Origin: Elusimicrobia bacterium HGW-Elusimicrobia-3
Lineage (GTDB): Bacteria; Elusimicrobiota; Elusimicrobia; Elusimicrobiales; UBA9959
Assembly (NCBI GenBank): GCA_002840355.1
Contig: PHAL01000009.1
Location: 1-64,000, forward strand
Direction of reading: 5' to 3'
DNA: 64,000 bases
The translations under genes were made by a program, and so were the position numbers. Position 1 is the stretch's first letter. Every line of letters begins with the position of its first letter. The notes below the pieces were generated by a model, which saw nothing but the letters and a program-made list of their open reading frames with translations, did no database searches and was not told where the DNA came from. Shown piece by piece: positions 1-64,000 of this stretch.

Positions 1-1
1 G

Positions 2-487
2 GACCGCGACGCCAGCGGCCTGATCATGTTCGCGCGCACGCCGGAGGCGCACCGCTACTACTCGGGCCTGTTCGAGACCCGCGAGGTGGAGAAGCACTAC
101 CTCGTGGTCGCCGAGGGGAAGGTGGCGGAGAAGCGCGGCGAGATCGACAAGCCGCTCAAAGAGCGCGGCTCGGGGCGCGTCTCGGTGGCTTTCGACGGCA
201 AGGCCTCGGTCACGCGCTACGAGGTGCTGGAGCGGCACAAGACCGCGACCATTCTCGACGTGTCCATCGCCACGGGGCGGCGGCACCAGATCCGGGCGCA
301 TCTCTATTCCATCGGCAACCCCGTGCTGGGCGACAAGCTCTACGGCGAGGCCGCCAAGCAGGCCAAATACCCGCGGCTGATGCTGCACGCCTGGCGGCTG
401 CGGTTCAACGACATGCACACCGGCAAGCCGGTGCGGCTGGAGGCCGACCCGCCGAGGGATTTCATGGGCGTGCTGAAGGTGATATAA
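2..487 (+). CDS. RluA-family pseudouridine synthase, C-terminal part (5' truncated by window)
   Basis: Frame open from base 2: DRDASGL..., then ATGRRHQIRAHL and NPVLGDKLYG motifs of RluA family. Confidence 0.85.
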   Translation, partial: DRDASGLIMFARTPEAHRYYSGLFETREVEKHYLVVAEGKVAEKRGEIDKPLKERGSGRVSVAFDGKASVTRYEVLERHKTATILDVSIATGRRHQIRAHLYSIGNPVLGDKLYGEAAKQAKYPRLMLHAWRLRFNDMHTGKPVRLEADPPRDFMGVLKVI

Positions 488-511
488 TAATCTCCTGTAC
501 CGCTCACGCTT

Positions 512-535
512 AAGGCATCCGCAAGGGTGCCTTTT
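512..535 (+). terminator. Rho-independent terminator
   Basis: aaggcatcc-gcaa-gggtgcctt perfect stem, GCAA loop, followed by T-tract, just after the RluA stop. Confidence 0.8.
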
Positions 536-610
536 TGCTTGGCGGCGCCGGGTGAAACTTTTTCGGGGCCGGGCGCATCTTATGTTGCTGCGGTGAGAAG
601 GAGGGAAAGT

Positions 611-1252
611 ATGACATTCATGGACCAGCAGACCGCGGACGAAGTCAAAAAGCGACTGGCCGAATTGCCGGCCGAGGTGAAGATCCTTTATTTCAAGGAG
701 GCGCTGCTCTGCCAGACCTGCGGCCCCGCCGAGGACTTTTACAAGGAACTGGTAACGCTGTCGGACAAGGTCAAACTGGAAGTCTATAACCGGGTGACCG
801 ACACGGAGAAAGCCGCGGCCTACGGCATAACGCTCAGCCCCGCCGCCGTCATAGAGGGGCCCCGCGGCGCGCGGGTGCGCTTCTACGGCATCCCGGCGGG
901 CTACGAGTTCGTCTCGCTGCTCGAGGCGCTGAAGAATTCGGCCGCCCCCGGAACCGACCTGCAGCCCGAGACCGTGCAGGCGCTCGCCGGCGTGGCCAAG
1001 CCCGTGAACATCAAGGTGTTCGTCACGCCCACCTGCCCCTACTGCCCTTCGGCGGTGGTGCTGGCGCACAAGTTCGCCGTGCAGTCGCCGCAGATAACGG
1101 CCGAGATGGTGGAGGCCGGAGAGTTCCAGGAACTGGCGGCTAAATACGAGGTGGCGGGCGTGCCGCAGTTGGTCTTTAACGAGAAGGTCAGCCTGGTCGG
1201 CGCGCAGCCCGAGTCGGCCATGCTCAAAGCCGTGCTCGAAGCGGCCGTTTAA
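611..1252 (+). CDS. Glutaredoxin/PDO-like protein with two thioredoxin folds
   Basis: MTFMDQQTADEVKK start at 611 (ORF track 527 start lies in the terminator); two Cys motifs LCQTCGP and CPYC; typical size. Confidence 0.75.
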   Translation: MTFMDQQTADEVKKRLAELPAEVKILYFKEALLCQTCGPAEDFYKELVTLSDKVKLEVYNRVTDTEKAAAYGITLSPAAVIEGPRGARVRFYGIPAGYEFVSLLEALKNSAAPGTDLQPETVQALAGVAKPVNIKVFVTPTCPYCPSAVVLAHKFAVQSPQITAEMVEAGEFQELAAKYEVAGVPQLVFNEKVSLVGAQPESAMLKAVLEAAV

Positions 1253-1266
1253 TTTCAGGAGGGAAT

Positions 1267-1473
1267 ATGATAACCAAGAACGTAGGTAATTTCGACAGGG
1301 TGGTCAGGATGGTGGCCGGCGCGTCGCTGGTTTTCGCCGCTTACATCACCGGCGGCATAGCGGCCTACATACTGGCCGCGGTCGGCGTGGTGGCTTTCAT
1401 CACCGGCCTGGTAGGCTGGTGCGGCGTCTACACGCTGCTGGGCATCAATACCTGCACCGTGGACAAGCCGTAG
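1267..1473 (+). CDS. DUF2892 (YgaP-like) small membrane protein
   Basis: NVGNFDRVVRMVAGASL...GWCGVYTLLGINTC pattern of DUF2892. Confidence 0.8.
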   Translation: MITKNVGNFDRVVRMVAGASLVFAAYITGGIAAYILAAVGVVAFITGLVGWCGVYTLLGINTCTVDKP

Positions 1474-1489
1474 TCAGGAGCCTTTCCGG

Positions 1490-2410
1490 CTACCGCCCGG
1501 CCAGTTCTATAACAGCGGCCGCTTCGGCCCCGCCCGATAGATAAGTGACGCTTATCCGTTGGCCGGGGCTGAATTTCTTCAGCTCCTCCGAATACGAGCG
1601 CAGGTCCTTTACGGGCTTGCCTTCCAATTGTATTATCACGTCGCCGGGCTTCAGCCCCGCCTTGTCTAGCGGCGAGCCCGGCGTGATGTCCTGGGCCCGC
1701 ACGCCCTCGCCCGGGAAGGCGAAGTCGGGCACCAGCCCTGTGGACGCCCTGCGCGGCGCGGCGGCGGCGGGCGCGGCCCCGGCCCCGGCGGGCGCTGTCC
1801 CGGCCGGCCGGGTGATGAACTCCGCGTCGCCGGCCAGGTAATCGGCTACTTCGCGGGCGAACTCGGCGGTCTTCACCAGGCCGCGGGCGTCTATCTTGTC
1901 GCTGGTATCTGAACTCTTGTGGTAATCCTCGTGCGGCCCGCTGAAGAACTGCAGCGCGGGCACGCCCGCCTCTATGAAGCTGGCCTGATCGCTGGAGTCC
2001 AGGTCCGCGGCCGGGGCGTAGTCGTGCCCGGTGACGAAACCGGCGCCGCGCAGTATGTGTACCCACTTGTCCGAAGACCCCGAGCCCAGCGCCAGGATCC
2101 TGCCCGCGCCCAGCCGGCCGACGGTGTCGAAGTTCAGGGCGGCGTTGATCTTCTCCTTCACGCCGGCGGGCAGGGCCGCGACGAAGGCTTTAGACCCCTG
2201 CCGGCCCGCTTCCTCGCCGTCGAAAGCGGCGAAGACTACGGAGCGGGCGGGGGGATGGGCGGCATAGTGGCGCGCCAGTTCCAGCAGCAGCGCCGCGCCG
2301 GAGGCGTTGTCGTCTGCGCCGGGGAAGGTGTCTCCGTCCGCCTGCGGCAGGTGGTCGTAATGGGCGCAGAGCAGCAGGTATTCTTCGGGCCGCGAGGTTC
2401 CTTTTATCAT
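1490..2410 (-). CDS. M28-family metallopeptidase with C-terminal PDZ domain; N-terminus missing or in disrupted frame
   Basis: CAHYDHLP, GADDNASG, FDGEEAGRQGS motifs; PDZ-like GSPLDKAGLKPGDVIIQLEGKPV. Confidence 0.8.
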   Translation of the reverse strand: MIKGTSRPEEYLLLCAHYDHLPQADGDTFPGADDNASGAALLLELARHYAAHPPARSVVFAAFDGEEAGRQGSKAFVAALPAGVKEKINAALNFDTVGRLGAGRILALGSGSSDKWVHILRGAGFVTGHDYAPAADLDSSDQASFIEAGVPALQFFSGPHEDYHKSSDTSDKIDARGLVKTAEFAREVADYLAGDAEFITRPAGTAPAGAGAAPAAAAPRRASTGLVPDFAFPGEGVRAQDITPGSPLDKAGLKPGDVIIQLEGKPVKDLRSYSEELKKFSPGQRISVTYLSGGAEAAAVIELAGR

Positions 2411-2496
2411 CCCGACTATGTTCTGCCGGCCGGGGGCCCCGGCGCGCAGGGAGGAACCGGCGAAAGGCTTCAGCCCGGCTTTTTTGAAAGCGGCGG

Positions 2497-4674
2497 TTAT
2501 ATAGTCGCCGGCCCGCTTGCCGAGAAGACCGACGGCAGCCAGGCCAGCGGCGCGCGGACGGGGTAGGCGCGGACGGCCGGGGCCTTGTTGCCCAGAGAGG
2601 CGGCCAGCGGCGAGGAGGAGACGGTCCAGATCCCCGAGGCCACCGAGGTCATGTCGCGGTCGAACACCAGCCAGGAATATTTGCCGTAATGCGGCAGCTT
2701 GGCGGCCAGCAGGCGCAGTTTGTCGGTATTGCCGGAGACCACCAGCGCGCCGGAGCGCGCGGGATCGGCCGGGTTATAGGCCGCGAACACGAAGGTGTGC
2801 CCGTCGCGGGGGAAGCGCCTGCCGTCGAGCGTGACGGTGTCCAGGCCGAAGGCCGCCCCGTAGGCGGCCAGGTCCTCCTCGAAATCCCTGGCCAGCAGAT
2901 TCTCCGCCCCGAAGACCCAGTAGGAGTCTCCGGCGGGCGGGGCAGAGACCGTCAGGTCGTCGTAGACCCGCGGCAGGTTGGCCTTGTCCTTGGTCCAGAC
3001 TTCCGCCAGGCCGCGCCAGGGGTCGCCCGCGCCGCCGGCCGGCACGATGATGGCGGGCCTGGAGGCTCCCAGCAGCCGCGACAAGGTGGGAGGGGTTTCC
3101 AGCGGGCTCAGGCGCCGGAACAGGTCGAACTCCGGGTCTATCTCCAGCCGCAGCGGGCGCGCGGCCGACGGGTAATGATAGGTTTCCGTCTTCTTGGTCA
3201 TCGGCAGGCGCTTGAGCCTGGGCGCGTCCAAACCTTCCAGGAAAAAGGCGGCCGGCACTTCCAGCTCGTAGGCCGGGCCTGGCTGGAGCTGCTCCAGCGT
3301 GAATTCCAGCTCGTAGCCCTCGAGGCCGCGGGCAAGCTTAACGTTCTTCAGGCGCAGGTCGGGGGCCCCGGCCCGCCCGGTCCATTGGTCGAAGTAGGGC
3401 TTGAGGCGCCCCGGCCCGGTGACCCGCTCGAAGGCGGCGCGCAGGTCTTCAAAAGAGGCCGTGCGGAACTTGTTGGCGGCGTAGAGATCGCGCAGGCCGC
3501 GGGCGAAGCCCTGGTCGCCGAGCGCGCCCCGCAGCATGTGGTAGACCATCATCATCTTGCCGTAGCCAACGGCCTCGGAGGCCGACGAGTGGCGCGAGCG
3601 GAATTCCGTCAGCGGGAAGTCGGCGCCCCCGGAGACGTAATCGGAATACTTCTGCAGCGCCGCCATGCGGTAGTCGCGGCCCTTGCCGCGGTTCTCGGCT
3701 ATCAGGTAGTCGGCCAGGTACGCGGTGAGGCCCTCGCACCAGTTGCCCGACGGGTAATCCACGAACACGCCGTTGCCCCACCAGTTGTGCAGGATCTCGT
3801 GCGGGTAGGACGAATTGAGGATGAAAGGCAGGCGTATCACCTTGCTGCCCAGCAGCGTGAAGGACGGCATGCCGTAGCCGGTGTCCCAGAAATTCTCTAC
3901 CAGCGCGAACTTGCCGTACGGGTAGCGGCCGAGCAGCTCCGAATAGAACTTTATGTATTTGGCGGTGGCGTCGAGGTATCGCCCCGCCAGCGCGGGGTCC
4001 GGCCGCAGCAGGAAGGCCGCGTAGGTCAGCCCGCCTTCGCGCCGCTCGTACTCGGCGTACCGGCCGCAGACCAGGGTGATCTCGTCCTGCGGCGCGCCGG
4101 TCTCCCACACCTCCAGGTTCCTGCCGCCGCGCGCGGAGCGGCGTTTGCGGTCGCCGCCGGCTACCGAGGCGTAGGGCGCGGGCAGGGAGGTCTCCAGGCG
4201 GTAGGAGACCATCCGGCCGGGGAAATGCGGATACCAGCCGGAGGCTCCCGAGAGATAGCAGCCGTCGGGCGAGATGATGCCGGGGGTTTCCGAGAAGCTG
4301 CGCGCGTACTCCTGCGCCTGTTCGCCGGGAGCGTGGGCTATGCGGCCGCCGTAGTTCAGCGTAAAAGAGCGCGCCGGCCTGGCCAGGCGCAGGCGGTAGG
4401 CGGCTTCCACGCCGCCGGCGGAGGAATTGATGCCGTACCGGGCCGCGGCGTCTCCGGGCAGCTCCTCCACCGTGCCGCCGGGAGAAGCGGGGTTCAGGCC
4501 TTTGTGCAGGGTGAAGACGAATTCGGCGGCGGCGGCCGGGAAGGTCACCCTGTCCGAAGCCTTTATCAGTCCGTCCGCCGGAGAGATCTCGGCCCTGAGG
4601 TCGTGGCGGACGGCTTCGGCCGCGGCCGCGGGGGCCGCGAGGAGGAATAGGCAGGCGGGGAGGAAAAATTTCAT
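2497..4674 (-). CDS. M1-family aminopeptidase-like protein
   Basis: HEILHNWWGN zinc motif with downstream WCEGLTAYLADY; signal peptide; C-terminal RSGALVVSGNTDKLRLLAAKLPHYGKYSWLVF. Confidence 0.8.
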   Translation of the reverse strand: MKFFLPACLFLLAAPAAAAEAVRHDLRAEISPADGLIKASDRVTFPAAAAEFVFTLHKGLNPASPGGTVEELPGDAAARYGINSSAGGVEAAYRLRLARPARSFTLNYGGRIAHAPGEQAQEYARSFSETPGIISPDGCYLSGASGWYPHFPGRMVSYRLETSLPAPYASVAGGDRKRRSARGGRNLEVWETGAPQDEITLVCGRYAEYERREGGLTYAAFLLRPDPALAGRYLDATAKYIKFYSELLGRYPYGKFALVENFWDTGYGMPSFTLLGSKVIRLPFILNSSYPHEILHNWWGNGVFVDYPSGNWCEGLTAYLADYLIAENRGKGRDYRMAALQKYSDYVSGGADFPLTEFRSRHSSASEAVGYGKMMMVYHMLRGALGDQGFARGLRDLYAANKFRTASFEDLRAAFERVTGPGRLKPYFDQWTGRAGAPDLRLKNVKLARGLEGYELEFTLEQLQPGPAYELEVPAAFFLEGLDAPRLKRLPMTKKTETYHYPSAARPLRLEIDPEFDLFRRLSPLETPPTLSRLLGASRPAIIVPAGGAGDPWRGLAEVWTKDKANLPRVYDDLTVSAPPAGDSYWVFGAENLLARDFEEDLAAYGAAFGLDTVTLDGRRFPRDGHTFVFAAYNPADPARSGALVVSGNTDKLRLLAAKLPHYGKYSWLVFDRDMTSVASGIWTVSSSPLAASLGNKAPAVRAYPVRAPLAWLPSVFSASGPATI

Positions 4675-4778
4675 ATGTAAGGATATACTATAATTTTCGT
4701 GTAAGGGCGAGAAACGACGCGCACACCGCCCGTCCGGCCTCGCCGCCGGGATTTTGTAGAATAGCGCGAGGAGAAAAT

Positions 4779-6002
4779 ATGAAACAACAGAAAACCGCCC
4801 TTTTGCTGGTCATAGACGCCGTCGGCCTGTCCACGCTGGAGTACCTGCTGTCCAAGTATCCCGGCAAGGTGAAATTGCCCAACCTCAGCCGGCTCGGGCT
4901 CGGCGAAATACTGCTGCCTGAATTCAGGGGTCGCCTGGGCAAGTCCGCCGGCAAAGCCTACGCGGCCCGCGTGGACCAGGTCTCGGCCACCGCCGACAGC
5001 CTGGTAGGCCACCGCGAGATGATGGGCGTGGTGGACCACCGCACCTACGACCTCTTCGAAGACGGCTTCGACCGCAAGTACCTGGCCGCGCTGGAGAAGC
5101 GCATCGGCCGCAAGACCTTCTTCAACAAGATGGCGGGCGGCCTGGAGGCCATAGAGCTCAACGCCGTCGAGCATGAGCGCACCGGCAAGCCGATCGCCTA
5201 CGCCAGCAAATGCGACCCGCTGATACAGCTGGCCATGAACGAGGCCGTGATCCCCGTGCACGAGCAGCACAAGATCGCCGACATCGCCTTCGCGCTGGCC
5301 ATGGAGATGGGCATCCCGATCACCCGCGCCATCGCCCGCTCCTATATCCGCAACTCCGCCGGCGAGATCATCCGCACCTCCAACCGCCACGACGCCGTGC
5401 TGCCGATAGGCCAGGACACGCTGGTGGACGTGCTGCACGACAACTGCGTCTGGACGGTGGCCGTGGGCAAGACCAGCGACCTGGTCAATACCGCCTACCA
5501 CGCCAAGGTCAAGCTCAACAAGGAGGTCTACCTGGACCCCGCGCTGGGCCTGCGCTTCGTGCACCCGAAGAAAAAGGACACCAACCCCTTCTCCATCCAG
5601 GGCACGATCAACGCGCTGCGCGCCGCGCACGCCGTCTACCGCCCCAAAGGCACCTTCATCTTCACCAACCTCGTAGACACGGACAGCGTCTACGGGCATA
5701 CCCGCGAGGTGGAGGGGGCGATAAAGTCGCTCGAGGAGATAGACCGCACCCTGCCGCTGATAGAGCGGCACCTGGAGAAGGGCGACCTGCTGGGCATCAC
5801 CGCCGACCACGGCATGGTGCACCGCGAGGATTACGGCTACCACAACAACGAGCCGCTGCCCTTCATCGCCTGGCGCAAGGGTTTCGACGGCCGGCTGGGC
5901 GGCTTGAAGACGGGCCTGCTGCCCGGCCTTACCGACATCGGCAGCGTGTTCGCGCAGTACTTCGGCCTGCACGCCGAGTACAAGAAGATCGTCAAGAAGT
6001 AG
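4779..6002 (+). CDS. Phosphopentomutase-like (alkaline phosphatase superfamily metalloenzyme)
   Basis: VIDAVGLSTLEYL, ATADSLVGHREMMG, TNLVDTDSVYGHTR, ITADHGM motifs of DeoB-type enzymes. Confidence 0.7.
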   Translation: MKQQKTALLLVIDAVGLSTLEYLLSKYPGKVKLPNLSRLGLGEILLPEFRGRLGKSAGKAYAARVDQVSATADSLVGHREMMGVVDHRTYDLFEDGFDRKYLAALEKRIGRKTFFNKMAGGLEAIELNAVEHERTGKPIAYASKCDPLIQLAMNEAVIPVHEQHKIADIAFALAMEMGIPITRAIARSYIRNSAGEIIRTSNRHDAVLPIGQDTLVDVLHDNCVWTVAVGKTSDLVNTAYHAKVKLNKEVYLDPALGLRFVHPKKKDTNPFSIQGTINALRAAHAVYRPKGTFIFTNLVDTDSVYGHTREVEGAIKSLEEIDRTLPLIERHLEKGDLLGITADHGMVHREDYGYHNNEPLPFIAWRKGFDGRLGGLKTGLLPGLTDIGSVFAQYFGLHAEYKKIVKK

Positions 6003-6020
6003 GCGCGGAGCCGTAAATAA

Positions 6021-6050
6021 AAAAGACCGGGCCGGCCCGGTCTTTTTTTT
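6021..6050. terminator. Bidirectional-looking Rho-independent terminator between convergent genes
   Basis: aaaagaccgggccggcccggtctttttttt. Confidence 0.85.
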
Positions 6051-6064
6051 GTGTTGCCGCCCGC

Positions 6065-7189
6065 CTAGTGCTTGTATTCGGCGTCGACGAAGGCGCGGTA
6101 GGACTGCGGGGTCAGCGCGGCCCAGGTATACTTGTTGGAGGGATTCCACAGTACCCAGCTCTCCAGGTGGTTGAAGCGCGTTGCCATGATCTGCGCGCGA
6201 ACCTCGGGGGCGCCGTAGGGCCAGCCCAGCGAGAAGTCCTGCAGGTAGGGGCGCAGCTTGGCGTAGTCCCTGCCCATGCGGCCCATGGCGTCCTTGAGGC
6301 CGCGGTTGATCACCTTGAAGGGGCTGGCGTTGGGGTGCTTGAGGTTGTACTCGCCCGGGTTGTAATGCGACGGGTACATCATGGGGTAGACGTAGTCGGA
6401 GCCGGCGGCCAGGACTTCGATGTCCTGGCCGATACCCATGTCGTCCTTGACCGTTGTGGTAAGGCCGAACACGTCCACCGAGATCTTGACCTTGTAGGGG
6501 GCCAGGCGCTTGCGCGCGTAAACCAGGAAGTCGCGCAGGTTGTTTATCGAATTCTGCCTGTTATGCGGTTTGGAGTAGCGGCACAGCGAGGTGTTGCCCT
6601 CGGAGGGGTAGCGAATATAGTCGAACTGTATCTCCCCGAAGCCCAACTTGGCGCAGCGCTCGGCGATGTCGAGCGTGTAGTCCCAGACCTCGCGGCTGTA
6701 GGGGTCTATCCAGGTGGCCCCGTTGTTGCTGCGCCACAGGCCGCCGCCGGGCGTGCGCACGGCCAGGTCCGGGCGCGCCTTGGGCAGCACCTTGTCCTTG
6801 AACACCACTATGCGCGCCACCGGCATGATGCCGGCGTCCTTGAAATCCTTCAGCATCTCCTCCGGCCTGGGGATGGCGGCCTGGTAGGAGCCGAACTTGT
6901 GCGCTTTCTCCACGCCGGGGATGTAGACCTTGCCGTCGGTCTCCTTGATGGCGATGACTACCGTGTTGATGACCGAAGCCGAGATCTTCTTTATCATTTC
7001 CTTGCGCAGCCTGGCCGAGCCGGCGCCCCAGGAGGTCAGGTGTATGCCGCGCACCCTGGGCTGTTCCAGCACCAATTCGCGGATAGCGGTAGTGGAGAGC
7101 CGTACCTGGGCCGCGGCGGTGGAGACGGGCGAGGCGGCGCCTGCGAGGGGGGAGGAAGCGAGAAGCAGAGAAAGCGCTGTATAGAGCAT
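6065..7189 (-). CDS. Putative glycoside hydrolase (DUF4015-like)
   Basis: VRGIHLTSWGAGS..., ETDGKVYIP, DAGIMPVARIVVFKD, FGEIQFDYIRYPSEG motifs; signal peptide. Confidence 0.75.
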   Translation of the reverse strand: MLYTALSLLLASSPLAGAASPVSTAAAQVRLSTTAIRELVLEQPRVRGIHLTSWGAGSARLRKEMIKKISASVINTVVIAIKETDGKVYIPGVEKAHKFGSYQAAIPRPEEMLKDFKDAGIMPVARIVVFKDKVLPKARPDLAVRTPGGGLWRSNNGATWIDPYSREVWDYTLDIAERCAKLGFGEIQFDYIRYPSEGNTSLCRYSKPHNRQNSINNLRDFLVYARKRLAPYKVKISVDVFGLTTTVKDDMGIGQDIEVLAAGSDYVYPMMYPSHYNPGEYNLKHPNASPFKVINRGLKDAMGRMGRDYAKLRPYLQDFSLGWPYGAPEVRAQIMATRFNHLESWVLWNPSNKYTWAALTPQSYRAFVDAEYKH

Positions 7190-7229
7190 AGGCTTATATT
7201 TTACAATTTACTGAGATAAAGGGGATGCC

Positions 7230-9719
7230 ATGAAATATCTTAAGATCCTGCTGATGGGGGCCCTGCTTATGCCGCAGCCATTGAAAGCCGCCGACAAACT
7301 GATAATACATTATAACCGCCTGGACCGCGCCTACGCCGGCTGGAACCTGTGGGTCTGGAACGACGAGGACAAGCGGCCCGGCTTCGACCTGGCGCCCGCC
7401 GGCGAGGGGCCTTTCGGAATCTTTTACGAGCTGGACCTGGACGCCACGGGCCTCTCCGGCAAGCGGGCCGGTTTCCTGCCTCGCAAGGGGGACTGGGCCG
7501 ACAAGGACGCCCCCGACCGCGTAATGGAGCGCACCCGCCAGGGCGAGGTGTATCTTATGGAAGGCGACGCAAAAGTCTATGATTCCCCGCCTGCCGTCTC
7601 CACGGCCGTGACCGGGGCCTGGTACGACGGGGGCAACTCCGTGCGGGCCGCTTTCACGCGCCCGCTGGACGCGGCCTACCTGGCCGCGCAGGACTTCACG
7701 GTGGAAGGCGGGGGGGAGAGCTTCAAGCCGGTTTCGGTGAAGCCGATAGGCGCCGCCTACTCCAGGGCGGCACTGCTTAAATTCGAAGCCTTCAAGCCCG
7801 AGGCCGCGGCGCTCAACGCCGGCGGCTACTCGCTGCATTCCAAAACTTTCGAGCCCCGCCCGCTGCGCCTGGGCGACGCGGTCTACGGGTCCGGGTTCGT
7901 CAGCGGCCTGGAGATGGGGCTCAGCGGCGACGCCGCCAGGCCGGTGCTGCGGCTGTTCGCGCCTTACGCCGTGCGCGCCGAGGCGCTGGTCTACGATTCG
8001 GCGTCCGGCGATCCCGCCGTGCACCCGCTGCAGCGCGGCCCCGGCGGCGTCTGGGAGAAGCGCTTCGACGCGCCGCTGACGGGCAAGTATTACCGCATCC
8101 GCACCGAGCAGAACGGCAAAGTATCCGAGGGCCTGGACCCTTACGCCGCCTGCGTCACCGGCGACGGCGGCCGCGCGCTGGTGCTCGATGACGAGACCCC
8201 CGTGGCGCCGGGGCCGGTCTTCGCCCCGGAGGAAACCGTGGTCTACGAGGTGCACCTGCGGGACCTGACCTCGGACGACTTCTCCGGCGTCAAGAACAAG
8301 GGCAAGTACCTGGGCGCGGCCGAGGCCGGCACGCGGCACCCCAAGTTCCCGGAAATTACCACCGCGCTGGACCATATCGCCGAGCTGGGCGTGAACGCCG
8401 TGCACATACTGCCTTTCCAGGACTTCGAGAACAACGACGACCCAGCCTCCTACAACTGGGGCTATATGCCGGTCAACTTCAACTCGCCCGAGGGCTCCTA
8501 CGCCTCGAACCCCGCCGACGGCAGCCGCGTGCGCGAGGCCAAGCTGATGATAGACGCCTTCCACCGCAAGGGCCTGAAGGTGATCCTCGACGTGGTTTAC
8601 AACCACACGGCCGAGACCCGCGCCAGCGTGTACAACTTCAACGCGGCCGCGCCCGACTACTATTACCGCCTCAACCCCGACGGCACCTACTCCAACGGTT
8701 CGGGCTGCGGCAACGAGTTCAGGACCGAGGCGCCGATGGCGCGGAAGTTCCTGATCGACAGCCTGCTGCACTGGGTGCGCGAGTACAAGGTGGACGGTTT
8801 CCGCTTCGACCTGATGGGCCTGATAGATACCACTGCCGCCGCCGAGATCATGCGGGCGCTGCGCGCCGAGAAGCCCGACATCTTCGTCTACGGCGAGCCG
8901 TGGAAGGCGGGCGCCAGCCCCGTCAGGGGCGTGGAGAAAGGCAGCCAGCGGGGCCTGGGTTTCGCGGTCTTCAACGACGGCTTCCGCGACGCCATCAAGG
9001 GCAGCGTATTCTCGCTCGAGGACCTGGGTTACGTGCAGGCCGCGCGCCAGCGCGACGGCGTGATGCGCGGCATACGCGGCGCGGTGGACGACTTTACCGA
9101 CGGGCCGCTGGAGACCATGAACTATGTCTCCTGCCACGACAACCATACGCTGTGGGACCGCATCGACCTGTCGGTCAAGCATGAGCCGGTGCTCAACAAG
9201 ATAGCCATGGATAAGCTGGCCAACGCCATCGTGCTGACCTCGCAGGGCGTGCCGTTCCTGCACGCCGGGGAGGAGTTCCTGCGCACCAAAGGCGGCGAGC
9301 ATAATTCCTACAACCTGCCCGACTCGGTGAACCGCCTGGACTGGACCCGCAAGAAGGAGCATTACGGCGTCTACGCCTATTACCGCGACCTGGTGGCGCT
9401 GCGCAAGGCGCACCCCGCCTTCCGCATGCGTACGCGCGAGGCCGTGCGGGAGAACCTGAAGTTCTACGAGGAGCTGGGGCTCAAAGTGCGGCCGCCAGCC
9501 ATCGCCTACCAGCTGTACGGCGACAAGGCCGGCGACTCCTGGCGCCGCATCGTGGTGCTCATCAACCCGGAGAAGACCGAGCGCCGCTTCGAGCTGCCCG
9601 AGGGGCGCTGGCTGGAGGCTTTCGACGAGGGCGGGCTGGTGAGGAACCCCGGCAAGCCGCGTTCCGGCCATGTCACCGTGGAGCCGCTGTCGCTGGCCGT
9701 GCTGCGCCTCGCCGATTAG
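7230..9719 (+). CDS. pulA: Type I pullulanase (GH13) with N-terminal pullulanase-associated domain
   Basis: LIIHYNRLDRAYAGWNLWVW N-terminal domain; YNWGYMPVNFNSPEGSYA; VILDVVYNHTAE; VDGFRFDLMG; signal peptide. Confidence 0.9.
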   Translation: MKYLKILLMGALLMPQPLKAADKLIIHYNRLDRAYAGWNLWVWNDEDKRPGFDLAPAGEGPFGIFYELDLDATGLSGKRAGFLPRKGDWADKDAPDRVMERTRQGEVYLMEGDAKVYDSPPAVSTAVTGAWYDGGNSVRAAFTRPLDAAYLAAQDFTVEGGGESFKPVSVKPIGAAYSRAALLKFEAFKPEAAALNAGGYSLHSKTFEPRPLRLGDAVYGSGFVSGLEMGLSGDAARPVLRLFAPYAVRAEALVYDSASGDPAVHPLQRGPGGVWEKRFDAPLTGKYYRIRTEQNGKVSEGLDPYAACVTGDGGRALVLDDETPVAPGPVFAPEETVVYEVHLRDLTSDDFSGVKNKGKYLGAAEAGTRHPKFPEITTALDHIAELGVNAVHILPFQDFENNDDPASYNWGYMPVNFNSPEGSYASNPADGSRVREAKLMIDAFHRKGLKVILDVVYNHTAETRASVYNFNAAAPDYYYRLNPDGTYSNGSGCGNEFRTEAPMARKFLIDSLLHWVREYKVDGFRFDLMGLIDTTAAAEIMRALRAEKPDIFVYGEPWKAGASPVRGVEKGSQRGLGFAVFNDGFRDAIKGSVFSLEDLGYVQAARQRDGVMRGIRGAVDDFTDGPLETMNYVSCHDNHTLWDRIDLSVKHEPVLNKIAMDKLANAIVLTSQGVPFLHAGEEFLRTKGGEHNSYNLPDSVNRLDWTRKKEHYGVYAYYRDLVALRKAHPAFRMRTREAVRENLKFYEELGLKVRPPAIAYQLYGDKAGDSWRRIVVLINPEKTERRFELPEGRWLEAFDEGGLVRNPGKPRSGHVTVEPLSLAVLRLAD

Positions 9720-9736
9720 GCGTAGGCCTTTGGACC

Positions 9737-9774
9737 CCGCCGGGGATAGGCCTTTAGGCGCTTCTCCCCGGCGG
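9737..9774. terminator. Hairpin, possible terminator after pullulanase gene
   Basis: ccgccgggga ... tccccggcgg inverted repeat; weak T-tract. Confidence 0.45.
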
Positions 9775-9816
9775 TTTCCGTTTGTACAATATGGGTGACA
9801 GTTATAGGAGGGTATA

Positions 9817-10470
9817 ATGATAAAAGTTCTCGCTCTGCTGCTCGCGGTTACCGCTGTTTGCCCGGCTTACTCCCTGGATTTCTCCCTCGACAAGATCAAG
9901 GCCGCCGACCTCGACGTAAAAGCCGAGGGCGTGCCCGCGCCGTCAGCGCCCGCCAAAATAGAGGCGCAGGTGCCGCAGGACCTGGTCTACAAGTTCAACC
10001 AGGCCCGCAACGAAGTGCGCCGCCTGGAGACCGATACCACCTGGCTGCGCAACGATATCAACAGGCTGGAGTCCGACGCCCGCCGCATAGAGCAGGGGGT
10101 CTCCAACCCCTTCTTCGCCAGCGACCTGCGCAGGATGTCCATGGACATGTCCCGCCGCCTCGGCGACCTGCAGCGCCTGGCCGCCGACGTGAAGAACCTG
10201 CTCTCCCTCGCCGTGAAGGACGCGGAGCTCAACCGGGTCGCCCGCGACATAGAGTGGGACGCCCGCGACCTGGAGAACCGCTTCCAGTTCGACATCGTCA
10301 ACGCCGCGCAGAGCCTGGAGTGGACGGTGCGCCGCCTGGACCCCAAGCTGGTCGGCTACGACGCGCAGTGGACCGCCTCCGACCTCTCCCGCGTCTGCCG
10401 CGACCTGCAGTGGAAGACCCGCGACCTCAGCTGGGACGCGAGGGACCTGGCCGCCAAGACGCAGCCCTAA
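9817..10470 (+). CDS. Secreted alpha-helical protein with repeated W-x-x-R-D-L-like motifs, unknown function
   Basis: Ribosome-binding-like ggagg before ATG; signal peptide; DIEWDARDL / SLEWTVRRL / DAQWTASDL / DLQWKTRDLSWDARDL repeats. Confidence 0.7.
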   Translation: MIKVLALLLAVTAVCPAYSLDFSLDKIKAADLDVKAEGVPAPSAPAKIEAQVPQDLVYKFNQARNEVRRLETDTTWLRNDINRLESDARRIEQGVSNPFFASDLRRMSMDMSRRLGDLQRLAADVKNLLSLAVKDAELNRVARDIEWDARDLENRFQFDIVNAAQSLEWTVRRLDPKLVGYDAQWTASDLSRVCRDLQWKTRDLSWDARDLAAKTQP

Positions 10471-10483
10471 GCCGCAAGCCGCG

Positions 10484-10515
10484 AAAAAAAGCGGGGCGCG
10501 CGCCCCGCTTTTTTC
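10484..10515. terminator. Rho-independent terminator
   Basis: aaaaaaagcggggcgcgcgccccgcttttttc. Confidence 0.85.
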
Positions 10516-10532
10516 TTTGCTAAAATCCGACT

Positions 10533-11171
10533 ATGGAACAACATCTGCGCACCGCGAACCTGAAGAGACTGCAGAACGCCGCCGAGGCGCTGCGCGCCAA
10601 CCGCTTCTCCGCCGAGGTTTACGAGGACGGGCCCGCCGCCGCGGCCGCCCTGCTGGCCCTGGCCGGCAGCGGCCGGAAGATAGGCCTGGGCGGTTCCATG
10701 ACCGTGGCCGCGCTCGGCCTGCCGGAAGCCCTGGCCTCGGCCGGCAATACCATAGTGACGCATAAGCCGGGCATGACGGCCGAAGAGAAGCGCGCCGTGT
10801 GGCTGGAGGCGCAGGCCAGCGATTTCTACCTGGCCTCGCCGCAGGCGGTGACTATGGACGGCAAACTGATCTTCCTCGACGCCAACGGCAACAGGGGGGC
10901 GGCCGTGATCTACGGGCCGCGCCGCATAGTGCTGCTGGCCGGGGTCAACAAGCTCGCCCGCGACCAGGAGGAGGGTCTCTGGCGCGCCCGCAATGTGGCC
11001 GCCATAGCCAACAATATACGCCTGGGCAAGGACAATCCCTGCGTAAAAGCCGGCCGCTGCCTGGACTGCGCCGCCCCCGGCCGCATCTGCAACCAGGTCA
11101 CCCTGCTCTGGAAGAGGCCTTCAGCCAGCGATATACTGGTAATGCTGGTCAATGAGGATCTGGGTTATTGA
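10533..11171 (+). CDS. LUD-domain protein (LutC/YkgG-like) with C-terminal Cys motif
   Basis: IGLGGSMTVAALGLPEAL, LDANGNRGAAVIYGPRRIVLLAGVNKL; C-terminal CVKAGRCLDCAAPGRICNQ. Confidence 0.8.
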   Translation: MEQHLRTANLKRLQNAAEALRANRFSAEVYEDGPAAAAALLALAGSGRKIGLGGSMTVAALGLPEALASAGNTIVTHKPGMTAEEKRAVWLEAQASDFYLASPQAVTMDGKLIFLDANGNRGAAVIYGPRRIVLLAGVNKLARDQEEGLWRARNVAAIANNIRLGKDNPCVKAGRCLDCAAPGRICNQVTLLWKRPSASDILVMLVNEDLGY

Positions 11172-11277
11172 ACGGCTATATCTTTGCGGGCAGGTTAGCG
11201 TTTATCTGTAACTAACAGTACAAGTATCCGGAATCACCTTACCCCGGCCGCCCTTATTAACTATAATATAGGCTGGG

Positions 11278-14200
11278 ATGAAGAAACTCGCGGTATTCCT
11301 GGCATTTTTTGCATTCTTCAATGGGGGGGCCTTGGCCTTGGTCCCCTCTAATCCCCATTTCGACTATAATACCTCCGATTCGGCCAGCGTTTCCTGGGAC
11401 GCTTACGTAGGACCCGGCTACTGGGCCGTCCTGGCCGATGAGGGAACCTTCACCACCTGGATCTCCAGCGAGCCGCTGGATACCGCGGACACGACACGCG
11501 TATACACCGGCCTAAAGGCCAATACCACCTACCATTTCAAGATAAAATTCGCCGACGAGGACGACAGCCAGTATTCCACCCCTATTTCTTCGGCCATCCC
11601 CGCCGTGCCGCCAGCCCAGGTCTCTTTCCCGGAAGTCTATTATTCCAGCGCCAGCGCCCAATGGAGCACCGTCGAGAATTCGCCGGCCTCCGAGTACCAG
11701 GCCGAAGCCGCCATGGACCCCGCCTTTACGCTGAACGTGTCTTTCTCCAGCGGCGCCGTCTCTCAGGCCGTGTTCGGCGGCTTTACTCCCGACACTACGG
11801 TATACCTGCATGTCCGGACTTTCGGCCTGGCAGGCGCCGACAGCCCTTTCTCCGCTGCGCCGTCCACCGTGACGCTGGCCTACCCGCCCGGCAGCGAGGC
11901 CTATGGGCTGGTCTCCTCCACCGGCCTCTCCGTTTTCTGGGACGGCAACGGCAACCCCGGCTGGACTAAATACGAGCTTACCGTTTCCACCGAAGAGGGC
12001 TTCGCCACGGTCAACTATTCCACCGCCCTGCCGGCCAATTATTACGAGGCCGCCGGCCTGCTGCCCAATACCACCTACTATTTCAAGGCGCTGGCCGTGA
12101 ACGGCTCCGGCATCCGCACCGCCAGTACCGGGTTCGCGCCCGCGCTGACCTACGCTGCCGCCCCGGCGGCCGCCTCGCCGGCCCTGGACGGGATCACGCC
12201 CACCTCGGTGGAAACGCATTGGCTGGCCAACGACAACCCGGGTTCGACCGAGTACTATGTGCAAGCCAGCACGGCCGCTGATTTCACCGGGCTGGACTAC
12301 GGCCCCGGCACCTGGGCCGCGGGGCCGGCGCGCGGCGTGGGCGACCTGGAATCCGGCCTACTGTACTATTTCCGCGTCAGGGCCCGCGACGCGCTGGCCA
12401 GGCCCAGCCCCTGGCTGGAACTGGGCTCCGCCGCCACGCCGGCGGGCGCCGACACCACGCCCCCGTCGGTTACCGACCTGCAGGGCGGCGACGACGCCTG
12501 GCGGGGGGCGGCCAGCGGCGCCTACCGGGTGCATTTCTCCGACCTGGGCTCGGGGCTGGATAAGTTCCAGGTGAAGGTTACCACGGGGCCCGCGTTCAGC
12601 GGCGCGGTGGTTTCCGACTGGACCGACGCGGTTACGGGCATCAATTCCGACAGCTATGTTTCGGACTGGACGCTGCCGGCGGCCGTGTTCGAGGCGATAG
12701 AAGAGAACGTTACCAGCTATGTGTCGGTAAGAGTGTACGACCTGGCCTCTTCGCCCAACTTCACAGTGAAGGAAGACGCTTTCTACGTGCTGCGCGACAC
12801 TACTCCGCCGACCATAACCAATAACGCCGTTTCCCCGGCGGGCTGGTTGGCGGCCGACCCCGGCGCTGTTTTCGACGTGGATTTCGCCGACGCGCTGGCG
12901 GGCCTGGCCTCGGCCAGCTACAGCGCGGGCTCAGTGCCCGGCCTGGCCGGCGGGGACATACTGGGCTGGACCGCCGTGCCCGGCTTCGCGGCCGGCCCGG
13001 AGTATGCCGCGCTCTGGGGCGTGGACTTCGCCGCGCTGCGCGACGGCGGCACCAACTATATCAGCGTGCGGGCCGTGGACGGAGCGGGCAACGCGCGCAT
13101 CCTGGCCGACGTGTTCAGGATACTCAAGAATACGGTCCTACGTCTCCACGGTGACGCTGGTAACCGGCGCGGCCGCCCCGATGACGGAGACCGACCCGGT
13201 GGCCGGAGTGGAGGTGTCGCTGCAGGAACTCTCCAGCCCCAACTCCTATTACTTCGACGGAGCGGCCTTCGCCTCGGCCTCCGCCGTCTGGCTGGCCGCC
13301 GGCGGCACGCTCTCCTGGTCCTACGACGCCTCCACCGCGCCCTTCGCCGCCGGCGTGCAGTACAGGGCCGCGGCCCGCGCCCGCGACACCGACGGCCTGC
13401 TCACGGCGCCGCCCTACCCTAACGCCTCTTTCCGCCTCGACCAGGTCAGCCCGACCGTACACGTTTCCACACCGCTGGCCGATTCCTTCGTCTACGATTT
13501 CGACGCCGTGGAGGGCACCGCGGTCGACACCGGCGGCGCCGGCCTGGCCGCCGTGGAGATCTATGTCAGACGCGCGCTGGACGGGAAATGGTGGAACTTC
13601 GTCTCCGGCGCCTGGGGCGACGTGGCGGTGGCCAGCGCCACGCCGGCGGCCGCCTCCTGGACCTACACCCCGGCGGCCGGCCTGCGCGGCGCGCTGGCCC
13701 ACGACCAGCAGTATTTCATAGCGGCGGTGGCCAGGGACGCCGCCGCGCCGGCAAATAATTCAGGCCTTGGCCTGACCGGGTCCACGATAACCTGGAAAGA
13801 CACGCTGCCCCCCGAGGCCGTGACGGCCTTCGCGCCGTCCACGGGCTCGGCGCCGGGCAGGGTGGACGTGGTCTGGACCTTTCCCGGCGACGACGGCGGC
13901 GCGCTGGCGCTGACCTACGGGCGCTTCGCCGTGCAGTATTCCACTTTTGCCGGCGCCGTGTTCAGCACTCAGACGGCGCAGGTGATGATCTCCACCGCCA
14001 TGGTCCCCGCCGGGGCGCAGCTGTCCTACACGGTGGCCGGCCTGGCCCCCGAGACCACCTATTACCTGCGCCTGTGGGTGCAGGACGACGCCGAGTTCTG
14101 GTCGGCGCCGTCGCCGTTGGCCTCCACGCTGTCGGGCGACCGGCTCAACGACACCATCTCGGGCTCCGTGCGCACGCCAGCGGGCGCCGGCGTCACCGGG

Positions 14201-14989
14201 GTGATGGTGGACGCCATCACCAACCTGGGCGCCGTGGCGGCCTCGGCCTATACCCTCGACGACGGGCTGGGCTCCTTCTCGCTGACCCCGCTGCCCGACG
14301 GCATTTACCGCGTGCGCGCCACCTGGCTGCAGGACGGCTTCTCCAACTCTATCGCCAAGGACCAGATACCGATGGGGTACGCGGACACCAATTTCGTCCT
14401 GACGCTGAACTACGAATTGGCCAGCGTCTCGGGTTCGCTGCCGGCCTCGTCGCCGTCCGCCCTGCGCCCGTCCGCCGTGGGGGGGCAGGCGCAGCTGTGG
14501 CGCGGCGCCAGCCTGCTGGCCACCGCGGCCGCCGACTCCTCCGGGCGTTTCGTCATCGGCAACCTTATCCCCGGCCCGTACACGCTGCGCGTCAGCGCCG
14601 ACGGCGCCGTCTGGAAAACCCTGCAGATCTCCCTGGCGCCGGGCCAGGAGCTGCGGCTGCAGCCGCTGGGCGCCCTGGCGGACAAGGCCGGCACCTACGT
14701 CTATCCCAACCCCGCGTCCAACCACGCTCGGTTCCGCATCGGCACGGCCATCTACCCGGTAAAAATAAAGCTTTCCGTTTTCTCTCTCGACGGCACGCTG
14801 GTGAAAACCTCCGAGTACGGCGAGGCCGGCTGGAGCTATACCGACGCCGCCACCGATGTTTATGAATACCGCTGGGATTTCTCCGGCAGCCGGCCGGCCA
14901 GCGGCGTCTATTTCTGCGTGGTGAAACTTAAGGACGAGCTCGGCGGCGGCGCCGAGACCCTGACGAGGAAATTCGCGGTCATAAGGTGA
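11278..14989 (+). CDS. FN3/Ig-repeat surface protein with T9SS-A/FlgD-like C-terminus, split by an apparent frameshift near 13.13 kb (ORF track 11278..13422 and 13004..14989)
   Basis: Frame 1 reads DVFRILKNT then becomes low-quality Arg-rich; frame 2 continues with YVSTVTLVTG...; C-terminal YPNPASNHARFRI...GVYFCVVKL...KFAVIR; paralogous to the 28067 gene. Confidence 0.75.
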
Positions 14990-14996
14990 GAACGCT

Positions 14997-16739
14997 ATGA
15001 AGACAAGACTGGCTTTGATCTGCTGCCTGCTGCTGCCCGCGGCCGCCCGCGCGGCCAACCTGACCGGCACCGGCGCCTCCGTGCACGACTCCGCCGGTAC
15101 GGCGCGCACCACCTTCTCCAACGCCGAGACGATCACGCTGCGCCAGAGCGTGAACATCGCCGAGAACAGCCCCACGAGCGACAGCGTGGATTTTACCTTC
15201 GAGATCCTCAACGCCGCCGGGGCCGCCGTCTTCACCCACGCCGGCAACTCCGCGCCCGGCACCCAGGGCGGGGCGCAGACGCAGCTGGCCGGCATCTCCA
15301 TCAACTCCTTCTACACCTCGCCGGGCAACTACACCTTCAGGGCCAAGGCCACGCTGGACGCCGAGACCGTCACCCAGACGGCCGCCTTCCTGATCTCCAG
15401 CCCCAACATCACGCTGATCTATCCGCCCAACGGCGCTCGCGGCCTGTCCGACAACCCGCTGACCTTCCGCTGGACCGCCAGCGGGGCCAGCCGCTACCGC
15501 GTTACCGTGGCCGACAACGCCAGCCTCTACAACGAGCTGCACGCGGCGGTGAACGCCGGCGAGAGCTACTATTCTTACCCCGCGGACCCCTCCGAACCCC
15601 GGGAACGGCTGGTGCCCGAGCAGGTCTACTACTGGAAGGTGGAGGGCCTGGACGCCAGCAACAACAAGATCTCGGAGAGCAACGTCTACACCTTCTCGCT
15701 CAAGGGGCAGGCCTCCTCCACCACCCGCAACGTGGCCGTCACCCTGCTGGAGGTGACCACCCCGGTGCTGGATTTCGAGAAGCCGATCAGCTTCAAAGCG
15801 GTACTCTACAACAGCGGCTCGGCCACCGAGTCAAATATCTCGATGAAGCTTTCGCTGGGCGGCCTGTCGGCCCAGGATTCGCCCAAGCAGGTGCTGACCA
15901 TAGGCCCCGGCGAGCAGGTGCCGCTGACTTTCACCGCCTTCATGCCGCCCGGCCAGGAGCAGGGCCTGGCCGCGGCCTGCGCGGACCTGTTCGACGATAA
16001 CATGGCCGACAATTGCAAGACCAAATTGATAGCCAAGGACGCCGGGACCACTACGGCCACCGGCGCCGGCCGCAAGCTGACCTACGACGAGATGTTCCAG
16101 GCCATATTGGCCCGGCTGGGGCCCGAGGCGGCCAAGGCGCTTGAGGGCTACACTTTCGAGAGCCTCTCGTGCGCCAACTGCTCGCAGGACGAGCTGGCGC
16201 TCATTATCGCCGCGCTCATCAGCGGCGAAGCGCAGCTGATAGGCGCCTCCGTCACCGAAACGGGCGGCGCCGAAACCGCCCTGAGCGCCAACGCCGCCGC
16301 CGCCGCGGCGGACGCGGGCTCGGACTCGGGAGGCGAGGAGGCCGTGCCCGAGGAGACGTCGCTGGACCTGTCCCCGCTCAAGGACGACATCCCCGGCGAA
16401 TGGAGCGGCTATACCGAGGCGCGGGGCAAAGAGGCCGCTACTTTCGTGATACGGAGCAAGAAGGAGTGGCGCAAGCTGTGGAAGACGCTTTCCAGCGAGG
16501 AAGATCCCGACGTGGACTTCGGGGATTCGATGGTGATAGGCATCATCTCCGGTTCCAATGACCGGGCGGCCGCCGTGCGCCTGCTGGGCAGCCGCAAGAC
16601 CGACGAGGGGATGGCCTTCGACTACTACCAGATAGAGACCCCGCGGGGCGCGGCGTCGCCCAAAGCGGCCTATATATTCCGCCTCTATCCGCGCTCGAGC
16701 GACAAGGTCTCGTTCACCCGGGTGGACGTCCGGAAGTGA
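14997..16739 (+). CDS. Secreted protein with CARDB-like middle region and C-terminal PrcB_C-like domain
   Basis: Signal peptide; LTFRWTASGASRYRVTV; C-terminal TFVIRSKKEWRKLWKTL...VDFGDSMVIGIISG. Confidence 0.65.
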   Translation: MKTRLALICCLLLPAAARAANLTGTGASVHDSAGTARTTFSNAETITLRQSVNIAENSPTSDSVDFTFEILNAAGAAVFTHAGNSAPGTQGGAQTQLAGISINSFYTSPGNYTFRAKATLDAETVTQTAAFLISSPNITLIYPPNGARGLSDNPLTFRWTASGASRYRVTVADNASLYNELHAAVNAGESYYSYPADPSEPRERLVPEQVYYWKVEGLDASNNKISESNVYTFSLKGQASSTTRNVAVTLLEVTTPVLDFEKPISFKAVLYNSGSATESNISMKLSLGGLSAQDSPKQVLTIGPGEQVPLTFTAFMPPGQEQGLAAACADLFDDNMADNCKTKLIAKDAGTTTATGAGRKLTYDEMFQAILARLGPEAAKALEGYTFESLSCANCSQDELALIIAALISGEAQLIGASVTETGGAETALSANAAAAAADAGSDSGGEEAVPEETSLDLSPLKDDIPGEWSGYTEARGKEAATFVIRSKKEWRKLWKTLSSEEDPDVDFGDSMVIGIISGSNDRAAAVRLLGSRKTDEGMAFDYYQIETPRGAASPKAAYIFRLYPRSSDKVSFTRVDVRK

Positions 16740-16780
16740 CAGGGACACGAACGATCTTAAGCTAACTAAACGGAGGAGTC

Positions 16781-17509
16781 ATGACGAAAACAATGAAGAT
16801 GGCAGCGGCCTTCGCCGCGGCGGGGGCCCTGGCGGCTTTCGCGCAGCCCGCCTGCAGCGCGCCCCGCGTGGCCGCGGTGGCGGTATTCATAACGGGCGAC
16901 GTGCAGGTGAAGCGCACCGGCGGGTCGGCCTTCGCCGAACTGAAGGTCAACGACATGCTGTACGCGGGCGACAACATCAAGACCGCGGCCTCCAGCCGCG
17001 CCGGGCTGGTAACCAAGGCCGGCGCCGAGGTGCGCCTTAACGAGAACTCCAGTTTCGAGATCTCGTCCCAGGGCAAGCTGCGCGACATGCTGCACCTGTC
17101 CGTGGGCCAGCTCTGGACCCGGATGCTGCACAAGATGGCCAAGATCAACGTGCGCACCCCGTCGGCCGTCTGCGCCGTGCGCGGCACCGAGGCCGACATC
17201 GAGCAGCGCAGCCTGCTGACCGTGAAGGTTTACGAGGGCCACGTGGACGTGCAGAACTCGCTGGGCAAGCAGTCCCTGCGGGCCGGCCAGATGACCACCG
17301 TGACCGGCGCCAACGCCGCGCCCGAAGCCGCCAAGAAGATGTCCGGCAAGGACGCCGGCAAGTGGCAGGAAGAGATCAAGGTGAGCGACTACAAGAAATT
17401 CATCAGCCTGCTCGAGGAGAGCGCGGCCGGCGGCAAGGACCTCAAGACGTCCGTCAAGATGCCCGACGGCTCGGTGAAGCAGATAGAAGGTTCGCTGAAG
17501 AAGAAGTAA
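16781..17509 (+). CDS. FecR-domain periplasmic protein
   Basis: ITGDVQVKRTGG...AGDNIKTAASSRAGLVTKAGAEVRLNENSSFEI...INVRTPSAVCAVRGTEA. Confidence 0.85.
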   Translation: MTKTMKMAAAFAAAGALAAFAQPACSAPRVAAVAVFITGDVQVKRTGGSAFAELKVNDMLYAGDNIKTAASSRAGLVTKAGAEVRLNENSSFEISSQGKLRDMLHLSVGQLWTRMLHKMAKINVRTPSAVCAVRGTEADIEQRSLLTVKVYEGHVDVQNSLGKQSLRAGQMTTVTGANAAPEAAKKMSGKDAGKWQEEIKVSDYKKFISLLEESAAGGKDLKTSVKMPDGSVKQIEGSLKKK

Positions 17510-17538
17510 GCCGGCCAACCCCGGCGGAGGAACTGTTT

Positions 17539-18465
17539 ATGAGACCTGGAATCATCCTGGGAGTACTGCTGCTGGCGCAGGCGGCGCCGCTGCGCGCCGC
17601 CGGCAGCTCCGCGGCGCAGTTCCTCAGCCTGGGCTTCGGCGCCCGGGCGCTCGGCATGGGCGAGGCGTACACGGCGGTGTCAGACGACATCTCGGCAGTG
17701 TATTACAACCCGGCCGGGCTGGCCTCCGGGGGGGAGGGACGGGAACTCGCGTTCTCGCACGCCTTCCACCTGGAGGATACCTCGGTCTCGCAGGCCGCCT
17801 ACCTGCGGCGGCCTTTCGCCGCGGCGGTCACTTATTTCTCGGCCGGGGAGCTGGAGGGGCGCGACGCCACCGGCGGCCTGACCGGTGACTTCAGCGCCCG
17901 GGACGTGGCGGCGCAGCTGTCGCGCGGTTTCAAGCTCGGGCCGCTCGACGCCGGCCTCACGGGCCGGGTGATCAGCCAGCGCATCCGCTCGAGCGGGGCC
18001 ACCTCTTTCGCGGCCGACGCCGGGCTGCTGTACCGCTTTGCCGGCACGCCCTGGTCCCTCGGCGCGGCGGTTACCAATCTGGGCACCAAGGTGAAGTTCG
18101 AGGAGGAGAGTTTTCCGCTGCCGCTCAAGTTCAAGGCCGGCGCGGCGGCCGCTTTCTCCGGCGCTCGCCTGCTGCTGGCGGTCGACGCCGAATTGCCGGC
18201 TGAAGGCCCGGCGCTGGCGCGGCTGGGGGCGGAATACACCGGCCTGGAAGGCATAGCGCTGCGCCTGGGCTGGCGCACCGCGGCCTCGGGGCAGCGGGAC
18301 GCCATACTGGGCAGGGGCTTCGACGAGGCATCGGGCACGGCCGGCCTGTACGGCTTTTTCGCCGGGGCGGGTTTCGCTTACGCCGGCTTCAGCCTGGACT
18401 ACGCCCTGCTGCCTTACGGCGACCTGGGCACGGCGCACCGGTTCGCGGTAGGCCTGAAGTTCTAG
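17539..18465 (+). CDS. PorV/PorQ (UPF0164)-like outer-membrane protein
   Basis: LSLGFGARALGMGEAYTAVSDDISAVYYNPAGLA signature; start moved to 17539 with signal peptide MRPGIILGVLLLAQAAPLRAAG. Confidence 0.8.
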   Translation: MRPGIILGVLLLAQAAPLRAAGSSAAQFLSLGFGARALGMGEAYTAVSDDISAVYYNPAGLASGGEGRELAFSHAFHLEDTSVSQAAYLRRPFAAAVTYFSAGELEGRDATGGLTGDFSARDVAAQLSRGFKLGPLDAGLTGRVISQRIRSSGATSFAADAGLLYRFAGTPWSLGAAVTNLGTKVKFEEESFPLPLKFKAGAAAAFSGARLLLAVDAELPAEGPALARLGAEYTGLEGIALRLGWRTAASGQRDAILGRGFDEASGTAGLYGFFAGAGFAYAGFSLDYALLPYGDLGTAHRFAVGLKF

Positions 18466-18559
18466 CGGTACGCCAGGGTTGAAATAAGCGCGGAACCCCT
18501 CGACGGGCGCCGCGGATATTTGAACCTTTGCATTGCGTGATATTCACGGAGGCAGTCTT

Positions 18560-21500
18560 ATGAAGAAACTTATACTCGCCATCGCCATTTTCCTCGGGGC
18601 CTCGCCCCTCTGGGCCGAGCTCATGACCTACCAGGGCCGGCTCAAGGAATCCGATATCCCGGTGAGCGCCAACCGCGTCCTGCTCTTCGAATTCTGCGAC
18701 GCGGAAACCGCCGGTACATGTTATACCACGCCTTCCGGCTACCAGTCTTTCGCCGTGCAGAACGGCTTGTTCAAGTCCACCTTCGCCGTGCCCACTTCCG
18801 ACCTCTCCCAGGGCCAGTGGTTCCTGCAGGTATCGGTGGGCCCCGACATACCCGGCGTGCAGATCCTGACGCCCCGCGAGCGCCTGACCGCCGTGCCGTA
18901 CTCCGTCTTCGCGTCCTCGGCCGCTTACGCTGCCGGGGCGCTGCTGAAGGCCGGCGATACCATGACCGGCCAGCTCACCGTCTCCGGTTCCACTTTCACC
19001 GTGATAGGTCCCGACGGGGACGCCAACGGCGGCCTGATGTGGGTGTCCACCAGCGTGGTCACGCCCGCGCTGTTCGTCTCCACCACGGGGCGCGTGGGTT
19101 TGGGCACCTCCGCCCCCGGTCGCTCGTTGCACATCGTAAATAACTCCGGGCAGGTAGCCCTTCTCGTGGAGGGCAGGGACGCGACCGCTACCAGTATTTA
19201 TGTGGAGTCCAAGAGCGGCGGCAAGCCCGCGCACGGTTATGTCAGGGGCGGAACGCTTAAGGCGATGACCTCCGTTGACTCCTCTAACAGGTTCCAGATC
19301 GAAGTCCCCACCGAACCGAGGCTGACCATCACGCCCGCGGGTCTTACCGGCATCGGCACCGAAACGCCGGATTATCAGTTGCATGTTTCCAGCGCGGCGG
19401 GAGAGGCCGGGACCATCATGGCCGTGTCCACCGGCACCAGCAACCTGTTCTGGGTGGCCGGCGACGGCGCGCACGCCACCAGGTTCTACGGCGACGGCTC
19501 GGGCTTGAGCGGCGTCACCGGCGCCACCGACGGCACCAAGGTGCTGAAGGCCGGAGATACCATGACCGGCCCGCTGCAGATACTTTCGGACGACCTTCTT
19601 AACGACACCTCTGATTTCATCACTACCGGTATCGTGATCTCCACCGGCGGCGCGATAAGGACTACGGGCGTGGGGCATGGCATGGTCGCCGGCAACGCCC
19701 GCGGCCTGGGTGCCGTGGACCTGCAGACGGTCAGGACGACCAGCGACCAGGTCGCGGTCGGGGATTATTCCACCGTTTCCGGCGGTATTTACAACAAGGC
19801 TAACGAGTACGGGACTTCAGTGGGCGGAGGCTACCAGAACCTCGCCAACACCTATTACGCAACCGTCGGCGGCGGGTTCGCTAATACGGCCCAGGGACAT
19901 ACATCGGTGGTTTCCGGCGGCGGCAATAATGCCGCCAACGGACAAATGTCCTCGGTCTCGGGCGGATCGAATAATACGGCCTCTGGGGATTATTCCCTGG
20001 TGGCGGGCGGCGAGAGCAACCTGGCTTTTGGTACCCATGCGGCGGCGGGAGGCGGCAAGCTGAACCGTGCCAACGGCCTGTATTCTACCGTCCCGGGCGG
20101 CTATAACAATACGGCAGAAGGCAACTATTCTTTCGCCGCCGGCGCCATGTCCAGTTCGACCGCGCAGGGAGCGTTCACCTGGCAGGATAGCGGCGGTAGT
20201 ACCATTAACCTGATAAACGGCGTGACCGACCGCACGGTGTTCAAGAGCCGCGGCGGTTTCCTCGTGACCGGCTCTACCAATACCTCCATGAGCGGCACGC
20301 TGGACCGTGGCGTCATAATGACCGGCAACGGCCTGCTGGGCGTGGCCATCAACGCGCCCCAGGCCGCGCTGGACGTGGTGTCCACCGGCACGGCTTCCAC
20401 GGTTTATTCCCAGATCTGGCGGGATGGCGACGGGGTGGTCCGCGCCAGCGTCACGGCCACCGGCGTCTTTTACGGCGACGGTTCGGGCCTGACGGGCGTT
20501 ACCGGCGCCACCGGCACCGACCCTAACGCGCTTCCCCTGGCCGGCGGCATCATGCAGGGCGCCATCGATATGGACGGCAATTACCTTGCCGGCGTCTCCA
20601 CCATCACCATGCTCAACGGCAGCATCGCCATAGTGCCGGCCGGCACGGGGGGGACAAATGTTGGATATGGAATATCCATCGGCTCCAACGCTTATAGCAA
20701 CTCTGATTCCGGAATCGGCATTGGCTATGGCGCCTACCTGAATTCTTACTACAGCGTCGGATTGGGGGCGTTTGCCAGTGAAAACGGCAGTAATGCCGTC
20801 GGTATCGGAGCCTTTGCTTCCAGGAATTACAACAACGGCGTAGGCGTAGGCGGCAGCGCCGCGGAAAACTTTCAATACGGGACTGGCCTTGGTTTCAATG
20901 CGGCCAATAACGATAATTACGGCTTAGGCGTGGGCGCTTACGCGCAGAACAACGACAATTACGCGGTTGGTGTGGGCGCCTATTCGCAGTATAACGCCGG
21001 CTACGGCGCGGCTCTGGGCGCGTATTCTTACGCGTCGTCCTCGGCCACGGCGCTGGGCGCGCAGGCCAAGGCCAACGCCGAGCTCAGCATGGCGCTGGGC
21101 TACGGCACGGTCAACGATTCCACCGGCACCGCCAGCTTCGGTTCTTACGGCGTCAGCGCCCCTTATTACCAGGTGACTGGCAGTACCGTGCTGGCCCTGG
21201 GCGGCGGGCTGGCCTCCAATACGCTTAAGGTCGGGCCTATGGCCGGCGCGGTAAGCGAAGGCCAGTTCAACGTATTTGTGGGCTCGGCTGCCGGTAAGGC
21301 GAACAGTTCCGGGATCCATAACGTTCTGGTAGGCCACGGGGCCGGTTCCGCTAATATCACCGGCACAGGAAACACGTTTATCGGCTCCGCCGCTGGGAGC
21401 GCCAATGTCACCGGCCTTCAGAACATCGTCATCGGCTACAATCAGCAGACCTCGGCTTCCAACTCCGCGAGCGAGTTGAACATCGGCGGCCTGCTCTTCG

Positions 21501-24500
21501 GCCAGCTCGGTTCCAAGACCGTTGGTATCTCCACCCGAACGCCGCAGGCCGCGCTGGACATAGTCTCTACCGGGAAGACGGTCAACGATTACGCCCAGAT
21601 CTGGCGCGACAGCGACGGGGTGACCCGTGCCAGCGTTACTGCCACCGGCGTCTTCTACGGCGACGGGTCGGGCCTGGCCAATGTTACGGCCTCCGGCGCT
21701 GTTCAGAAGATAGGCGACGTCATGACCGGCCCGTTGACCATAAATTCTCCGACACTCGCGCAGGCCAACGACTTTGTCACCACCGGCATAGTCATCTCCA
21801 CCGGCGGCGCCATACAGACCACGGGGCTTGGCCACGGGACCGCCGCCGGGAACGCCCGCGGCATGGGCGCCGTGGACCTGCAGACCTACAGAGCCGTTAA
21901 CACCGAGGTCGCCGGCGGTTATATGGCCACGCTCTCGGGCGGCTATAGCAACACGGCCAGCGGCTATATTGCCACGGTCTCCGGCGGCCAGGGCAACACG
22001 GCCAGCGGCGCTTGGTATCCCACGGTTTCCGGCGGCTATTACAACACGGCCAGCGGCAATTATGCCGCGGTCTCCGGCGGCCAGAGCAACACGGCCAGCT
22101 ACAGCTTTGCCACGGTCTCCGGCGGCTATTACAACACGGCCAGCAACACTCGTGCCACGGTCTCCGGCGGCGAGAGCAACACGGCCAACGGCTCTCGTGC
22201 CACGGTCTCCGGCGGCGTGGGGAACACGGCCAGCGGCAGTTTTGCCACGGTCTCCGGCGGCTCTACCAACACGGCTTTGGGACAGTTTTCCTGGGCGGGC
22301 GGCAATAGGTCCTCTTCCACCGCCGACGGCGCTTTCACCTGGAGCGATTCAAAAGGCTACGAGATACGCAACATAACGGTTGACCGCACCCTGTTCAAGA
22401 ATGAGGGCGGCTTTATGGTAGCCGGCAGCACCGTGGCGGGCAGCGCCATCCTGCCGGGTAACCAGGGCATGCTGGACATCATCTCCACGGGCACCACGGT
22501 CAACCAGTACGCCCAGGTCTGGCGCGACTCGGACGGCGTGGCTAAAGCCAGCGTCACCGCCACCGGTGTCTATTACGGCGACGGGTCGGGCCTGACGGGC
22601 GTTACCTCCGCCGGCGCCGTGCAGAAGGCCGGCGACACGATGCAGGGCACGCTGGATATGGACGGCAATTTCCTGGCCGGCGTCTCGACTATCACCATGC
22701 TGAGCGGCAGCATCGCCATAGTGCCGCCCGGTACTGCCGGCAGCAACGCAGGCTACGGGATATCCATCGGCTCATTCTCCTTCAATAATCATACCTCCGG
22801 CGTGGGCTTGGGGCATACTGCCGCCACCAACAATAACTATGGCGTAGGCGTGGGATACGGTGCCTCCAGCAACTACTCCTCCGGCGTGGGCGTGGGGAAT
22901 GCTGCCAGCAATAACCATAACTCCGGCGTGGGCGTGGGCAATAGCGCCTTTGAGAACCGCGACTATGGCGTGGGCGTGGGATATAGCGCTAACTACAACT
23001 TTAACTACGGCGTGGGTTTGGGGGCTAACGCGAATAACAATGACGGTTATGCCGTGGGCGTAGGCGCCTATTCGGCGAATAACAAAGGTTACGGCGCGGC
23101 GCTGGGCGCGTATTCTTACGCGTCGTCCTCGGCCACGGCGCTGGGCGCGCAGGCCAAGGCCAACGCCGAGCTCAGCATGGCGCTGGGCTACGGAACGATT
23201 AATGACTCCACCGGCACGGCCAGCTTCGGTAATTACGCCGTGCATACCTCCACGGCCGTGAACGCGGCCTATTACCAGATAAACGGCAGCACCGTGCTGG
23301 CCAAATTGCAGGGTTTAGGAAGTCTGGGGGTAGGCATTTCTGCCGGAGCAAAAAATGCGGGGGCTTACAATACTTTCCTGGGAATTAATTCGGGGAGCAA
23401 TAATACAACCGGGGGGAATAATACTTTCCTGGGTTCTTATTCGGGTCTCAACAATGCGGGCGGTCTGGATAATACTTTCGTGGGTTCACAGGCCGGACAG
23501 TTCAATACCAGCGGACGCGAAAATTCATTTCTGGGGGTCAATGCGGGGGACAGGAACACCACCGGGAAGAGTAATTCTTATTTCGGCTATAAAGCTGGGG
23601 ATTATAACGCGGTAGGAGCTGGTAATACCGTAATGGGCAGTGAAGCGGCATACGGGGTTTTCAACAACTCTTTCTCCAGCTCAACAATAATCGGGTATCG
23701 GGCGGGATACGGGATAACTACCGGCAGTGATAATATCTTCTTCGGGTGGCAGGCCGGCTACGATGTGACCACCGGCACTGGGAATATCGTCATAGGCTAC
23801 GATGAGGATACGTCCGCCCCTGGGGCCAACAATGAGCTCAATATCGGCGGGCTGCTGTACGGCGACCTGGAGGGCAGGGAGATCTACGTGGGCCGCGGCG
23901 CGGCCGTCAGCACGATCACGCCTTACGGCTTCTTCGGCAGCGGCGCGGGCCTTACCGGCGTGACCGCCTCGGATCCGACCAAGCTGCCGCTGGCGGGAGG
24001 GAATATGAGCGGCCAGCTGACCACGGCTTCCACTATTACCGTGCAGGGCAACGCTTTCTCCGTGGGCGCTTCCACCTTCGTGGTCAACGCCGGCCGCGTG
24101 GGCATCAACTGGATCAGTCCCGAAGCCGCGCTGCAGGTAAGCGGGGGGGCGAAGTTCCTCTCAAGCGCCGGTACCTCCTACATACTTACCGCCGGCTCGT
24201 CCGCGCGCCCGGACATGTTCTTCGTCTCCAGCGGCGGCATAGTCGGGGCGGGCGACTTTACCGATGTCGCCGTGGACACCTTCGCGGTGGTCAGCCTGGC
24301 GCCGGTGCTTAAGGGCGGCGCGGACAGCGCTGTCGGCCTGCATGTTTATGCGCGCACGGACAAAGCCGATACTATCGCGGCCACCGGTCCGGACCAGGCG
24401 CTGGCCGGCGGCAATTTCGAGGCCGCGGCGGGCGGTGACGACTCCGTAACCCTGCTGGCCGGCCTGCGGGCGCAGGTGCGCCGCGAGGCCGCGGGAGCGG

Positions 24501-27500
24501 GCGGCGGAACAGTCTCCAAGGCCTATGGCCTCATCGTGGACGATATTTACACCGATTCGGGCGCCGGCGTCATAACCGACACCTACGGCATCTACATAGG
24601 CAATCAGACTTCCGCTTTCGGCGGTATGCAGACTAACTTGCCTTATGCCATTTACTCGCAGGACCCCGGCGCCAGGACCTATCTTGCCGGCAGCCTGGGC
24701 CTTGGCGGCGTGGACCCTGTCGCGCGCCTGGACCTTATGGCCGCGGCCTCCGACCCCGACACGTTCGGGCAGATCTGGCGCAATTCAGCCGGTGACATAG
24801 TCTCCTCCATGAGCGCCACCGGCGTGATGATGGCCAGCAGGTTCGTGGGCGACGGTTCCGGCCTGGCCAACCTTTCCGGCGTGCAGAAGACCGGCGACAC
24901 GATGACCGGCGCGCTCACGATCTCCGGCTCGTCGCTCACTATACGCCCCGCCGCAGGCGCCGCGTATTCGCTGTACATCAGTTCGGCTGACGGCGTCGCG
25001 CAGGCGCTGACGGTCAGGCCCGGCGGCGAGCTGTATACCGCCGGCAGGGTAGGCATAGGTTCGGCCGCTCCGACTGAGGCGCTGGATATTTCTGGCAGGG
25101 TGCTGATCTCCACCAGGGCCGGCGGCAACCCCTCTACCGACGGCCTCTTTTCTGAGGGCAGCAGCGGCATGATGTTCCAGAGCGGCGGCGGAACCTATAT
25201 GAATGTGGCCTACGGTGGAAATTATGTCAGTATCGGCCCCAGCGCCAATGTTCAGGCCACTACCAATTCCCCGCGCCTGCAGGTGACAGGCAGTATGAGC
25301 GTGGGTTCGACCTACAACTCCTCCAAACCCCCGGCCAACAGCCTGGTGGTGCAGGGCCGCCTGGGCGCAGGCACCTCCGCGCCCGACGCGGCGCTGAGCG
25401 TGGTGCAGTCCGACGTGGCCGGTTCCTCCTACACCGTGCACATAGGCACTTCGGCTTCCGCCTACCACCTGGTGGTTACCACCGGCGGCTGGGTGGGCCT
25501 CAACACGATGAATCCGCATGCTCCGCTGCACCTTACCGCGGCCACGAAGGACGAGGGTATAGTAGTGGAGCACAACAGCTCCACCTCCGAGGGGTCCTTC
25601 CTGGCGCTGCTCAAGGCGCGCGGCACGGCGAGCTCACAGAACCTGGTCCAGGACGGCGACAACCTGGGCGTGCTGGCTTTCGGCGGCTATAATGCCGCTC
25701 CCAACGACCCGTTCCCGACGGCGGCGGCGATAGTGGGCCGCGTGGACGGCATCCCCAGTGTGTCCCCCGCGCTCGATATGCCCGGCCGGCTGGAGTTCAT
25801 GACCGCCGCGGACGGTACCACCGATATGATCACCCGCATGGTCATCCGTAACGACGGCGGAGTCGGTATTTCCACCGGCACCCCCCAGGCCATGTTGGAC
25901 ATACGCTCAACTTCTACTTTGGCGCAGATCTGGCGCGACGGTGGCGGCGTGGCGCGCGCCACGATGACCGCGGACGGTACGCTTTATGCGAATATCGACG
26001 GACTCGCCGACAAAGTCTCCAAGGCGGGGGACTTCATGTTCGGCCCGCTGTCCATTGCCGTGGCCAATATCGATACCGAACCTTTCGGCCTGATTACTAC
26101 CGGCCTTAATATCTCCACTTCCGGCGCGCTGCAGACGCAGGGCTTCGGCGATGGTACGGCCACGCCGGGCAGCCGCGGCATGGGCGCGGTGGACCTGCAG
26201 ACGAACCGCAGCAACTCCGCGCAGGTAGCATCCGGGGATTATTCCGTCATCGCGGGCGGCTGGGATAATACGGCCAACGGCACGCATTCGGCCGTGGTCG
26301 GAGGCTGGTGGAACGTGGCGAACAGCGCCGAGTCCTTCATCGGCGGCGGCGGCTATAACACGGCCGACGGCGCTTACGGCGTTATTGCCGGCGGCTACGA
26401 GAACAAGATGGACTCCGGCGCCGACATGGCCTTTATCGGCGGCGGAAAAATGAACAGGGTAACGCCTTTCGGCCTGTACTCCGCCGTGGTGGGCGGCAGC
26501 AGCAATACCGTGGCCGGAGAGGGCAGCTTCATCGGCGGCGGTGCGCCGAACAGTATCGGCAATCCCGGCAACAAGGTGTATTCCAATTTCGCGTCCATAG
26601 TGGGCGGGAGTTCGAATACTATCGACTCGGCCGCGTACTGGGGCTTTATCGGGGGCGGCAGCAACAACCAGGTCTCCGACGAGAGTTCGGTGATCGGCGG
26701 CGGCGACAGCAACCTGGCTTCAGGTTATGATTCCTCGGTGCTGGGCGGTCTGGTAAATAAGGCCACAGGGGACGGTACCGCTATCGGCGGCGGCGCCCTC
26801 AATATGGCCAGCGGCAATTACTCCACCGTGCCTGGCGGTTACCAGAATACGGCCAAGGGCGCCTATTCTTTCGCGGCCGGATTCAAGTCCAGTTCCACCG
26901 CGGCGGGCACGTTCACCTGGGCCGACAGCCAGGGCGTGGAGATGCTGAACGGCGTGCAGGACCAGGTGCGCTTCAAGGCCCGCGGCGGCTTCCTGGTGAG
27001 CGGCTCTACCAATACGGCCGACCCCGGCTTCTTCGTAAGCGGGGACGGCTCGGTCACGATGGGGAACGGCCTTTTCATAAGCCGCAGCGGAGCTGTTCAG
27101 ACTACGGGCCCCGGGACCGGCACCTTCCCTCCCGACGCCCGGGACGCGACCGCCGTGGATCTTCAGAACAAGAGGGAAAGCACTATCCAGGTCGCTTCTG
27201 GTTATCTCGCTGTCATCTCCGGAGGTGGAAGCAACAGGGCCAGCGGGAATCGCTCCTCTGTAGCCGGGGGATATAATAACCTGGCAACCAGCGAGTCGGC
27301 TGTTATATCAGGGGGATACGTAAACAGGGCCGGCGGCATGTATTCGGTCGTGCCAGGCGGCGCGTATAATGAGGCTACCTCCGACTATTCTTTCGCGGCC
27401 GGCCGCAGCGCCCAGTCAGCGGGTATTGGCGCTTTCACCTGGGCTGACAGCCGGGGCGTGCCCCTGTTCAACAATGTCCAGGACAGGGTCTGGTTCAAGG

Positions 27501-28018
27501 CTAGCGGCGGGTTCCTGGTCAGCGGCTCCACCAACACGGCTGACCCGGGCTTGTTTGTGTCGGGGGCCGGACGGGTCGCTGTCGGAGCCACTTCTCTTCC
27601 GGTCAACCCCGCCAGGCTGCAAGTGAACGGCGACCTAGGGCTTGGTAACGGGAACCTGACCGGGAACGCACCGGTGGTTATATGGCTGCAGGCTAACAAC
27701 TTGTTGTTGGCTGGTGACGCGGTAGTCGCAGCCGGCAATAACCAGGCTGACAAGTTTGCTGCGGCCTCCAATACCGCGGTTATCGGAGTAGCGGTGGAGA
27801 CTATTAACGGTCTCGATATCGGGCGGATAGCTGTTTCCGGAGTCGCGGCGGTAAATTGTGTTGCCGGGACCGCGGGGCAGCATGCCGTTACCAATGGCGT
27901 CACCGCCGGAGCTGTAGACGGGACGCCAACCCCTGCGTCCGGGGCCAGCCTCGGGGTCTTCCTGGAGAATTGCGGCAACTCCTTTGCCGGCAAAGCTTTT
28001 GTACTGCTTGGGCGGTAA
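18560..28018 (+). CDS. Giant (~3150 aa) repetitive secreted surface/tail-fibre-like protein
   Basis: Signal peptide MKKLILAIAIFLGASPLWA at 18560; MTYQGRLKES N-domain; many GDGSGLxGV, AQIWRDxDGV, VSGGxxNTA, GVGVGxxA and NTFLGxxAG repeats. Confidence 0.85.
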   Translation: MKKLILAIAIFLGASPLWAELMTYQGRLKESDIPVSANRVLLFEFCDAETAGTCYTTPSGYQSFAVQNGLFKSTFAVPTSDLSQGQWFLQVSVGPDIPGVQILTPRERLTAVPYSVFASSAAYAAGALLKAGDTMTGQLTVSGSTFTVIGPDGDANGGLMWVSTSVVTPALFVSTTGRVGLGTSAPGRSLHIVNNSGQVALLVEGRDATATSIYVESKSGGKPAHGYVRGGTLKAMTSVDSSNRFQIEVPTEPRLTITPAGLTGIGTETPDYQLHVSSAAGEAGTIMAVSTGTSNLFWVAGDGAHATRFYGDGSGLSGVTGATDGTKVLKAGDTMTGPLQILSDDLLNDTSDFITTGIVISTGGAIRTTGVGHGMVAGNARGLGAVDLQTVRTTSDQVAVGDYSTVSGGIYNKANEYGTSVGGGYQNLANTYYATVGGGFANTAQGHTSVVSGGGNNAANGQMSSVSGGSNNTASGDYSLVAGGESNLAFGTHAAAGGGKLNRANGLYSTVPGGYNNTAEGNYSFAAGAMSSSTAQGAFTWQDSGGSTINLINGVTDRTVFKSRGGFLVTGSTNTSMSGTLDRGVIMTGNGLLGVAINAPQAALDVVSTGTASTVYSQIWRDGDGVVRASVTATGVFYGDGSGLTGVTGATGTDPNALPLAGGIMQGAIDMDGNYLAGVSTITMLNGSIAIVPAGTGGTNVGYGISIGSNAYSNSDSGIGIGYGAYLNSYYSVGLGAFASENGSNAVGIGAFASRNYNNGVGVGGSAAENFQYGTGLGFNAANNDNYGLGVGAYAQNNDNYAVGVGAYSQYNAGYGAALGAYSYASSSATALGAQAKANAELSMALGYGTVNDSTGTASFGSYGVSAPYYQVTGSTVLALGGGLASNTLKVGPMAGAVSEGQFNVFVGSAAGKANSSGIHNVLVGHGAGSANITGTGNTFIGSAAGSANVTGLQNIVIGYNQQTSASNSASELNIGGLLFGQLGSKTVGISTRTPQAALDIVSTGKTVNDYAQIWRDSDGVTRASVTATGVFYGDGSGLANVTASGAVQKIGDVMTGPLTINSPTLAQANDFVTTGIVISTGGAIQTTGLGHGTAAGNARGMGAVDLQTYRAVNTEVAGGYMATLSGGYSNTASGYIATVSGGQGNTASGAWYPTVSGGYYNTASGNYAAVSGGQSNTASYSFATVSGGYYNTASNTRATVSGGESNTANGSRATVSGGVGNTASGSFATVSGGSTNTALGQFSWAGGNRSSSTADGAFTWSDSKGYEIRNITVDRTLFKNEGGFMVAGSTVAGSAILPGNQGMLDIISTGTTVNQYAQVWRDSDGVAKASVTATGVYYGDGSGLTGVTSAGAVQKAGDTMQGTLDMDGNFLAGVSTITMLSGSIAIVPPGTAGSNAGYGISIGSFSFNNHTSGVGLGHTAATNNNYGVGVGYGASSNYSSGVGVGNAASNNHNSGVGVGNSAFENRDYGVGVGYSANYNFNYGVGLGANANNNDGYAVGVGAYSANNKGYGAALGAYSYASSSATALGAQAKANAELSMALGYGTINDSTGTASFGNYAVHTSTAVNAAYYQINGSTVLAKLQGLGSLGVGISAGAKNAGAYNTFLGINSGSNNTTGGNNTFLGSYSGLNNAGGLDNTFVGSQAGQFNTSGRENSFLGVNAGDRNTTGKSNSYFGYKAGDYNAVGAGNTVMGSEAAYGVFNNSFSSSTIIGYRAGYGITTGSDNIFFGWQAGYDVTTGTGNIVIGYDEDTSAPGANNELNIGGLLYGDLEGREIYVGRGAAVSTITPYGFFGSGAGLTGVTASDPTKLPLAGGNMSGQLTTASTITVQGNAFSVGASTFVVNAGRVGINWISPEAALQVSGGAKFLSSAGTSYILTAGSSARPDMFFVSSGGIVGAGDFTDVAVDTFAVVSLAPVLKGGADSAVGLHVYARTDKADTIAATGPDQALAGGNFEAAAGGDDSVTLLAGLRAQVRREAAGAGGGTVSKAYGLIVDDIYTDSGAGVITDTYGIYIGNQTSAFGGMQTNLPYAIYSQDPGARTYLAGSLGLGGVDPVARLDLMAAASDPDTFGQIWRNSAGDIVSSMSATGVMMASRFVGDGSGLANLSGVQKTGDTMTGALTISGSSLTIRPAAGAAYSLYISSADGVAQALTVRPGGELYTAGRVGIGSAAPTEALDISGRVLISTRAGGNPSTDGLFSEGSSGMMFQSGGGTYMNVAYGGNYVSIGPSANVQATTNSPRLQVTGSMSVGSTYNSSKPPANSLVVQGRLGAGTSAPDAALSVVQSDVAGSSYTVHIGTSASAYHLVVTTGGWVGLNTMNPHAPLHLTAATKDEGIVVEHNSSTSEGSFLALLKARGTASSQNLVQDGDNLGVLAFGGYNAAPNDPFPTAAAIVGRVDGIPSVSPALDMPGRLEFMTAADGTTDMITRMVIRNDGGVGISTGTPQAMLDIRSTSTLAQIWRDGGGVARATMTADGTLYANIDGLADKVSKAGDFMFGPLSIAVANIDTEPFGLITTGLNISTSGALQTQGFGDGTATPGSRGMGAVDLQTNRSNSAQVASGDYSVIAGGWDNTANGTHSAVVGGWWNVANSAESFIGGGGYNTADGAYGVIAGGYENKMDSGADMAFIGGGKMNRVTPFGLYSAVVGGSSNTVAGEGSFIGGGAPNSIGNPGNKVYSNFASIVGGSSNTIDSAAYWGFIGGGSNNQVSDESSVIGGGDSNLASGYDSSVLGGLVNKATGDGTAIGGGALNMASGNYSTVPGGYQNTAKGAYSFAAGFKSSSTAAGTFTWADSQGVEMLNGVQDQVRFKARGGFLVSGSTNTADPGFFVSGDGSVTMGNGLFISRSGAVQTTGPGTGTFPPDARDATAVDLQNKRESTIQVASGYLAVISGGGSNRASGNRSSVAGGYNNLATSESAVISGGYVNRAGGMYSVVPGGAYNEATSDYSFAAGRSAQSAGIGAFTWADSRGVPLFNNVQDRVWFKASGGFLVSGSTNTADPGLFVSGAGRVAVGATSLPVNPARLQVNGDLGLGNGNLTGNAPVVIWLQANNLLLAGDAVVAAGNNQADKFAAASNTAVIGVAVETINGLDIGRIAVSGVAAVNCVAGTAGQHAVTNGVTAGAVDGTPTPASGASLGVFLENCGNSFAGKAFVLLGR
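19762..20175 (+). repeat. Degenerate VSGG-x-x-N-T-A coding repeat array 1
   Basis: STVSGGIYNKANEYGTSVGGGYQNLANTYYATVGGGFANTAQG... Confidence 0.75.
20652..21060 (+). repeat. GVGVG-type coding repeat array 1 (~42-bp period)
   Basis: GIGIGYGAYLNSYYSVGLGAFASENGSNAVGIGAFASRNYNNGVGVGG... Confidence 0.75.
21259..21440 (+). repeat. Short N-x-F-x-G-x-x-A-G coding repeat array
   Basis: FNVFVGSAAGKANSSGIHNVLVGHGAGSANITGTGNTFIGSAAGSANVTG. Confidence 0.7.
21911..22300 (+). repeat. VSGG array 2, well-conserved ~45-bp tandem coding repeats
   Basis: acggtctccggcggctattacaacacggccagc... units repeat at 45 bp (TVSGGYYNTASNTRA, TVSGGESNTANGSRA, TVSGGVGNTASGSFA). Confidence 0.9.
22755..23100 (+). repeat. GVGVG array 2, ~42-bp tandem coding repeats
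   Basis: tccggcgtgggcgtggggaatgctgccagcaataaccataac-type 42-bp units. Confidence 0.85.
23346..23660 (+). repeat. NTFLG array, ~51-bp coding repeats
   Basis: GLDNTFVGSQAGQFNTS / GRENSFLGVNAGDRNTT / GKSNSYFGYKAGDYNAV, 17 aa each. Confidence 0.85.
26230..26900 (+). repeat. VSGG/IGGG coding repeat array 3
   Basis: SVIAGGWDNTANGTHSAVVGGWWNVANSAESFIGGGGYNTADG... Confidence 0.75.
27200..27440 (+). repeat. VSGG coding repeat array 4
   Basis: AVISGGGSNRASGNRSSVAGGYNNLATSESAVISGGYVNRAGG. Confidence 0.75.
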
Positions 28019-28066
28019 AGGCGGGTAAGTCCCGCGTCCCTTTAGTGGTGTAAGCGGTGTTAACTA

Positions 28067-31000
28067 ATGACGTTAAACTTGATAGCGGCCATGCTGTTGC
28101 TCCTGGCGCAAGCAGCCGCCGCGCAGACTAAAAGCGCCGGGATCATTACCGTGCTCGGTGACGCGGCGGACTACTCGTCCGCCAGCGCGGGGCAGTCGCA
28201 TGCCGACGGCAAGGTGGTGCAGGGGGGGCTGGCCGGCGCGGCCCACGGCTCGCAGGAGTTCCATAATATCAGCAGCGACATCGTGCTTGAATCGGGCTTC
28301 TACTCGAAGCTTGTTTCCTCGGCCGCCGCCCTGGACTATGCGGCGCAAGGTGTAAGCAGTTATACGCTGGCTTGGACGGAGCAGGGCTGGCCTTATCCCG
28401 CCAATCCCGCCGGTACCACCTACGACCTCTTCGTCTCCACCTGGGCCGAGGCCGATCCGTACATGGTCACCTATTCTACCGACGAGCACGGCTACCCGGT
28501 GGAAAGCCTGGCCCCTAATACCAGCTACTACAATTTCCTGCTGGCCAACTACATGGAGGGTGACTACTCCTCTTACGCCTCCTCAACCGCGGTTACGCTG
28601 GCGGCGGTTCCTTCCACCGGGGTTTTCACCCTGACGGACGCCGGCCACAGCACGCTGGGGCTGGCTTTCGCTTACTCCGGCAACCCGCCGCCGCAGCTCG
28701 GCGGCTGGGAAACCGCCGCGCCGCCGGACACTTTGCCCGCCCCGCGTTCGGGAGCCGCCGCGGTGGTTTACGGTTCCCACGTTTACTTGAGCGGCGGCTT
28801 CGACGGCGTTTACTATTCCAGCGCCGTTTTCAGGGCCGAGATCGCCGCCGACGGTTCTCTCGGCGCATGGCTCACGGCGGGGTACATGCCTGAAGGGCTG
28901 TACGGCCACCAGGCGGTGGCCGCGCGCGGCCGCCTGTACATCCTGGGCGGTTCCGTTTCAGGCGAGGCGCGCAACGAGGTCTGGTCCGCCGACCTCTCCT
29001 CGGCCGGGGCGATCGGCGCCTGGCAGACCGAGATCGCTTTCAACGACGCGGTCTATTTTCACGCGGCCGCGCTGGCCGGCAGCCGCATCTATGTCGCCGG
29101 CGGCTACAAATCCGGCACAGGCGTGCTGGGTACATTAAATTATGCCGATATCGGACCCGACGGCACCTTGTCCGCCTGGCAGGGTGCGGGAGGGGGCATG
29201 CCCTCGCCCCGCTACGGCCACTCGCTGACCGCCCTGGAGGGGCGCCTGCTGCTGGCCGGCGGCCGGGACGGGGCCGAGGCCAGGGCCGAGACCTGGATCT
29301 ACGACCCTGCCGGCGACAGCTGGACCCCTTACACCCCGCTGCCTTCGCCCCGCTATGGCCACGCGGCGGCGGCCGCGGATAACCGGCTCTATCTGCTCGG
29401 CGGCAACAACGGTTACGGCCCGCAGCGGCACGTGTTCCACAGCAATGTGCCGGCCTCCGGCACCGCGCCCTGGGAAGCCGGCCAGCCCGTTCCGGCCGAG
29501 CGCCAGTTCGCCGCCCCGGCCCTCACCGGCCCGCGGCTCTACCTCTTCGGAGGTTCGCCCGGTTCGGCGGCGGCGGATTCCGTCTATTCGGCGAGGGTGC
29601 TGGGCGCCGAGTACGAGGCGCAGGTGGCCCTGAACGCCGGCTTCACCGGCGCCAAGACTTCAGGCTGGTCCGCCGGCCCGTCGTTCGCCTTCACCGGGCT
29701 GCAGCCGGCCACGCAGTATTACTACCGCGCCCGGGCCCGCAACTGGGCCGGCGTGGCAACCGACTACTCCCAGAGCGGGTCCACCTTCACCTATGCCGCC
29801 GTGCCAGGTACCGCCGCCTGGACCAATGTCTGGGTGGATTCGGCAACCGTGAATTGGACGGCCAACGGCAACCCGGCCGGTTCCGATTATAGCCTGGTCT
29901 ACTCCTCTTACCCGGATTACTCCTACCCGCACAGCCTCAGTGTGGCCGGCGCGCTTTCGGTCGACCTCAGCGGCCTGGAGCAGAGCACCACCTATTACGC
30001 CCGGGTCCGCCTGCAGGACGGGGATTTCCTGTCGCGCTACGCCGACCTGCCGCCGGCGCGCACCAGCTTCGACCCGGCCCTCGACATCAGCAGTCCCACC
30101 ATAGATGATCAGCAGGGCGACATCCCCGGCTGGCGGTCCACCAACACCTTCCTCTGCGACGTGAACTTCGCCGATGTCGGCGCGGCCGGCCTGGACCGCA
30201 TAGAGCTGCGCGTCTCCACCCGGGCGGCGGACCCGAATAGTTTCGTCGGCGCCTGGACCGCGGCCATCACGGCCATCAACCAGGATTCCTACGCGGCCGA
30301 CTGGCCGCTGACGCAGCCGGTCTGGGAGACCATGCTGGACGGCGCTTCCAACTACGTTTCCGTCCGCGCCTATGACCGCTCCGGCAATTACAGCGAGCAG
30401 CTGGAGCTGTTCATGGTGCGCAAGGACACCACGCCTCCGGAGATAATCTCGGCGTACCTGGCCCCGCTGGCCTGGCAGATAGATTATCCCGGCGACGTCA
30501 CGGGCCTGGATTTCGGCGACCCGCTGTCGGGCCTGGCCCGGGTGCAGTATAGCGTAAGCGCCTCCAAGAACTTCGCGGACGGCGCTGTGATCCCGTGGAC
30601 GGACATCCCGGGGCTGACCCCCGGCGCCACCTGGTACCGGCCCACGCTGACCTACAGTTTCAACGCGCTGGCCAACGCCACCTCCAATTACTTCAGCTTC
30701 AGGGCTGTCGACGTGGCCGGCTCCACCCGCACGCTCGCCGACGCCTTCGGCATAGCCAAGAACGTCAGCGGCCCCATAGTGGGCATCTCCACGCCCACCG
30801 CCCTGTTCCTGTCCACGTTCACGCTGGTCTCCGGCGACACCGCCGAGACCAACGCCCACCAGGTGGAGGGGACCGAGGTGTCCATCCGCGACCTGACCAG
30901 CCTGCTCTACTATAACGCCGGAGCTTTCCTCTCCGGCTCGCAGGCCTGGCAGGACGCGCAGGATTTCCCCAGCAGCTATACCATCATCTTCCAGAACCTG

Positions 31001-32674
31001 CCGCTGCTCAGCGGGCGCCAGTACCAGGTGGTGGCCCGTTCTTCCGACGCTGCCGGGGACTACTCGCAGCTGCTGGCCACCCATACCTTTACTTTCGACG
31101 CGGCCGCCCCGGCCGCCGTGGTGCTGTACCCCGCCGACGGCTCCACCGCGGCCTCCGTGGCCGCCGTCAGCGGCACCGCCGCCGACCCGCAGTCCGGCAT
31201 AACCTCCGTGGACGCGGCGCTGAAGCGCCTCTCCGACGGTAAATGGTGGAAGAACTCCGTATCCGAATGGGACGCCGTGCCCGAGCCGCTGCAGGCCGGC
31301 ACCACGCCCTACTGGACCTGGACTTTCCAGCCTTACCTGCGCGACTCGCTGGCGCACGGCGCCTCCTACTATGTAACGGTGCGCGCCTCCGACCTGGCCG
31401 TGCCGGTAAATACCGGCGCTTTCCACGTTTCGGGCTCCACGTTCACCTACACCGACGCCACGCCGCCGCCGCCCACGGGCGGCCTGGCCGCCGCTCCCGG
31501 GGCTTTCAGCGGCGCCGTCAACCTCTCCTGGCCTTCCGCCGGCGACAACGCGGCCGGCGGCTACCTGCTGGAGGGCTCGTACAAGATAGCCTATTCCACC
31601 TATACGGGCGCCCCCGTGTCCACGGATACGGCCCAGGTGGCCATCGCCACCGCCGCCGTCACCGCCGGCACCACGCGCTACTGGACGCTGACCGGCCTGG
31701 ACCCGGCCGCCGTCTACTATTTCACGCTCTGGACCGCCGACGACGCGCTGAACTGGTCCTCGGTCTCCAACGAGGCCTCGGCCCTGAGCGGGGCCCCCGA
31801 CAGCGGCGCGCTGACCGGCAGCGTCACCGACGCCTCCGCCCAGCCGCTGACCGGCGTGCTGGTAGAGGCCCGCTCGCCCGCGGGGGCGCTGGAGGGCAGC
31901 GACTACACCGACGCTTTCGGCGCGTACTCCATCCCTGGAGTGGACTCGCTCTTCGTCACTGTCCGGGCGGTCTGGACCGCGCAGGACATAGAGAGCTCCG
32001 TTTCCAAGGAGAGCGTGCCCAACGGGTCCTCCGGCGTGAACTTCAGCCTGAGCGTCTCCTACCAGCTGGCCAGTATTCTCGGCACGATCCCGTCGAACTA
32101 CCTGCCGGCCTCTTCCGCGGCCAGGCCCGCCTCCGCGCGTTATACCACGCGCGAGACCCGGACTTCTTCCGGCGCGGAGCCCTTCGTGGAGCTGTTCAGC
32201 CGCGGCCGCCGCATAGGCGCGGCCTACACCGACGCCGCCGGCTCGTTCGAGATCCCGAACCTGCTGCCCGGCACCTACTCGCTGCGCGTCTTCAACGGCT
32301 CGGAGTTCAGCAGGCTGGAGACGGTCAAGCTGGGGCCCGGCGAGCGGCTGGTCTTCTCGCCGCAGTGGGACCTGCTCAACAAGGCCGGCGTCTTCGCCTA
32401 TCCCAACCCGGCCAGTACCGAGGTTCACTTCCACTTCTCGCCGTCCGCGGTCTCTTTCAGGGCCGAGGTACAGATCTTCGATATCTCCGGGCGCCTGGTG
32501 AGGACGCTCAGCGACCACGCGCCGGACCTGCCGCAGCTCGGCGGCAGGCGCCTGACCTGGGACCTGGCGCGCGACGGCGCGGCGCCGGGCGTGTATCTCT
32601 TCGTGCTGCGGGTTAAAGACGTCTCCACCGGCCGGGCGGAGAAGGTGGTAAAGAAGTTCGCGGTGGTGCGTTAG
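28067..32674 (+). CDS. Large Kelch-like/FN3/Ig surface protein with carboxypeptidase-regulatory-like and T9SS-A/FlgD-like C-terminal domain
   Basis: Signal peptide; Kelch-like GSHVYLSGGFDG..., RLYILGGS...; FN3 TTYYARVRLQDGD; C-terminal FAYPNPASTEVHFHF...QIFDISGRLVRTL...GVYLFVLRVKD...KFAVVR. Confidence 0.85.
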   Translation: MTLNLIAAMLLLLAQAAAAQTKSAGIITVLGDAADYSSASAGQSHADGKVVQGGLAGAAHGSQEFHNISSDIVLESGFYSKLVSSAAALDYAAQGVSSYTLAWTEQGWPYPANPAGTTYDLFVSTWAEADPYMVTYSTDEHGYPVESLAPNTSYYNFLLANYMEGDYSSYASSTAVTLAAVPSTGVFTLTDAGHSTLGLAFAYSGNPPPQLGGWETAAPPDTLPAPRSGAAAVVYGSHVYLSGGFDGVYYSSAVFRAEIAADGSLGAWLTAGYMPEGLYGHQAVAARGRLYILGGSVSGEARNEVWSADLSSAGAIGAWQTEIAFNDAVYFHAAALAGSRIYVAGGYKSGTGVLGTLNYADIGPDGTLSAWQGAGGGMPSPRYGHSLTALEGRLLLAGGRDGAEARAETWIYDPAGDSWTPYTPLPSPRYGHAAAAADNRLYLLGGNNGYGPQRHVFHSNVPASGTAPWEAGQPVPAERQFAAPALTGPRLYLFGGSPGSAAADSVYSARVLGAEYEAQVALNAGFTGAKTSGWSAGPSFAFTGLQPATQYYYRARARNWAGVATDYSQSGSTFTYAAVPGTAAWTNVWVDSATVNWTANGNPAGSDYSLVYSSYPDYSYPHSLSVAGALSVDLSGLEQSTTYYARVRLQDGDFLSRYADLPPARTSFDPALDISSPTIDDQQGDIPGWRSTNTFLCDVNFADVGAAGLDRIELRVSTRAADPNSFVGAWTAAITAINQDSYAADWPLTQPVWETMLDGASNYVSVRAYDRSGNYSEQLELFMVRKDTTPPEIISAYLAPLAWQIDYPGDVTGLDFGDPLSGLARVQYSVSASKNFADGAVIPWTDIPGLTPGATWYRPTLTYSFNALANATSNYFSFRAVDVAGSTRTLADAFGIAKNVSGPIVGISTPTALFLSTFTLVSGDTAETNAHQVEGTEVSIRDLTSLLYYNAGAFLSGSQAWQDAQDFPSSYTIIFQNLPLLSGRQYQVVARSSDAAGDYSQLLATHTFTFDAAAPAAVVLYPADGSTAASVAAVSGTAADPQSGITSVDAALKRLSDGKWWKNSVSEWDAVPEPLQAGTTPYWTWTFQPYLRDSLAHGASYYVTVRASDLAVPVNTGAFHVSGSTFTYTDATPPPPTGGLAAAPGAFSGAVNLSWPSAGDNAAGGYLLEGSYKIAYSTYTGAPVSTDTAQVAIATAAVTAGTTRYWTLTGLDPAAVYYFTLWTADDALNWSSVSNEASALSGAPDSGALTGSVTDASAQPLTGVLVEARSPAGALEGSDYTDAFGAYSIPGVDSLFVTVRAVWTAQDIESSVSKESVPNGSSGVNFSLSVSYQLASILGTIPSNYLPASSAARPASARYTTRETRTSSGAEPFVELFSRGRRIGAAYTDAAGSFEIPNLLPGTYSLRVFNGSEFSRLETVKLGPGERLVFSPQWDLLNKAGVFAYPNPASTEVHFHFSPSAVSFRAEVQIFDISGRLVRTLSDHAPDLPQLGGRRLTWDLARDGAAPGVYLFVLRVKDVSTGRAEKVVKKFAVVR

Positions 32675-32720
32675 GCCGGCCGCCGGCCGCGTTTAAAATA
32701 ATATAATTTAAGGCTGAATA

Positions 32721-34634
32721 ATGCGTAAACTTGCCGTACTCATACTTTTCTCTCTCGTTTGTCAGGCCCGGCCGCTGCTGGCGCAGGACGCCGCGAGCCT
32801 GCAGTTCACGGTGGCCGCGCCCGACCCGGTGATGGCCGGCGAGGAAGTGACCCTGCAGACGCTGGCCGTCAACAGCGGCGCCTCCGTGTGGGAGCGCGGC
32901 AGCTACTACTGGATCGGCGAGGTGTACGCCATAGAGGGGGAGGGCCGCCGCTTCCTTACCCAGACGGCCTCCGTGTCGCCGGCCGAGGACGTGGCCCCGG
33001 GCGCGGCGCAGGGCGTGCAGCTGCCGTTCCGCGTGCCCGACAACCTGGCCGGGCGGCGCCTGCTCTACCGCGTGTTCCTCATCAAGGACGGCCGCCGCAT
33101 CCTCGAGACGGATTTCAAGGGCTTCCAGGTCATAGAGAAGGAACTGCGCTACACGATCCCCGAGGATTTCAAGATCGGCGGCGACGTCTCCTTCACCTAC
33201 AAGAACAACAGCCGCGACGGCTGGGACCACCACCAGGGCATCACCTCGGCCAACCTCGTGGGCAAGATCCGGCAATCCTCCTTCCTGTTCAATACCTACG
33301 TGGTGCACACCTATCACCGGCCGATCACGCCCACGATCGTGCTGCTCAACTACTACGCCCCGTGGGGCACGCTTAGCATCGGCGATATCTCGCCCACCCT
33401 GACGCCGCTGTCGATGGACGGGCAGGGCATGCGCGGCGTCTCGTTCGAGCGGGCGCGGGGGAAATACTCGCTGCTGGCCCTGGTGGGCCGCATCGTGGCG
33501 CCCGAGGAGCCGGGCCCGAACAGCGGCGGCCGCTTCGCGCGCTACACCAGCGGCCTGAAGGCCGGCTGGCAGTTCCGGCCCAACCTCAAGGTCTCCGTGG
33601 ACGCGGTGATGAGCCGCGACGACATGCACTCCATCAACATCACCACGACGGCGCTGACCATAAAGCCGCAGCAGACCGTGGTCTACGGCCTCAACGCCGA
33701 GTGGAAGTTCCTCAAAGCGTTCTCGCTCAACAGCGACTACCAGATGAGCGCCTACAAGGCGGACATGGAGGCTTCGGAAGCGGCGCTGGGCGGCTCGGCC
33801 TGGAAGCAGGAGCTGAAATACCGCGCCGACCTGTTCACCGCGCGCGGCGCGCTGTCGCGCATAGACCCCAAGTTCTATTCCTTCGGCAGCCCGTCGGTGA
33901 TCTCGGACCGGCAGGTGGTGGACGCCGAACTGGGCCTTTTCCCGGCGGACTGGACCACCTTTACCATGGCCTACAACGCCTACACCGACAACCTGGACGC
34001 CGACCCGGCCAAGACCACCACGGACCAGGTCCAGACCACGCTGGGCAACATGCTGCGCATCCTGGGCAAGACGGTGGTGAACACCTCGGTCATGACCAAT
34101 ACCGCCAAGGCCCAGACCGAGGGCGTGCAGGACAACCAGACCACCACGCTCAACCTCTCGGTGACCCAGCCGCTGGGCCGGCATACGCTGAGCGCCGGGA
34201 TGCAGCAATCCTCTTTCAAGGACAACCTCGGGCTCTCCCACGACCTGGACAGCTCGCTGCTCTCGCTCAACGGCTCTTTCAAGATCAACCGGCGGCTGTC
34301 CCTGTCGACGGGCCTGGTGGGTTCCTCCACGAAGGACAAGGCGGATTCTTCCATCAGCAAGAACAGCAGCCTGACCGCCAGCCTCTCCTACGCCATCCCG
34401 CGCCGCGGCATGGCCGTGCAGTGCTGGGCCACGCTGGCCTCGGCCGAGAACGACTCGCCGCTTTCGCCGGCCGATAATAGTTCTGTCACGCTCAACGTGG
34501 AAACGGTCTGGCTGAAGAGCCAGAATTCCCGCTTCACTTTCGGCGTGGGCGGGGTCTCGCGCACGGACAACCTCAACCCGGCCGCCGACGAGACCGTGCT
34601 GAACATCATGACCAGGTACAATTACTCGTTCTGA
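32721..34634 (+). CDS. Predicted outer-membrane beta-barrel protein, unknown family
   Basis: Signal peptide; alternating amphipathic strands; terminal aromatic ...IMTRYNYSF. Confidence 0.7.
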   Translation: MRKLAVLILFSLVCQARPLLAQDAASLQFTVAAPDPVMAGEEVTLQTLAVNSGASVWERGSYYWIGEVYAIEGEGRRFLTQTASVSPAEDVAPGAAQGVQLPFRVPDNLAGRRLLYRVFLIKDGRRILETDFKGFQVIEKELRYTIPEDFKIGGDVSFTYKNNSRDGWDHHQGITSANLVGKIRQSSFLFNTYVVHTYHRPITPTIVLLNYYAPWGTLSIGDISPTLTPLSMDGQGMRGVSFERARGKYSLLALVGRIVAPEEPGPNSGGRFARYTSGLKAGWQFRPNLKVSVDAVMSRDDMHSINITTTALTIKPQQTVVYGLNAEWKFLKAFSLNSDYQMSAYKADMEASEAALGGSAWKQELKYRADLFTARGALSRIDPKFYSFGSPSVISDRQVVDAELGLFPADWTTFTMAYNAYTDNLDADPAKTTTDQVQTTLGNMLRILGKTVVNTSVMTNTAKAQTEGVQDNQTTTLNLSVTQPLGRHTLSAGMQQSSFKDNLGLSHDLDSSLLSLNGSFKINRRLSLSTGLVGSSTKDKADSSISKNSSLTASLSYAIPRRGMAVQCWATLASAENDSPLSPADNSSVTLNVETVWLKSQNSRFTFGVGGVSRTDNLNPAADETVLNIMTRYNYSF

Positions 34635-34652
34635 CCCGGCCGCGCCGGGGCG

Positions 34653-34683
34653 AAAAAAAGGGCCGCTGTCGGCCCTTTTTTTG
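34653..34683. terminator. Bidirectional Rho-independent terminator between barrel gene and motor operon
   Basis: aaaaaaagggccgctgtcggccctttttttg. Confidence 0.85.
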
Positions 34684-34701
34684 TTTATTGAGGAGAGGTG
34701 T

Positions 34702-35628
34702 TCAGGAGCGGGCGCCGGCTTGCTTGCGGGCGCCTTTCCTGGTTTTGCGCGGCTCGGGCCGGGCGGCCTCGGGCAATGCTTCGTCCAGCGCCTTGAGGTA
34801 TTCCGGCAGCTGCTCGTCGCCGGGGGAGAGCTGCAGCGCGCGCTGCCACGAGCTCCGGGCCTGGCGGTAATCCTTGAGCTGCAGGTAGGCCGAGCCGGCC
34901 CTTTTGAGCGCGGTGACGTCGTCGGGCTCCAGGCGCAGCACGCCTTCGAGCTCCTTGACGGCCAGGTAGAACTTGGCGTCGTAGATGTGGTGCAGGGCCT
35001 TTTCCTTCTTGTGCTCCAGCACGGCGACGTTGCGCGGCTTGGTGTCGTTGAGCCGCAGCTGCGGCGCTTCGGTCTCGAGCGCGGCCACCAGGCGTGGAAA
35101 AGCTTTTTCCGCCGGCGCCAGCTCGGCGGCGTAGCGCAGCGCGTCGTAGGCGAAGGGCAGGTCCGCCTTCTCGCCCAGCCAGGCGCTGATGCCGTCCGCC
35201 GCGGCGCCCCAGGCCCTGGAGGCCGACGGGCGGCGGGGGGCGATGGCCGAGATGTTGCGCAGCCGGCCCTGGGCCGCGACATAGTGCGGGTTCGTAGGGT
35301 CGGTAGCCAGCAGCTCTTCGAGCTTCTGCAGCGCGTCGGCGTACTGGGCGCGCTGCACCAGGCGCGCGAAGGCGCCCTTCAGGTCGGACGCGGAGCCGGC
35401 CATTTTGCGGCGGGCCTCTTCTATCATGTTCTTGGCGGTGGTCTGCTTGGGGTCGGCCCGCAGCACCATGTTCCACTGCTCGATGGCCTTGGAGTATTCC
35501 CCGGCCACGTAATGGGCGAAGGCCTTGTCGTAATAGGCCTTGAGGTCGAAATTTTCCGGGGCGGGCTGGGCCAGGGCGGCGAGCACGGAGAAGGCGGCGA
35601 GCGCCGCGGCTAGAAGAAGTGTTTTCAT
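34702..35628 (-). CDS. Secreted TPR-repeat protein (last gene of motor-like operon)
   Basis: Signal peptide MKTLLLAAALAAFSVLAALA; TPRs AFAHYVAGEYSKAIEQWNMVLRADP, AYLQLKDYRQARSSWQRALQLSP; 4-bp overlap with upstream MotB-like ORF. Confidence 0.85.
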   Translation of the reverse strand: MKTLLLAAALAAFSVLAALAQPAPENFDLKAYYDKAFAHYVAGEYSKAIEQWNMVLRADPKQTTAKNMIEEARRKMAGSASDLKGAFARLVQRAQYADALQKLEELLATDPTNPHYVAAQGRLRNISAIAPRRPSASRAWGAAADGISAWLGEKADLPFAYDALRYAAELAPAEKAFPRLVAALETEAPQLRLNDTKPRNVAVLEHKKEKALHHIYDAKFYLAVKELEGVLRLEPDDVTALKRAGSAYLQLKDYRQARSSWQRALQLSPGDEQLPEYLKALDEALPEAARPEPRKTRKGARKQAGARS

Positions 35629-36275
35629 GATTTGGTTTCCTGTGGCTGGGCCTGGCGCATGATGATCATCTCTATGCGCCGGTTCCTGGCGCGGTTCTCT
35701 TCGGTATCGTTCGGGGCGGCCGGGCGGAACTCCCCGTAGCCGAAAGCCGTCAGGCGCCCGGGGTTTACGCCCTTGGACGCGAGGTAATCGATAACGGAGA
35801 AAGCGCGCATGATGGACAGCTCCCTGTTGGAGGCGAACTTCCTGCCGAGCATGCGGGCAGAGTCCGTATGGCCCTCCACCACCACGCTGTTCTCCATCTT
35901 CAGCAGGCTGTCGGCTACCGGGTCCAGCACCGACATCGCGGTGCGCTTGAGCCTGGCCGAGCCGGAGTCGAAGAGCACCGGCGAAGCGAAGGTCAGCTTT
36001 ATGCGCGAGGTGCTGAACTCCAGTCCCAGGCTGCCCTCCTTGATCTGCTCCTTGAGGTCCTCTTCCACCTTGCTGGCCGCGTCCAGCTCCTTGATCTTCT
36101 GGTCGGCGTGCTTGATGCCCAGTTCTTTCTGCATCTGGGCCAGCGCCTTCTCGTATTCGGAGCCTTTCATGTTGTAGGCGAAGCCGTACAGGGCGAGGAA
36201 CAGGATGACCATGCAGGTCATCAGGTCCGCGTAAGGGACCATCCAGAGCTGGGAGTTGTCTTTCTTTTCGCTCAT
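35625..36275 (-). CDS. MotB/OmpA-family protein (paralog 2)
   Basis: N-terminal TM with Asp (YADLMTCMVILFLALYGF); OmpA-C VVEGHTDSAR...GYGEFRPAAPNDTEENRARNRRIE. Confidence 0.88.
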   Translation of the reverse strand: MSEKKDNSQLWMVPYADLMTCMVILFLALYGFAYNMKGSEYEKALAQMQKELGIKHADQKIKELDAASKVEEDLKEQIKEGSLGLEFSTSRIKLTFASPVLFDSGSARLKRTAMSVLDPVADSLLKMENSVVVEGHTDSARMLGRKFASNRELSIMRAFSVIDYLASKGVNPGRLTAFGYGEFRPAAPNDTEENRARNRRIEMIIMRQAQPQETKS

Positions 36276-36946
36276 TCTCGCGGTACTATGATCTCTATCC
36301 TGCGGTTTTTTGCGCGGCCTTCGGCCGTGTCGTTGGGGGCGGCCGGCCGGTGCTCGCCATAGGCCGCGGCTATCATGCGCTCCTGGGGGACCGAGTACCG
36401 GGCGGCCAGCAGGTCCACCACGGCGTTGGCGCGGGCCGCCGAAAGTTCCCAGTTGGTGCCGTAGTCGCCGGACTTGATGGGCACGGCGTCGGTGTGGCCT
36501 TCCACTATCACGTCGTTGGGCAGCGTGTTGAGCACCTCGGCCACCGGCCCCAGCACCTCGGCGGAAGAGCCGCCCAGCTCCGCCTTGCCCGAGCGGAAGA
36601 GCACCGGCGCGGCGATGTTGATCTTGATCTGTTTGGCGGTGATCTGCACCTCCGCCATGTCCTTCATGCCCGCCCTGAGCAGGTCCTCGGCCAGCTTGCG
36701 CGCCAGGTCCTCCTCCGTGAACTTCTTGACCACGTCCTCGGCCCGCTTTTCCTTCTGCTGCTGCGCGTTGTCCTTGTCGAAACCCTGCAGGAACTCCGTG
36801 TTGGAGGCCAGGTCGGGGCGGACGGTGAAGACGTAGAGGATCAGGAAGAACAGCATGAGGTTGGTCATGATATCCGCGAGCACGACGAGCCAGAGCGGGT
36901 TGTCGCCCACTTTATGGCTGGAATATCTTTCTATGAAGAACTTCAT
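36272..36946 (-). CDS. MotB/OmpA-family protein (paralog 1)
   Basis: N-terminal TM with Asp (LADIMTNLMLFFLILYVF); OmpA-C VEGHTDAVPIKSGDYGTNWELSAARA...RAKNRRIEIIVPRE. Confidence 0.9.
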   Translation of the reverse strand: MKFFIERYSSHKVGDNPLWLVVLADIMTNLMLFFLILYVFTVRPDLASNTEFLQGFDKDNAQQQKEKRAEDVVKKFTEEDLARKLAEDLLRAGMKDMAEVQITAKQIKINIAAPVLFRSGKAELGGSSAEVLGPVAEVLNTLPNDVIVEGHTDAVPIKSGDYGTNWELSAARANAVVDLLAARYSVPQERMIAAAYGEHRPAAPNDTAEGRAKNRRIEIIVPRE

Positions 36947-36976
36947 GCGGTGCGCCTCTGGAAACGGCCGCGGGCT

Positions 36977-37750
36977 TTACGCGCCCGTCTTGGCCTTGCG
37001 CCTCAGCGCCAGCGACAGGTAGCCCTCGAGCTTCTTGGAGACCAGCCAGGGCACGTCCCCGTCGTAGATGGAGAGCACGCCCTTGGCGATGATCTCCCGG
37101 CTGAGGATGTCCTCGTCGGAATAGTAGCCCAGCTTGCTGGCGATGGGCAGGAACAGGAAGTTGGCCGAGAAGATGCCGTAGAAGGAGGCGGTCATGGCGA
37201 TGGCCATCGACGAGCCCATCTTCGACGGATCCTGGATATTCCTGAGCACCTGCACGACGCCGATCAGGGTGCCGAGCAGGCCGAAGATGGGGGCGAACGT
37301 GCCGGCCGAATTGAAGATGTTGGTCTGCTGCTGGTGGCGCAGGCGGGTGGTGTTGATGTCGTTCTCCATGCGCTCGAGCAGGATGTGGCTGTCCACGCCG
37401 TCGAGCATCATCTGGCAGGCGTCGGTCAGGAACGGGTGCGGCGAGGTGCGCAGCTCGCCGGCGATGGCGTCTATGCCGCTCTTCTTGCCGATCTCGGCGT
37501 AGCGCACGATGGCGCGGATGAGTTCGTGTATGGGCGGGCGCTTGGGGGGAAAGATCACCATCTTCACCGAGGACTTCAGCCATTTAAGCGAGGCCCAGGG
37601 GTAGGCGATCATCACCGAGCCGGCCGTGCCGCCGAAGATCAGGATGATAGCCTCCCAGTTGAGCAGGAACTTGAGCATGCCGCCGGTGGAGAGCACGAAG
37701 ATTATGACGCCCAACCCGGTCAGGCCTCCAAGGAATGTCATCAGGTCCAT
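36977..37750 (-). CDS. MotA/TolQ/ExbB-family proton channel, MotA-like
   Basis: MotA-like length and motifs: LLNWEAIILIFGGTAGSVMIAYPW, AGTFAPIFGLLGTLIGVVQVL, MAIAMTASFYGIFSANFLFLPIA. Confidence 0.9.
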   Translation of the reverse strand: MDLMTFLGGLTGLGVIIFVLSTGGMLKFLLNWEAIILIFGGTAGSVMIAYPWASLKWLKSSVKMVIFPPKRPPIHELIRAIVRYAEIGKKSGIDAIAGELRTSPHPFLTDACQMMLDGVDSHILLERMENDINTTRLRHQQQTNIFNSAGTFAPIFGLLGTLIGVVQVLRNIQDPSKMGSSMAIAMTASFYGIFSANFLFLPIASKLGYYSDEDILSREIIAKGVLSIYDGDVPWLVSKKLEGYLSLALRRKAKTGA

Positions 37751-37767
37751 AATAGTTTACCTCGGTG

Positions 37768-39288
37768 TCAGGGCTTCGCGGGCGACGCCGGAGCAGGTCT
37801 GGGGGCGGCGGCGGGCGGGACCGGCGCGGGTTTTGCGCCGGGCGCGGGGGCGGCGCCGGCGGGCTTGGCCGCCGCCGGGGCGGCCGCGGGCCTCGGGGCC
37901 GGCGCGCCGCGGCCCTTGAGCGTTACCAGGCCCTCTTTGATCAATTGGCGCAGGGTCTCTACCACCTTGGCCCTGTCGCCCTTGTAGGCTTCGGCCGGCA
38001 GGTCGCGCGTGAGCTCCAGCTCCTGCTTGAAGCGCTCCTGCATGCCCCCGGCCAGCTTGGCCAGGAAGGCGGCGGCGTGCGGGGAACCCTTGAGGGCCGC
38101 CGCCAGCACGCGCACCGGCAGCCTGCGGGCCAGCGTCTGCGCGTGGGCCGCTTCCAGGTCCTGGATGTTGGCCAGGCGCACCACGGAGGCGTTGAGTTTC
38201 TTGCCCATCACGGGGTCGAGGCGGGCGAAGGCCGCCAGGGCCTTCTCCTGCACGGTTTCGTCCAGGCCGCTGATTATGCCTACGGCCTTGTCCTCGCCGC
38301 CCACCACGTAGTCCAGCGCCGCCTGGACCTCGGCTTCGAGCGAGCGGATGCGCGCCTCCGGCATCAGGGTCACCTTGGGCAGCTGGGCCAGCGCGTCGGC
38401 GCTCTTCGGGTAGAGGGTTTCGGCCAGCCTGGCCGCCACGTCGCCGGGGGCGTAGCTGAGCACTATGGTCAGGTCCTCGGTAGAGCGCGTCTTCATGATG
38501 AAGGCCAGGCTGGAGAGGTGACCGGCGGTCAGGAACCAGAACGGGGGTTTGCGGCCGTCGGCGGGCTGGGCCGCCTGGGCTTCCTGCGCGCCCTTGACCT
38601 GCTCGCGGGCTTCGGGCTCGTCGCGGCGTTCGCCGCGCTCGGCGCGCTCGCCGCCGGCGGCGGCCGCCGCAGCGTGGGCGCTGAAGGCCTCCACGAAGGC
38701 GCCGGCGCTGCGCGACAGCGGCGCGAGGAATTTGAAAACGGTCAGGAAGGCCAGGATGGCCACCACTACTATCCAGGTCAGGCTCCAGAGGTTGGGGGGG
38801 AGGAAAAGGTCGGCGAAGGTCAGCGGGCGGACCTTGCGGAAATCCATGCGCTCGAGTGTTATCAGGTCCTGCCTGTCGGCGGGCAGGCCCAGCAGGCCGC
38901 CGGCCAGCTTGCGGGCCAGCTGCGCGTCCTCCTCGGAAACGGACTTGTCGAGTATCAGGCTGGCCGAGATCTCCTTGACCATCGTGAGGCTGCTCGAGAG
39001 CGAGGCCTCTCCCATCTTTTCCTGGCGCGGGATGCCGGGCAGGATCTCCCTGGCCTTCTTGTCCTGTTCCTGCAGCTCGGCGGAGATCATCACTATGATG
39101 TCCTCCGTGCCCAGCGCCTCCGAGAGCACCATCCTCACGCGCTTCTCCAGCGAGTTCTCCAGCGCGAGCTTGGCCTCTATGGACGACCGGCTGGCGGTCT
39201 GGGCCGCGAGCGGCGCCGCGGACAGGATGAATTGTGAGGCCGCCAGGGCGGCAAACAGGAAATATTTAATCATTAAGGTCCCCCGCAT
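37768..39288 (-). CDS. FliF(C-terminal)-FliG-like fusion protein (alternative start 39273 gives a signal peptide)
   Basis: Signal peptide; FliF-C-like VKEISASLILDKSVSEEDAQLARKLAGGLLGLPADRQDLITLERMDF; TM WSLTWIVVVAILAFLTVFKFL; FliG-C-like DPVMGKKLNASVVRLANIQDLE...VLAAALKG...VVETLRQLIKEGLVTLKG. Confidence 0.8.
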   Translation of the reverse strand: MRGTLMIKYFLFAALAASQFILSAAPLAAQTASRSSIEAKLALENSLEKRVRMVLSEALGTEDIIVMISAELQEQDKKAREILPGIPRQEKMGEASLSSSLTMVKEISASLILDKSVSEEDAQLARKLAGGLLGLPADRQDLITLERMDFRKVRPLTFADLFLPPNLWSLTWIVVVAILAFLTVFKFLAPLSRSAGAFVEAFSAHAAAAAAGGERAERGERRDEPEAREQVKGAQEAQAAQPADGRKPPFWFLTAGHLSSLAFIMKTRSTEDLTIVLSYAPGDVAARLAETLYPKSADALAQLPKVTLMPEARIRSLEAEVQAALDYVVGGEDKAVGIISGLDETVQEKALAAFARLDPVMGKKLNASVVRLANIQDLEAAHAQTLARRLPVRVLAAALKGSPHAAAFLAKLAGGMQERFKQELELTRDLPAEAYKGDRAKVVETLRQLIKEGLVTLKGRGAPAPRPAAAPAAAKPAGAAPAPGAKPAPVPPAAAPRPAPASPAKP

Positions 39289-39461
39289 TTATATGCGTAT
39301 TAACTGATTATATTATAGTGCGGGCGGCAGGCACAAGGAAAACCACAGGGCGGGCGGAGGCCGGCCGGGCTGTAACAAATCTGTCATTGAAATGGTTTAT
39401 CATTAGTGTATACTATAATGTCGGCGAACGGGCGTTTTGGGCCCGTCTGCCAATTTGCCAT

Positions 39462-40499
39462 ATGAAAATGCGGGCATATTTCGTGAGCACTGCGGCGGCG
39501 GCCCTGATGGTCGTCCGCCTCGCCGCGCCCGCCGGGGCCGCGGGGGCCGGCACCACCGCCGCCAATTTCCTGAAGATCCCCGTGGCCGCGCTGCCTACCG
39601 GCATGGGCGAGGCCTACACGGCCATGGTCGGCCCCGACTCCATCCTCTACAACCCCGCCGGCCTTGGGCTGATGAGCTACTCCGCTTTTTCGGGCGCGCA
39701 TAACCAGTACCTTATCGGGGTGAAACAGGAGTACCTCGCCGTGGCCTGGCGCTTCCCGTTCGCCACCGTGGGAGCGGCGTTCTCCTCGCTGTCGAGCGGC
39801 GACATCGACGCCTACGACGAGAACGACATGCCCATAGGCAAGACCTCCACCGGCCACAGGCTGATGGTCCTGTCCGTGGCCCAGAGCTGGCCCCATTTTA
39901 AAAAGGACGCGGGGCGCCTGGACCCGATGCTGATCAACCCGCCCTGGAGCAGGATCGAGCCGGTCACCGACTACCGCCCCAAGGTCTACCGCCTCTCCGC
40001 CGGCGCCAGCGTTAAGAAGATAGACGAAAAACTCGCCGGGGAAACCTCGGGCACCTACGCTTTCGACGCCGGGCTGACGCTGGTGCTGCCGCGGCATTTC
40101 CAGGTGGGCGCTTCCGCCCTCAACCTGGGCGGGGGGCAGAAATTCGCGGAGGTCACCTCCGGCCTGCCAGCGTCGCTGCGCTTCGGCGTGGCCAAGGATT
40201 TCCGCACCGTCAACGACATCATGATCTTCACGGTGGCTTCCGACATGGTCAAATTTTCGGACCAGGACTACATTTCCCTCACCGGCCTCGAGATCGACGT
40301 GATGAAGACCTTCCAGCTGCGCCTGGGCTACCGCAACAACAAGGACGCCGGCTCCAAGCTGTCGGGCGGCTTCGGCATGAACTTCGACCGGATGGCGGAC
40401 AAGAACAGCCTGGTGCGGGGGGCCCGCGTGGACTACTCCTACGTGGACTACGGCAGCCTGGGCGCCACCCACCGCCTGGGAGTACAGTTCGTCTGGTAG
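39462..40499 (+). CDS. PorV/UPF0164-like outer-membrane protein (second copy)
   Basis: NFLKIPVAALPTGMGEAYTAMVGPDSILYNPAGLG; start moved to 39462 with signal peptide; ends LGVQFVW. Confidence 0.8.
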   Translation: MKMRAYFVSTAAAALMVVRLAAPAGAAGAGTTAANFLKIPVAALPTGMGEAYTAMVGPDSILYNPAGLGLMSYSAFSGAHNQYLIGVKQEYLAVAWRFPFATVGAAFSSLSSGDIDAYDENDMPIGKTSTGHRLMVLSVAQSWPHFKKDAGRLDPMLINPPWSRIEPVTDYRPKVYRLSAGASVKKIDEKLAGETSGTYAFDAGLTLVLPRHFQVGASALNLGGGQKFAEVTSGLPASLRFGVAKDFRTVNDIMIFTVASDMVKFSDQDYISLTGLEIDVMKTFQLRLGYRNNKDAGSKLSGGFGMNFDRMADKNSLVRGARVDYSYVDYGSLGATHRLGVQFVW

Positions 40500-40559
40500 G
40501 CCGCGCTCCCCGCGCGGCGCGGCGGCTTAAAATCCCCGCGATATTTGTATAATTTAAAC

Positions 40560-41486
40560 GTGGATATCGAAAAATATATTAGAGAACGGGCCGCCGCGGT
40601 CAACAAGGCCCTGCCCGCTTTCGTCCTCGGGCTGAAGGGGGCGCAGCCCCGCCTGGCCGAAGCCATGGTCTATTCGCTGGCCGCCGGCGGCAAGCGCCTG
40701 CGCCCGGTGCTGATGGGCGCCGCCTACGAGATGTTCGGCGGCCGGGCCCGCGACATCCTGCCCGCGGCCTGCGCGCTGGAGCTGGTGCACACCTATTCAC
40801 TCGTGCACGACGACCTGCCCGCCATGGACGACGACGACCTGCGCCGCGGCCGCCCCACCAGCCACAAGGTATACGGCGAGGCGCTGGCCATCCTGGCCGG
40901 CGACGCGCTGCTGACCGACGCTTTCACCGTGCTGCTTTCCTCCAAATATCCCGCCCGCGTGAAGCCGGCCCACGTGCTGCGCGCCGCGGCCGTTCTCTCG
41001 GCGCGCGCCGGGGCCCGCGGCATGGTGTCCGGCCAGGCCGCCGACCTGCAGGCTGAAGGTTTCCTGCGGGGGCGGCTGACGCCCTCCCGCCGCGCCGCCG
41101 GCCGGAAGCTGCTGGCCTACATACACCTGCACAAGACCGCGGACCTGATCACGGCCGCCGTGGAGATGGGCGCCGCGCTGGCCGGAGCGCCGGAAAAAGA
41201 TTTCAGGGCGGTGTCCGCGTTCGGCCGGGAGCTGGGGCTCTGCTTCCAGGTGGCCGACGACGTGCTGGACGTGGCGGGGGACAAGAAGAAACTGGGCAAG
41301 AGCGGCAGCGACGCGCGCAACAACAAGCTCACCTACGCCTCGCTGCTGGGCGTGGAACAGGCGCGGCTCGAGGGCGAGGCCCTGCTGCGGCGCTCGCTGG
41401 CCAGGTTGCGCGGGGTGCGCGGCGCCGCGGCGCCCAAGGCGGCCCTGGCCGGCATAGCCGATTTCGTCTACAGGCGGGAAAATTAA
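40560..41486 (+). CDS. ispA: Polyprenyl (farnesyl/geranylgeranyl) diphosphate synthase; GTG start at 40560 preferred over TTG at 40545
   Basis: GGKRLRPVL, HTYSLVHDDLPAMDDDDLRRGRPTSH and FQVADDVLD Asp-rich motifs. Confidence 0.9.
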   Translation: MDIEKYIRERAAAVNKALPAFVLGLKGAQPRLAEAMVYSLAAGGKRLRPVLMGAAYEMFGGRARDILPAACALELVHTYSLVHDDLPAMDDDDLRRGRPTSHKVYGEALAILAGDALLTDAFTVLLSSKYPARVKPAHVLRAAAVLSARAGARGMVSGQAADLQAEGFLRGRLTPSRRAAGRKLLAYIHLHKTADLITAAVEMGAALAGAPEKDFRAVSAFGRELGLCFQVADDVLDVAGDKKKLGKSGSDARNNKLTYASLLGVEQARLEGEALLRRSLARLRGVRGAAAPKAALAGIADFVYRREN

Positions 41487-43369
41487 TGGCATTGCTGAAA
41501 AATATCAGGGGCTCCGAAGACATCAAGAAACTGAACATGGCGGACCTGCCGCGCCTGGCGGCCGAGGTGCGCAAACTCATCGTGGAGGGGGTAAGCCGCA
41601 CCGGCGGTCACCTGGCCAGCAGCCTGGGCTCGACCGACCTGATCCTCGCGCTCCACTACGTCTTCGACACGCCCCGCGACCGCCTGGTCTTCGACACCGG
41701 GCACCAGGCCTACGCGCACAAGATCCTGACCGGCCGCGCCGATAAATTCCACACCATACGCACCAAAGGGGGCCTCTCCGGTTTCCTCAAGCGCTACGAG
41801 TCCGAGTACGACGCCTTCGGCGCCGGCCACGCCTCCACGGCCTTGTCGGCCGCGGCGGGCATGGCCGCCGCGCGCGACCAGGCCGGGACTTCGCACCGCG
41901 TGGTGGCGGTGGTGGCCGACGGCGCGATGACCGGCGGCATGGCCTGGGAGGCCATGCAGAACGTCGGCCAGCTGGGCACGGACCTGCTGGTGGTGCTCAA
42001 CGACAACCAGATGTTCATCTCGCAGCGCGTAGGGCGCCTTGGAACTATCCTCACCAAGCTGCTCACGCTGGGCACGGTGCAGAACGCCGAGCGCAAGTTC
42101 GAGCTGTTCCTCAACCGCTTCGAGTTCTGGGGCAAGAAGATCCTCCGCGTGGCCAAGCGCGCCAGGGTGATGTTCTTTCCCGGCATGATCTTCGAGGAGA
42201 TGGGCTTTCATTATTACGGCCCTGTGGACGGCCACAACATCGAGGAGCTCGTAGAGGTGCTCGGCTACGTCAAGAAGCTCAAAGGGCCCGTGCTGCTGCA
42301 CGTGGTGACCAAGAAGGGCCGCGGCTACGAGCCGGCCGAGGACGCCCCCACCCATTTCCACGGCACGCCCAAGTTCGACATCGAGACCGGCGAGCTGGTG
42401 CGCAAGGGCGCCGCCGGCGGCGCGCCCACTTTCACCGCCGTATTCGGCGACACGCTGGTGCGCCTGGCCAGGAAAGATCCCCGGATCTGCGCCATCACGG
42501 CCGCCATGCCCGAGGGCACCGGCCTCGACAAGTTCCGCGACGCCTTCCCGCGCCGGTATTACGACGTGGGCATCGCCGAGGAGCACGCCGTCACTTTCGC
42601 GGCCGGCCTTGCCGCCGACGGCGCCCGCCCGGTGGTCGCGGTCTACTCCTCTTTCATGCAGCGCTCCTACGACCAGGTGCAGCACGACGTCTCCCTGCAG
42701 CGGCTGCCGGTGGTCATCGCCATGGACCGCGCCGGCATAGTGGGGGAGGACGGGCCCACGCACCACGGCGTTTTCGACATGGCCATCTTCCGCACGCTGC
42801 CCGACGTGGTGGCTATGGCCCCGGCCGACGAGAACGAGCTGCAGCACATGCTGGCCACGGCTTTCGCCTGCGGCCGGCCCGCGCTGCTGCGCTATCCCCG
42901 CGGCCGCGGCTACGGCGTGCCCATGGACCCCGAGCCGGCGCCGCTGCCGCTGGGCAGGGGGCGCGTGCTCTCGCGCGGCCGCGACCTGAATTTCCTGGCC
43001 ATCGGCAACCGGGTGCACCCGGCGCTGGAGGCCGCCAGCCTGCTGAAGGCCTCCGGCATCGACGCCGGCGTGGCCGACATGCGCTTCATAAAGCCGCTCG
43101 ACGAAGAGTTGGTGCGGGAACTGGCCGCGGCCGGCCCGCTGGTGACGGTCGAGGACGGCGCGCTGACCGGCGGTTTCGGCTCGGCCGTGCTGGAATTCCT
43201 CAACGCCGAAGACATCCCGGCCCGGTTGCTGCGCCTCGGCATCGCCGACGCCTACGTGGAGCAGGGCAGGCCCGAGGAACTTTACGCCGACATCGGAATT
43301 TCGCCCGAGCGCATGGCCGCCGCCGCGGCGGCCTGGCTGGGCGCGCGCGCGGGCGGAGCCCGCGCTTAA
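41486..43369 (+). CDS. dxs: 1-deoxy-D-xylulose-5-phosphate synthase
   Basis: GGHLASSLGSTDLILALHYVFDTPRDRLVFDTGHQAYAHKILTGR, GAGHASTALSAAAGMA, VAIAEEHAVTFAAGLA-type motifs; 1-bp overlap with ispA. Confidence 0.95.
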   Translation: MALLKNIRGSEDIKKLNMADLPRLAAEVRKLIVEGVSRTGGHLASSLGSTDLILALHYVFDTPRDRLVFDTGHQAYAHKILTGRADKFHTIRTKGGLSGFLKRYESEYDAFGAGHASTALSAAAGMAAARDQAGTSHRVVAVVADGAMTGGMAWEAMQNVGQLGTDLLVVLNDNQMFISQRVGRLGTILTKLLTLGTVQNAERKFELFLNRFEFWGKKILRVAKRARVMFFPGMIFEEMGFHYYGPVDGHNIEELVEVLGYVKKLKGPVLLHVVTKKGRGYEPAEDAPTHFHGTPKFDIETGELVRKGAAGGAPTFTAVFGDTLVRLARKDPRICAITAAMPEGTGLDKFRDAFPRRYYDVGIAEEHAVTFAAGLAADGARPVVAVYSSFMQRSYDQVQHDVSLQRLPVVIAMDRAGIVGEDGPTHHGVFDMAIFRTLPDVVAMAPADENELQHMLATAFACGRPALLRYPRGRGYGVPMDPEPAPLPLGRGRVLSRGRDLNFLAIGNRVHPALEAASLLKASGIDAGVADMRFIKPLDEELVRELAAAGPLVTVEDGALTGGFGSAVLEFLNAEDIPARLLRLGIADAYVEQGRPEELYADIGISPERMAAAAAAWLGARAGGARA

Positions 43370-43400
43370 GATCCGCAACACAACGCAACAAGGAGCAACC

Positions 43401-44261
43401 GTGAACAAGAAAATCAAAGTCAGCAAGGAAGTTTTAGCGCTTCGCAGGGCCAAGGCCTACAGGAAGGCCTACCTGGACCAGGAATTTCTCAGCAGCGACG
43501 CGATGCGCCCGGTGCGCCTGCAGCTGGAGCTGCAGAAGCCGGAGATGACGCTGGCCGAGCACGGCGTGAAATCCACCGTCGTGGTCTTCGGCAGCGCCCG
43601 CATCTGGGACAAGCCGCAGTCGGAGGACCGCGCGGCCGAAGTCCGCGCGATGCTGCGCAAGGACCCGAAGAACCCCATCCTCAAGAGCAAGGTGGCTTCG
43701 GTGGAAGGGCTTAAGAAGTCCGTCAAGTATTACGACGTGGCCCGCGACTTCGGGCGCCTGGTCTCCCAGGCGGACGTGTTCAAGGACCGCAAGCTCGTAG
43801 TCGTCACCGGCGGCGGCCCCGGCATCATGGAGGCCGCCAACCGCGGCGCGCACGACGCCGGCGCCAAGAACATCGGCCTCAACATCACCCTGGACATGGA
43901 GCAGGGCCCCAACCCTTACATCTCCCCCGAGTTCTGCTTCCGCTTCCATTACTTCGCCATCCGCAAGATGCACTTCGTCATGCGGGCCCGCGCGCTGGTG
44001 GCTTTCCCCGGCGGCTTCGGCACGATGGACGAGCTGTTCGAGGTGCTGACGCTGGTGCAGACCGGCAAGAAGACCCGCCTGCCCATCATCCTCGTCGGCA
44101 AGGACTACTGGACGGACGTGATCAACTTCCCCAATATGGCCAAGTGGGGCTATATCGCCAAGGAAGACCTCAAACTGTTCAGGTACGCCGAGACCGGCGC
44201 GGAGATCCTCAAGCACATACAGGACTTCTACAAGACCTACCCGCTGGCTAACGGGAAATAA
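43401..44261 (+). CDS. LOG-family protein (lysine decarboxylase-like Rossmann fold)
   Basis: VVTGGGPGIMEAANRGAHDAG and FPGGFGTMDELFEVLTLVQTGK. Confidence 0.9.
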   Translation: MNKKIKVSKEVLALRRAKAYRKAYLDQEFLSSDAMRPVRLQLELQKPEMTLAEHGVKSTVVVFGSARIWDKPQSEDRAAEVRAMLRKDPKNPILKSKVASVEGLKKSVKYYDVARDFGRLVSQADVFKDRKLVVVTGGGPGIMEAANRGAHDAGAKNIGLNITLDMEQGPNPYISPEFCFRFHYFAIRKMHFVMRARALVAFPGGFGTMDELFEVLTLVQTGKKTRLPIILVGKDYWTDVINFPNMAKWGYIAKEDLKLFRYAETGAEILKHIQDFYKTYPLANGK

Positions 44262-44569
44262 TGGCCACGACAGGACGGACAGCGGCCGCGCTCTGGGCGG
44301 CATTAGCCGCCGCCGCGGCGCTGGCCGCCGCCGTCCTCGTCTCTTTCTTTCCGCCTCCCGCCACCTTCGCTCTTGTCTACCCTCCGGACAACCCGCACGT
44401 GCGGCCGGGCCGTTTCACCGTGCCCGCCTGCAACGGCCTGCAGTGCCGCCTCTGCCCCTACGAGTGCTTTCTGCCCGAAGGCGCCCTCGGGCGCTGCAAG
44501 GTCAGGATCAACTACGGGGGCCGGATAAAGACGCTGGTTTACCCCAGGCCCGCCGCGGCCAAGAAATAA
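44261..44569 (+). CDS. Membrane-anchored small protein resembling only the N-terminal Cys region of AmmeMemoRadiSam radical SAM enzymes
   Basis: N-terminal TM; CNGLQCRLCPYECFLPEGALGRCKVRINYGGRIKTLVYP. Confidence 0.7.
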   Translation: MATTGRTAAALWAALAAAAALAAAVLVSFFPPPATFALVYPPDNPHVRPGRFTVPACNGLQCRLCPYECFLPEGALGRCKVRINYGGRIKTLVYPRPAAAKK

Positions 44570-44570
44570 T

Positions 44571-46037
44571 ATGCGCCTGAAAGCCGTCCTGTCCGCCGCG
44601 CTGCTCCTCCTGGCCCGCGCCGGCGCCGGGGGGCGCGAGCCCGCCGTGGCGGGCCGCTTCTACCCGGCCGACCCGGCGGCGCTCGCCGCGGCCGTGGACA
44701 GCTACCTGGCCGCAGGAAAAGCCGCCGGGCCGGAGGCGGAGATCGCGGCCGTGCTGGCGCCGCACGCCGGGTACGAGTATTCCGGCCGCCTGGCCGGCCT
44801 CGCTTACAAATTTATCGCCGACCGCTACGACACCGTGGTCATACTGGCCACCGGGCATACCAAAGAAGTGCGCGGAGCGGCCCTGCTGGCCTCCGACGCC
44901 TACGTAACGCCGCTGGGCAGGGTGGAGCCCGACCGGGCCCTGGCTGCCGCGCTGGTTAAAGCCAGCCCGCTCTTCGAGGACAGGCCCGCGGCCCACGCGG
45001 CCGAGCACGCCGTGGAGGTGCAGCTGCCTTTTCTGCAGCGCCGGCTTAAGAAACCTTTTAAACTGCTGGCCGCCACACTGAACGCCGCCGGTCCCGCGGA
45101 GCGCGCCGAGATCGGCGCCGCGCTGGCCGCCGCGCTTAAAGGTAAAAAAGCGCTGCTGGTGATCTCGGCGGACCTCTCGCATTACCCGTCCAGGGCCGAC
45201 GCCGCGGCTTCCGACGGCGCGCTGCGCCTGGCCCTTGAGGCCATGGACCCGGCGCTGCTGCGCGCCGCCGCGCAGTTCATAGCGCGAAAAAAGATCCCCG
45301 GGCTGGACACCTGCGCCTGCGGCGAGGCGGCCATAGAAGCCGGCCTCATCGCCGCGCGCCTGCTGGGGGCCGGGTCTTTCCTGACCCTGGCCGCGTCCGA
45401 CTCTTACGCCGAAAACCCCGCCGGGGATCCCGGCCGCGTGGTAGGGTATCTCTCCGGGTTTTTCCTGAAAGCCGGCAAGCCGGCCAGTCTGGCGCTTTCA
45501 AAAGCGCAGAAAGGCGCCCTGCTCCGCGAGGCCAGGCGCGCGCTGGAACTGCATTTCGCCGGAGAGAAGCCTCCCGTCGGGCTGGAGACGGATCCCCGCC
45601 TGAACCTGCCGGGGGCGGCTTTCGTTACGCTGCTGCGTGACGGGGCGCTGCGGGGCTGCGTGGGCACGGTCCGGCCGGCCCTGACGCTGGCGGACGCCGT
45701 GCGCTACGGGTCCCTCGGCGCGGCTTTCGAGGACGGCCGCTTCAAGCCGCTGCGCGAGGAAGAACTGGCCGGGGTCAGGCTGGAGATCTCCGTGCTGTCG
45801 CCCCTCCAGCCGGCGCAGGCGGACGCTATCAAGCCCGGCTTAGGGGTTTTCATCGAGCGGAGCGGCCGGAGCGGCCTCTTCCTGCCGCAGGTCTGGGAAC
45901 AGATCCCGGCCAAAGAGGATTTTATGGGTGAGCTCTGTGCCCAGAAAGCCGGGCTGCCTCGCGACTGCTGGCAGCAGGCCGGTACGGCCTTATATTCTTT
46001 TACGGTAGACTCTTTCGAGGAGGATAAACGGCGGTGA
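44571..46037 (+). CDS. Memo-AMMECR1 fusion (AmmeMemoRadiSam proteins B and A)
   Basis: VAGRFYPADPAALA, APHAGYEYSGRLAG, AAEHAVEVQLPFLQ (Memo); PGAAFVTLLRDGALRGCVGTVRP (AMMECR1). Confidence 0.9.
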   Translation: MRLKAVLSAALLLLARAGAGGREPAVAGRFYPADPAALAAAVDSYLAAGKAAGPEAEIAAVLAPHAGYEYSGRLAGLAYKFIADRYDTVVILATGHTKEVRGAALLASDAYVTPLGRVEPDRALAAALVKASPLFEDRPAAHAAEHAVEVQLPFLQRRLKKPFKLLAATLNAAGPAERAEIGAALAAALKGKKALLVISADLSHYPSRADAAASDGALRLALEAMDPALLRAAAQFIARKKIPGLDTCACGEAAIEAGLIAARLLGAGSFLTLAASDSYAENPAGDPGRVVGYLSGFFLKAGKPASLALSKAQKGALLREARRALELHFAGEKPPVGLETDPRLNLPGAAFVTLLRDGALRGCVGTVRPALTLADAVRYGSLGAAFEDGRFKPLREEELAGVRLEISVLSPLQPAQADAIKPGLGVFIERSGRSGLFLPQVWEQIPAKEDFMGELCAQKAGLPRDCWQQAGTALYSFTVDSFEEDKRR

Positions 46038-47185
46038 AAGCTCCGTTCACGACAAAACCCGCGGCCGGGAGCGGCAACACGCCTGCCGCCGCGGCGGTCT
46101 TCGCCCTGCTGGTCTTCGCGCCCGCGCTGTTCTTCGCCTCGGTCATAGCGGGCAGGGAGATCAGCAGATTCTACGCGCTGGCCTGGGCGCTTTTCGCGGG
46201 GGGAACGGCCTTCGCCATCGCCTACACCGGCCGCGTTTCCTCCTGGCGCAGGCTGTTCTTCTCGGTTTCGGCGCTGGCCTTCCTGGTGCATTTCAAGCTC
46301 GGCCTGCTCTCCAAGGCGCTGGCGCCTTCCTGCCTTGCCGACGCCCCCTTCTGCCATATCGCGCTGGCGCCTTATTTCCTGAATTACCTGCGCCAACAGT
46401 ACCAGGCGCTGGTCAGCGGCGGCTGGGCGCTGTGGGGGCCGCTGTCGCTGGGCGCGCTCTGGCTGTTCGTCACGCTGGCCCTGGGCCGGGCCTGGTGCTC
46501 GTGGGCCTGCTTCTACGGAGGCATCGACGACGGGCTCAGCGCCTTGCCCAAAAAACCGCTGCTGAAAATAGACGGCTGGGCGCTGAAGGTGCGGGACCTG
46601 CCGGCGGCGCTGTTGATCTTCCTGCTGCTGGTGTCGCTGGGCTACGCGCTGCCGGTCTATTGTTTGTGGCTCTGCCCCTTCAAGCTCACCGGTTCCTTTC
46701 TCGACGGGCAGGGCTGGCTGAGGACCGCCCAGTACGCCCTGATGCTGGCCGCCCTGGCGGCGCTCGTGATAGCGCCGCTGCTGACCCGCAAGCGCTTCTT
46801 CTGCTCCTTCCTCTGCCCTTTCGCGGCCTGGCAGGCTTTCTGGGGCAGGCTGAACCCGTTCCGCCTGTCGGCCGCGGCCGACTGCAGCGGCTGCCGGAGC
46901 TGCGTGGCCGCCTGCCCGATGACGGCTATCAAGTGCGCGCCCGGCGGCAAGGCCGAGATACTTGCCTACTGCAACCTTTGCGGGCAGTGTCTGGGGGCCT
47001 GCCCGAAAAGGGGGCTGCGCTACACGGTATTCGGCCTGGACCTGCCGGCGGCCGGCGGCGCTTTCGGCGCGCTGTTCTCTGTGAAATATTTCTATGTCTT
47101 TTCCGCGCTCACGCTGGGGGCCGCTTTCTCGTCGTTATGGGCCCCGGCCGCGCTGCGGGACTTGGTTAAACTTATCTGGGGTTAG
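46034..47185 (+). CDS. NapH-like polytopic 4Fe-4S membrane protein (GTG start)
   Basis: GRAWCSWACFYG, CSFLCPFAAWQ, CSGCRSCVAACPMTAIKC, CNLCGQCLGACPKRG; multiple TM segments. Confidence 0.85.
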   Translation: MKAPFTTKPAAGSGNTPAAAAVFALLVFAPALFFASVIAGREISRFYALAWALFAGGTAFAIAYTGRVSSWRRLFFSVSALAFLVHFKLGLLSKALAPSCLADAPFCHIALAPYFLNYLRQQYQALVSGGWALWGPLSLGALWLFVTLALGRAWCSWACFYGGIDDGLSALPKKPLLKIDGWALKVRDLPAALLIFLLLVSLGYALPVYCLWLCPFKLTGSFLDGQGWLRTAQYALMLAALAALVIAPLLTRKRFFCSFLCPFAAWQAFWGRLNPFRLSAAADCSGCRSCVAACPMTAIKCAPGGKAEILAYCNLCGQCLGACPKRGLRYTVFGLDLPAAGGAFGALFSVKYFYVFSALTLGAAFSSLWAPAALRDLVKLIWG

Positions 47186-47193
47186 GAGGAAAA

Positions 47194-47388
47194 ATGAAAG
47201 ACGGTAAATGGCTGGAGCCGCGCTATACCAGCAAGGAGATCTTCGAGAAGGACTACGCCAAGCTGGACCTGTCCGGGATGGACGTGAAATGCCCCGGCTG
47301 CAAGGATTCCGTGACCCTCAACCGGAAGAATAACTTTGCCAAGGCGGCGGGCTGGTGCAAGCGCTGCAACAGGGCCGTTAACATCTAA
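47194..47388 (+). CDS. Small zinc-ribbon-like protein, unknown function
   Basis: VKCPGCKDSVTLNRKNNFAKAAGWCKRCNRAVN two CxxC. Confidence 0.7.
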   Translation: MKDGKWLEPRYTSKEIFEKDYAKLDLSGMDVKCPGCKDSVTLNRKNNFAKAAGWCKRCNRAVNI

Positions 47389-47390
47389 CG

Positions 47391-48014
47391 GTGCCAGCCC
47401 TCCTCTCCGAAGGTTTCCTGCTGGGCCTGTCCACGGGCTTCTACTGCCTGGCCTCCTGCCTGCCGCTGCTGGCGCCCTATTTGCTGGCTGAAGGCAGCAG
47501 CGCCTGGAAGTTCAACTTTGGTATTTTCCTGCAGTTCCTGGCCGGCCGTTTCGCGGCCTATATGCTGTTCGCCCTGCTGGCCTCGCTGGCCGGCCAGGCC
47601 GGCCGCTACGCCCTGCCGGCCTGGGCGCTGCCGCTGTGCATGGCCGGCTGCGGCTTGCTCATGGTATTCCTGGCCGCCGCCAGGGTGCGGGGGGAAGCGG
47701 CCCCCTGCCTGCTGAAGCGGGATATTAACCCGTACTTCAAGCGCCTGCCGCTGGCCCTGGGTTTCCTGACCGGCATCAATATCTGCCCGCCTTTCGCGGC
47801 CGGCTTCATCCGCCTGCTGGAACTGGCCGACATCATGAAGGGCTTCTCCTACTTCGGCGGCTTCTTCGTCGCCACCTCCCTGTTCATCTCCCCGGTGCTT
47901 CTGGGTACCCCTTGGATAGGCCGCCGCGCCAACGAGATCGGCCGCCTGACCCTGCTGCTGGCCGGCTTGTGGTACCTGGCGCTGGGCCTGAATGGTTTAA
48001 TAGCCTTGTATTGA
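47391..48014 (+). CDS. SafE/CcdA-like membrane protein (GTG start)
   Basis: Six-TM-like; GLSTGFYCLASCLPLLAPYL and LALGFLTGINICPPF Cys-Pro motifs. Confidence 0.7.
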   Translation: MPALLSEGFLLGLSTGFYCLASCLPLLAPYLLAEGSSAWKFNFGIFLQFLAGRFAAYMLFALLASLAGQAGRYALPAWALPLCMAGCGLLMVFLAAARVRGEAAPCLLKRDINPYFKRLPLALGFLTGINICPPFAAGFIRLLELADIMKGFSYFGGFFVATSLFISPVLLGTPWIGRRANEIGRLTLLLAGLWYLALGLNGLIALY

Positions 48015-48061
48015 TATTTGTCATAGGCCCTATAGCCCATATAGAAGTGGGCCTTTTGGTC

Positions 48062-48090
48062 TTGATAAATTTGCTTTTCAGGCCTATAAT
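48062..48090 (+). promoter_or_regulatory. Sigma70-like promoter of M14 peptidase gene
   Basis: TTGATA, 17-nt spacer, TATAAT. Confidence 0.55.
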
Positions 48091-48133
48091 TTATACATTG
48101 ATAATAGTCAACAGCGCAGCGGAGGCTTCTAAC

Positions 48134-49423
48134 ATGCGGAATACGCTTTTCATCTTTGTCCTGCTGGCCGTCAGCGCCTGCCCCGCGGCAGCGGCCGATA
48201 ACCTCAACGTCTCCTACGAGCAGCTGCTGCGCGAGATCACCACCCCGCCGGCTTCCGCCTCGGCTCCCGAAGCCAAAGCCGCTTTCGCGGCACAGGCCGA
48301 GGGCCGCTACTGGGTGACCATAAAAGCCTCCGACAAACGCGAGCGCACCGCGCTGCTCGAAGCCGGTTTCGACATCGTGGAAGTAGAGAAGGACCGCGTG
48401 TCCGGCATCGCCGGCCCCGAACTGGACGGCCTGCTCTCCTCCAAATCCGTCACCGTGCTCGGCAAGACCCCGCTCGCCGCTTACGCCTCCTCCTTCACCA
48501 AGGATTTCCCGTCGCAGGACGCGATCTACCACAACTACCAGGAGACCACCGACCTGCTGCGCAGTCTGGCCGCCGCCAATTCCGACATAGCCTCGCTCTT
48601 CTCCATCGGCAAATCCGTGGAGGGCCGCGATATCTGGTGCCTGCGCATCAACTCCGGCGCCAAGGGGGAAACGCCCAGTTCCAAGCCGGGCGCCTTTTTC
48701 CTGGGCAACATACACGCCCGCGAGCACCTGGCCAACGAAGTGCCGCTGCTGTTCGCCGCCTGGCTGCTTGAGCACCGCAACGACGCCGAGGCTAAAAAAT
48801 ATATTTCCTCGCTGGATATCTACGTGGTCCCGATGGGCAACCCCGACGGCGCCGAGTACGACATCAAGACCGGCAACTACCAGTATTACCGCAAGAACAT
48901 GGCCAAGAACGCCGGCGGTTCCCGCGGCGTGGACCTGAACCGCAATTTCGACTCTTGGTGGTGCGAGGCCGGCGCCTCCAGCTATCCCGGCGCGGACACC
49001 TACTGCGGCCCCCGGGCCTTCTCCGAGCCGGAGAGCCAGCACATCAAGCGCTTCATGGAGACCCGCCGCAACATCCGGACGCATATCAGCTACCACACCT
49101 ACGGCAGCCTAATCCTGTACCCCTGGGGCGGCAGCGACGATAACGTGCCCGACGAGCGCGACCGCAAAGTCTTTATAAAGGCCGGCGACGCGATGGGTAA
49201 ACTGACCGGCTACTACTCCCAGAAGTCCAGCGACATGTACGTGGCCACCGGCGACAGCGCCGACTGGGCCTACGCCGCCACCGGCGCCTTCGCCTTCACC
49301 TTCGAGCTGGAGGGCCGCGGCTTCTATCCCGGCTCGGCCATCGTCAAGACTTCGGTGGAGAAGAACGTGAAGGCCGGGCTCTACCTGCTGAGCATTACCG
49401 ACAATCCGTATAAAGTGATCTGA
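48134..49423 (+). CDS. M14-family zinc carboxypeptidase
   Basis: GNIHAREHLANEV (HxxE), NPDGAEY, RGVDLNRNFDSWW; signal peptide at 48134. Confidence 0.9.
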   Translation: MRNTLFIFVLLAVSACPAAAADNLNVSYEQLLREITTPPASASAPEAKAAFAAQAEGRYWVTIKASDKRERTALLEAGFDIVEVEKDRVSGIAGPELDGLLSSKSVTVLGKTPLAAYASSFTKDFPSQDAIYHNYQETTDLLRSLAAANSDIASLFSIGKSVEGRDIWCLRINSGAKGETPSSKPGAFFLGNIHAREHLANEVPLLFAAWLLEHRNDAEAKKYISSLDIYVVPMGNPDGAEYDIKTGNYQYYRKNMAKNAGGSRGVDLNRNFDSWWCEAGASSYPGADTYCGPRAFSEPESQHIKRFMETRRNIRTHISYHTYGSLILYPWGGSDDNVPDERDRKVFIKAGDAMGKLTGYYSQKSSDMYVATGDSADWAYAATGAFAFTFELEGRGFYPGSAIVKTSVEKNVKAGLYLLSITDNPYKVI

Positions 49424-49437
49424 AATAGGCGCCCCCG

Positions 49438-49467
49438 AAAGGCCCGGTTCACGCCGGGCCTTTTCAT
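49438..49467 (+). terminator. Rho-independent terminator
   Basis: aaaggcccggttcacgccgggccttttcatttt. Confidence 0.8.
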
Positions 49468-49517
49468 TTTACGGGGTTTGACCGACGGGGGAGATATAAG
49501 ATAGGATTTTTTCAGCG

Positions 49518-49937
49518 ATGATAACCTACCGCTTCCTCAAGCGTCCCGACGCGAAAACCAGGGCCCAGCTGATAGAGATCTACCGCGAGCAGGGCTGGTG
49601 GTCCAGGGGCGACAAGCCCGCCCTGCTGGGCGGCATCCTCAGGGGGAGCCGCCTCTTCCTGGCGGCCTTCGAAGGCGGCCGGGCGGTGGGCATGGCCAGG
49701 GCGATCGACGCCCATTCCCGCGAAGCCTATATCCACGACGTGGCGGTGCTTAAAGCCACCCGCGGCCGCGACATCGGCTCGCAGCTGGTGCGCCGGCTGG
49801 TGAAGCGCCTGCGGGCGGGCGGGATCAAGTGGGTGGGGCTGATAGCCAGCTCCGGTTCGGCGCCTTTCTACCGCTCCCTCGGTTTCCGCTCGCCGCCGGA
49901 CGCCGAAGCCATGATGCTGGGCGGCCCCCATGCTTAA
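49518..49937 (+). CDS. GNAT-family N-acetyltransferase
   Basis: YIHDVAVLKATRGRDIGSQLVRRLV and ASSGSAPFYRSLGF. Confidence 0.85.
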   Translation: MITYRFLKRPDAKTRAQLIEIYREQGWWSRGDKPALLGGILRGSRLFLAAFEGGRAVGMARAIDAHSREAYIHDVAVLKATRGRDIGSQLVRRLVKRLRAGGIKWVGLIASSGSAPFYRSLGFRSPPDAEAMMLGGPHA

Positions 49938-50835
49938 GAAGATCACCCCCGGCGACTACGCCCGGCTGAAACCCTACTTCGACGCTCAGCTCTACCCGCT
50001 CTGCCCCTACTCGCTGGCCTCGATGATAATCTGGAGCGGCTGCGTGCACGAGGCCTTCTGGCGCGAGGAGAACGGCACACTCTTCCTTTCCGAGATAGAT
50101 ATCGGGGAGCCCAAACAGGGGCGCCTGCTGCTGCCCATATTGCGCCCCTTCCGCTACCCCACGCCCAAGGAGTTGGCGGACTCGGCCCGCGCGCTGGGCT
50201 TTGGGGAGTATCACTATGTGCCGCAGGATTACGTGGAGATCATCGGCCCCGAAAGCATAGCCGCTTATTTCACCGTCACCGAGGAGAGCGGTTACGGGGA
50301 TTATATCTACAACGCCGCCGACATGGCGCACCTTAAAGGCCACAAGTACTCGCGCAAGCGCAACATGATAGCCCAGTTCTGCAAGGCCGCCGGCCCCGGC
50401 GTCAAGGTGCACCCGCTGCAGGGCGCCTGGCTGGAGAAATGCCTGCGGGTCTTCGACGACTGGCAGACGCGCCAGGGCGGCCCGGTGATCGCCGATATCC
50501 CCAACTGCGAGCGCAAGGCCATCGTGAACGGCCTGACGCATTTCAGGGAGCTGGGGATGAGCGGCGTGGCGGTGGAGGCCGGCGGCCGCGTGGCCGGCTT
50601 CGCTTTCGGGTCGCGCCTGACGGCCGACACCTGGACGCTCAATTTTGAAAAGGCCGACGCGGCGGTGAAGGGGCTGTACCAGTTCCTCGACAGCGAGGCG
50701 GCCAAGGCCGTGCCGGCGGAGTACCGGTTCATCAACAAAGAGAACGACCTGGGCCTGCCGGGGCTCAGGAAGGCCAAGGAGTCGTATTACCCGGCGCGTT
50801 TAGTGAAGTCCTACATTCTGGGTCTGAAAGCCTGA
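49930..50835 (+). CDS. DUF2156 (LPG_synthase_C-like) protein
   Basis: YIYNAADMAHLKGHKYSRKRNMIAQF and GLYQFLDSEAAKAVPAEYRFINKENDLGLPGLRKAKESYYPARLV. Confidence 0.8.
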   Translation: MLKKITPGDYARLKPYFDAQLYPLCPYSLASMIIWSGCVHEAFWREENGTLFLSEIDIGEPKQGRLLLPILRPFRYPTPKELADSARALGFGEYHYVPQDYVEIIGPESIAAYFTVTEESGYGDYIYNAADMAHLKGHKYSRKRNMIAQFCKAAGPGVKVHPLQGAWLEKCLRVFDDWQTRQGGPVIADIPNCERKAIVNGLTHFRELGMSGVAVEAGGRVAGFAFGSRLTADTWTLNFEKADAAVKGLYQFLDSEAAKAVPAEYRFINKENDLGLPGLRKAKESYYPARLVKSYILGLKA

Positions 50836-50862
50836 GCGCAGCGCCCGGGCCAGGGGGGGAAC

Positions 50863-51645
50863 ATGCATACCGAAGAGAAGAACGGTCTTAAGCTGCTGCG
50901 CTTCGACGCTTTCAAGGGCCTGGCTGGCCTGGATTGCGCCGTGGCGACGCGCCAGGGCGGCGTCAGCCCCGGTCCCTACGCGGGGCTGAACCTGGGGGCC
51001 GGCACCGGCGACAAGATAGAGAACGTGGAAGAGAACCTGGCGCTGCTCTGCGCGGCGCTGGGGGCCGAACCGGCCCGCCTGGGCCGCATGCGCCAGCGCC
51101 ACACGGCCAACGTGGCCGTGATCGAGTCCGGCGGCGGAACGCCTCCGGACAATACCGACGCGCTGGTCACGTCCGCGCCCGGCGTGCCGCTGCTGGCCCT
51201 CTCGGCCGACTGCGCGCTCACCGTCTTCTACGACCCGGCCCATAAGGCGCTGGCCGTGGTACACAGCGGCTGGCGCGGGGCGCTGCTCGACGTCTACGGG
51301 GCCACGCTGGCCGCCATGCGGCTGCGCTACGGCACGCGTCCGGCCGACGTTGTGGCGGGCGTTTCTCCCATGATCTCGGCCGCGCATTACCCGGTAAAGG
51401 AAGATTTCCTGGAAAAACTGCAGACCTTCTACCCCGGCGGCGCCGACAAGCATTTCCTCACGCTGAGGGAAGGGCGGCATTTTTTCAATTTGAGGGAATT
51501 GCTGCGGCTGCGGCTGGAGGCGCTGGGCGTGGGCAAGTACGAGTTCATGCACCTGTGCACCTACGCCGAGAAGGAAATGTTCTATTCGTGGCGGCGCGAC
51601 GGGGAGAAGACCGGCAGGTTCGGCCTGCTGGCCCTGCTCACTTGA
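50863..51645 (+). CDS. pgeF: YfiH/PgeF-family (laccase-domain, purine nucleoside phosphorylase-like) protein
   Basis: ATRQGGVSPGPYAGLNLG, ALSADCALTVFYDP, AVVHSGWRGAL. Confidence 0.85.
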   Translation: MHTEEKNGLKLLRFDAFKGLAGLDCAVATRQGGVSPGPYAGLNLGAGTGDKIENVEENLALLCAALGAEPARLGRMRQRHTANVAVIESGGGTPPDNTDALVTSAPGVPLLALSADCALTVFYDPAHKALAVVHSGWRGALLDVYGATLAAMRLRYGTRPADVVAGVSPMISAAHYPVKEDFLEKLQTFYPGGADKHFLTLREGRHFFNLRELLRLRLEALGVGKYEFMHLCTYAEKEMFYSWRRDGEKTGRFGLLALLT

Positions 51646-52408
51646 GCATGTCCCAGGCTATCTTGGCCAGCAGCGCGGCCGAGACGCTGAGCAGCATGGG
51701 CCTTATCACCCACCCGCCGCGCTTGAGCGCCACGTGCGCCCCGGCATAATTGCCGGCCATGCCCGCCAGGCCCATGGCCAGGCCTAATTTTATATCCACG
51801 GCGCCCAGCCACAGGAAGGCGGCCAGCGCCGCCAGGTTGGAGACCAAATTGAGCAGTTTGGCCAGCGCCGTGGCGCGCAGCAGGTCGTAGCCGCAGAGCC
51901 GGGCGAAGCCCACCGCCAGGAAGGTGCCGGTACCCGGCCCCAGCAGCCCGTCGTAAAAACTCACCCCGAAGGCCAGCCCGCCCGAGCGCCGCAGGAGCGA
52001 CGCCTCCGAGCGCGCCCGGCTGGTGTCGGCCAGGCCGAACTTCCGGCGCGCGGCCAGGAACACCGCGATCGGCGGGAGCAGCACTATCAGCAGGTAGCGT
52101 ATGGCTTCTGGCGGCACCAGCGAGATCAGGCGCGCGCCCAGGTAGGAGCCGCCGGCGGCCAGCACGACCAGGATGAACAGGAAGTCCAGGCCGAAGCGGG
52201 CCTCTTTGATCATCTTGGCCGCCGCCACGGCCGTGCCCATGGACGAGGAGAGCTTGTTGGTGCCCAGCAGCAGCGCGGGGTTGAGCCCGAAGGCCAGGTA
52301 GGCCGGCAGGGTTATGAGGCCTCCTCCGCCGGCGATGGAATCCACGAAGCCGGCCAGGAAGACCAGCAGCGTGAGGGGCAGATAGGGTTGGGCGTGCAGC
52401 AGTTCCAT
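51638..52408 (-). CDS. TauE/SafE-family sulfite-exporter-like membrane protein
   Basis: FLAGFVDSIAGGGGLITLPAYL, LLGTNKLSSSMGT motifs. Confidence 0.9.
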   Translation of the reverse strand: MELLHAQPYLPLTLLVFLAGFVDSIAGGGGLITLPAYLAFGLNPALLLGTNKLSSSMGTAVAAAKMIKEARFGLDFLFILVVLAAGGSYLGARLISLVPPEAIRYLLIVLLPPIAVFLAARRKFGLADTSRARSEASLLRRSGGLAFGVSFYDGLLGPGTGTFLAVGFARLCGYDLLRATALAKLLNLVSNLAALAAFLWLGAVDIKLGLAMGLAGMAGNYAGAHVALKRGGWVIRPMLLSVSAALLAKIAWDMLK

Positions 52409-52410
52409 GT

Positions 52411-55770
<3,360 letters not shown>

Positions 55771-55908
55771 CGTATAACCCCGTTCTGCGCCAGGACCCCG
55801 GTCTGGCGCGCAAACCCGTATGATACAAAATAACCGGGGGGCTCCTCTTTGCGGCGCGGGCGCATAATATGTAGAATTAAAAATCAAATTATAAGAGGCG
55901 GTGGCTAT

Positions 55909-57654
55909 ATGGAAAAAGACTCCAACCTTGAAAACCTCAGGAACACGATAGAGATCTCCGGCGGGGGCAAGCGGGTGGACCTGCTGCTCAAGAACGCCCG
56001 GGTGGTCAACACTTTCTCAGGCGACATCCACCGCACCCACGTGGCCATTCACGGCGGCAAGGTGGTAGGCTTCGGCGACTACAAGGCCAAGGCTGTCATG
56101 GACCTCAAAGGCGCCTACCTCGCGCCCGGCTTCATAGACGGCCACGTGCACATAGAGAGCTCCATGGTGAAGGTGCCCGAGTTCGCCCGCACCGTGCTGC
56201 CCTGCGGCACCACCTCCGTGGTCATCGATCCGCACGAGATCGCCAACGTGCTGGGCCTCGACGGCATCAAGTACATGCTGTCTTCCAGCCTCAACGCGAT
56301 GCTGGGCGTGTACGTGATGCTGCCCTCCTGCGTGCCGGCCACCGCTCTCGAGACCGCCGGCGCCGAGCTGGACGCCCACGACCTGTCGCTGCTGCTGGGC
56401 GACGAGCGCGTGCTGGGCATCGGCGAGATGATGAATTACCCAGGAGTGATCCACCGCGACCGCGGCGTGCTGGAGAAGCTCGCCATCGCCAGGAACAAGG
56501 TGATAGACGGCCACGCGCCGATGCTGCACGGCAAGCAGCTGTACGCCTACGTATCGGCCGGCATCAAGAGCGACCACGAGTGCACCGACGTGAAGGAAGC
56601 CGCCGAGAAGCTGCGCGCCGGCATGTACATCATGATCCGCGAGGGTACGGCGGCCAAGAACCTCAAGAACCTGCTGCCGCTGGTGAACTCCGAGAATTCC
56701 CGCAAGTTCCTCTTCGTTACCGACGACCGCCACCTAGAGGACATCGAAAGGCAGGGGCATATAGACTACCTGGTGCGCACCGCCATCAAGCTGGGCGTGG
56801 ACCCGATCCGCGCCATACAGATGGCCACCATCAACACCGCCGAGTATTTCGGCCTCAAGAACCTGGGCGCCATCGCCCCCGGCTACCAGGCCGACCTGGT
56901 GATACTGCAGGACCTCAAGAGCCTCAAGATCACCAAGGTGTTCAAGCAGGGCCGGCTGGTGGCCAGCGACCGCAAGATCACCCCCGGCATCATCAAGGAC
57001 TACGAGGGCAAGACCCGCGGCACCGTGAACGTGAAATGGATAGAGCACGAGGACTTCGCGCTGAAGGCGCAGGGCCCCTACGCCAAGGTCATCAACGTCA
57101 TTCCCGACCAGATCGTCACCAAGACCAGCGTGGAGAAGGTCAAGCAGGACGGCGGCTACGTCTCCTCCGACACCGACCGCGACATCCTCAAGATAGCGGT
57201 GATAGAGCGACACATGGCCAGCGGCCGCATAGCGCTGGGCCTGGTGAAGGGCTTCGGCCTCAAGAAGGGCGCCATCGCCTCCTCGGTCTCGCACGACTCG
57301 CACAATATCGTCGTCATCGGCACGCACGACGGGGACATGTACACCGCCGCCGTGCAGGTGGTCAAGATGCAGGGCGGCATAGTGGCCGCGCTCAACGGCC
57401 AGGTGCTCGAAGCCCTGCCGCTGCCCGTGGCCGGCCTGATGAGCGACCGCTCCTCCGAGTTCGTGCGCGAGAAGCTCAAGCGCCTCGCCGAGACCGCCAA
57501 GGCCCTGGGCTCGCGGCTCAGCGACCCGTTCATGGCCATGGCCTTCCTGACGCTGCCGCCCATCCCCGAGCTGCGCATCACCGACCGCGGCGTCATCGAC
57601 GCCGTAAACTTCAAGGTGACCGACCTGTTCGCCAAGGGGCCCAAAACCAAATGA
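55909..57654 (+). CDS. ade: Adenine deaminase
   Basis: FIDGHVHIESSMV, VIDPHEIANVLG, SDHECTDV, DRHLEDIERQGHIDYLVR, SHDSHNIVVIG. Confidence 0.93.
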   Translation: MEKDSNLENLRNTIEISGGGKRVDLLLKNARVVNTFSGDIHRTHVAIHGGKVVGFGDYKAKAVMDLKGAYLAPGFIDGHVHIESSMVKVPEFARTVLPCGTTSVVIDPHEIANVLGLDGIKYMLSSSLNAMLGVYVMLPSCVPATALETAGAELDAHDLSLLLGDERVLGIGEMMNYPGVIHRDRGVLEKLAIARNKVIDGHAPMLHGKQLYAYVSAGIKSDHECTDVKEAAEKLRAGMYIMIREGTAAKNLKNLLPLVNSENSRKFLFVTDDRHLEDIERQGHIDYLVRTAIKLGVDPIRAIQMATINTAEYFGLKNLGAIAPGYQADLVILQDLKSLKITKVFKQGRLVASDRKITPGIIKDYEGKTRGTVNVKWIEHEDFALKAQGPYAKVINVIPDQIVTKTSVEKVKQDGGYVSSDTDRDILKIAVIERHMASGRIALGLVKGFGLKKGAIASSVSHDSHNIVVIGTHDGDMYTAAVQVVKMQGGIVAALNGQVLEALPLPVAGLMSDRSSEFVREKLKRLAETAKALGSRLSDPFMAMAFLTLPPIPELRITDRGVIDAVNFKVTDLFAKGPKTK

Positions 57655-58826
57655 GGCTGCTGGCCGCTCTGCCGCTGCTCGCGCTCTGCTGCGCGCCGTC
57701 CCTGGCGGCGCAGCTGGAGCGCGGGCCGTACCTGGAGAATATGACCAGGGACATGGTCACTGTGCGCTTCAGGGTGGACGCGGCCAGCCAGGCTTGGCTG
57801 TCCTACGGCGCGGCGCCGGACTGCGAGCGCTTCCTGACCCCGACCACGGCGGTGAAGGAACAGAAGGTGCCGCTGTTCGGCCTGCTGCCAGATACCACCC
57901 ATTGCTACCGCCTCTACCTGCCCGCCGAGGCCAGCACCGCCGTCTACAAGGCCTTCGAGGGTTCGTTCACCACTTTCCGCGGCGAGGACAAGCCCTACTT
58001 CAATTTCCTCGCCTTCGGGGATTCGGGTTCCGGCTCCGAGGAGCAGCTGGCGCTGGCCGCGCAGATGGCCCGGTTCAGCCCGGACTTCGTGCTGCATACC
58101 GGCGACGTGCTGTCCGAGGGCCTGGAAGAAATGGCCGACGAGGAATATTTCCAGCCCTACGCCCCGCTGCTGGCGCGCGCGCCGTTCTTCCTGGCGCTGG
58201 GCAACCACGATTACGGCCGCGACCTGAAGACGCCGGCGGGCAGGGGCTTCCTGCGCGCGAACTTCACGCCGTTCCACAGCACGCCGCTGACCGGCATGCC
58301 ACCCCATTATTATTTCTTCGACGTCGCTCACGCGCGGTTCTTCGTGCTCGACACCAACGACTTCTACGGCGCCAAGTTCGCGCCCGTGCTGACGCCCGGT
58401 TCCAAGCAGTATAAGTGGCTGGAGCGGTTCCTCTACAAGTCGGCCGACAAGACCTGGAAGTTCGTCGTGGTGCACGAGCCGCTCTATTCCACCGGCGCTC
58501 ACGGCCCCACCGAGCAGTTGGTAGCCGCGCTGGAGCCGCTGCTGCACAAGTACAAGGTGGACCTGGTGCTGCAGGGTCACGACCACAATTACGAGCGCAC
58601 GCACCCGGTGAAGGAAGGCCTGGTGGACCAGGCCGGGGGGATAACCTACCTCACGCTGGCCGGCGGCGGCTCGCCGCTCTACATCCAGCGCCGCAACGAG
58701 GACTGGTCCGCCAAGTTCCTGCCGGTCTACCATTTCGCCGTCTTCGACGTGAAGGACAAGCACCTCAAGATGACGGTCTACGACAAGGCCGGAGACGTAG
58801 TGGATACTTTTGAAATGCAGAAATAG
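57651..58826 (+). CDS. Secreted metallophosphoesterase (purple-acid-phosphatase-like)
   Basis: FGDSGSG, HTGDVL, GNHDYGRD, LQGHDHNYERTHP; signal peptide; 4-bp overlap with ade. Confidence 0.9.
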   Translation: MRLLAALPLLALCCAPSLAAQLERGPYLENMTRDMVTVRFRVDAASQAWLSYGAAPDCERFLTPTTAVKEQKVPLFGLLPDTTHCYRLYLPAEASTAVYKAFEGSFTTFRGEDKPYFNFLAFGDSGSGSEEQLALAAQMARFSPDFVLHTGDVLSEGLEEMADEEYFQPYAPLLARAPFFLALGNHDYGRDLKTPAGRGFLRANFTPFHSTPLTGMPPHYYFFDVAHARFFVLDTNDFYGAKFAPVLTPGSKQYKWLERFLYKSADKTWKFVVVHEPLYSTGAHGPTEQLVAALEPLLHKYKVDLVLQGHDHNYERTHPVKEGLVDQAGGITYLTLAGGGSPLYIQRRNEDWSAKFLPVYHFAVFDVKDKHLKMTVYDKAGDVVDTFEMQK

Positions 58827-58923
58827 TTTTAACTTGCTTTGTCCCGCTACCCGCTATGGCATTCTGGGTCCGATAGCCGTCTGGCGGTTCGTGGAATAGT
58901 CCCGGGTCAAAAAGGACCTGCTG

Positions 58924-58953
58924 AAAAAAGCACGACGAGAGTCGTGCTTTTTT
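58924..58953 (+). terminator. Rho-independent terminator
   Basis: gaaaaaagcacgac-gaga-gtcgtgcttttttat. Confidence 0.85.
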
Positions 58954-59004
58954 ATTCGCCTGGGGATTCAGTAGAGGCGCTTTGTTCCGCCATGGGCAGC
59001 GAAA

Positions 59005-59025
59005 ATGAAAAGCGGGAGCTTTTGC
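59005..59025 (-). terminator. Possible terminator for the minus-strand PFK gene
   Basis: Minus strand: aaaagc-tccc-gcttttcattttc. Confidence 0.4.
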
Positions 59026-59120
59026 TGTCTGTTACGCATTATTGAGCCGGAAAATCGCCAGCGAAGGCAGAGCAGGACCGGCGGCGAAAGCGCGGAAGCT
59101 GACAGCGCCAAGAAGCTGTT

Positions 59121-60449
59121 TTAATGGTTTTGAGGCGCTGCCGGCGAGGGCCCGGCCTTGCCCAGCATGCATACCGGCTGGCGGGTGGCCTGCAGCACCA
59201 TCTGCCACAGCCAGCCCTGGGGGTCCACCAACTTGCGCTCCGCAGTGAGCGCTATGGGTAAATGCACCAGGCGGTCATTGTGAAGCCCCAGCACCAGGCC
59301 GGTCTTGCCCGCCATGCCGGCGTGCACGGCGTTATAACCCAGGCGCAGGCAGTATTCAGAATCGGCCGCGTTGGCCGGGGTGCTGCGTATGGCGTAGCTG
59401 GGGTCGAAATACTTGATATTCACCTCGACTCCCGCCCGGCGGAACCAGGCCTCGGCCCTGTCTTTGAGGAAGGGACCGATGTCGGCCAGCCGCCGGTTGC
59501 CGGACCGGTCCTCGCCGCCGGCGGCAGCCATCAGGTCCTGCCCGGCTCCCTCGGCCACCACGACCACGGCGTGGTCCTTGCTTTCCAGCCGCCGCCGCAG
59601 ATGCTCGAAGAAGCAGCCGGGGCCTTCCAGGCCGAACGGCACCTCGGGGATGAGGCAGAAATTAACGTTGCTGTTGGCGACCGAGGCCGAGGCCGCTATC
59701 CAGCCGGACTCACGGCCCATCAGTTTTACCAGCCCCACGCCGTGCCTGATCGATTTGGCCTCGGCGTGGGCGCGGGTGATGACTTCCGAGGCCTGCTGCA
59801 CTGCCGTCTCGAAGCCGAAGGAGCGCTCAATGACCCCGATATCGTTGTCTATGGTCTTGGGCACGCAGACCACGGCGATGGGCAGGCCCCGCGCTTTCAG
59901 TTCGGCCTGCAGGTCCCGGGCGCCGCGCAGGGTGCCGTCGCCGCCGATTACTATCAGCACGTTTACGCCGCGGCGGCGCAGCGTTTCGGCCATCCTGCCA
60001 GAGTCCTGCGGGCCCCTGGAGGATTTGAGCACGGTGCCGCCTTTTTCATGTATCTCGTCGATCTCGTCGGGGATCAGTTCCAGGGGGGGGTAGGTCTCGT
60101 CTTCGGCCAGGCCCTGGTAGCCGTAGCGGAAACCCAGCACTTTTTTTACCCCGTAACCCTCGACCGCGCAGAAAGTGGCGGCGCGGATGACGCCGTTGAG
60201 GCCTGGGCAGAGCCCCCCGCAGGTGACTATCCCCACCGTGGTCTCCTCCGGCCTGAAGAAGAGGCGCTCGCGGGCCCCGGCCCGCTGGAAATACTCTATG
60301 TCGTCGGCGGAGGCGCCCGGCGCGTAGTCCAGGGTGTGCACCAGCCTGACCACGCCGTTGTCGTCGGTAAAGAACTTAGGGTAATTGGCTTTGAAAGGCG
60401 AGGGATGCCCGCATTCTCCCAGCACGTCGATAGGTATGATCTTTCCCAT
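59121..60449 (-). CDS. 6-phosphofructokinase (PFKA family)
   Basis: VTCGGLCPGLN, IGGDGTLRGA, PKTIDNDIG, VKLMGRESGWIA. Confidence 0.9.
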   Translation of the reverse strand: MGKIIPIDVLGECGHPSPFKANYPKFFTDDNGVVRLVHTLDYAPGASADDIEYFQRAGARERLFFRPEETTVGIVTCGGLCPGLNGVIRAATFCAVEGYGVKKVLGFRYGYQGLAEDETYPPLELIPDEIDEIHEKGGTVLKSSRGPQDSGRMAETLRRRGVNVLIVIGGDGTLRGARDLQAELKARGLPIAVVCVPKTIDNDIGVIERSFGFETAVQQASEVITRAHAEAKSIRHGVGLVKLMGRESGWIAASASVANSNVNFCLIPEVPFGLEGPGCFFEHLRRRLESKDHAVVVVAEGAGQDLMAAAGGEDRSGNRRLADIGPFLKDRAEAWFRRAGVEVNIKYFDPSYAIRSTPANAADSEYCLRLGYNAVHAGMAGKTGLVLGLHNDRLVHLPIALTAERKLVDPQGWLWQMVLQATRQPVCMLGKAGPSPAAPQNH

Positions 60450-60528
60450 AAAGTAGCTCCCCGGCCGGCCCCGCCGACCGCGGATATTCTACCTTACTTT
60501 TTCGCCCTGTGGCCTCCGCCAACTCTAT

Positions 60529-61113
60529 TTAGAACAGGAGGTTCAGCGCCAGCGTTATCATGGAACCGCTGTCCTCGTAGGTCTTGTCGAGCGCGTTCTC
60601 GTCTTTCGAACCCAGGCTTTCCAGCCAGACGTACCGATAGGTGCCGTCCAAGGACAGGGACTTGTTTAGCATAACCTCAAGACCGGCTCCGGCATGCAGA
60701 CCGAACCGCGAAGTGGTATCGCTGAAACTGGCCGGGCCGTCTACCTGGGTATAATACCAGCCTACGCCGCCGAGCAGGAAAGGGCTGACCGCGCCGCTGG
60801 GCATAATATACGCCAGCAGACTGGCCTGGACCGGGTAGGTCTTGACGGTCGTAAGCGGGCCGAAATCATTCTTGAGATAATCGATGGACGCCTCCAATCC
60901 GAATACGGGCGACAAATGCAGCCTGGCCTGAGCTCCGGGCGCCCACTGCCCCTCATCCGCGTCTTTAGGCGTGGAATAGGTCGCCCTGGGCCCGAACGAA
61001 AACACGGCTTCGCCTATACCTTCCCCGGCAACCCCGGCAGCCGGCAGCCCCAGCCATAGGACCGATATCGCCATGAACCCTTTTATCCTCTTGTTACTGT
61101 TGTTTCGTTTCAT
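60529..61113 (-). CDS. OmpW/OmpA-like small beta-barrel outer-membrane protein
   Basis: Signal peptide (start 61113); SPFLLGGVGWYY, GAGLEVMLNKSLSLDGTYRYV; terminal ALNLLF. Confidence 0.75.
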   Translation of the reverse strand: MKRNNSNKRIKGFMAISVLWLGLPAAGVAGEGIGEAVFSFGPRATYSTPKDADEGQWAPGAQARLHLSPVFGLEASIDYLKNDFGPLTTVKTYPVQASLLAYIMPSGAVSPFLLGGVGWYYTQVDGPASFSDTTSRFGLHAGAGLEVMLNKSLSLDGTYRYVWLESLGSKDENALDKTYEDSGSMITLALNLLF

Positions 61114-61304
61114 TGTAAAACCCCTATAGACTGCCATCGCTTTGCCTGCACTAAGTATAGCCCTTCACTGATCCGGCAACTATTAGTAATTCTGCCCGGC
61201 CTGCCGGGTAATATTACGCATAACCTCTCGTATAATTCCCAATAACATTTGAGGGCGGGTAAGGGGTATGTTGTATATATGATGAGTCTCAAAGGAAAAC
61301 GACC

Positions 61305-61604
61305 ATGAAAACGATGTATCCCATCGTCCTGCTCGCGGCTGCCGTGACTCTCTCGGGGCTCGGCTTGCCGGCGCACGCTTCCAGGCTGGACAGCGGCAGC
61401 GAGTCCTCCGCCAGGAAGTCGCATGTGTTCAAGACCTACCTCAAGGACGATAAGATCAAGCTCGAATCCAAAGACGGGGTCGTGACCCTGACCGGAAACG
61501 CAGAGTCCTACTCCCATAAAGACCTCGCGCAGGACACGGTGGAAGCGCTGTCCCGTAAACTGCGCGAGGTCCTGGACGGCCCCGCCGACAAAGCGAAGCC
61601 GTAA
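61305..61604 (+). CDS. BON-domain periplasmic protein
   Basis: Signal peptide; IKLESKDGVVTLTGNAESYSHKDLAQDTVE. Confidence 0.8.
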   Translation: MKTMYPIVLLAAAVTLSGLGLPAHASRLDSGSESSARKSHVFKTYLKDDKIKLESKDGVVTLTGNAESYSHKDLAQDTVEALSRKLREVLDGPADKAKP

Positions 61605-61642
61605 GCTGAAAAGAGGCTATCCTTCGGAAAGTTACAGAAAAT

Positions 61643-64000
61643 ATGAACCAGGCGGATAACATGGCAATGGGCGAAGCTGCGGCTGAGCGCCGCCGCGGGG
61701 CATGGCTGGCCGGTGGACTCTTGTTCGCCGGGCTGTTAGCAACCGCCCTCGTTGCCTGGTATGAGAGAGCGGACGCGGATGCGGCAGCGAAAGCGGAGTT
61801 TGATTTCACCTGCAGCGAAATACGGGGCAAAATATTGTCCCGACTCAGCGCCTATGGGCAGGTTCTGCACGGCGGCGCGGCTTTTTTCGAGAGCGCGGAA
61901 GCCGTTACGCGTCCGCAATGGCGCCGCTTCGTCGAGCGCCAGGAACTTGGAACACGGTTTGCCGGTATCCAGGGCTTGGGCTTTGCGCGGCTGATTTCCC
62001 GCCGGCAGTTGGCGCAGCATGTCCTGGAGATACGCGCCGAAGGCTTCCCGGCCTACCAGGTGAGCCCGGCCGGCGAACGGGAACTGTACTCGGCGATCAT
62101 TTATCTTGAACCCTTCAGGGACCGCAATCTCCGCGCCTTCGGCTACGACATGCTTAGCGAGCCGGTGCGCCGTGAGGCCATGGAGCGGGCGCGCGACCAG
62201 GATACAGCCGCGCTGTCGGGAAAGGTAGTCCTGGTGCAGGAGACCGGCAATGAAGTGCAGGCCGGCACCCTGATGTATGTGCCGGTGTACCAGGCGGGAA
62301 TGCCTATAGCCACGGTTGCGCAGCGGCGCGCCGCCATACGGGGCTGGGTCTACAGCCCCTACCGTATGGCCGACCTTTTGCGCGGCATTCTGGGCGGGTG
62401 GGATCTGGAGAACAACGGGCGCATCCGCCTGGAAGTCTATGACGGTGAGCGGGTCGTGCCTGAAAATCTGCTCTACGACAGCCGCTCCGCCGGGGACCGG
62501 CAAACCGGCAGCGCGCCGCGGTTGAATTCGCAGGAGCAGGTTGTTTCGGCCGGCCGGCGATGGACCCTGCGCTTTACTGCTGCCGGCAGCCGCGCGGCGA
62601 CCGCGGGCTACGGCAAAGTATGGCTGGTGGCGTTCGGCGGGACGGGCGCCAGCCTGCTGCTTGCCTGGCTGCTGTTTGATCTCCTTAATGCCCGGGTAAT
62701 GGCGCGGCAGCTCAGCAATAGAGAAGAGGAATTGCGTACTATGGCCGAGGCCATGCCGCAAATCGTCTGGATAGCGCGGCCTGATGGCTGGAACATATTC
62801 TTGAACAAGCTTTGGATGGATTATACGGGTCTAACACTTGAGGAAAGCCTGGGCCACGCCTGGGTTAAAGCGGTCCATCCGGATGACCAGGGGATGGCCA
62901 TGGAGGCATGGCAGAAGGCGAGGGCTGAGCATGGCATCTACTCAATCGAAGGCCGTTTGCGCCGCGCGGATGGCGTCTACCGCTGGTGGCTTGTCCGGGC
63001 CGTACCGTTGCTGGACGCCGCCGGCAACATTCTAAAGTGGTACGGAACCTGCACGGATATCCATGACCTGAAGATGTCCCAGAAGGAACGGGAGGAGATG
63101 CAGTCCCAGCTCAATCAATCGCAGAAAATGGAAACCGTAGGCCAGCTCGCCGGAGGCGTAGCGCACGATTTTAACAATCTGCTTACCGCCATCATCGGCT
63201 ATGGCGGCTTCCTGATGAAAGATTTGGCCGAGGGTGACGCTAAAAGGGAGGACGTCAAAGAGATACTGACTGCCGCGGAGCGGGCCGCGGGGCTTACCAA
63301 GCAGCTTTTAGCCTTTAGCCGTAAACAGATTTTAAAGACAGAGACGGTGGACCTCAATTCAATTGTGTGGGGTATCGGAAAAATGTTGAGGCGCCTTATT
63401 GGCGAGGACATTAAACTTGAAACCAGGTACGCGCCGTCGCCCTGCCATGTGCAGATAGATATAGGGCAGATAGAACAGATGATCGTAAATCTTGCGGTTA
63501 ATGCGCGCGATGCCATGCCTAAAGGCGGGACACTGGTCCTGGCGACCGCGCATATGGATGCCGGCGAAGACTTTGTGTTGAAGCATCCGGCCTTTTCTCC
63601 GGGTCCCCTGGTATGTTTAACCCTTAAGGACACAGGTTGCGGGATGACTGACAATACGAAAGAACACCTGTTTGAACCCTTCTTTACCACGAAGGAAAAA
63701 GGAAGGGGTTCAGGCTTGGGGCTTTCGACTGTTTTTGGAATAGTTAAACAGAGCGGAGGGGAGATCGAGGTGGAAAGCGCGCCGGATCGCGGCACGACTT
63801 TTAATATATATCTCCCTCATTTTATAGCAACTGCAGTGAACAGGGAGGAGGCCAAGGACACCGGCGGGGACACTCTTCTCCCCGGCAGCGAAACGGTGCT
63901 GCTTGTGGAAGACGAGGAAAGCCTGCGCCGGCTTGGCGAGCGGCTGCTGCGCATGAGCGGGTATACGGTGATTTCAGCCGCTAATGGGGCAGAGGCTTTG
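61643..64000 (+). CDS. Hybrid sensor histidine kinase (CHASE, PAS, HisKA, HATPase, REC), 3' truncated by window end; missing from ORF track
   Basis: ATG at 61643; CHASE-like RFVERQELGTRFAGIQGLGFARL; PAS MAEAMPQIVWIARPDGWNIFLNKLWMDYTG; GGVAHDFNNLLTAI; REC start VLLVEDEESLRRLGERLL. Confidence 0.9.
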   Translation, partial: MNQADNMAMGEAAAERRRGAWLAGGLLFAGLLATALVAWYERADADAAAKAEFDFTCSEIRGKILSRLSAYGQVLHGGAAFFESAEAVTRPQWRRFVERQELGTRFAGIQGLGFARLISRRQLAQHVLEIRAEGFPAYQVSPAGERELYSAIIYLEPFRDRNLRAFGYDMLSEPVRREAMERARDQDTAALSGKVVLVQETGNEVQAGTLMYVPVYQAGMPIATVAQRRAAIRGWVYSPYRMADLLRGILGGWDLENNGRIRLEVYDGERVVPENLLYDSRSAGDRQTGSAPRLNSQEQVVSAGRRWTLRFTAAGSRAATAGYGKVWLVAFGGTGASLLLAWLLFDLLNARVMARQLSNREEELRTMAEAMPQIVWIARPDGWNIFLNKLWMDYTGLTLEESLGHAWVKAVHPDDQGMAMEAWQKARAEHGIYSIEGRLRRADGVYRWWLVRAVPLLDAAGNILKWYGTCTDIHDLKMSQKEREEMQSQLNQSQKMETVGQLAGGVAHDFNNLLTAIIGYGGFLMKDLAEGDAKREDVKEILTAAERAAGLTKQLLAFSRKQILKTETVDLNSIVWGIGKMLRRLIGEDIKLETRYAPSPCHVQIDIGQIEQMIVNLAVNARDAMPKGGTLVLATAHMDAGEDFVLKHPAFSPGPLVCLTLKDTGCGMTDNTKEHLFEPFFTTKEKGRGSGLGLSTVFGIVKQSGGEIEVESAPDRGTTFNIYLPHFIATAVNREEAKDTGGDTLLPGSETVLLVEDEESLRRLGERLLRMSGYTVISAANGAEAL

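What the first reader, a model, noticed from the sequence alone, without database searches (positions are those of the whole stretch)
34702..39288. Stand-alone flagellar-motor-like operon (FliFG - MotA - MotB - MotB - TPR) with no flagellar genes nearby
Five minus-strand genes are packed with 17-bp, 30-bp, -4-bp and -4-bp junctions and end at a strong terminator. Seen: a FliF-C/FliG-like fusion, MotA, two MotB/OmpA proteins with the TM Asp, and a secreted TPR protein. Known: MotA/B are ion-driven stators that turn FliG; MotAB relatives also drive gliding (AglRQS), T9SS (GldLM) and Zorya defence (ZorAB). Inference: a minimal rotor plus stator without export apparatus, rod, hook or filament, possibly driving gliding, surface-protein movement or envelope work. 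I know of no named system with this exact set, but I could not search.
Basis: partly seen in the sequence, partly recalled or inferred. Interest (0 to 1): 0.87.

Follow-up and report, generated by a model that had tools for sequence, protein, structure and literature searches.

The report
Flagellar motor without a flagellum
Free-living bacteria of the phylum Elusimicrobiota carry one to several copies of a stripped-down flagellar motor (rotor plus ion-driven stator) with no flagellum, linked instead to outer-membrane barrels and giant surface proteins, which suggests an unrecognised rotary machine that works at the cell surface.

Summary
The five minus-strand genes (34702-39288) encode a fusion of the last FliF ring-building domain plus its membrane helix with FliG middle and C-terminal domains, then MotA, two MotBs and a secreted TPR protein. 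The genome (2.88 Mb, 97% complete) has no FlhA, FlhB, FliM/FliN or rod proteins, but has five such rotor-stator loci. Across 342 Elusimicrobiota genomes, 152 carry FliG_C and only 5 carry FlhA. The five-gene order is kept between distant families (about 26-30% identity), usually beside the same predicted ~26-strand outer-membrane barrel (window 32721-34634), often beside a PorV-family barrel and giant secreted proteins. The MotA-R90/FliG-D289 contact is kept; in 12 of 35 MotB pairs exactly one MotB lost the ion-binding Asp, in none both, pointing to heterodimeric stators. Most likely this is a flagellar-derived ion-driven rotor-stator that passes torque through the periplasm to outer-membrane and surface proteins (gliding-like movement or surface-protein export). 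Rotor and stator identity are well supported; the output is inferred. I found no description of it in the papers searched.

The parts
37768..39288 (-). FliF-FliG fusion, 506 aa: signal peptide, FliF RBM3-like domain (about 30-150), TM helix (about 165-195), linker, FliG middle and C-terminal domains (about 250-459); no FliG N domain, no RBM1/RBM2
   Evidence: Pfam FliG_C; profile vs 1lkv 6.1e-45 and FliF 9yh6 0.0031; AlphaFold model a-b-b-a-b, TM, FliG helices; Foldseek FliG 2.5e-7 prob 1.00, FliF RBM3 rings prob 1.00
36977..37750 (-). MotA stator subunit, 257 aa
   Evidence: MotA_ExbB 3.6e-23; PDB MotA 9.6e-53, PomA 2e-38; conserved prolines, R90-equivalent Lys
36272..36946 (-). MotB1 (plug-type TM with Asp plus OmpA peptidoglycan-binding domain)
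   Evidence: OmpA 3.4e-19, MotB_plug 2.5e-6; TM Asp
35625..36275 (-). MotB2, a separate orthologous MotB with TM Asp
   Evidence: OmpA 1.7e-20, MotB_plug 1.2e-8; TM Asp
34702..35628 (-). secreted TPR protein, homologous to the TPR half of PorV-TPR fusions of the paralogous loci
   Evidence: TPR_2 6.8e-12; BLASTP to C83 PorV-TPR 1.4e-14 over 186 columns
34653..34682 (.). terminator-like hairpin (13 pairs) between convergent TPR and barrel genes
32721..34634 (+). conserved partner: outer-membrane beta-barrel (637 aa, Ig-like N domain plus about 26 strands)
   Evidence: found by HMM beside FliFG in 23 of 31 other window-class loci, directly upstream in the same orientation in nine; AlphaFold mean pLDDT 83.8; best Foldseek hit a 649-residue chain of the Mtr complex
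39462..40496 (+). PorV/PorQ-family outer-membrane protein, divergent from the operon
   Evidence: NCBIfam PorV_fam 97.4 bits over cut-off 90; PorV homologue upstream of FliFG in 11 of 32 window-class loci
28067..32674 (+). giant secreted kelch/Fn3 protein with T9SS-type C-terminal sorting domain, recurrent neighbour
   Evidence: Kelch, fn3; Por_Secre_tail 24.8 bits over 23; homologues beside the operon in other loci
18533..28018 (+). giant 3161-aa ORF upstream on the same strand, possible further surface protein (peripheral, membership unsure)
   Evidence: Pfam only a weak beta-roll match

Best explanation
A flagellar-motor-derived, ion-driven rotary machine that has lost the flagellum. Proposed mechanism: (1) the FliF-FliG fusion forms a ring in the inner membrane through its RBM3 domain and TM helix, carrying FliG torque domains in the cytoplasm; the covalent link replaces the usual FliF-tail/FliG-N contact. 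(2) MotA pentamers with a MotB1-MotB2 pair anchored to peptidoglycan use ion flow to turn, pushing the FliG ring through the R90-D289-type contact. (3) The rotating periplasmic RBM3 ring, with no rod or export gate inside, passes torque to periplasmic TPR domains and, through them, to outer-membrane PorV-type and ~26-strand barrels. (4) The outcome is movement or active export/presentation of giant surface proteins, most plausibly gliding-like surface motility or adhesin transport. Shown: identity of the parts, absence of the flagellar families tested, conserved linkage. Inferred: ring formation, rotation, coupling to the outer membrane, output.
For: FliG middle+C homology 6e-45 and FliF RBM3/TM homology, same folds by Foldseek. 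MotA/MotB identity. No FlhA/FlhB/FliM-N/rod in the genome; FliG_C in 152 of 342 Elusimicrobiota but FlhA in 5; the best 80 of 144 genome-collection hits all carry Elusimicrobiota-type or unnamed 'bacterium' titles, one a complete chromosome. Five FliG_C loci in one genome, each near a MotA. Gene order conserved across families. Barrel and PorV linkage; PorV-TPR fusions next to the rotor gene in the FlbD-containing class. FlbD beside motA in one class supports a flagellar origin. D289-equivalent Glu invariant in the window class while the E98 and R281 equivalents are mostly lost. MotB pairs: 12 of 35 with one Asp, none with zero. Ring-forming FliF-FliG fusions are known from Salmonella work (PMC6079021, abstract). 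FliG_C is present in 151 of 174 genomes outside two families (f2, f21) and in 1 of 168 inside them (counted; test).
Against: No experimental evidence of rotation, ring formation or motility; all cultured Elusimicrobiota are reported non-motile and the phylum flagella-less (PMC11257099). Physical contact of TPR, PorV or barrel with the motor is inferred from gene linkage only; the window PorV and barrel are on the opposite strand, and barrel or PorV is missing nearby in several loci. PorV-family proteins are common outside this context. The FliG_C distribution is phylogenetically clustered, so the f2/f21 contrast is not many independent events.
Confidence: 0.6

Rival explanations
1. The motor energises a T9SS-like secretion or surface-attachment route: it takes the place of GldL/GldM and drives export of giant C-terminal-domain proteins by the SprA-like translocon, PorV and the 26-strand barrel. 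No cell movement is involved.
For: PorV-family proteins and CTD-bearing secreted proteins sit beside the motor loci; an SprA-family translocon is present in 300 of 342 genomes including this one; no GldM above cut-off in 12 genomes tested.
Against: The SprA-like protein is also present in many genomes of families f2 and f21, which lack FliG almost entirely, so the motor is not required for that translocon. SprA is at another place in the genome.
Confidence: 0.25
2. A Tol-like envelope-maintenance motor: TPR, PorV and barrel proteins act in outer-membrane tethering or lipid/LPS transport, the rotor being a scaffold.
For: Peptidoglycan-binding MotBs and outer-membrane partners; a Mtr-complex barrel and LptD-type barrels appear among structural hits.
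Against: Absent from whole viable families (f2, f21); several paralogous sets per genome; a retained FliG torque interface has no role in a pure tether.
Confidence: 0.1
3. Flagellar relics without function.
For: Some families have lost the genes; five genomes still have flagellar export genes.
Against: Mostly intact ORFs, conserved order and invariant residues over large divergence; window-class MotA forms one phylum-wide clade; stable partners that are not flagellar.
Confidence: 0.04
4. A Zorya-type anti-phage defence motor.
For: MotBs match ZorB models.
Against: MotA matches no PADLOC model; no ZorC/ZorD-like neighbours among the scanned genes; rotor gene present; phylum-wide, clade-like inheritance rather than patchy islands.
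Confidence: 0.01

Closest known systems
Bacterial flagellar motor (FliF MS-ring, FliG of the C-ring, MotAB stator)
   Same: FliF RBM3 and second TM helix, FliG middle and C domains, MotA, peptidoglycan-binding MotB; FlbD beside motA in one class
   Different: No export gate, FliM/N or rod families found; FliF and FliG fused with FliG-N, RBM1 and RBM2 missing; two MotBs; linked to outer-membrane barrels, TPR and secreted giants
AglRQS/Glt gliding machinery of Myxococcus
   Same: MotA-like plus two MotB-like subunits (PMC9389320); long coiled-coil proteins in the FlbD class, periplasmic TPR and outer-membrane parts (this part of the comparison is from memory)
   Different: Has a FliF-FliG rotor and OmpA-type MotBs; Glt and MglA genes not tested
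GldLM gliding motor / type IX secretion of Bacteroidota
   Same: PorV-family barrels, C-terminal sorting domain proteins, SprA-family translocon in the genome, ion motor
   Different: GldM not found in 12 genomes; stator is MotAB; rotor ring protein present
Engineered FliF-FliG fusions of Salmonella (PMC6079021)
   Same: Covalent FliF-FliG, which assembles rings there
   Different: Natural here, without RBM1/2 and FliG-N
Zorya ZorAB defence motor
   Same: MotA/MotB type 5:2 motor outside flagella
   Different: No ZorC/ZorD seen; has a rotor

Membership tests
Bacterial flagellum | Export gate FlhA/FlhB | tested here: not met
   no match in G000; FlhA in 5 of 342 genomes of the phylum
Bacterial flagellum | C-ring FliM/FliN | tested here: not met
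   no FliMN_C match at E up to 1
Bacterial flagellum | Rod/hook family proteins | tested here: not met
   none in G000 and six other FliG-bearing genomes; flagellated G166 gave six
Bacterial flagellum | Flagellin filament | not tested
FliG (rotor torque protein) | FliG middle and C-terminal domains | tested here: met
FliG (rotor torque protein) | Charged torque-helix residues (K264, R281, D288, D289, R297 of E. coli) | tested here: inconclusive
   K264 mostly and D289 (as Glu) kept in the window class; R281 and R297 lost
FliF (MS ring) | RBM3 domain followed by TM2 | tested here: met
   0.003, 0.05; paralogue 1.5e-9; FliF RBM3 rings prob 1.00, E about 0.03; FliF model 9a67 5.4e-4
FliF (MS ring) | RBM1/RBM2 domains | tested here: not met
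   the 506-aa protein has no sequence before RBM3 except the signal peptide
MotAB stator | MotA with conserved TM3/TM4 prolines, MotB with TM Asp and OmpA domain | tested here: met
GldLM / type IX secretion motor | GldM subunit | tested here: not met
   none over cut-off in 12 genomes
AglRQS/Glt gliding machinery | Glt envelope proteins and MglA | not tested
   no searches made
Zorya | ZorC and ZorD beside ZorAB | tested here: not met
   neighbouring genes scanned by Pfam show none; only the MotBs match PADLOC above chance
Gliding motility machine | Cell movement on surfaces driven by the motor | not testable with these tools
   needs a culture or enrichment

The most novel reading that the evidence does not exclude
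A previously undescribed class of envelope-spanning rotary nanomachine: the flagellar rotor and stator reused without secretion, the mirror image of the injectisome (which kept the export apparatus and dropped the motor), diversified into several parallel machines per cell, with heterodimeric stators that can run on a single ion-binding Asp, turning or exporting outer-membrane adhesins for motility.
Probability: 0.45. Interest if true: 0.94.

Novelty: new variant of a known kind. Interest (0 to 1): 0.88.

Why it matters
A 2025 survey (PMC12199754) found rotor proteins in 11% of species classed non-motile and asked what half a motor is for; this is a concrete, conserved, multi-copy case with candidate partners, so the question becomes testable. 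It would show that the flagellar motor can be detached from its secretion system and rewired, bearing on flagellar evolution. It suggests that free-living Elusimicrobiota, regarded as non-motile, may have a surface machine. Natural one-Asp MotB pairs offer a test of how many ion sites a 5:2 motor needs, and a 2022 review (PMC9389320) says it is open whether the two MotB-like proteins of the AglRQS motor form hetero- or homodimers.

Tried and rejected
Zorya reading rejected. Plain ExbBD-TonB at C11 (L046) set aside as unrelated. The SprA_N Pfam model gave no hit in this genome, but a phylum-specific profile found an SprA-like protein, so a claim that the T9SS translocon is absent was dropped. 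The first genome-collection scan with the window-class alignment failed for lack of conserved stretches; the 650-aa class was used instead, which leaves occurrence outside the phylum untested beyond the best 80 of 144 hits. Papers: none joins Elusimicrobia with FliG, MotA and gliding; one with Elusimicrobiota and type IX secretion, whose abstract is about plant-litter enzymes; the groundwater Elusimicrobia paper is not held. Joint loss of MotA E98 and FliG R281 could not be shown as strict co-variation because the FlbD class keeps some E98 with R281 lost. The absence of double Asp loss in MotB pairs is suggestive, but with 35 related pairs not statistically decisive.

Full report
Observation. 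Pfam assigns FliG_C, MotA_ExbB, OmpA plus MotB_plug twice, and TPRs. FliF is below threshold in this copy, but a profile of 16 orthologues reaches FliF (0.003) and T. maritima FliG middle+C domains (6e-45), a paralogue passes FliF_C at 1.5e-9, and the predicted structure matches FliG and FliF RBM3 rings in the PDB. The protein is therefore FliF RBM3 - TM - FliG M/C. FliG-N, whose role is to hold the FliF tail (established knowledge), is missing, as expected if the fusion replaces that joint; RBM1/RBM2 are missing too.

Genome context. The genome lacks FlhB, FlhA, FliM/N C-domain and rod families. It contains five FliG_C loci, each on the same contig as, and within about 7 kb of, a MotA. Reading these loci, four have a PorV-family barrel with a TPR part, fused or as a separate gene; the window has the PorV gene divergent and the TPR as the last gene of the operon, homologous to the TPR half of the fusion. 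One locus contains FlbD, a flagellar-operon protein, pointing to flagellar ancestry.

Distribution. FliG_C occurs in 152 of 342 Elusimicrobiota genomes, FlhA in 5. The window gene order is kept in distant families and classes at about 26-30% identity. The barrel at 32721-34634 is found by HMM beside FliFG in 23 of 31 further window-class loci and lies directly upstream in the same orientation in nine; the entry for L220 reads 'down' because my script mislabels genes that overlap by a few bases, and the true order is. A second class (about 650-aa rotor) has a phylum-wide operon of PorV-TPR, FliFG, long ORFs that look coiled-coil, FlbD, MotA, MotB, and in several loci a lipoprotein. The best 80 of 144 hits in the genome collection carry Elusimicrobiota-type or unnamed titles, including complete chromosome CP096137.1; occurrence outside the phylum is not excluded. 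Inside families f2 and f21 FliG_C is nearly absent (1 of 168), outside them it is in 151 of 174 (counted). All isolates of the phylum are reported non-motile and the phylum flagella-less (PMC11257099); the present data refine the second statement, since five genomes carry FlhA.

Mechanistic signatures. In the window class the residue matching FliG D289 is an invariant Glu, and MotA keeps the basic residue matching R90; the E98 and R281 partners are mostly gone (the two contacts are described in PMC12505986). Window-class MotA is one clade over the phylum (95/92); the FlbD-class MotA groups with flagellar stators. Of 35 MotB pairs, 23 have both Asp, 12 exactly one and none zero; losses occur in MotB1 in some lineages and MotB2 in others. 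This favours a MotB1-MotB2 heterodimer that works with one ion site, though a regulatory second MotB is possible.

Output. The barrel model has about 26 strands and an Ig-like N domain, with a chain of the Mtr complex as nearest structure. Giant CTD-bearing and FecR proteins recur nearby, in L072 in one co-directional run with the motor. An SprA-like translocon exists in 300 of 342 genomes, also in many without FliG, and GldM was not found in 12 genomes. I therefore favour a surface-directed motor (gliding or adhesin transport) over a general T9SS energiser, at moderate confidence.

Comparison and novelty. It fails the defining features tested for the flagellum, for GldLM and for Zorya; Agl/Glt was not tested. 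It works like a flagellar motor. Because its torque parts are recognisable flagellar ones and its output is unproven, I rate it a new variant of a known kind; the categorically new reading is kept as the novel case.

Noticed in passing
L073, L075, L214, L217-L220, L229, L230, L233, L084, L045: In 12 of 35 paired MotBs exactly one partner has lost the ion-binding Asp (to N, C, G or A), never both; suggests natural one-Asp stators.
   Followed up: yes
L060 2508-8072, L177, L178; G000:C31:45854-51193: A highly conserved SprA-family protein (about 1800 aa) in 300 of 342 Elusimicrobiota genomes, without detectable GldM in the 12 tested: a T9SS-like translocon in a phylum where I found no paper describing one. 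The match in G000 contains one in-frame TAA.
   Followed up: partly
L043, L045, L076, L087: CheY-like response regulators and/or histidine kinases beside motor genes of several loci, a possible switch or brake (family assignment read by eye).
   Followed up: no
window 17362-18465 and 18533-28018: A second PorV-family gene followed by a 3161-aa ORF with almost no Pfam matches, then the kelch CTD protein and the barrel, all plus strand.
   Followed up: partly
L080, L081, L082, L092, L093 (long ORFs next to the rotor gene): ORFs of about 1500-2100 aa (coiled coil by eye) next to the rotor gene in the FlbD class.
   Followed up: no
G166, G110, G168, G187, G117 (loci L047-L050): Five Elusimicrobiota genomes carry FlhA; G166 also has rod genes and a 356-aa FliG, contrary to the published statement that the phylum has no flagellar machinery.
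   Followed up: partly

Follow-up and report, generated by a model that had tools for sequence, protein, structure and literature searches.

A fused FliF–FliG rotor and its stator genes suggest a switchless, non-flagellar rotary motor in Elusimicrobiota

The window analysed here, a 64,000-nucleotide stretch of DNA from an Elusimicrobia bacterium, appears to encode a switchless, non-flagellar rotary motor of flagellar ancestry, that is, a rotor and a stator with neither a switch nor a flagellum. The probability of this reading is put at roughly 0.8, and the assignment of the genes to a non-flagellar rotor plus stator is held slightly more firmly. The genes follow the order rotor, MotA, MotB, MotB, TPR protein, almost without gaps, and the order recurs with small changes in other genera. 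It looks like an Elusimicrobiota rotary motor that has found a new use at the cell surface, driving something other than a flagellum; that it assembles a ring, that it rotates and what load it moves are all inferred, without experimental data.

The rotor gene (37768..39288, minus strand, as for all parts of it given below) was characterized by profile, structure-model and fold searches. Its 506-residue product starts with a hydrophobic segment (residues 1–28; 39205..39288), assigned from hydropathy and a predicted helix at residues 3–22, which agrees with the signal peptide proposed in the initial annotation but may also be an N-terminal helix. Profile and fold matches place a periplasmic, ring-building domain resembling FliF RBM3 at residues 29–150 (38839..39204), in which the β-collar is shrunk to a short loop with a family-wide LPG motif. 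The single transmembrane helix (residues 172–191; 38716..38775), recognized by a hydropathy of 2.56 and by its order in the alignment to FliF, is the equivalent of FliF TM2. It is followed by a FliG_M-like domain (residues 248–345; 38254..38547), supported by profile and fold matches, and by the FliG_C torque domain (residues 356–457; 37918..38223), identified by alignment and by a Pfam match of the single sequence to PF01706 with 37 bits against a cut-off of 23.3. The Pfam FliF_C match of the same sequence was sub-threshold.

The relationship to flagellar proteins was evident from a profile built from 33 fusions, without any flagellar protein, and run against the real FliF and FliG of the phylum. 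This profile aligned to the FliF of two flagellated Elusimicrobiota over residues 212–390 (E 4e-12) and 232–432 (E 5e-6), and to the neighbouring real FliG over residues 101–315 (E 4e-41) and 120–337. Against solved structures, a profile of the N-terminal half matched FliF chains (best 4.6e-9) and SpoIIIAG only, and that of the C-terminal half matched FliG_MC (1lkv, 4.5e-61). Likewise, the AlphaFold model (pLDDT 80) displays an RBM-type α-β domain, a long transmembrane helix and a helical FliG_MC part, and Foldseek matched it to FliF RBM3 rings (probability 1.00, E about 0.02), to FliG_MC (E 1e-7) and to MotAB-bound FliG (rmsd 1.7). The initial annotation had proposed a truncated FliF, reduced to the C-terminal ring part and a transmembrane segment, fused to FliG, and would have been refuted by a structure prediction with neither fold; the profile, fold and within-phylum tests concur in supporting it. 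As judged from sequence profiles and the predicted structure, the protein is thus FliF RBM3, TM2, FliG_M and FliG_C in one chain. In the profile alignments the fusion begins at RBM3, so that RBM1, RBM2 and TM1 of FliF are absent, and the alignment to real FliG begins at residue 101, leaving no FliG_N, the domain that binds the FliF tail. With RBM3 and FliG_MC in one chain, the FliF tail and FliG_N, which form the normal FliF–FliG joint, become needless.

A natural FliF–FliG fusion is not unprecedented. The closest precedent is that of Chlamydia (Bergeron 2016, PMC4768692), likewise a truncated FliF fused to FliG in bacteria without flagella, in which some of the SctJ-like RBM1/2 region remains, RBM3 is missing and a FliG_M-like part is present. 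In contrast, the Elusimicrobiota fusions lose RBM1/2, keep RBM3, FliG_M and FliG_C, and have MotA and MotB in the operon, making them a complementary version with a stator added. Covalent FliF–FliG rotors are also known from the laboratory, in Salmonella, where according to the citation in PMC4768692 they still assemble and rotate, and in Vibrio (PDB 8z4d/8z4g). Those fusions were however made or selected in the laboratory, within otherwise normal flagella, and keep most or all of FliF. In the open-access literature searched, which excludes the bulk of subscription journals and every bioRxiv preprint, no publication describing the Elusimicrobiota fusion genes was found.

The FliM-binding EHPQ motif is lost from the window fusion, where alignment places R268-S-T-E271 (38476..38487) at this position, in line with the replacement noted initially. 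Across 95 fusions the motif is intact in none (0/95) and the histidine is never present, although E and P are often kept; the erosion is strongest in the window's class. (The first count covered 96 sequences including one true FliG, and was repeated on the 95 fusions.) The torque helix has changed as well. Of the residues K264, R281, D288, D289 and R297, the equivalents of which are K400, G415, Q422, E423 and P431, the window fusion retains only K264 and the acid at 289. The lysine of the ALKG motif had accordingly been read correctly, but the later arginine that had been thought to survive has not, since the R281 and R297 positions are glycine and proline. Of the 95 fusions, 84 have glycine at the R281 position; the residue at K264 varies, and an acidic residue is usually found at 288 or 289. 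The variation at K264 and D288/D289 indicates a remodelled torque interface.

The operon's next gene encodes a MotA stator subunit of flagellar type over its full length (36977..37750, minus strand; structure-profile match and alignment), which matched solved structures end to end (flagellar MotA 9lu9, 1e-52; PomA, 2e-38). Two MotB genes follow on the same strand, both assigned by Pfam and alignment: the first product (36272..36946) has a transmembrane segment with the ion-channel residue Asp25 and a peptidoglycan-binding OmpA domain, and the second B subunit (35625..36275) has a transmembrane segment with Asp17 and an OmpA domain. The last gene (34702..35628, minus strand) encodes a secreted, periplasmic TPR protein, recognized by Pfam and from ortholog neighbourhoods. 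The NCBIfam equivalog cut-offs for the flagellar stator were not reached. An ExbB/TolQ-type channel was considered for MotA and rejected, the TolQ/ExbB matches being weak. A Zorya-type anti-phage system is practically ruled out: the MotB proteins do match ZorB models, but this is expected from shared domains, no ZorA model matched MotA, and no other defence model was matched by the five operon proteins tested.

The stator side of the interface can be compared with the known contact pairs MotA R90–FliG D289 and MotA E98–FliG R281 (PMC7564593). The R90 position is K or R in nearly all modules (K89 in the window MotA). At the E98 position (A97 in the window) no window-like MotA has E, and most of the class with TPR-tailed rotors have E or Q. 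With the R90 charge kept and both E98 and R281 lost, the window's class keeps one contact pair and gives up the other on both sides; in the TPR-tailed class, the alignments place the change in the E98–R281 pair mainly on the FliG side.

Rotor and stator are moreover associated across the phylum. A MotA gene lies within 9 kb of the fusion at 58 of 73 fusion loci, a count that leaves out a 74th row, a true FliG; at several Endomicrobia fusion loci no MotA gene was found inside the flank examined. Distance matrices of 57 rotor–MotA pairs correlate with a Mantel r of 0.90 (0/999 permutations), partly reflecting species relatedness, and the paralogue classes branch alike in the two phylogenies. This agreement between the trees indicates joint inheritance of each rotor with its stator. 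Together with the presence of MotA and two MotBs in the operon, it strengthens the earlier suggestion of a rotor that meets a stator without a FliM/FliN switch, which nevertheless remains an inference.

The same components could in principle form a static FliG-like scaffold or regulator, gathering or gating MotAB channels for envelope work similar to that of TolQR or AglRQS, with a ring that does not rotate. The loss of R281 and the variability of K264 are compatible with such a function, as is the ratio of two MotBs per MotA. The latter is shared with the non-flagellar AglRQS system of Myxococcus gliding, which has two MotB-like subunits for one A subunit, it being unknown whether they pair (PMC9389320). 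Unlike the modules here, AglRQS has been described without a FliG/FliF-type rotor, and the MotA encoded in the window belongs to the flagellar type. Against a static ring, MotA retains the whole cytoplasmic region of its flagellar counterparts as well as the charge at the R90 position, and the fold of FliG_C matches that of MotAB-bound FliG. A non-rotating ring is consequently regarded as rather improbable.

Profile searches of the source genome, in which positive controls matched, detected no FliMN_C, no YscJ_FliF (PF01514, canonical FliF) and no FlhA, and a canonical flagellum in this organism was rejected on that basis. These absences are limited by profile sensitivity and by the draft state of the genome (95 contigs, 97% complete, 2.9 Mb). 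Five FliG_C loci are present, and genes for MotA, MotB and PorV-type proteins lie near each of them. One, the fifth, is interrupted by contig ends: a split gene was considered and rejected here, as its two pieces, on contigs C68 (L009) and C76 (L080), both continue beyond the end of their contig and complement each other, the simplest explanation being one fusion broken by assembly. Two open reading frames in L170 were likewise not accepted as a split gene, being separated by an assembly gap.

Within a sample of 199 genomes of the phylum, FliG_C was found in 71, at 1–6 copies per genome. Conversely, FliMN_C was above cut-off in only two, G195 and G032, which are also the only ones with a real FliF; in the remaining 197 it was not over cut-off, with positive controls matching, so that the FliM homologue that would have undermined the initial annotation did not appear in the source genome or in these relatives. 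The two exceptions are rare Elusimicrobiota with a true flagellum (FliF, FliG and FliM/N; L110 and L013 in G195, L111 in G032), and G195 has a fusion in addition. A FliG_MC tree groups the 95 fusions together in one clade (ultrafast bootstrap 97), to the exclusion of Thermotoga, Aquifex, Helicobacter and both flagellar FliGs of Elusimicrobiota, and the fusion is on this phylogenetic evidence of a single shared origin. A scan of GTDB genomes returned 57 loci, of which 56 are credible and apparently all in Elusimicrobiota MAGs, the other being a TPR match in Brocadia. Only two short peptide patterns were used outside Elusimicrobiota, and other phyla could still contain relatives. In the most widespread class of rotor, FliG_C is followed by C-terminal TPR repeats (L006:9139-11079 and orthologues). 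One FliG_MC–TPR protein of 346 residues lacks the FliF part (L112:9336-10376, genome G037, contig C15), and upstream of its gene a FliF-like gene was not found.

This distribution bears on the possibility that the genes are degenerate remnants, fliFG and motAB left over after loss of the flagellum and without present function. Partial flagellar gene sets after such loss are known (PMC12199754), and the EHPQ motif is eroded in the fusions. However, five diverged modules coexist in one genome and 1–6 FliG_C copies per genome occur across much of the phylum; the frames are open with intact domains, orthologues of the 506-residue protein being 60–71% identical between related genomes in the same operon context; the fusions share one origin, with congruent rotor and stator trees; and G195 has both a true flagellum and a fusion. 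The remnant reading is thus disfavoured by conservation and considered very improbable. The survey cited above noted that rotor proteins of the flagellum occur in many genomes lacking filaments, and raised the question of a different function for such parts; the Elusimicrobiota modules provide a concrete, multi-copy and conserved case, in which rotor and stator are co-inherited.

Divergent from the rotor gene lies a gene for a PorV/PorQ-family outer-membrane protein (39318..40499, plus strand; NF033709, 96 bits, cut-off 90). Two further plus-strand genes encode a conserved outer-membrane protein with an Ig-like N domain and a barrel of about 26 strands (32721..34634), which travels with window-type modules, and a large surface protein with kelch and fn3 domains (28067..32674), a probable cargo that ends in a T9SS type A C-terminal sorting domain (TIGR04183, 24.8 bits, cut-off 23). 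The barrel protein matched no Pfam or NCBIfam family, and Foldseek returned generic large barrels only (MtrB, ushers, TonB-dependent receptors). In the source genome every one of the five modules has a PorV-family gene no more than about 6 kb away, a chance of about 1e-5 under even spacing; PorV-type genes are associated with the modules beyond chance. Sorting-domain proteins also adjoin modules. A search of the source genome with the Pfam SprA_N model gave no match, but the SprA-like protein of a relative, used as query, revealed one SprA homologue, so SprA_N, which matched in 35 of the 199 phylum genomes, under-detects here. The homologue is a distant SprA/Sov relative of 1776 residues (L180:1297-6627, contig C31; TIGR04189, 129 bits against a cut-off of 200) and is not at a rotor locus.

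The PorV association, the adjoining sorting-domain proteins and the SprA homologue favour a motor that acts on the outer membrane or the cell surface, although they do not prove type IX secretion or gliding. An outer-membrane or surface output is inferred with about even confidence, and one specifically of gliding or type IX type is a possibility well short of even. A narrower proposal is that the motor powers type IX-like secretion in place of GldL/GldM, its rotor ring acting on a SprA/PorV translocon. The GldLM motor of Bacteroidota, a non-flagellar 5:2-type motor, is similarly linked to PorV, SprA and sorting-domain proteins; here, PorV genes lie beside each module, sorting-domain cargo and a SprA homologue are present, and no GldM was found over cut-off in the 199 genomes (a search without a positive control), the modules having a FliG/FliF-type rotor instead. 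On the other hand, the SprA gene is away from the rotor loci, as are most of the roughly 25 PorV-family matches, an apparent expansion in this genome, and SprA-like matches also occur in family f11 genomes without a FliG_C match. The phylum's type IX-like secretion is thus not strictly dependent on the motors, and replacement of GldLM is considered unlikely.

The most far-reaching model is one of phylum-wide, MotAB-driven rotary motors in which a minimal fused FliF–FliG rotor, detached from flagellum and switch, turns outer-membrane or surface structures in gliding or type IX-like work; it is advanced tentatively, with a likelihood somewhat below even. In the preferred explanation, the non-flagellar and switchless motor, the RBM3 domains would form a periplasmic ring, setting a ring of FliG torque domains beneath the membrane. 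Wall-anchored MotA5–MotB2 units, perhaps with one of each MotB, would rotate as ions flow and push the FliG ring round via the surviving contact between MotA K/R90 and FliG D/E289, the window's class presumably having abandoned that between MotA E98 and FliG R281. Without FliM and FliN there would be no CheY-type switch, and rotation would be one-way or set by other proteins. As there is no export gate, rod or hook, the RBM3 ring would have to be the route by which torque reaches partners in the periplasm and outer membrane, putatively the TPR protein and the PorV-type and 26-strand barrels, and the sorting-domain surface proteins would most likely be moved or presented.

The modules thus share with the flagellar motor homologous rotor and stator parts, matching folds and a torque domain and stator in one set, but differ in that RBM1/2, TM1, FliG_N, FliM, FliN and FlhA were not detected, FliF and FliG are fused, two MotBs are present and several modules occur per genome. 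The fusion defines a very small natural FliF/FliG rotor and probes which parts torque needs, having no FliM, no FliG_N and no R281. The modules are a naturally separated system for studying ways of coupling a MotAB motor to a non-flagellar load and, if the most far-reaching model is true, represent a new class of bacterial machine.

Some further genes were observed at the other loci of the source genome. FlbD (PF06289, 85 bits) is encoded directly before MotA at L006:6134-6358 (contig C83), a flagellar-operon neighbour that persists here despite the absence of flagella. At L007:4024-7610 (contig C78) the MotAB genes are separated from the rotor fusion by genes, identified by eye from the translations, for a histidine kinase, two single-domain receivers and an OmpR-like regulator, and another receiver adjoins a MotB at L009:7217-7597; these could be stand-ins for CheY control. 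Long coiled-coil-like proteins without signal peptide are encoded between rotor and Mot genes at L006:6443-8872 and L008:9968-12302, and are possible substitutes for FliM/FliN.
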